Shown: positions 1 through 21,340 of the stretch, piece by piece
How positions within the stretch are numbered: position 1 is the first letter of the stretch
Layout: the number at the start of each line of letters is the position of its first letter
Virus record (IMG/VR): IMGVR_UViG_3300032246_001807
Coordinates: 1-21,340 of that record
Length of the DNA: 21,340 nt
Origin: a virus
Reading direction: 5' to 3' (one strand)
The notes under the pieces: model-generated
What the model was told of the DNA's origin: nothing
The model's database searches: none
Seen by the model: the letters and a program-made list of their open reading frames with translations, nothing else
Program-made: the position numbers and the translations under genes

Positions 1-1
1 A

Positions 2-667
2 GATGACTTCGCAGGATTTATGCATGATGAGGTTATGAAGGAAAGATTTGAATTACTAACAAACACAACTGCAGATTGGTCACCTAAAGATTTACAAACA
101 AAACATAAAGCTAGAGTTGAGGTTGCTCGTTCACTTGCTATTTTTTCTGCATTTGCAGAAGGTGTGGCATTATACTCATCATTTGCAGTTCTTTATAGTT
201 TCCAAATGAGAAACTTATTAAAAGGAATTGGACAACAAATGAAATGGAGTGTTAGAGATGAATCCCTACATTCAAAAATGGGTTGTCAATTATTCAGACA
301 TATGTGTGAGGAGTTTCCTGAATTATTGGAAGAAGCCAAAGCTGATATCTACAAAGCAGCACTAATCATTAGAGATTTGGAACATAAGTTTATTGATAAA
401 ATTTTTGAACAAGGTGATTTAGAGAATCTTAAAAAAGATGACTTAAAAGAATTTATTACAAAGAGAGTTAATGAGAAGTTAGCAGAATTAGGTTACAACC
501 CAATACCAGGAGGAGATGATTATTTTGAATTTAACGAAAAGAAAGCATCTGAATTAGATTGGTTTTATCATCTTACAGGAGGAGTTACACACACCGATTT
601 CTTCGCAATGAGACCAACGGATTATTCAAAAGCAGGAGAAGGTGAAAATTGGGATGATATATTTTAA
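2..667 (+). CDS. nrdB: Ribonucleoside-diphosphate reductase, small (R2) subunit, C-terminal part
   Basis: This is the C-terminal part of the class I ribonucleotide reductase R2 subunit. R2 carries the di-metal/tyrosyl radical cofactor used to reduce ribonucleotides to deoxyribonucleotides. The frame is open from the first bases of the window, so the start lies upstream; the ATG at 20 is internal. Counting from that Met, Glu47 (in AFAEG) and Glu81/His84 (in RDESLHS) have the same spacing as the E. coli R2 metal ligands E204, E238 and H241. About 150 N-terminal residues, including the radical tyrosine and the first ligands, are therefore outside the window. The tail ends in NWDDIF, an acidic/aromatic C-terminus of the kind that docks R2 on R1. 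nrdA follows after 9 nt, so the two are probably co-transcribed. The family call is firm; the metal and subclass cannot be decided from this part. Confidence 0.93.
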   Translation, partial: DDFAGFMHDEVMKERFELLTNTTADWSPKDLQTKHKARVEVARSLAIFSAFAEGVALYSSFAVLYSFQMRNLLKGIGQQMKWSVRDESLHSKMGCQLFRHMCEEFPELLEEAKADIYKAALIIRDLEHKFIDKIFEQGDLENLKKDDLKEFITKRVNEKLAELGYNPIPGGDDYFEFNEKKASELDWFYHLTGGVTHTDFFAMRPTDYSKAGEGENWDDIF

Positions 668-676
668 AAAAAGTTT

Positions 677-2458
677 ATGAAAAATTACGGAGAAGAAAAT
701 GGTTGGGAAATTGATGTTGATTTTCCTTCTTGGGGAAACAATGAGATATATGTAAAAACTATATCCAAAACATATTTACAGGCTGGAGAAAAACCAAAAG
801 ATGCATATTGGAGAGTTGCTACGGCAGTTGCTAAGAGATTGGAGAAACCACAATTAGCAACGAAATTTTTTGACTATATGTGGAAAGGTTGGCTATGTTT
901 AGCAACGCCTGTATTAGCAAATACCGGTACTGATAGAGGTTTACCTATATCTTGCTTCGGTATTGATGTGGGTGATAGTATATTTGAAATTGGTTCTAAA
1001 AACTTAGAATTAATGCTATTAGCAAAGCATGGTGGGGGTGTAGGTATCGGAATCAATATGATACGACCTGCAGGTACTAAAATCACAGGAAATGGTACAT
1101 CTGATGGGGTAGTTCCTTTTTGTAAAATCTATGATTCAACCATCCTTGCGACAAATCAGGGTTCAGTTCGTAGAGGAGCAGCATCGGTGAATATTAAAAT
1201 TGAACACAAAGATATTGAAGATTTTTTAGAGATTAGAGAACCCAAAGGTGATGTTAATCGTCAATCACTTAACTTACATCAATGTGTTGTAATTAGTGAT
1301 AGATTTATGAAGAAGTTAGAAGAAGGTGATAGTGAGGCTCGTAGAAAGTGGGGTAAAATATTACAAAAAAGAAAAGCAACTGGCGAACCATATATTATGT
1401 ACAAAGGAAATGTGAACAAAGCAAATCCTGAAATGTACAAAAAGAATGGTTTGAAAGTTCATATGACTAATATCTGCTCGGAGATTGTATTACATACCGA
1501 TGAGCAACATTCATTCGTTTGTTGCCTAAGTTCATTAAACTTAGCAAAATACGATGAGTGGAAAGACACTGATTTAGTTTATACAGCTACTATATTCTTA
1601 GATGGTGTATTGGAAGAATTTATCCAAAGAGCTAAGAATATGAAAGGGTTTGAGAATTCAGTTCGTTCAGCAGAAAGAGGTAGAGCATTGGGGTTAGGTG
1701 TATTGGGATGGCACACTTATTTACAACAAAAAGGATTACCATTTGAAGGATTACAAGCTCAATTTGAAACTCGTAAGATTTTCTCTCAATTAAAGATTGA
1801 ATCGGAAAGAGCAAGTAGAGATTTAGCAAACGAATATGGCGAACCACTATGGTGTAAGGAAAGTGGATTCCGTAATACTCACCTAAGAGCAGTAGCACCT
1901 ACGGTATCAAACTCTAAATTGAGTGGTAACGTAAGTAGTGGTATTGAACCTTGGGCGGCAAATGTATTTACCGAACAAACATCAAAAGGAACTTTCATTA
2001 GAAAGAATCCTGAATTAGAAAGAGTACTTCGTAAGATGGGCAAGAACACAAAAGAAGTATGGGATAAAATCCTTGCCGATGGTGGTTCGGTGCAAGACTT
2101 GGACTTTTTAGATGAATGGTGTTTTTCAGGTGATAAGTTAGTTGAATGCAAGGAAGTATCAATAGATGAAAGAGCACATAGATGTAGTTCAGTTAAGGAT
2201 GTATTTAAAACATTTAAAGAAATCAATCAGTTAGATTTGGTAAGACAAGCTGGTATAAGACAACAATATATAGACCAAGCAGTTTCCCTAAATTTGGCAT
2301 TTCCTGCAACGGCTGACCCTAAATGGATTAACCAAGTTCACTTAGAAGCTTGGAAGCAAGGAGTAAAAACTTTATATTATATGAGAACCGAATCAGTTTT
2401 ACGAGGTGATATTGCTGCAAAAGCTATGGACCCGGAGTGTGTAAGTTGTGAAGGATAA
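677..2458 (+). CDS. nrdA: Ribonucleoside-diphosphate reductase, large (R1) subunit, short form
   Basis: This is the catalytic subunit of class I ribonucleotide reductase (593 aa). It reduces NDPs using a thiyl radical generated through R2. Visible catalytic features are Cys93 (ISCFG), the NICSE motif at 265-269 (Asn, thiyl Cys267, Glu269), Cys282 (the other active-site Cys), the radical-transfer Tyr567-Tyr568 pair (TLYYMR) and a C-terminal CVSC pair (588-591) that would pass electrons from thioredoxin. Conserved R1 blocks GLGVLGW (about 339-345) and SGIEPWAAN (about 421-429) are present. E. coli R1 is about 760 residues. The shortfall is mostly N-terminal, and I see no ATP-cone, so the allosteric overall-activity site appears to be missing. 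The ATG at 677 lies 9 nt after nrdB, leaving no room for a cone upstream. The thioredoxin gene downstream is a plausible reductant. Confidence 0.95.
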   Translation: MKNYGEENGWEIDVDFPSWGNNEIYVKTISKTYLQAGEKPKDAYWRVATAVAKRLEKPQLATKFFDYMWKGWLCLATPVLANTGTDRGLPISCFGIDVGDSIFEIGSKNLELMLLAKHGGGVGIGINMIRPAGTKITGNGTSDGVVPFCKIYDSTILATNQGSVRRGAASVNIKIEHKDIEDFLEIREPKGDVNRQSLNLHQCVVISDRFMKKLEEGDSEARRKWGKILQKRKATGEPYIMYKGNVNKANPEMYKKNGLKVHMTNICSEIVLHTDEQHSFVCCLSSLNLAKYDEWKDTDLVYTATIFLDGVLEEFIQRAKNMKGFENSVRSAERGRALGLGVLGWHTYLQQKGLPFEGLQAQFETRKIFSQLKIESERASRDLANEYGEPLWCKESGFRNTHLRAVAPTVSNSKLSGNVSSGIEPWAANVFTEQTSKGTFIRKNPELERVLRKMGKNTKEVWDKILADGGSVQDLDFLDEWCFSGDKLVECKEVSIDERAHRCSSVKDVFKTFKEINQLDLVRQAGIRQQYIDQAVSLNLAFPATADPKWINQVHLEAWKQGVKTLYYMRTESVLRGDIAAKAMDPECVSCEG

Positions 2459-2470
2459 AAACAAAATAAA

Positions 2471-3196
2471 ATGGGCGATAATCAATCAATAAAACATAAA
2501 GAATTGACAGAAAAAATTAGAGAAGAAAAAACCGACAGTCCTAAAGGCCCTATTAAATTCCAATTACAATTAAATGAGGAACAAAAGGTAGCTAAGGAAA
2601 AGATTTTAAGTAACGCCATAACAATTCTAAGTGGTAAAGCGGGTAGTGGTAAAACACTATTAGCTTGTCAGGTTGCATTGGATATGTTATTTAAAAAGAC
2701 GGTAAACAAAATCATCATTACTCGTCCAACGGTAAGTAAAGAAGAAATTGGATTTTTACCGGGTGATTTGAGAGAGAAAATGGAGCCTTGGATGCAACCA
2801 ATTTATTCTAATTTTTATCAATTATATAACAAAGAAAAGATTGATAAGATTTTAGAAAGTGGACAAGTAGAAATTGTTCCGTTGGCATTTATGAGAGGTA
2901 GAACATTTTTAGATGCATTCATTATAGTAGATGAAGCACAAAATTGTACAAATGACCAAATGGAAATGATTACATCTCGTTTGGGATTAAGAAGTAAAAT
3001 GGTTGTGTGTGGCGATACACAACAAGTGGATTTAAAATATAGAGGAGATAGTGGATTTAAATTCTTATTATCAACTGCAAAGAAGATTAAGGATATGGAT
3101 TCGCAAACATTATTAACAAATCATAGACATCCGGTTGTAGACGCATTGTTGGATGCATATGATGAATTTAAAAACAAAACAAATGGTAACACTTAA
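2471..3196 (+). CDS. phoH: PhoH-like P-loop ATPase
   Basis: This 241-aa protein belongs to the PhoH family of P-loop ATPases, related to the N-terminal ATPase half of superfamily 1 helicases and common in marine and other large phages. The Walker A motif is GKAGSGKT at residues 55-62, and Walker B is IIVDEAQN at about 151-158. ITRPTVSKEEIGFLPGD (about 83-99) and VVCGDTQQVD (about 178-187) are further PhoH signatures. The length is typical of phage PhoH proteins without an extra RNA-binding domain. Its biochemical role in phages is not settled; RNA-related ATPase or helicase-like functions are usually proposed. It starts 12 nt after nrdA, and its 3' end overlaps the thioredoxin start, so it looks like part of one operon with the nucleotide genes. 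Confidence 0.92.
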   Translation: MGDNQSIKHKELTEKIREEKTDSPKGPIKFQLQLNEEQKVAKEKILSNAITILSGKAGSGKTLLACQVALDMLFKKTVNKIIITRPTVSKEEIGFLPGDLREKMEPWMQPIYSNFYQLYNKEKIDKILESGQVEIVPLAFMRGRTFLDAFIIVDEAQNCTNDQMEMITSRLGLRSKMVVCGDTQQVDLKYRGDSGFKFLLSTAKKIKDMDSQTLLTNHRHPVVDALLDAYDEFKNKTNGNT

Positions 3197-3446
3197 AAAA
3201 TTCTCCGCAGTATGGTGCGGACCTTGTAGAGCATTGGCTCCAGTTATTAACGAAGTAAAAACTCAGTTCTCAAATGTAAAATTTGAAGAATATGATGTGG
3301 ATACCGCTTATGATGAAGCAACAAAGTATGGTATCCGTTCAGTACCTACAATTATAATTGAAAAGAATGGTGTAGAGGTAGATAGATTTACCGGAGCATC
3401 TTCTAAATTAACTTATGTAAATGCACTTAACGAACATTTAAAGTAA
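3183..3446 (+). CDS. Small thioredoxin
   Basis: This is a short thioredoxin-fold disulfide reductase. The classical active site WCGPC is at residues 11-15 when translation starts at the ATG at 3183. The cis-proline motif SVPTI and a glycine in the last strand (DRFTGA) are also present. I chose 3183 over an earlier in-frame ATG at 3153 because the thioredoxin fold begins directly with the beta strand VTLKKFSA, and because 3183 overlaps phoH by only 14 nt rather than 44. At 87 aa it is shorter than E. coli thioredoxin (about 109) and lacks the first strand and helix, as many phage glutaredoxin/thioredoxin proteins do. Its position behind nrdB-nrdA-phoH suggests it reduces the C-terminal CxxC of the phage reductase. 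That role is inferred from context. Confidence 0.9.
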   Translation: MVTLKKFSAVWCGPCRALAPVINEVKTQFSNVKFEEYDVDTAYDEATKYGIRSVPTIIIEKNGVEVDRFTGASSKLTYVNALNEHLK

Positions 3447-3455
3447 AATAAATTT

Positions 3456-3686
3456 GTGATTATCAAAAAAATAGGTTATATTAGACGTATGTTAAGAGGC
3501 GAAGCGCATCCAATGCACAAATTGACTGAAGAGCAGATAATGCAAATCAGAGAACTATACCGAATTGGTCATAGGAATATTAATGTAATAGCTAGGAACT
3601 ATAAAGTTTCGCCTGCAAACATTAAAAAAATAGTTACTAACCAAACATGGACACATATGATAAAGTGGCCATACGAAAAAGTTTAA
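3456..3686 (+). CDS. Small helix-turn-helix protein
   Basis: This is a basic 76-aa protein. Its core, from HKLTEEQIMQIRELY to about residue 63, reads as a helix-turn-helix: an acidic first helix (LTEEQIMQIRELY), a turn, then IARNYKVSPANIKKIVTNQTW with the recognition helix. This pattern resembles the small DNA-binding domain often appended to phage HNH endonucleases (LTEEQV..IR, gVs...I..I..g.tW), but no nuclease domain is attached here. The start is uncertain. A GTG at 3456 gives 76 aa with a basic extension, and an ATG at 3489 gives 65 aa that still covers the helix-turn-helix. It could be a transcription factor or a remnant of a homing endonuclease. DNA binding is well supported by the pattern; the target is unknown. 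Confidence 0.68.
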   Translation: MIIKKIGYIRRMLRGEAHPMHKLTEEQIMQIRELYRIGHRNINVIARNYKVSPANIKKIVTNQTWTHMIKWPYEKV

Positions 3687-3689
3687 GTT

Positions 3690-3848
3690 ATGTCAAACGA
3701 AGAAATAATTGAAGAGCTTTTAGTAGAAGCTGCTGAGTATGGATTAAGAATAGAAGTTTTGGATACAGCAAGAAAATTGTTAAAAGAAAATCCAAAAATG
3801 GATAGGGTAATTGCATACGAAGAAGCTTATAATGAGTGGATAAAATAG
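3690..3848 (+). CDS. Small acidic protein of unknown function (52 aa)
   Basis: A short open frame runs from an ATG 3 nt after the helix-turn-helix gene to a TAG at 3846-3848, followed 4 nt later by the first Mom-like gene. It encodes 52 residues, beginning MSNEEIIEELLVEAAEYG and ending in YNEWIK. It is rich in Glu, Leu and Ala, and its heptad-like hydrophobic spacing predicts two helices, so it may form a helical hairpin or bind a partner. I do not recognise a family. It fills the gap exactly and uses the same AT-rich codons as its neighbours, which supports a real gene. Its placement between a DNA-binding protein and the modification genes could mean a regulatory or accessory role, but nothing in the sequence proves this. 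Confidence 0.66.
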   Translation: MSNEEIIEELLVEAAEYGLRIEVLDTARKLLKENPKMDRVIAYEEAYNEWIK

Positions 3849-3852
3849 TTAC

Positions 3853-4617
3853 ATGAAAGAATTAAATAAGTTATATTGTGATACTTCCAAATTAGTCGTA
3901 AGACAAGTAAACAAAAACATAGCAAAAGATATTATTGTCAATAACCATTATAGTGGTATATGGACTAAGGTATCTTATGCTATTGGTTTGTTTCATGTTT
4001 CAAATGATGAACACAAATTCTTTGGTGGAGTAAACGAAAAACTTATTGGAGTAGCTTGTTATGGTGACCCGGTTGGTAGGCACTCAGGTGCATCTATTAG
4101 CGAAACATTGGATAGAACGGAAGTTTTAGAACTTACTCGTTTATTCGTATTTGATGGGTATGGTAGTAACATTGAGAGTTGGTTTGTTGGCAAATCATTT
4201 GAATGGTTAAGGGAAAACGCACCACAAATAAAAGCATTGGTTTCATATTCAGACCCAAAAGCAGGTCATTTAGGAACTGTATATCAAGCAACTAATTGGG
4301 TATATCAAGGAAATAGAATTAGACCAAATGATAGTTGGAGTTTCAAATGGAGTGAAGATGATGAGTGGCATCATAGTAGAACATCATTTGTAAGATATGG
4401 TACTAATGACCCAAAAGCAATTCAAACAATGGTATCAATGCCATTTTGGATTAAAAAAGAACCGAGAAAACATCGTTATGTTTATATACTTTTGAGTGGT
4501 AGAGAAAAAAAGAAATTATTAAAATCTTTAAAATACCCATCGTTACCATATCCAAAAGCAAAAGAGGAATTTATTGAAGAAATACATAAATTAGAACCAA
4601 TTGAAAGTAGAAAATAA
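3853..4617 (+). CDS. Mom-like DNA modification protein, copy 1
   Basis: This 254-aa protein resembles the phage Mu Mom family, GNAT-fold enzymes that modify adenine in DNA and protect it from restriction. Visible family features are an early His-Tyr (NNHYSG, 31-36), a core strand LIGVACYGDPVG (64-75), the ELTRL segment (93-97), and the signature SYSDPKAGHLGTVYQATNW (131-149) followed by a Tyr-Gln-Gly. The C-terminal block KHRYVYILL (206-214) ends in PYPK (232-235), as in other Mom-like proteins. The downstream gene is a clear paralogue: over the 60 residues from LTRL to YQG, 38 are identical. The chemistry in this phage is unknown. N6-(methylcarbamoyl)adenine is the Mu product, and a different acyl group is possible. 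The family assignment is by motif recognition only. Confidence 0.82.
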   Translation: MKELNKLYCDTSKLVVRQVNKNIAKDIIVNNHYSGIWTKVSYAIGLFHVSNDEHKFFGGVNEKLIGVACYGDPVGRHSGASISETLDRTEVLELTRLFVFDGYGSNIESWFVGKSFEWLRENAPQIKALVSYSDPKAGHLGTVYQATNWVYQGNRIRPNDSWSFKWSEDDEWHHSRTSFVRYGTNDPKAIQTMVSMPFWIKKEPRKHRYVYILLSGREKKKLLKSLKYPSLPYPKAKEEFIEEIHKLEPIESRK

Positions 4618-5404
4618 GTTATATTGTGATACAAGTAAAGTATCAATTAGAGAAATCAATAGTAATGTAGCCAAAGAGATTATTGTTAAAAAACATTATA
4701 CTCACGCTTGGACTGCTTGTAGATACGCATTAGGTATATTTTATAAAACCGATACCGAAAATGTAATTGGTGATGATGAAATCTTAATTGGATGTATGGT
4801 CTATGGGTTTCCCGTAGGAGCAAGAGCATCTACATCTGTATGTGAAGGATTGACTAAAGATAATATTTTGGAATTGACTCGTTTATATTGTGATGATGGA
4901 TATGGTTCAAATATAGAATCATACGCATTAGGGCAATCATTCAAATGGTTTAGAGAGAATGATAAGAATATTAAAGTACTTATTTCATATGCAGATAATG
5001 GGCAAGAACATTTGGGTGGAATATATCAAGCAACCAATTGGATTTATCAGGGGTTAAATACTGATATTGCTTTAATGCCAAATTATGGTATTTCATTATC
5101 AGATAGCCCATTTAAATGGATTCATAGTAGAACTGTATTTACAAAATGGGGTAGTGGTAATTTAGAACATCTTCGTAGAGAAATTGGTAAAGATGGTTAT
5201 AAACAATTTTGGAGAAGAGAAGAGCCGCCAAAGCATCGATATATACAAATCATAGGAGCAGACAAAAAAGATAAAAAAGATTTAATTAAGAGGTTAAAGC
5301 ATGAAGTTAGACCTTATCCTAAAAATGCAAGAGAATATAATAAAGGAATAGAACTCCACACTACAATAGAACCGGATTCAGAAATATCGGTTAAATTTTG
5401 GTAA
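4601..5404 (+). CDS. Mom-like DNA modification protein, copy 2
   Basis: This 267-aa protein is the tandem paralogue of the preceding Mom-like gene and overlaps its 3' end by 17 nt. The start is TTG at 4601. It is supported because the first residues (KVENKLYCDTSK) line up with the start of copy 1 (KELNKLYCDTSK), whereas the next in-frame ATG would remove the conserved His-Tyr (32-33). Other family features are ELTRL (91-95), SYADNGQEHLGGIYQATNW (129-147), YQG (149-151) and KHRYIQIIGA ending in RPYPK (237-241). It has a longer C-terminal tail than copy 1. The tail ends in SVKFW, a Lys-Phe-Trp motif that recurs at the N-termini of three other proteins here. It is predicted to modify DNA, perhaps with another sequence specificity or as a hetero-oligomer with copy 1; that is inference. 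Confidence 0.8.
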   Translation: MKVENKLYCDTSKVSIREINSNVAKEIIVKKHYTHAWTACRYALGIFYKTDTENVIGDDEILIGCMVYGFPVGARASTSVCEGLTKDNILELTRLYCDDGYGSNIESYALGQSFKWFRENDKNIKVLISYADNGQEHLGGIYQATNWIYQGLNTDIALMPNYGISLSDSPFKWIHSRTVFTKWGSGNLEHLRREIGKDGYKQFWRREEPPKHRYIQIIGADKKDKKDLIKRLKHEVRPYPKNAREYNKGIELHTTIEPDSEISVKFW

Positions 5405-5428
5405 ATCAAATAATTTTTTGTATATTCG
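5397..5428 (+). promoter_or_regulatory. Bacteroidota-type promoter upstream of the DruA-like gene
   Basis: TTTG at 5397-5400 and TATATTCG at 5421-5428 are separated by 20 nt. They match the Bacteroidota housekeeping promoter (-33 TTTG, -7 TAnnTTTG) except for one T-to-C change in the -7 box. The start codon at 5454 lies 25 nt downstream of the -7 box. The -33 element is formed by the last codons (Phe-Trp) of the preceding Mom-like gene. It could drive the DruA-like protein, the glycosyltransferase and the DNA polymerase. Confidence 0.6.
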
Positions 5429-5453
5429 TATACGAAGCATAATAATAAGCAAT

Positions 5454-6680
5454 ATGAAATTTTGGGATACAGGCGAACAAACCAATACGGAGCAGTTCGA
5501 TTACGAAGTGATGAAGAAAAAATTCATCGAAAACTTAGATTATCTAAGAACAATGTCAGTTGAAGAACAAACACTTTATAAAAAGTGGATGGAATGGAAT
5601 GAAGATTTGGCAGGTAATATGAAAAAATTGCCAGTTTTACAATCTCACTATGATTCCCTATGGAAACCTACTGATATAATGAATAAAGAATTAACAATCG
5701 CTGAAATTGAAGCAATTGACCCGTATGTTGAAATAGTAGATGATAATCCAAAAGAATCAACCCGATGGACAGAAATTCGTAGATTGATTCATACAATGGA
5801 GTTTCAGGCTAATCCAGGTCGTAATGTTAAGTGTTATGTAAAAGATAGAACAACTGGTAAGATATTAGGACAAATTTGTTTAGGTTCAGATATTACATCA
5901 TTGGGAGTTAGAGATGCATATATTGGATGGCAGAAAGAGGATAAGTTTCAAAATGGTAAATTAAATTGTACCACAATTGCAACTACTATCGTATCAACCC
6001 AACCATTTGGATATAACTTTTTAGGTGGTAAATTAATCGCAGCATTAGCAACTTGTCCTGAGATTAGAGATTTTTGGAAAAAGAAATATGATAATCCGTT
6101 AGTTGGCGTTGGTACTACATCTTTGTATGGTGTACATTCACAATATAATGGTATTCCGCATTTCAAAACATTAGGAGAATCTAAAGGTAAGATTTCAACA
6201 AAGCCAGATGATAAGGTATATGACCCATGGCATCAATGGTTAAAAGAAAATCGTTCCGAATGGTATAAAACACATATTATGGATGAGAGAGAACGTAATG
6301 GTGCCAATATGGGATATGAAAGAAACGGGCCTGTAAGTGGAATCAAACAAAAGATTATTCAGGCAATTTTCAAAGAATTGGGAATCAAAGGAAACGCTTA
6401 CGACCACGGATTCCAAAGAGGTGTATATTTTGCAAAAATGTATGAGAATGGTAATGAATTCTTACAATCTAAAATTGAAGAGAAGGATTTAGTTCTTAAA
6501 GAGAAGTTTGCGAAAGGAAATGAGTACACTATTAAATGGTGGAAAGATAAAGCAATCAAACGATATACTACATTATATAATGATGGAAGGATTAAACCTG
6601 AAGTTTTATTTTATGTAAATGCAATAGGAATGACTTGGGAACAAATGAAGGATAATTATTTAAAAGAAGTGGGAAGATAG
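5454..6680 (+). CDS. DruA/DUF4338-like protein, probable DNA-modification enzyme
   Basis: This 408-aa protein has a central segment resembling the DUF4338/DruA family, known from the Druantia anti-phage system and from phages. ILGQICLGSD (137-146) is followed by RDAYIGW (153-159), NFLGGKLIAAL (188-198), and a block reading VGVGTTSLYG then QYNGI and a conserved GES (217-243). Layout and motifs parallel the Mom-like proteins just upstream (strand plus Gly, then a SY/TSLYG strand, then a YxA/YNG helix), so a shared GNAT-like core is possible but unproven. About 120 N-terminal residues and 150 basic C-terminal residues flank the domain. I chose the ATG at 5454 because an earlier ATG at 5418 lies inside the promoter, and because this start gives the MKFW N-terminus shared with the next gene. 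The reaction is unknown. Genomic context favours a role in DNA modification rather than an imported defence system. Confidence 0.66.
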   Translation: MKFWDTGEQTNTEQFDYEVMKKKFIENLDYLRTMSVEEQTLYKKWMEWNEDLAGNMKKLPVLQSHYDSLWKPTDIMNKELTIAEIEAIDPYVEIVDDNPKESTRWTEIRRLIHTMEFQANPGRNVKCYVKDRTTGKILGQICLGSDITSLGVRDAYIGWQKEDKFQNGKLNCTTIATTIVSTQPFGYNFLGGKLIAALATCPEIRDFWKKKYDNPLVGVGTTSLYGVHSQYNGIPHFKTLGESKGKISTKPDDKVYDPWHQWLKENRSEWYKTHIMDERERNGANMGYERNGPVSGIKQKIIQAIFKELGIKGNAYDHGFQRGVYFAKMYENGNEFLQSKIEEKDLVLKEKFAKGNEYTIKWWKDKAIKRYTTLYNDGRIKPEVLFYVNAIGMTWEQMKDNYLKEVGR

Positions 6681-6681
6681 T

Positions 6682-7797
6682 ATGAAATTTTGGGAAACAT
6701 CATTAGATTTTAGTAAAGCACGGAAAGTATTAGTAATACCAAATATAACTAATTCTGGAAATATTGAAAAAGATTCATTTGTTGATGTTATCTATAATCA
6801 TATTAAAGGGTTAGAAGGAAAGGAGCAATTCTTTTGGAATATCATATTACCTCAGCCCGTTAAAAAATTAAATTTAGAAAACGTTAAACAACATATCATC
6901 CAATTTTCAGGAGATATGATTAAAATGAGAACATATCCACCTGATATGAATCGTTTATTGGAAACATTGGATTATGATGTTATCTATTCGCATTTACCCG
7001 ATTGGCCACAAGTTGGTAGATATAAGAACGATTTTAATACAAAAATTATTGGATATTGCCATTGGTGGGAAATGAAATCCTGCAATGCCGAAGATAGAAA
7101 GAATAAGTGGAGATGGATGCCGATTGAATTATTGGGAGTATCTCAAATGGAAACTTGCTTTATCAATACACAAGAACAAAAAGATAGAGTATTAGAAGAA
7201 GCTAAACTTTGGTTTAATGCTGAAATGATTGATAAATTAAATGATATATTAGTTGTTTGGAATTTAGGTGTAGATAATTCTAAAATAATAGAATTACCAA
7301 AGCCAAAAGAAAAAATAATCGTATTCAATCATAGAGCAGCTGCTTATAAAGGGTATCCTACATTCATTAGATTGATGGAAGAATATCGTATAAAAAGAAA
7401 CGATTTTAAAGTTTGGGTGCCACAATTAGATGGAAAGCCCGAACATAGTTGGATTGATAATACAAAAGTAGCAAAGCATGATTACTATACAAAATTACAA
7501 TCTTGTACTGTTGGTGTTCAAATGAGGCAAACGAATTATGGATGGAGTGTAGCAGCTACGGATTGTATGATGAATGGAACTCCTATGATATATCAGGAAT
7601 CAGATTGTTATAGAGAAATAGAACCAAACGGATTATTTTTTAAATTCAAAAAAGATTTATTTGAAATGTTAGATAAATTATTGGATGATGAAAATTATAG
7701 AAATGAAAAATCTATAAAAAGTATTGAAAGAGCTAGGGAACTATCTTTGAATGATAGTAAGATGATTGAAATTTTAAAAAATAAACTAAAAGCATAA
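6682..7797 (+). CDS. GT-B type glycosyltransferase, possibly acting on phage DNA
   Basis: This 371-aa protein has the two-domain pattern of GT-B glycosyltransferases. An N-terminal Rossmann-like half starts with the strand KVLVIPN (15-21) and contains VIYSHLPDWPQVG (100-112). The donor-binding half starts with IIVFNHRAAAYKGYPTFIRLM (212-232) and carries YGWSVAATDCMMNGTPMIYQ (286-305), the position of the family GT4 E-x7-E region, with Asp rather than a second clear Glu. It lies 1 nt after the DruA-like gene, shares its MKFW N-terminus, and overlaps the DNA polymerase by 1 nt (TAATG). This position, apart from the later glycosyltransferase cluster, suggests it decorates DNA bases, as T4 glucosyltransferases do. 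The substrate cannot be read from the sequence; a glycan or protein acceptor remains possible. Confidence 0.72.
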   Translation: MKFWETSLDFSKARKVLVIPNITNSGNIEKDSFVDVIYNHIKGLEGKEQFFWNIILPQPVKKLNLENVKQHIIQFSGDMIKMRTYPPDMNRLLETLDYDVIYSHLPDWPQVGRYKNDFNTKIIGYCHWWEMKSCNAEDRKNKWRWMPIELLGVSQMETCFINTQEQKDRVLEEAKLWFNAEMIDKLNDILVVWNLGVDNSKIIELPKPKEKIIVFNHRAAAYKGYPTFIRLMEEYRIKRNDFKVWVPQLDGKPEHSWIDNTKVAKHDYYTKLQSCTVGVQMRQTNYGWSVAATDCMMNGTPMIYQESDCYREIEPNGLFFKFKKDLFEMLDKLLDDENYRNEKSIKSIERARELSLNDSKMIEILKNKLKA

Positions 7798-10352
7798 TGT
7801 ACCAAAATATTTATTACGAAAGACAGAAGAATCTCATACACTTATGGGATGATAAGAGTGGGTATCAAACAATGCCATACCGAAAATATGCTTATAAGAA
7901 AGACCCACATGGTCAATATCAATCAATGTATGGTGATAGATTAACAAAAGTTGGTAAATGGGAAAAGGAAGAATCGGATGATTTATTTGAATCAGATATT
8001 CCAGAAACAACAAGAGTATTAGTAGATATTTACGATAATGATTTACCATCAAAGGGACATAGAGTAATGACTTTTGATATTGAGGTAGAAATGATTACGG
8101 GGTTACCATCTACAAGGGAGGCACAAAATGAAATTACAGCAATTGCATCACACGATGGTGCAACAAAACTATACGATGTATTCGTACTAGATAAACAAAG
8201 AAAAATTAAAAAAAATGCCAAACCTTTTACAAAGGATGGGAGAGAAGTTACTCTTCACGTTTTCGATAACGAGAAAAATCTTTTACTTGCATTCCTTAAT
8301 TATTACGAAGAAGTTAATCCAACTATTCTCACCGGATGGAATATAGATTTCTTTGATATTCCGTATTTGTATAACCGATTAAAGAATATAGTTGGAGAAG
8401 GAAATGCACGTAGATTATCCCCAATCGGCCAGACATTTTATTCACCATATAGAGAGAAGTGGAGTATTGGTGGTGTGAGTATTTTGGATTATATTAATTT
8501 ATATAAAACGTACACATATTCATTGGAAGCATCGTATACTTTAAACTACATAGCTACACAGGAATTGGGTAGAGGTAAGATTGAGTATGAAGGAAGTTTA
8601 GATGATTTGTTTGAGAACGATTTAGAGAAATTTATTGAGTATAACATTGTCGATGTGGACTTGGTTGTAGCAATGGATGAGAAACTTCAATTCATCGAAT
8701 TATGTAGGGCGGTGTGTCACTCTGGATTTGTACCATATGAAGATTACATTTATTCTTCAAAGTGGTTAGAAGGAGCTTGTTTAGCATATCTTAAAACTAA
8801 GGGATTAGTAGCAACTAATAAACCAAAGGATAGAAAGGAAAGAATGCAAGCATTGCGAGATAATAATCAGGAGAAGTTTATTGGAGCATATGTAAAAGAA
8901 CCCATTGTTGGCAAGTATGATTGGATTTATGATTTGGATTTAACATCACTATACCCATCAATCATTATGACCCTAAACATCAGTCCTGAAACAAAGATTG
9001 GTAAGATTCAAAATTGGGATGCAGAGGCAAATATCAAAGGATTAGATACGACATATAAAGTAGTAGGTAAAGATGGCGATGAGTACTCATATACGACTCA
9101 GGAGTTGAAGGAAGTTATTAAGGATAGTAACTTAGGTGTTGCAGCAAATGGAGTTCTTTACAATCAAGATAAACCCGGTCTAATCGCAGATATTCTTAAC
9201 ACTTGGTTTGATAAACGTGTAGAGTTCAGAAAGTTGGAGAAAAAATATGGTGAAGCTGGTGATACTGAAAAATATGAATTTTACGCCAAACGTCAATTAG
9301 TTCAAAAGATTCTTTTGAACTCAATGTATGGTGTATTAGGTTTGCCGGCATTCCGTTTCTATGATGTGGATAACGCTGAGGCAGTTACGCTAACAGGTCA
9401 GACTGTTATTAAGAAAACTGCTGAAATGGCTAATATTAAATATTGGAAAGAATTGGGTACAAAAGATGATTACAATGTGTACATCGATACGGATTCAATT
9501 TATATGATGGCCGAACCATTGGTAAAACATCGTTATCCAAATTACAAAGAGTTTGATGAAAAGAGAATGGCAGTTGAAGTGGATAACATTGCAACCGAAA
9601 CACAAACATTCTTAAACTCATTCTATGATATATTAGCAGAACGATTCTTTTTTATTCCAAAAGATAAACATAGATTTGAAATAAAAAAGGAGTTTATCAG
9701 TAAAGCAGGATTTTGGGTAGCTAAGAAACGATATGCACAATGGATGATTTTAAAGAATGGTATTCCGTGTGATAAGTTGGATGTAAAAGGATTGGATGTA
9801 GTTCGTTCTTCATTCCCCAAAGCATTTCAGGACTATATGAGTGGTATGTTAAAAGATATTCTAATGGGTAAAGATAATGATTATGTTGATACAAAATTAT
9901 TAGATTTCAAAAAGAGTATGATTAATCTCCCAGTTAATAAAATAGCAAAAGGTGGAGCAATTAAAGAATTGAGTAAATATGATAATGGTACTTGGAAAGT
10001 TGGGCAAGCAGTTGGTTCATTTGAAAAAGGTACGCCTGCACACGTTAAAGCCGGAATCACCTATAATAGATTATTAAAATATTTCAATTGTCCATACAAA
10101 CACGAACCTATTAGAGATGGTGATAAGGTAAAGTGGGTGTATTTAAAAAATAATCCATTAGGATTAGAAACTATCGCATTTAAAGATTATAATGACCCAT
10201 CCGAAATATTGGAGTTTGTTGAAAATTATGTAGATAGAGATATGATTTTTAAAGCAGAGTTAGAAAATAAAATTGATGATTTCTATACTGCATTGAAGTG
10301 GGATAAGGTAACAATGGAAACAAAAACAGCAAAAAAATTCTTCGCATTTTAA
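7797..10352 (+). CDS. 43: Family B DNA polymerase, T4 gp43-like
   Basis: This is the replicative DNA polymerase with 3'-5' proofreading (851 aa; T4 gp43 is 898). Exonuclease motifs are ExoI FDIE (93-96), ExoII GWNIDFFD (180-187, Asn182 and Asp187) and ExoIII YNIVD (282-286). Polymerase motifs are A, DLTSLYPSI (381-389, catalytic Asp381), B, KILLNSMYG (504-512), and C, YIDTDS (562-567, Asp564 and Asp566), with a KKRY block further on. All catalytic residues are present, so the enzyme should be active. The last residues are AKKFFAF. T4-type polymerases bind the sliding clamp through an aromatic C-terminal tail, so this is the likely clamp contact. The ATG overlaps the upstream stop by 1 nt. An SGNH-like gene lies between this gene and the clamp. 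Confidence 0.97.
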   Translation: MYQNIYYERQKNLIHLWDDKSGYQTMPYRKYAYKKDPHGQYQSMYGDRLTKVGKWEKEESDDLFESDIPETTRVLVDIYDNDLPSKGHRVMTFDIEVEMITGLPSTREAQNEITAIASHDGATKLYDVFVLDKQRKIKKNAKPFTKDGREVTLHVFDNEKNLLLAFLNYYEEVNPTILTGWNIDFFDIPYLYNRLKNIVGEGNARRLSPIGQTFYSPYREKWSIGGVSILDYINLYKTYTYSLEASYTLNYIATQELGRGKIEYEGSLDDLFENDLEKFIEYNIVDVDLVVAMDEKLQFIELCRAVCHSGFVPYEDYIYSSKWLEGACLAYLKTKGLVATNKPKDRKERMQALRDNNQEKFIGAYVKEPIVGKYDWIYDLDLTSLYPSIIMTLNISPETKIGKIQNWDAEANIKGLDTTYKVVGKDGDEYSYTTQELKEVIKDSNLGVAANGVLYNQDKPGLIADILNTWFDKRVEFRKLEKKYGEAGDTEKYEFYAKRQLVQKILLNSMYGVLGLPAFRFYDVDNAEAVTLTGQTVIKKTAEMANIKYWKELGTKDDYNVYIDTDSIYMMAEPLVKHRYPNYKEFDEKRMAVEVDNIATETQTFLNSFYDILAERFFFIPKDKHRFEIKKEFISKAGFWVAKKRYAQWMILKNGIPCDKLDVKGLDVVRSSFPKAFQDYMSGMLKDILMGKDNDYVDTKLLDFKKSMINLPVNKIAKGGAIKELSKYDNGTWKVGQAVGSFEKGTPAHVKAGITYNRLLKYFNCPYKHEPIRDGDKVKWVYLKNNPLGLETIAFKDYNDPSEILEFVENYVDRDMIFKAELENKIDDFYTALKWDKVTMETKTAKKFFAF

Positions 10353-10353
10353 T

Positions 10354-11100
10354 ATGAATAGTTTAAAATTTTGGAATCCAGAAGGATATGATATAGCAAG
10401 TTACAAATGGTTATTAGAAGAACGTGCCGATAAAGAAATATTAGGAAATGGGTCTGATAGTGGTAATTGCTACTATTCATTTAATGAATTAGGATTTAGA
10501 GGAGATTCCCCTAAAAAACGTGGTATAAAATTTATGTCAGTTGGATGTGAGCATACCGAAGGTATTAATGTACACAATCATCAGACTTGGCCGCATTTAG
10601 TTTCAAGAATGATTCCAAATGGAGTTGATTTAAATTTGGGTATTAATGGTAGAAGTAATGATTATATAGCTAGAAGTATACTAACTTGGACTGATTATTT
10701 TAAACCGGCATTGGTATTAATAATGTACACATATCCACATCGTAAGGAATTTTATTTAGATAATGGTAATGTAGAACCATATGCACCAAAACCTTGGGGA
10801 TATTTTGATGAGGAAATGGAAGGCAGACAAATGTGGAGTAATTTAACATATTCATCTAATAAAGAAGAGAATTTAATGAATTGGTATAAAAATCATTTAT
10901 TAATTTCAAATTATTTAAAAGCAAAAGATATTCCATTTATTTGGAATGGTACATTTGTGCAAACTGATTATACAGATGAACAAAGATTTGATGGTGAATA
11001 TCCATATTTTGAAGATATAAATAAACATGCAACGGATTATCAAAATGAAATTTACGCTAAAAAATTATTCAATCATATGAAAGAAAATTTTGAAATGTAA
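10354..11100 (+). CDS. SGNH-hydrolase-like protein with a replaced nucleophile
   Basis: This 248-aa protein has the organisation of phage SGNH/GDSL-type proteins. NELGFRGD (44-51) leads into the block I strand FMSVGCEHTEG (60-70), block II NLGINGRSND (94-103), and the strand LVLIMYTYPHR (120-130). The C-terminal DINKHA (221-226) matches the catalytic Asp-x-x-His. In block I the position expected to hold the nucleophilic Ser is Glu66 (GCEHTEG; compare GCSFTEG in the protein at 14237). The enzyme may therefore be inactive as a hydrolase or may use a different mechanism, for example as a binding protein. The N-terminus MNSLKFW carries the Lys-Phe-Trp motif found in three other proteins of the window. 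It starts 1 nt after the polymerase stop. The substrate is unknown. Confidence 0.66.
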   Translation: MNSLKFWNPEGYDIASYKWLLEERADKEILGNGSDSGNCYYSFNELGFRGDSPKKRGIKFMSVGCEHTEGINVHNHQTWPHLVSRMIPNGVDLNLGINGRSNDYIARSILTWTDYFKPALVLIMYTYPHRKEFYLDNGNVEPYAPKPWGYFDEEMEGRQMWSNLTYSSNKEENLMNWYKNHLLISNYLKAKDIPFIWNGTFVQTDYTDEQRFDGEYPYFEDINKHATDYQNEIYAKKLFNHMKENFEM

Positions 11101-11119
11101 AAAACTTTTCGTATATTTG
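11089..11119 (+). promoter_or_regulatory. Bacteroidota-type promoter upstream of the sliding clamp
   Basis: TTTG at 11089-11092, a 19-nt spacer, and TATATTTG at 11112-11119 match the Bacteroidota -33/-7 consensus exactly. Transcription would begin near 11124-11126, leaving an A-rich leader of about 33 nt before the ATG at 11158. That leader has no Shine-Dalgarno sequence, as is usual in Bacteroidota. The gap of 57 nt is one of the longest in the window. It probably drives the clamp, dUTPase and clamp loader genes. Confidence 0.7.
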
Positions 11120-11157
11120 ATAAAATAACAATAAATTAAAATTTAAAAACAAACAGT

Positions 11158-11871
11158 ATGAACAAAAACAATCTATTAAGATTTATTCAGAAGTATTCGT
11201 TAGGTGGACTAATCGAATCAGTAGCATGGAACGCGGAAGGAAACAAACTATCAGTTCGTTTTATTTCAGATGACAAAACCCTATTGGGAGAAGTAGAATT
11301 TAATGCATTCACTTCAAAAGGATTTAATGTAGGTATTTATACAACATCATTATTGAAAAATATGATTGGAGTATTAGATAGTGATATTGCATTAAAAGTA
11401 GATTTAGCAGGAGATAAAGCAGTATCATTAAAATTGAGTTCAGATGAAACTGAAACATCTTATCAATTGGCGGATTTAGGAGTTATTCCACCTGTGCCAG
11501 ATTTAAAGCAATTACCTGAATTTGGTATTGATATTGAAATGGCATCTAATATGATTGATAAGTTTATCAAAGCAAAAGGAGCATTAAGTGATATCGATAC
11601 ATTTACAATCTTTACCGAAGGTGGTGATTTGAAAATGGCAATTGGTTATTCATCAATTTCTACAAATAGAGTAACATTTATTTGCCAGAAAGGATTTGCA
11701 GGTGAAATCAAACCAATCTCATTCTCAGCAAAGTATCTTAAAGAAATCCTTACTGCAAATAAAGAAGCAACATCAGCAAAATTAAGTGTATCTACTGATG
11801 GTTTATCACACGTTGGTTTTCAAATTGATGACTTTGTTTGTAAGTATTATTTAGTAGAAATTTCAAATTAA
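11158..11871 (+). CDS. 45: Sliding clamp, T4 gp45-like
   Basis: This 237-aa protein is close in length to T4 gp45 (228 aa) and reads as two clamp-type repeats of alternating strands with a linker around VIPPVPDLKQLPEFG. The second half begins with an IEMASNMIDKFIKAKG helix and ends in ISFSAKYLKEILTANK, a typical clamp helix before the last strands. The trimeric ring would tether the polymerase to DNA and, in T4, also couples late transcription. Sequence similarity to T4 gp45 is too weak to prove by eye. The call rests on length, strand pattern and neighbours: polymerase upstream, and gp44-like and gp62-like clamp loader genes downstream. It has its own promoter, fitting the high clamp demand of T4-like phages. 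Confidence 0.78.
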   Translation: MNKNNLLRFIQKYSLGGLIESVAWNAEGNKLSVRFISDDKTLLGEVEFNAFTSKGFNVGIYTTSLLKNMIGVLDSDIALKVDLAGDKAVSLKLSSDETETSYQLADLGVIPPVPDLKQLPEFGIDIEMASNMIDKFIKAKGALSDIDTFTIFTEGGDLKMAIGYSSISTNRVTFICQKGFAGEIKPISFSAKYLKEILTANKEATSAKLSVSTDGLSHVGFQIDDFVCKYYLVEISN

Positions 11872-11876
11872 TAAAA

Positions 11877-12188
11877 ATGGCAGAACAATTAGATTTATTC
11901 CCACAAGAGGAATTACAACAACAAGATGCGGGTAGTATTGAAGTACCAGAAACACAACCAATTAAAGATACGGAGTGGTGTTTTCAATTTTTTAATAACG
12001 AACCCGTTATATTTGGTTGGCAAGATGAAGGAGCAGCTCCTACTCCAATAAATTTCAAAATTGAACCAGTTGAAGGAGAAGCTTTAATTTTTAAGCAAAA
12101 TGGAATGGAATTTAAAATATTCCCAAGAGTAATTTCAGAAGAAACAAAAATTCAAAGAAAAAATGAAAGTAAGAATAAAGAAGCTTAG
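11877..12188 (+). CDS. Small protein with a beta-clamp-binding motif (QLDLF)
   Basis: This 103-aa acidic protein starts 5 nt after the clamp and overlaps the dUTPase start by 26 nt. It begins MAEQLDLFPQEE. Residues 4-8, QLDLF, match the bacterial beta sliding clamp (DnaN) binding consensus QL(S/D)LF exactly, in a flexible Gln/Glu-rich N-terminus. The remainder (about 30-93) has a repeated pattern of short strands (WCFQFF, VIFGW, INFKIEP, ALIFKQ, FKIFPRV), suggesting a small all-beta domain. The C-terminus is highly charged (KIQRKNESKNKEA). I do not recognise the family. It could recruit or inhibit the host clamp, or bind the phage clamp encoded next door. The motif is seen directly; the function is inferred. 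Confidence 0.72.
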   Translation: MAEQLDLFPQEELQQQDAGSIEVPETQPIKDTEWCFQFFNNEPVIFGWQDEGAAPTPINFKIEPVEGEALIFKQNGMEFKIFPRVISEETKIQRKNESKNKEA

Positions 12189-12594
12189 TCCAGAAGCAGT
12201 TATACCAACATATGCAAAAGATGGTGATGCCGGTATAGATTTAGTTGCAACATCAATGAAGCTTGATGGCACACAAATTACATACGGAACAGGATTGGCA
12301 ATGGAAATACCCGAAGGATTTGTAGGATTAGTATTTCCTCGTTCATCTATTCGTAAAACTGACTTATCACTAAGTAATTCAGTAGGTGTGATTGATAGTG
12401 GATATAGAGGTGAAATACAGGCAACATTTAATCAAAAGTCTTTATCATCTAAAAGTGGTAGTTTTCTATATGGAGTTGGTGATAGGATTATGCAAATTAT
12501 GATTATACCATATCCACCTATCGAATTTGAAGAAGTAACAGAATTAAATAACACCGAAAGAGGCGAAGGCGGATTCGGTTCAACTGGAAAATAA
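12163..12594 (+). CDS. dut: Deoxyuridine triphosphatase (dUTPase)
   Basis: This is a trimeric dUTP pyrophosphatase of 143 aa. It hydrolyses dUTP to dUMP and pyrophosphate, keeping uracil out of DNA and supplying dUMP for thymidylate. All five dUTPase motifs are visible in order: I, DAGIDL (22-27); II, PRSS (59-62); III, GVIDSGYRGEI (about 74-84), with the catalytic Asp and the Tyr that contacts the base; IV, GDRIMQIMI (about 106-114); and V, RGEGGFGSTGK at the very C-terminus. Length and motif spacing are standard. The ATG at 12163 lies inside the end of the preceding gene and leaves a normal N-terminal strand. It belongs to the nucleotide metabolism function yet sits in the replisome block, between clamp and clamp loader. 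Confidence 0.96.
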   Translation: MKVRIKKLSPEAVIPTYAKDGDAGIDLVATSMKLDGTQITYGTGLAMEIPEGFVGLVFPRSSIRKTDLSLSNSVGVIDSGYRGEIQATFNQKSLSSKSGSFLYGVGDRIMQIMIIPYPPIEFEEVTELNNTERGEGGFGSTGK

Positions 12595-12595
12595 T

Positions 12596-13543
12596 ATGAG
12601 TTTTTTCGCAAACGAAAATAGTAAAAAAGAACATACTTTGTGGGTGGAGAAATACCGCCCACAAACGTTATCCGAATATGTTGGAAACGACATGATTAAG
12701 GAAACCATTCAACAATATCTTGATAGTAACGATATTCCGCATTTACTTTTTTATGGTAAAGCGGGTACGGGTAAAACCACACTTGCTAAACTAATCGTAA
12801 ATACAATCAAATGTGACTTTATGATTATCAACGCATCGGATGAAAACAATGTGGATACTGTTAGAACAAAAGTTAAGAACTTTGCATCATCAGTTGGATT
12901 TGCAGGTTTCAAAGTAATCATCTTAGATGAGTTTGATTATATGACACCCGGAGCACAAGCAATTTTGAGAAACTTAATGGAAACATTCAGTAAGCATTGT
13001 AGATTTATCTTAACCTGTAATTACATTGAGAAAATCATTGACCCTATTCAAAGTAGATGTCAATCTTTCGCAATCACACCTCCAACTAAAAAGGATGTAG
13101 CGGTTCAAGTAGCAAAGATATTAGATGCTGAAAAGATTAAGTATGAACCAAAGAATATGGCTGATGTGATTAATTCATATTATCCAGATATTAGAAGAAT
13201 ACTTAATACTTGTCAATTACAATCTGCAAAAGGTGAATTGAAAGTAGACCATAAAGTAATGGTTGAAGCAAACTTTGCAACTAAACTTATTGAACTTTTA
13301 AAATCAGAAGATGATAAGAGAAATATCTTTATGCAAATTAGACAGGCAGTAGCGGATAACAAATTAAATGATTATTCGGAAATGTATACTATGCTTTATG
13401 ATAAAGTAGATGAGTATGCAAAAGGAAACGTAGCCAATACAATTCTTACAATAGCTGAAGGATTATCAAAAGATGCTTTAGTAGTTGATAAGGAAATTGT
13501 ATTTATGAGCACAATTATTCAAATTTTAAATATAATAAAATAA
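12596..13543 (+). CDS. 44: Clamp loader ATPase subunit, T4 gp44-like
   Basis: This is an AAA+ clamp loader large subunit (315 aa; T4 gp44 is 319) that opens the sliding clamp and places it on primed DNA. It shows the clamp-loader box WVEKYRP (16-22), Walker A GKAGTGKT (54-61), Walker B VIILDEFD (107-114, with the T4-type DEFD), a sensor 1 region ILTCNY (138-143) and the SRC motif with the arginine finger (QSRC, 152-155). A helical collar domain follows. It starts 1 nt after dUTPase. The N-terminus MSFFANE is more hydrophobic than in T4 gp44. It would work as a 4:1 complex with the gp62-like protein encoded two genes downstream. Confidence 0.96.
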   Translation: MSFFANENSKKEHTLWVEKYRPQTLSEYVGNDMIKETIQQYLDSNDIPHLLFYGKAGTGKTTLAKLIVNTIKCDFMIINASDENNVDTVRTKVKNFASSVGFAGFKVIILDEFDYMTPGAQAILRNLMETFSKHCRFILTCNYIEKIIDPIQSRCQSFAITPPTKKDVAVQVAKILDAEKIKYEPKNMADVINSYYPDIRRILNTCQLQSAKGELKVDHKVMVEANFATKLIELLKSEDDKRNIFMQIRQAVADNKLNDYSEMYTMLYDKVDEYAKGNVANTILTIAEGLSKDALVVDKEIVFMSTIIQILNIIK

Positions 13544-13785
13544 TGGAACAACAAGCACAAATCCCAATGAATTTTTCATTGAACGATGCAAGAGATATCA
13601 ATTGCGAATGTGGTAGTGGTGTATTTATGCCAGGTATGAAATTCAAAAAAGTATCCCGTTTAATTACAGGTGGAGCTAAAGATTCAATTATTCCTATTGA
13701 AGTATTTTTATGTACTCAATGTGGTAAAACATTGCAAGAATTATTGCCAGAGGAATTGAGAGAAAAACAATCAATCGCAGAATAA
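13543..13785 (+). CDS. Small zinc-ribbon-like phage protein
   Basis: This 80-aa protein contains a Cys-x-Cys (C21, C23, in NCECGSG) and a Cys-x-x-Cys-Gly (C57, C60, in FLCTQCGK). The four cysteines are placed to bind one zinc as a zinc ribbon, separated by about 33 residues that include a basic strand segment (MKFKKVSRL) and a Gly-rich loop. The C-terminus is acidic and helical (LQELLPEELREKQ). It overlaps the gp44-like gene and the gp62-like gene by 1 nt each (TAATG), so it is made from the same message as both clamp loader subunits. I do not know a named function. Candidates are a replication accessory, a transcription factor or a structural zinc protein; context favours replication. Confidence 0.72.
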   Translation: MEQQAQIPMNFSLNDARDINCECGSGVFMPGMKFKKVSRLITGGAKDSIIPIEVFLCTQCGKTLQELLPEELREKQSIAE

Positions 13786-14237
13786 TGGCAGTTAAAAAGT
13801 TATTTGACCACATCAATGCAATAACTTCGGAGCAAGACCCAAAGTATTTCGATAAATTGACAGAAGAGGATTTAAAATCATGGAGTAATTTTATGATAAA
13901 TCGTTTTCTGTCAATGAAACCGGATTGGGTTGAATTAGTTGCAACTTTACTTCCTTTGACTCAAACTCTACAACCAAAAGAAATGTATAAATTATATATT
14001 AGCTTAATTCCAAAAGGAAAGCATTATTTAAAATACATTAAAGGTAAGGGTGAAGATAAGTATGAAGATTTTCTCATAGAACTTATGAAGAAAGATTACC
14101 TATGTTCAGAAAGACAAGCACTTGATTATATAGAAGTTCTTTATGCAAGTAGAGAAGGTAGAGAGCACATGAAGTATGTATGTGAAAAGTATGGAGTAGA
14201 TAAGAAACAAATTACTAAATTAAAATTAAAAATATAG
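13785..14237 (+). CDS. 62: Clamp loader small subunit, T4 gp62-like
   Basis: This 150-aa protein resembles T4 gp62 (187 aa), the fifth, non-ATPase subunit of the clamp loader. The recognisable parts are FMINRFLSMKPDW (about 37-49; T4 gp62 has a similar FMxNxALSxxP) and YISLIPKGKHYLKYIK (70-85; gp62 has a similar MAAVPRGKRYGKW). A helical C-terminal collar contains a KxYxxxxxxAxxY pattern (about 104-117) shared with gp62. It would stabilise the gp44 ring and stimulate its ATPase. It is shorter at both ends than T4 gp62. Position after the gp44-like gene, separated only by the zinc protein, agrees with T4 gene order. The call is by motif and context and is fairly firm. Confidence 0.82.
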   Translation: MAVKKLFDHINAITSEQDPKYFDKLTEEDLKSWSNFMINRFLSMKPDWVELVATLLPLTQTLQPKEMYKLYISLIPKGKHYLKYIKGKGEDKYEDFLIELMKKDYLCSERQALDYIEVLYASREGREHMKYVCEKYGVDKKQITKLKLKI

Positions 14238-15091
14238 TGAATAAAAAATATTTGGTAACTAATGGGTGCTCATTCACAGAAGGGCATATGTTGGGTAATG
14301 AAGGTGCTTGGCCTAAATTTTTAGGTGAAAAAATGGATATGGAAGTTATAAACATTGGGAAAGGTGGTAGTGGAAATGATACTATAACTTGGAGAACAAT
14401 TGAATTTTCAGAAACAAATAAAGATATAGCAAAAGATTCATTATATGTAATTCAATTAACAGAATGTTTACGATATCAGGTATATTACGATAATTTAATA
14501 AAAGACCCACAAGAGTGGCATGTTACACCATTATGCTTTCAAAGAACAATGGATTCTTACAAATATGGAAATGAGGCTTCTAAATGGATTTATAAAAATA
14601 GAGAAGAATTAATTTTTATTTATAGCAATATAACTTTTGCATTATATAAGACTTTACAAAATATTATAACATTAGTTTCTTATTTTGAAGCACATAATTA
14701 TCCATATATTATATTTGATGGTATTAATGACCACAAACCATTTAAATATGAAAATTCTTATTATTTAAAAGAATCAAATTCGGATAATATAAATCCTGAA
14801 TTTAAAATAAAAACATCATTGGATGTAATAGACCCAGATGATTATGATAAAAATATTACTCGTAGGGATAATGGATATTTTATAGATGAAAGATTAATAA
14901 ATAGTATATTTAATAATCCTAAATTTTTTAAAGAAATTCCGGTATTATTGAAATATTTTATGGAAAAAGGAGAATCGGAACATACTGATAGAGATTATTA
15001 TTTTAAAGGAAATGGCGGCCACCCAAACGTAGAAGCTTGTAATATTTGGGCAGATATTTTAAAAAAATATATAGAACAATTAAATTACTAA
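14237..15091 (+). CDS. SGNH/GDSL hydrolase-like protein
   Basis: This 284-aa protein starts with GTG at 14237, overlapping the gp62-like stop by 1 nt. Block I, TNGCSFTEG (8-16), contains the expected nucleophile Ser12. Block II is INIGKGGSGND (39-48), with oxyanion Gly44. FDGINDH (160-166) follows a central strand. GGHPN (260-264) supplies the catalytic His262, where the usual Asp three residues before is Asn259. Aromatic Tyr/Trp-rich middle segments (about 75-150) differ from classic esterases. Phage members of this superfamily are mostly uncharacterised; sugar or acyl-ester hydrolysis on surface polysaccharide or on modified glycans is plausible beside glycosyltransferase genes. Compared with the protein at 10354 it keeps the nucleophile. 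Substrate and activity are not determined. Confidence 0.72.
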   Translation: MNKKYLVTNGCSFTEGHMLGNEGAWPKFLGEKMDMEVINIGKGGSGNDTITWRTIEFSETNKDIAKDSLYVIQLTECLRYQVYYDNLIKDPQEWHVTPLCFQRTMDSYKYGNEASKWIYKNREELIFIYSNITFALYKTLQNIITLVSYFEAHNYPYIIFDGINDHKPFKYENSYYLKESNSDNINPEFKIKTSLDVIDPDDYDKNITRRDNGYFIDERLINSIFNNPKFFKEIPVLLKYFMEKGESEHTDRDYYFKGNGGHPNVEACNIWADILKKYIEQLNY

Positions 15092-15108
15092 ATTAAATTA
15101 AGATATAA

Positions 15109-15140
15109 TTTGGTAAATCCAAATATAAGTTGTATATTTG
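15109..15140 (+). promoter_or_regulatory. Bacteroidota-type promoter upstream of the PD-(D/E)XK nuclease
   Basis: TTTG at 15109-15112, a 20-nt spacer, and TATATTTG at 15133-15140 fit the Bacteroidota -33/-7 consensus exactly. The ATG at 15145 is only 4 nt beyond the -7 box, so the start of transcription would fall at or next to the start codon and the mRNA may be leaderless. The flanking bases (TTTGGTAAATC, AAAT, TTGTATATT) closely resemble the promoter at 5397. Confidence 0.66.
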
Positions 15141-15144
15141 TTCT

Positions 15145-16011
15145 ATGGCTAGAGTATCATTTTCTCAATATAGTATGTGGAGCAGTTGCCCACATCAATA
15201 TAAACTAAGTTACATAGATGATTTAAGAGAATCATCATCCAACATACATTCTGTATTTGGTTCAGCAATGCACGAGACATTGCAAGAATATTTAAGTAGA
15301 TGCCTTCGTATCTCCAAATCACAAGCTGATAAGGGAATGGATACGAAGGTTTTCCTTAAAGAAAAGATGAGAGAATTCTTTCTCAAAGAATCCAATGAAG
15401 GTAAAAACCCTATTTGTTCAAAAGAAGAATTAGTAGAGTTTTTAGAAGATGGAAATCTTATTTTAGATTACTTTCAAAAATCCAAAAATTTTAACAACTT
15501 CTTTTCATTAAAATACGATGAGTTAGTTGCTATTGAGCAACCAATTAATACTAAAATATCTGAGCATGTTAATTTTTTAGGATTTATAGATTTAATTACT
15601 CGTAGTAAATTCAATGGTAAATATAAAATCATAGATTTTAAAACTTCAACTAGAGGATGGACTAAATATCAAAAATCAGACCCAATAAAAAATACACAAA
15701 TACTTTTATATAAGAAATTTTACGCAGAGATGTTAAATATTTCAGAAGATATGATTGAAGTTGAATTCATTATATTAAAACGAAAAGTAGCTGAAGTAGA
15801 AGATTACACTATTCCACGCATTAGTAGACATGTACCAGCAAGTGGTAAACCATCTGTTAATAAAGCTTGGAAGGGATTTACCGAATTTGTAAATAGTGTA
15901 TTTAATGAAGATGGCTCATATAGAACAGATGTTGAATATAGAAAGAATCCAACAAAACTTTGTGATTGGTGTGAGTTTTCGCAAAGAGGAATATGTGATA
16001 AAAAAAATTAA
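15145..16011 (+). CDS. PD-(D/E)XK nuclease with Fe-S signature, Cas4/RecB-like
   Basis: This 288-aa protein belongs to the RecB/Cas4-type PD-(D/E)XK nucleases. Catalytic features are His43 (GSAMHE), Asp149 (GFIDLI), Asp164-x-Lys166 (IIDFKTS) and Gln185 (NTQILLYKKFY), the usual motif IV. One N-terminal cysteine (Cys15, WSSCPHQYKL) and three C-terminal cysteines (Cys273, Cys276, Cys284, in LCDWCEFSQRGIC) match the four-Cys arrangement that holds a [4Fe-4S] cluster in AddB, Cas4 and related nucleases. I chose ATG 15145; a TTG at 15130 in the same frame lies inside the promoter. Such proteins degrade or process DNA ends and could serve recombination-dependent replication or host DNA degradation. 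No cas genes or CRISPR repeats are present. Confidence 0.9.
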   Translation: MARVSFSQYSMWSSCPHQYKLSYIDDLRESSSNIHSVFGSAMHETLQEYLSRCLRISKSQADKGMDTKVFLKEKMREFFLKESNEGKNPICSKEELVEFLEDGNLILDYFQKSKNFNNFFSLKYDELVAIEQPINTKISEHVNFLGFIDLITRSKFNGKYKIIDFKTSTRGWTKYQKSDPIKNTQILLYKKFYAEMLNISEDMIEVEFIILKRKVAEVEDYTIPRISRHVPASGKPSVNKAWKGFTEFVNSVFNEDGSYRTDVEYRKNPTKLCDWCEFSQRGICDKKN

Positions 16012-16038
16012 AAACAAAATATATATTTAAAAAGAGTT

Positions 16039-17424
16039 ATGGCAAAAAAGAAAAAGATTCTATTACTTTCGGATGATTTAAGAATGACTAGCGGTATAGC
16101 CAATGTATCTAAACAATTGGTGCTAGGGACAGTAGATAAATATGATTGGGTTCAATTAGGAGCAGCAATCAAACATCCAGATTCCGGAAAGATATTTGAT
16201 TTAAATGATAGTATTAGAGAAACCACAGGTGTGGCTGATGCAAATGTAAAATTATATCCATCCGATGGATATGGTAACCCAGATGTAATCAGACAATTAT
16301 TAATGGCAGAAAAACCTGATGCTATCTTACACTTTACTGACCCAAGATATTGGATTTGGTTATATGAGATTGAGCATGAAATTCGCCAATCAGTTCCTTT
16401 ATTCTTTTACCATATATGGGATGATTTACCAGACCCAAAATACAATAGAGATTATTATGAAAGTTGTGATTGGATTGGATGTATTTCAAAACAAACTTAT
16501 GGTATTACCCGTAGAGTTTGGAGTTGGGATAAAGAAAAACATTGGGCCAAACCTGCTGATTGGCAAGTAAGTTATGTACCACATGGTATCAATTCTGAAT
16601 TATATAAACCAGTTGATGTACCACAAGATTTTAAACAAAGTATCTTTGGCGATAAAGAATATGAATTTGTTCTTTATTGGAATAATAGAAACATTCGTAG
16701 GAAACAAGCGATTGATGTTATTCTTGCATTTGATAAATTTGTCGAAGCATTACGACCAGAGGATAGAGATAAGGTATGTTTGTTAATGCATACACAGCCC
16801 GTTGAAGAGCATGGTACTGATTTACCAAGAACAATTGAAGAATGTTGTTCACCTGAAACAAATGTAATGTTTGCACCAAATAAATATAGTGAAGAACAAT
16901 TGAATCTTCTTTATAATATAGCAGATGTTACAATCAATGTAGCATCCAACGAAGGATTTGGATTAGCAACTGCTGAATCGGTAATGGCTGGGACTCCAAT
17001 TATTGTAAACGTAACCGGTGGTTTGCAAGACCAATGTGGATTCAGAGATAAAGGTACGGGTAAATTATTAACTGCGGAAGATTATGTAGAGATTGGTTCT
17101 TTACATGACAGACATAAAAAAGCAGGTGTAGTTTGGGGAGATTGGGTTAAACCAATTTGGCCAGTTCGTTCAACAACAGGTTCAGTTCCTACTCCATATA
17201 TCTTTGATGATAGAATTGATTTTGAAGATATTACTCCTCTAATTATGGATTTTTATAAAATGGGAAGAGAAGAAAGAAAAGCTGCTGGATTAAAAGGTAG
17301 AAAGCATTTCTTAGGAGATGGCAAATTAAGTAAAGAAGCTATGTGTGATGCATTAGTAGAAGGTATGGAAGGTGCATTTGCAAATTGGAAACCAAAAGAA
17401 AAATTTAAATTAATAGAGTTATAG
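16039..17424 (+). CDS. Glycosyltransferase, GT-B fold, family 4-like
   Basis: This 461-aa protein has an N-terminal Rossmann-type domain beginning KKKILLLSDDLRMTSGIA (4-21), with the Gly-rich acceptor loop. The second domain includes EFVLYWNNRNIRRKQ and the family 4 donor-site motif NEGFGLATAESVMAGTPII at about 304-322 (E-x7-E). Both glutamates and the Gly-rich GLQDQ follow-on are intact, so it should be active with a nucleotide sugar. It has no signal peptide or membrane segment, so it is cytoplasmic. It starts 27 nt after the nuclease and ends 1 nt before the next glycosyltransferase. The acceptor (DNA, virion protein or host glycan) is unknown. Clustering with several other transferases implies stepwise assembly of a larger sugar decoration. 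Confidence 0.88.
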   Translation: MAKKKKILLLSDDLRMTSGIANVSKQLVLGTVDKYDWVQLGAAIKHPDSGKIFDLNDSIRETTGVADANVKLYPSDGYGNPDVIRQLLMAEKPDAILHFTDPRYWIWLYEIEHEIRQSVPLFFYHIWDDLPDPKYNRDYYESCDWIGCISKQTYGITRRVWSWDKEKHWAKPADWQVSYVPHGINSELYKPVDVPQDFKQSIFGDKEYEFVLYWNNRNIRRKQAIDVILAFDKFVEALRPEDRDKVCLLMHTQPVEEHGTDLPRTIEECCSPETNVMFAPNKYSEEQLNLLYNIADVTINVASNEGFGLATAESVMAGTPIIVNVTGGLQDQCGFRDKGTGKLLTAEDYVEIGSLHDRHKKAGVVWGDWVKPIWPVRSTTGSVPTPYIFDDRIDFEDITPLIMDFYKMGREERKAAGLKGRKHFLGDGKLSKEAMCDALVEGMEGAFANWKPKEKFKLIEL

Positions 17425-17425
17425 T

Positions 17426-18694
17426 ATGAAACCAACATTAGTATTTCAAGCACCAATAGCAACGAGAAGTGGATATGGTGACCACGCAAGAGATTTATTA
17501 CATTCTCTATATAAATTAGATAAATTTGAAATCAAAGTTATTAGTACTCGTTGGGGTTCGACTCCAATGGATGCACTTAACTATGATAAACCATTTCATA
17601 AATGGATAGTAGATAGTATTATTCCAAAAATTGAACAAAAGCCAGATATATACATTCAGGTAACTGTACCAAATGAATTCCAACCTGTTGGGTTTTATAA
17701 CATTGGTATTACTGCGGCAATTGAAACAACACATTCTCCATTGGATTGGATACATGGTTGTAACCGAATGGATTTAATTATAGTTCCATCCGAGCATTCA
17801 AAAAAGAGTTTAGTAGATTCAATTTATAATGAAGCTGATAATCAAACTAAACAATTAATTGCACAGCATAAAATTCAAAAACCAGTTGAGATTCTTTTTG
17901 AAGGATTTGATGAAGAAGATTTTGGAACTGAGCATGTTGCACATATTAACGAATTGGATTCAATCAAAGAAGATTTCGCATTCTTATTTGTAGGACATTG
18001 GTTAAGGGGTGATTTGGGTGAAGATAGAAAGAATGTGGGAATGATGATTAAAACATTTGCAATGGCATTCAAAAATGAAAAGATTAAGCCAGCATTAGTT
18101 CTTAAAACCAGTTCAGCAGGGTTTAGTGTATTAGATAGAGAAACAACTATTAAAAAAATAAGACAAGTATTGGGTAAAGATTATGGTAAAGTTCCAATTT
18201 ATCTTTTACATGGCGATTTAACTCCATCGGAAATGAATGGGTTATACGAACATCCAAAAGTAAAGTCAATGTTGAATTTTACAAAAGGTGAAGGATTTGG
18301 TAGACCGCTATTAGAATTTAGTTTAACAGGTAAGCCTGTAATTGTATCCAATTGGAGTGGACATGTTGATTTCTTAAAACAGGGTGCAGTATTATTAGAA
18401 GGTGAGTTGAAGCCGGTACACGAATCCGCAGCTGACCAATTCCTTTTAAAAGAAGCACAATGGTTTAATGTGAATATTTCAAAAGCATTATCATCTATAA
18501 AAGATGTTTATAAGAATTATGATAGATATAAAACAGCATCTTTTCAATTGGGTAAACAAAACAAACAAAATTTTGGATTAGAAAAAATGACTAAATTGTT
18601 TGATAACATTTTAAATCAATATGGTATTTATACTAAAGTACAACCAAAGTTTCAACAACTTCAGTTACCTAAACTAAAAATGTTAAATAAATAA
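17426..18694 (+). CDS. Glycosyltransferase, GT-B fold, family 4-like
   Basis: This 422-aa protein resembles the preceding gene in organisation but not closely in sequence. It starts with PTLVFQAPIATRSGYGDHARDL (3-24), the nucleotide-sugar transferase N-terminal Gly loop. The C-terminal domain contains FLFVGHWLRGDLGEDRKN, and TKGEGFGRPLLEFSLTGKPVIVSNW at about 284-308, the donor-binding E-x7-E region. A lysine-rich C-terminus follows. No membrane segment or signal is visible. It overlaps the next gene by 1 nt (TAATG). It probably adds a second sugar in the same pathway as the upstream enzyme. Donor and acceptor cannot be inferred. Confidence 0.87.
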   Translation: MKPTLVFQAPIATRSGYGDHARDLLHSLYKLDKFEIKVISTRWGSTPMDALNYDKPFHKWIVDSIIPKIEQKPDIYIQVTVPNEFQPVGFYNIGITAAIETTHSPLDWIHGCNRMDLIIVPSEHSKKSLVDSIYNEADNQTKQLIAQHKIQKPVEILFEGFDEEDFGTEHVAHINELDSIKEDFAFLFVGHWLRGDLGEDRKNVGMMIKTFAMAFKNEKIKPALVLKTSSAGFSVLDRETTIKKIRQVLGKDYGKVPIYLLHGDLTPSEMNGLYEHPKVKSMLNFTKGEGFGRPLLEFSLTGKPVIVSNWSGHVDFLKQGAVLLEGELKPVHESAADQFLLKEAQWFNVNISKALSSIKDVYKNYDRYKTASFQLGKQNKQNFGLEKMTKLFDNILNQYGIYTKVQPKFQQLQLPKLKMLNK

Positions 18695-19167
18695 TGAGTA
18701 ATTTTAATCCAATATATCGTAAATTTATAGATGATAAAAGTATAATTTCCCCAAACAAAATAACTAGGGGAAATTTTTACATGATAAAAGAATATACATA
18801 TGTGGATGGTACTAAAGGTAGATTTACTGAAACAACTTCGCCCATAATATACACATTATTTGTATCACAGCCAAAAAATATTATCCATTGTGTTAAAGTT
18901 TCAAATGTTAATCCAAACGTAATTAAAAAATTCTTTGGTAAATTTGTAAATGAACAAACTGAAATGTTACAAATGAGAGGAGGAGCTAAAGACTTTTATT
19001 CAAAAATAGTTAGTAAAGTTCCAGTTGTGACAAATGATGCATATCGTACATATCTTATAAGTGGATTAGGTAAAGTTTTAAAATTATCAATGGATGTAAA
19101 TGAAATCACTCCTAAGACTGTTAATGTAATCGGTATAGATTCAAAATCACAATTAAAAAATAGATAG
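18694..19167 (+). CDS. Unknown protein within the glycosyltransferase cluster (157 aa)
   Basis: I do not recognise this protein. It is basic, with a mostly beta N-terminal half (NFYMIKEYTYVDG, PIIYTLFVSQPKNIIHCVKVS) and a helical middle (NVIKKFFGKFVNEQTEML). A small basic segment follows (GAKDFYSKIVSKV, about 98-110). The conserved-looking KVSNVNPNVIKKFFGKF segment (about 68-84) could bind nucleic acid or a partner. It has no signal peptide, membrane helix or Cys pair. The ATG at 18694 overlaps the preceding glycosyltransferase by 1 nt; a second ATG at 18781 would remove the first 29 residues. A stem-loop lies between these starts (18744-18775). It may be a structural or DNA-associated protein unrelated to the transferases around it. 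Confidence 0.68.
   Translation: MSNFNPIYRKFIDDKSIISPNKITRGNFYMIKEYTYVDGTKGRFTETTSPIIYTLFVSQPKNIIHCVKVSNVNPNVIKKFFGKFVNEQTEMLQMRGGAKDFYSKIVSKVPVVTNDAYRTYLISGLGKVLKLSMDVNEITPKTVNVIGIDSKSQLKNR
18744..18775 (+). other. Stem-loop with T-run inside the 5' part of a coding region
   Basis: A perfect 9-bp inverted repeat (AATTTCCCC at 18744-18752 and GGGGAAATT at 18767-18775) encloses a 14-nt A-rich loop and is followed by TTT. It has the form of an intrinsic terminator or attenuator but lies 50 nt inside the gene starting at 18694 and just before an internal in-frame ATG at 18781. It could attenuate transcription or control which start codon is used. It might also be a chance structure, although runs of four C and four G are uncommon in this AT-rich DNA. 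Confidence 0.4.
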
Positions 19168-19169
19168 TT

Positions 19170-19610
19170 ATGACATCAAACGAATTTGTCCTTTGGTTAA
19201 AAGGATTTACAGAGGGAGTACATGAATTTAATATCACTCCAAAACAATGGGATATATTAAAAGATAAATTAGCAGAAGTAGAAGATAAAGTATTAATCTT
19301 GGAATCACCAAAATTTCCATTTGGAGTTCCGAATACTGCGCCAATACAAACATTGCCATTTATCCAACCACATAATCCATATAACCCATTTCAAATAACT
19401 TGTGGTAGTGGTTCATCTGGAACAACAATAACAACAACACCAGGTGGTGGTTCTATTACATACGCAACACCGCAATTTGTAACATCAACTGCGTATGGGT
19501 ATCCTAGTGGTAGTGCATGGAGTTATACGAATAATACATATAATCCACCATATACAACAGGCGGAGAAGATGAAACTATAAAAACATCTACTGACGAAAA
19601 AATATTTTAA
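19170..19610 (+). CDS. Phage protein with conserved N-terminal helical domain and low-complexity tail
   Basis: This 146-aa protein has two parts. Residues 1-38 (EFVLWLKGFTEG, then TPKQWDILKDKLAEV) match a small helical domain I associate with many tailed phages, F-x-x-W-L-K-G-F followed by a Q-W-x-x-I/L-x-x-x-L helix; its function is not established. Residues about 45-146 are low complexity, rich in Pro, Thr, Ser, Gly, Tyr and Asn, with stretches such as TTTPGGGS and AYGYPSGSAW, ending in a short acidic tail. The tail looks disordered and Thr/Ser-rich, so it could be a glycosylation acceptor given the neighbouring transferases, but this is inference. No signal peptide is visible. The gene overlaps the next one by 1 nt. 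Confidence 0.72.
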   Translation: MTSNEFVLWLKGFTEGVHEFNITPKQWDILKDKLAEVEDKVLILESPKFPFGVPNTAPIQTLPFIQPHNPYNPFQITCGSGSSGTTITTTPGGGSITYATPQFVTSTAYGYPSGSAWSYTNNTYNPPYTTGGEDETIKTSTDEKIF

Positions 19611-20233
19611 TGAAATTAAGTTACGCAATTACTGCCTGTAATGAGGTAGAGGAAACCATTAGATTGGTAAATCAGTTATTAAACTACAAAGAAGAGAATT
19701 CGGAAATAGTAGTCTTATTAGATACACCAAAAGCTCCTACTGAATTAGTAGAGTATTTGGAACTACAAGCAAACGCAGACCATATTACACTTATTGAATC
19801 TGAATTTGATAATGATTTTGCACAATGGAAAAATCTATTAAACTCACAATGTAAAGGTGAGTGGATATTTCAGTTGGATGCGGATGAGTATCTTATGCCA
19901 GACTTGATTGTAAATATGGAAGCATTATTGGAATCAAATATAGATAAAGATATGATTGTTGTTCCTAGAATCAATACAGTAGAAGGATTAACTGAAGCAC
20001 ATATTAAAAAATGGGGATGGAGTGTAAATGAAAAGGGATGGGTAAATTTCCCAGATGTCCAAACTCGTATTTATAAAAACTCTGACAAAATTGGATGGAG
20101 TGGTAAAGTACACGAGAGAATAGTTGGATTTGAAAATTATACATCATTTCCAGCTGATGAAATTTATTGCATCAAGCATCCAAAAACCATTGATAGACAA
20201 GAGAAGCAAAATAACTACTACGATACTTTATAA
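19610..20233 (+). CDS. GT-A fold glycosyltransferase, family 2-like
   Basis: This 207-aa protein is a compact GT2-type (GT-A fold) glycosyltransferase. It begins with the standard strand LSYAITACNEVEETI (3-17). FQLDADEYL (87-95) holds the metal-binding DxD (Asp90, Asp92) that coordinates the nucleotide sugar. WSGKVHERIVGF (163-174) is a conserved C-terminal acceptor-side motif of these small transferases. It lacks transmembrane helices and would be soluble. It overlaps both neighbours by 1 nt, so it is translated in a chain with the preceding and following genes. The shared operon suggests it acts in the same glycan pathway as the two GT-B enzymes upstream. The sugar and acceptor are unknown. 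Confidence 0.88.
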   Translation: MKLSYAITACNEVEETIRLVNQLLNYKEENSEIVVLLDTPKAPTELVEYLELQANADHITLIESEFDNDFAQWKNLLNSQCKGEWIFQLDADEYLMPDLIVNMEALLESNIDKDMIVVPRINTVEGLTEAHIKKWGWSVNEKGWVNFPDVQTRIYKNSDKIGWSGKVHERIVGFENYTSFPADEIYCIKHPKTIDRQEKQNNYYDTL

Positions 20234-20859
20234 TGGTTCACATATATTATCACATATATGTAATTGAAGGCATTGAAGAAATAATTGATGAACAAATATC
20301 TCTTATAGAAAAATCATTTGATTTTACATATAATTTGAATATAGGAATTTCCATAGCAGAGGATAATAAATCAATATCAGATTTATTTAAAAAATTTAAT
20401 AATATAAGAGATGTTAGAGCTAATGGAAATGAGTTTGTTACATTGGATTTAATAGAAAAAGATAAGGAAAAGTTTGGTGATTCCGATTATATTTTGTATC
20501 TTCATACGAAGGGAGCCTCTAAATTGAATAATATAAACTATTTTAATATAAAATCCTGGAGAGAGTTAATGAATTATTTTAATATAGAAAAATGTAAAGA
20601 TGTATTCAAATTGTTTGAAAAAACCGATTTTAATACATATGGTGTATTGTTTAATAAATTTTATATGGGTAATTTTTGGTGGGCAAAATCATCTTATTTA
20701 AAAACATTGAATATGAGTGAAGTAGATAAAAATAATAGATACCACGCGGAAGGCAATTATTTAAAAAAGGGAGAAGATTGGAAACCATATTCAGTATATA
20801 ATATCGAATCAGCAAACCCATACGCATTTAATTTTAAAAGAGAAGAGTATGCAAAATAA
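20233..20859 (+). CDS. Glycosyltransferase-like protein (HTKG motif)
   Basis: This 208-aa protein carries the segment YILYLHTKGAS (about 86-96), followed by SWRELMNYF (about 107-115), later NFWWAKSSYLKTL (about 147-159) and a NRYHAEGNYL segment (about 167-176). I associate this arrangement with small glycosyltransferase-like proteins of phages and bacterial polysaccharide loci, but I cannot name the exact family. The strand-helix N-terminal part (HIYYHIYVIEG, then IGISIAE) is compatible with a GT-A-like Rossmann core without a clear DxD. It starts at TAATG with the GT2-like gene and overlaps the next gene by 11 nt. A transferase activity is likely from context, but the catalytic residues are not certain. 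Confidence 0.62.
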   Translation: MVHIYYHIYVIEGIEEIIDEQISLIEKSFDFTYNLNIGISIAEDNKSISDLFKKFNNIRDVRANGNEFVTLDLIEKDKEKFGDSDYILYLHTKGASKLNNINYFNIKSWRELMNYFNIEKCKDVFKLFEKTDFNTYGVLFNKFYMGNFWWAKSSYLKTLNMSEVDKNNRYHAEGNYLKKGEDWKPYSVYNIESANPYAFNFKREEYAK

Positions 20860-21340
20860 AATAACGTTTATATTTGATTACAAAGGAGAAGAATGGTGTA
20901 TGCCATTGGCACTTCTTAATGAATTTAAAGAAAGAGATTGGGATACTCAAATAGTTTCAATTTCAAATGGAGATGGGTTATTAAAAGAATATATTGAATC
21001 AGATGACCAACCTACTATTATAATGTTTTTGGATTGGGGAAGATTTGATTCACCTTATTTAAATAAAGAATTAAAACCAAATTCATTTTGGATACAAGAG
21101 AGTGGTGATGACCCACAAAATTTTGAAAGAAACTGTCCAAAGGCAAATAGATTTCATTACACAATTACACCTGATAAGCAATGTGCAGAAGCATATAAAA
21201 GTAAAGGTATAAATGCAGAATGGATAAATCACTTTGCAGATACGGCAGTTCAATTTCCAATGAATTCAGAATCACAATATGTTGCAGTTACGAGTAGAGG
21301 AAGGGGTGGTTCGGAATTTTTAGATTACTTAACTAATTGG
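20849..21340 (+). CDS. CgeB-like glycosyltransferase, N-terminal part (runs off the window)
   Basis: An open frame starts at ATG 20849, inside the end of the previous gene (11-nt overlap), and remains open to the last base, giving 164 residues of an incomplete protein. It begins MQNKITFIFDYKGEEWC and includes TIIMFLDWGRFDSP (about 66-79) and SFWIQESGDDPQNF (about 89-102). RFHYTITPDKQCAEAYKSKG (about 110-129) follows, then INAEWINHFAD (about 130-140). The pattern strand, D-x-x-C/S..Y...G, then a W/LP..aD segment is the N-terminal half of CgeB/DUF3880-type GT-B transferases, whose donor domain would lie beyond the window. The last visible segment (VAVTSRGRGGSEFLDYL) begins the second domain. 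The family call is by pattern and is moderately sure; the acceptor is unknown. Confidence 0.7.
   Translation, partial: MQNKITFIFDYKGEEWCMPLALLNEFKERDWDTQIVSISNGDGLLKEYIESDDQPTIIMFLDWGRFDSPYLNKELKPNSFWIQESGDDPQNFERNCPKANRFHYTITPDKQCAEAYKSKGINAEWINHFADTAVQFPMNSESQYVAVTSRGRGGSEFLDYLTNW

What the first reader, a model, noticed from the sequence alone, without database searches (positions are those of the whole stretch)
3853..7797. Four-gene DNA-modification block: two Mom-like paralogues, a DruA/DUF4338-like protein and a glycosyltransferase
Two adjacent Mom-like enzymes, a DruA-like protein whose motifs parallel Mom's (TSLYG..QYNG versus SY.D..GH.G..YQAtNW), and a GT-B transferase sit head to tail directly upstream of the DNA polymerase. 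I know of Mom as a single gene in Mu; a duplicated Mom next to a Druantia-family protein and a sugar transferase would be a compound base-modification pathway. One reading is that Mom-like enzymes acylate adenine, the DruA-like protein modifies a second position or base, and the transferase adds sugar. Seen: motifs and order. Known: Mom modifies adenine; DruA belongs to a defence system. Inferred: that they act together on phage DNA.
Basis: partly seen in the sequence, partly recalled or inferred. Interest (0 to 1): 0.82.

Follow-up and report, generated by a model that had tools for sequence, protein, structure and literature searches.

The report
Phage DNA-modifying enzymes sharing docking tags
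An uncultured T4-like virus of bacteria carries two sister DNA-altering Mom enzymes, a third enzyme of similar shape and a sugar-attaching enzyme, and three of these four end or begin with the same tiny tag found on its DNA polymerase, suggesting that the enzymes ride on the DNA-copying machine and chemically mark phage DNA as it is made.

Summary
The genes are real. Both Mom paralogues match Pfam Mom (E ~4e-44; Mom2 model matches the Mu Mom crystal structure) and keep Mu S124 and D149. The third gene is a DruA/DUF4338 protein (E 3e-19); its model is a GNAT-like fold whose first non-self viral family with a known function is Mom (Foldseek E 7e-4). The fourth is a GT-B-type glycosyltransferase with only weak Pfam support. 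Multiple Mom genes per phage and DUF4338-as-GNAT are already published; here the tandem is one old duplication, conserved in 82 of 86 relatives carrying both. The unexpected result is a short terminal Phe-Trp/Phe-Phe motif. Mom2 ends in FW (80 of 81 relatives FW/YW), DruA begins MxFW/FF (62 of 62), and the glycosyltransferase begins MxFW/FF (44 of 60, absent from one subfamily). Among 113 ORFs conserved between two ~195-kb relatives only these three carry terminal FW. The same type of motif (FF) ends the DNA polymerase (KKFFAF) and begins the clamp loader gp44. Best reading: replication-docked DNA modification, probably through the sliding clamp. Docking, the sugar step and the DruA-like chemistry are inferred, not shown.

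The parts
3456..3686 (+). HTH-type small protein (76 aa), conserved just upstream of mom1
   Evidence: Pfam HTH_7 E 1e-4; usually present directly before mom1 in relatives
3853..4617 (+). Mom1: Mom-family acyltransferase paralogue without terminal FW tag
   Evidence: PF25680 E 4.4e-44; 8bv8 (Mu Mom) E 3e-10; Mu S124 = S109, D149 = D134
4601..5404 (+). Mom2: Mom-family acyltransferase paralogue with extra C-terminal tail
   Evidence: PF25680 E 4.7e-44; model pLDDT 84.9 matches 8bv8 E 4e-13; Mu S124 = S107, D149 = D132
5396..5404 (+). Mom2 C-terminal tag ...KFW-stop on a low-confidence tail
   Evidence: FW in 79 and YW in 1 of 81 homologues; last residues pLDDT 49
5454..6680 (+). DruA/DUF4338-like protein, GNAT-like fold related to Mom (likely true start; ORF open from 5418)
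   Evidence: PF14236 E 3e-19; PADLOC DruA1 E 6e-21; model pLDDT 87.9; Foldseek GNATs and Mom
5454..5468 (+). DruA-like N-terminal tag MKFWD
   Evidence: FW in 59 and FF in 3 of 62 homologues; residues 1-10 pLDDT 43
6682..7797 (+). GT-B-type glycosyltransferase in an exchangeable slot
   Evidence: PF00534 E 1e-4, PF13439 E 1e-3, both below cut-off; alternative ~30%-identical types in relatives
6682..6696 (+). Glycosyltransferase N-terminal tag MKFWE
   Evidence: FW 42 and FF 2 of 60 homologues; absent in a subfamily that starts directly at MRVLVIPNYTNF
7797..10352 (+). Family-B DNA polymerase (gp43-like); C-terminus KKFFAF at 10332-10349
   Evidence: phrog_262 E 1e-181; C-terminal FF motif in 97% of 68 relatives
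11158..11871 (+). Sliding clamp (gp45-like), divergent
   Evidence: phrog_947 processivity factor E 1e-3; relatives hit phrog_223 processivity factor to 5e-14
12596..13543 (+). Clamp-loader ATPase gp44-like; N-terminus MSFFAN
   Evidence: phrog_168 E 2e-85; N-terminal FF in 85-89% of 47 relatives
13785..14237 (+). Clamp-loader small subunit gp62-like (no tag)
   Evidence: PF16790 E 2e-9

Best explanation
A replication-docked DNA-modification cassette of a T4-like phage. Mom1 and Mom2 (an old tandem duplication, both with catalytic residues kept) acylate adenine in phage DNA, as Mu Mom does. The DruA-like protein is a third GNAT/Mom-fold enzyme that probably acts on nucleic acid too. A glycosyltransferase occupies an exchangeable slot beside them. 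Mom2, the DruA-like protein and the glycosyltransferase carry a short flexible terminal F-W/F motif of the type seen at the C-terminus of the same phage's DNA polymerase and the N-terminus of its clamp loader. I infer that this motif docks them on the replisome, most likely on the sliding clamp, so that new DNA is marked as it is made and before host nucleases meet it. Mom1 lacks the motif and may be recruited by pairing with Mom2. Shown by sequence and models: family membership, catalytic residues, Mom-like fold, conservation, motif distribution, low-confidence (probably disordered) tails. Inferred: clamp binding, pairing of Mom1 and Mom2, DNA as substrate of the DruA-like protein and the glycosyltransferase, and protection from restriction.
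For: Mom family and fold; catalytic residues; single duplication with both copies monophyletic (100/98 and 99/97); tandem in 82 of 86 loci with both. DruA-like fold. Terminal motif; of 40 gene families in relatives only DruA, polymerase, gp44, GT, Mom2 and one SGNH family have it conserved at a terminus, and of 113 ORFs conserved between two ~195-kb records only Mom2, DruA and GT have terminal FW (chance that all three fall in the four genes singled out beforehand: 4/C(113,3) = 1.7e-5, counted by hand). FW and FF interchange within DruA and GT, which fits one protein motif. Tails have low model confidence. Mu, Lupine and CRP-902 Mom end at or a few residues after PYPK; Mom2 has ~30 extra residues. 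Precedent: gp45 is bound by short hydrophobic, acidic termini of gp43, gp55 and gp33 (PMC2988020), and T4 alpha-glucosyltransferase, a DNA-modifying enzyme, binds gp45 (PMC13216743, citing Sommer 2004).
Against: No binding was tested; no complex prediction could be run. The T4 motif (LDFL type, PMC9690074) is not the same string as FW. PMC13216743 found that clamp binding of alpha-GT does not mainly set glucosylation levels. Phe codons in the motif are TTT in 176 of 180 cases against 88% in internal FW and 65% overall, so some nucleotide-level pressure is possible. Cyanophage and pelagiphage DruA-like proteins and S-SSM7 Mom lack FW. Mel-JY01 gp44 lacks the N-terminal FF. The family-level count alone is modest (binomial P about 1e-3, computed for six families although only five reach 50% under the stricter pattern used there) and the pattern was defined after looking.
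Confidence: 0.45

Rival explanations
1. Mom1 and Mom2 modify phage adenine, but the DruA-like protein and the glycosyltransferase are independent neighbours; the terminal FW motif docks them on something else (each other, host RNA polymerase, a host protein) and is not about DNA modification.
For: The GT slot is exchangeable and one GT subfamily has no motif; DruA-like genes occur without Mom in pelagiphages; in one clade DruA and GT stand about 20 kb from the Mom pair (L039 and L062 are the same record); several other glycosyltransferases lie at 16039-21340.
Against: Even when separated from Mom, DruA and GT stay inside the clamp / clamp-loader cluster, and the motif is shared with the polymerase and gp44.
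Confidence: 0.3
2. One reading: Mom acylates adenine, the DruA-like protein modifies a second site and the glycosyltransferase adds a sugar to the product.
For: Gene order; Mom-like fold of the DruA-like protein; shared terminal tag.
Against: No Pfam DNA-glucosyltransferase match; no hydroxymethyl-base route found in relatives; some relatives show no homologue of this GT beside the Mom genes at the threshold used; DruA is not always adjacent.
Confidence: 0.15
3. The phage DruA-like protein is a counter-defence decoy that interferes with the host's Druantia system.
For: Matches PADLOC DruA1 E 6e-21; no other Druantia component in the window.
Against: Sits in the replication gene cluster across distant T4-like phages and carries the same tag as Mom2; conserved internal residues suggest an enzyme.
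Confidence: 0.07
4. The terminal FW reflects a nucleotide signal (for example an mRNA or DNA site containing TTTTGG) rather than a peptide.
For: Phe codon nearly always TTT in DruA, GT and Mom2 (baseline).
Against: FF variants break the site; the polymerase end uses TTC TTC; D/E codons and the codons before Phe vary; the sites lie both at gene starts and at a gene end.
Confidence: 0.05

Closest known systems
Mu Mom (PF25680; PDB 8bv8)
   Same: Sequence family, GNAT-type fold, S124 and D149 equivalents kept in both paralogues
   Different: Two paralogues in tandem, no com-type control gene recognised, Mom2 has a ~30-residue tail ending FW, genes belong to a T4-like replication cluster
Multi-Mom jumbo phages such as PA5oct (PMC7824862)
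   Same: Several Mom enzymes in one phage
   Different: That paper describes jumbo-phage Mom domains as typically fused to endonuclease domains; here stand-alone paralogues beside DruA-like and GT genes, with a terminal tag
DruA of Druantia type I (PF14236 / DUF4338)
   Same: Family match; DUF4338 called a GNAT domain in PMC10853773; DruA-like proteins reported in Synechococcus phages in PMC12774648
   Different: No other Druantia genes; located in a phage replication cluster; carries N-terminal FW
T4 alpha-glucosyltransferase bound to gp45 (Sommer 2004, cited and repeated in PMC13216743)
   Same: A DNA-modifying enzyme held by the sliding clamp
   Different: Acts on hydroxymethylcytosine; no sequence relation to these proteins detected; clamp binding here is only inferred
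gp43/gp55/gp33 clamp-binding C-termini of T4-like phages (PMC2988020, PMC9690074)
   Same: Short hydrophobic terminal motif; the polymerase of this phage ends KKFFAF
   Different: LDFL-type string in T4; here F[FW], also at N-termini

Membership tests
Mom (PF25680) | Profile match over the domain | tested here: met
   E 4.4e-44 and 4.7e-44
Mom (PF25680) | Fold of Mu Mom | tested here: met
   Mom2 model vs 8bv8 E 4.4e-13, TMt 0.72
Mom (PF25680) | Catalytic Ser (S124A is the inactive crystallised mutant) and Asp 149 | tested here: met
   S109/S107 and D134/D132; the role of D149 is from memory
Mom (PF25680) | Modifies adenine N6 in DNA | not testable with these tools
   Needs LC-MS of virion or plasmid DNA
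DruA / DUF4338 protein family | Profile match | tested here: met
   PF14236 E 3e-19; PADLOC DruA1 E 6e-21
Druantia defence system | Companion genes including the large DruE helicase | tested here: not met
   No such ORF in the window; the largest ORF is the 851-aa polymerase
GNAT superfamily (DruA-like protein) | GNAT fold | tested here: inconclusive
   Nearly all top PDB hits are GNATs but E 0.01-0.2; Mom in the viral library E 7e-4; an acyl-CoA site was not checked
T4-type DNA glucosyltransferases | AGT or BGT family match | tested here: not met
   Only weak general GT hits; profile search of solved structures empty
gp45-type clamp-binding peptide | Short hydrophobic, acidic flexible terminus | tested here: met
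   MxFW[DE] and ...E...KFW termini; pLDDT 43 and 49
gp45-type clamp-binding peptide | Binds the sliding clamp | not testable with these tools
   No complex prediction offered; needs an assay

The most novel reading that the evidence does not exclude
A lineage of T4-like phages tags several unrelated DNA-modifying enzymes (a Mom acyltransferase, a DruA-like Mom-fold enzyme and a glycosyltransferase) with one sliding-clamp docking peptide, making base modification part of the replisome; DUF4338/DruA would then be a nucleic-acid-base-modifying acyltransferase family, which would also bear on what DruA does in Druantia.
Probability: 0.35. Interest if true: 0.8.

Novelty: new variant of a known kind. 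Interest (0 to 1): 0.6.

Why it matters
How phage modification enzymes find new DNA before host nucleases do is poorly understood outside T4 (from general knowledge). A shared, portable docking peptide on modification enzymes would be directly testable, would help pick out unknown modification genes in uncultured phages by their termini, and would give a first functional handle on the DUF4338/DruA family.

Tried and rejected
Profile-profile comparison of the DruA-like and Mom alignments found no homology, so the relation rests on fold only. The PDB sequence search for the DruA-like protein gave only chance hits, and for the GT family nothing. The clamp found no PDB relative even as a profile; its identity rests on PHROG matches and position. 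Thymidylate synthase in two relatives was checked as a possible hydroxymethylase: it has the ordinary PFNIASY motif. TET/JBP search empty, but the control did not ring either, so this is not proof of absence. A paper search for DruA together with Mom found nothing. A two-sequence alignment meant as a clamp comparison used the wrong coordinates and was discarded. A nucleotide signal as cause of the FW motif was considered and judged unlikely. The cultured relative nearest by polymerase, Microcystis phage Mel-JY01 (49%), has no Mom or DruA match, so it offers no direct test system.

Full report
Observation. The four ORFs are as described, head to tail and directly before a family-B DNA polymerase. 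Mom1 and Mom2 match Pfam Mom at E ~4e-44, the third ORF matches DruA at E 3e-19, and the fourth has only weak glycosyltransferase matches below the curated cut-offs (PHROGs). The DruA-like gene most likely starts at 5454 rather than 5418. The window is a 21,340-base fragment of a virus record. The following genes are clamp, dUTPase, clamp loader large and small subunits and more, so this is a T4-like replication cluster. Its polymerase is closest among cultured phages to Microcystis phage Mel-JY01 at 49%, which itself has no Mom or DruA match.

Relatives. IMG/VR holds many close relatives. Of 86 loci with both full-length Mom genes, 82 have them within 400 bases; the DruA-like gene follows Mom2 within 200 bases in 32 of 64 loci that hold both; the GT gene adjoins DruA downstream in 24 and upstream in 13 of 58 (some loci are overlapping pieces of one record, so these are not independent counts). 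In other clades DruA lies beside the clamp, and in one clade the Mom pair is about 20 kb away on the same record (L039 and L062). In cyanophage S-SSM7 the DruA-like gene lies between gp44 and gp62; in pelagiphages it lies in the T4-like gene block some way from the clamp and clamp loader genes. The GT position is an exchangeable slot with types only ~30% identical.

Mom paralogues. A maximum-likelihood tree puts all Mom1 in one clade (100/98) and all Mom2 in another (99/97), so the duplication is older than the sampled phages; long outgroup branches are flagged by the program. The crystallised inactive Mu mutant is S124A; the equivalent Ser is kept in both (S109, S107), as is Asp 149. The Mom2 model matches 8bv8 with E 4e-13. 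Some relatives carry a third, ~200-aa Mom elsewhere.

DruA-like protein. A model from 40 sequences has mean pLDDT 87.9. Against the PDB nearly all leading hits are GNATs, each weak. Against viral models, after its own kind and three uncharacterised giant-virus proteins, the first named family is Mom (E 7e-4). Sequence profiles show no link. PMC10853773 had already called DUF4338 a GNAT domain, and PMC12774648 reported DruA-like proteins in Synechococcus phages. One cyanophage DruA-like gene is deposited as 'methylcarbamoylase mom' (H85).

Terminal motif. Mom2 ends in FW in 79 (YW in 1) of 81 distinct homologues; the DruA-like protein begins with MxFW in 59 and with FF in 3 of 62; the GT begins with FW in 42 and FF in 2 of 60. 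GT relatives without it include a subfamily that starts directly at the first strand (MRVLVIPN), so it is an added N-terminal piece. In 40 gene families of the relatives, a conserved terminal F[FW] occurs in DruA, DNA polymerase (C-terminal KKFF[AS]F, 97%), gp44 (N-terminal MSFFAN, 85-89%), GT, Mom2 and, less clearly, an SGNH-like family; not in the clamp, gp62, nrdA and others. The tails have low model confidence (pLDDT 43 and 49).

Interpretation. In T4 the clamp is bound by short hydrophobic, acidic termini of polymerase, gp55 and gp33 (PMC2988020), and alpha-glucosyltransferase binds the clamp (PMC13216743). By analogy I read F[FW] as the clamp- or replisome-docking peptide of this lineage. 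This is inference; no binding was tested. A codon bias at the Phe (TTT in 176 of 180) leaves room for a nucleotide-level component, but the polymerase uses TTC TTC and FF variants exist.

Glycosyltransferase. DNA as its substrate is supported only by the shared tag and position. No hydroxymethylated-base route was found in relatives (the TET/JBP search had no positive control), and no known DNA-glucosyltransferase family matches.

Verdict. A well-conserved, replication-linked modification cassette of known enzyme types in a combination I found no report of, with a new and testable docking hypothesis. New variant of a known kind.

Noticed in passing
window 3456-3686: A 76-aa HTH protein is usually present directly upstream of mom1 in relatives; it resembles the HTH part of homing endonucleases or resolvases. 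Possible regulator or DNA-binding partner.
   Followed up: partly
L053, L064, L069, L072, L077, L023 (about 200-aa ORFs): A third, more distant Mom-family gene (~29-41% identical) stands near but apart from the tandem in some relatives.
   Followed up: partly
L024:5704-7035, L051:4546-5880, L052:11247-12605, L104:2954-4288, L131:8864-10207: Glycosyltransferases in the same slot carry an extra C-terminal piece of ~70 aa with no Pfam match that looks winged-helix-like by eye.
   Followed up: partly
window 10354-11100 and 14237-15091: Two SGNH/DUF6071-like proteins interleaved with replication genes; the first begins MNSLKFW, an FW near the N-terminus shared by half of its 10 relatives (YW in others shown).
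   Followed up: partly
window 16039-21340: A run of further glycosyltransferases (GT-B and GT2 types) without the terminal FW tag.
   Followed up: no
L250-L327 (pelagiphage-type DUF4338): N-termini share a different aromatic string, roughly EKQWxx[WF], which could be that lineage's own docking peptide; HTVC008M has two DruA-family loci.
   Followed up: no
PQ898602.1 (hit H85): A cyanophage DruA-like gene is deposited as 'methylcarbamoylase mom', an independent annotation linking the two families.
   Followed up: no
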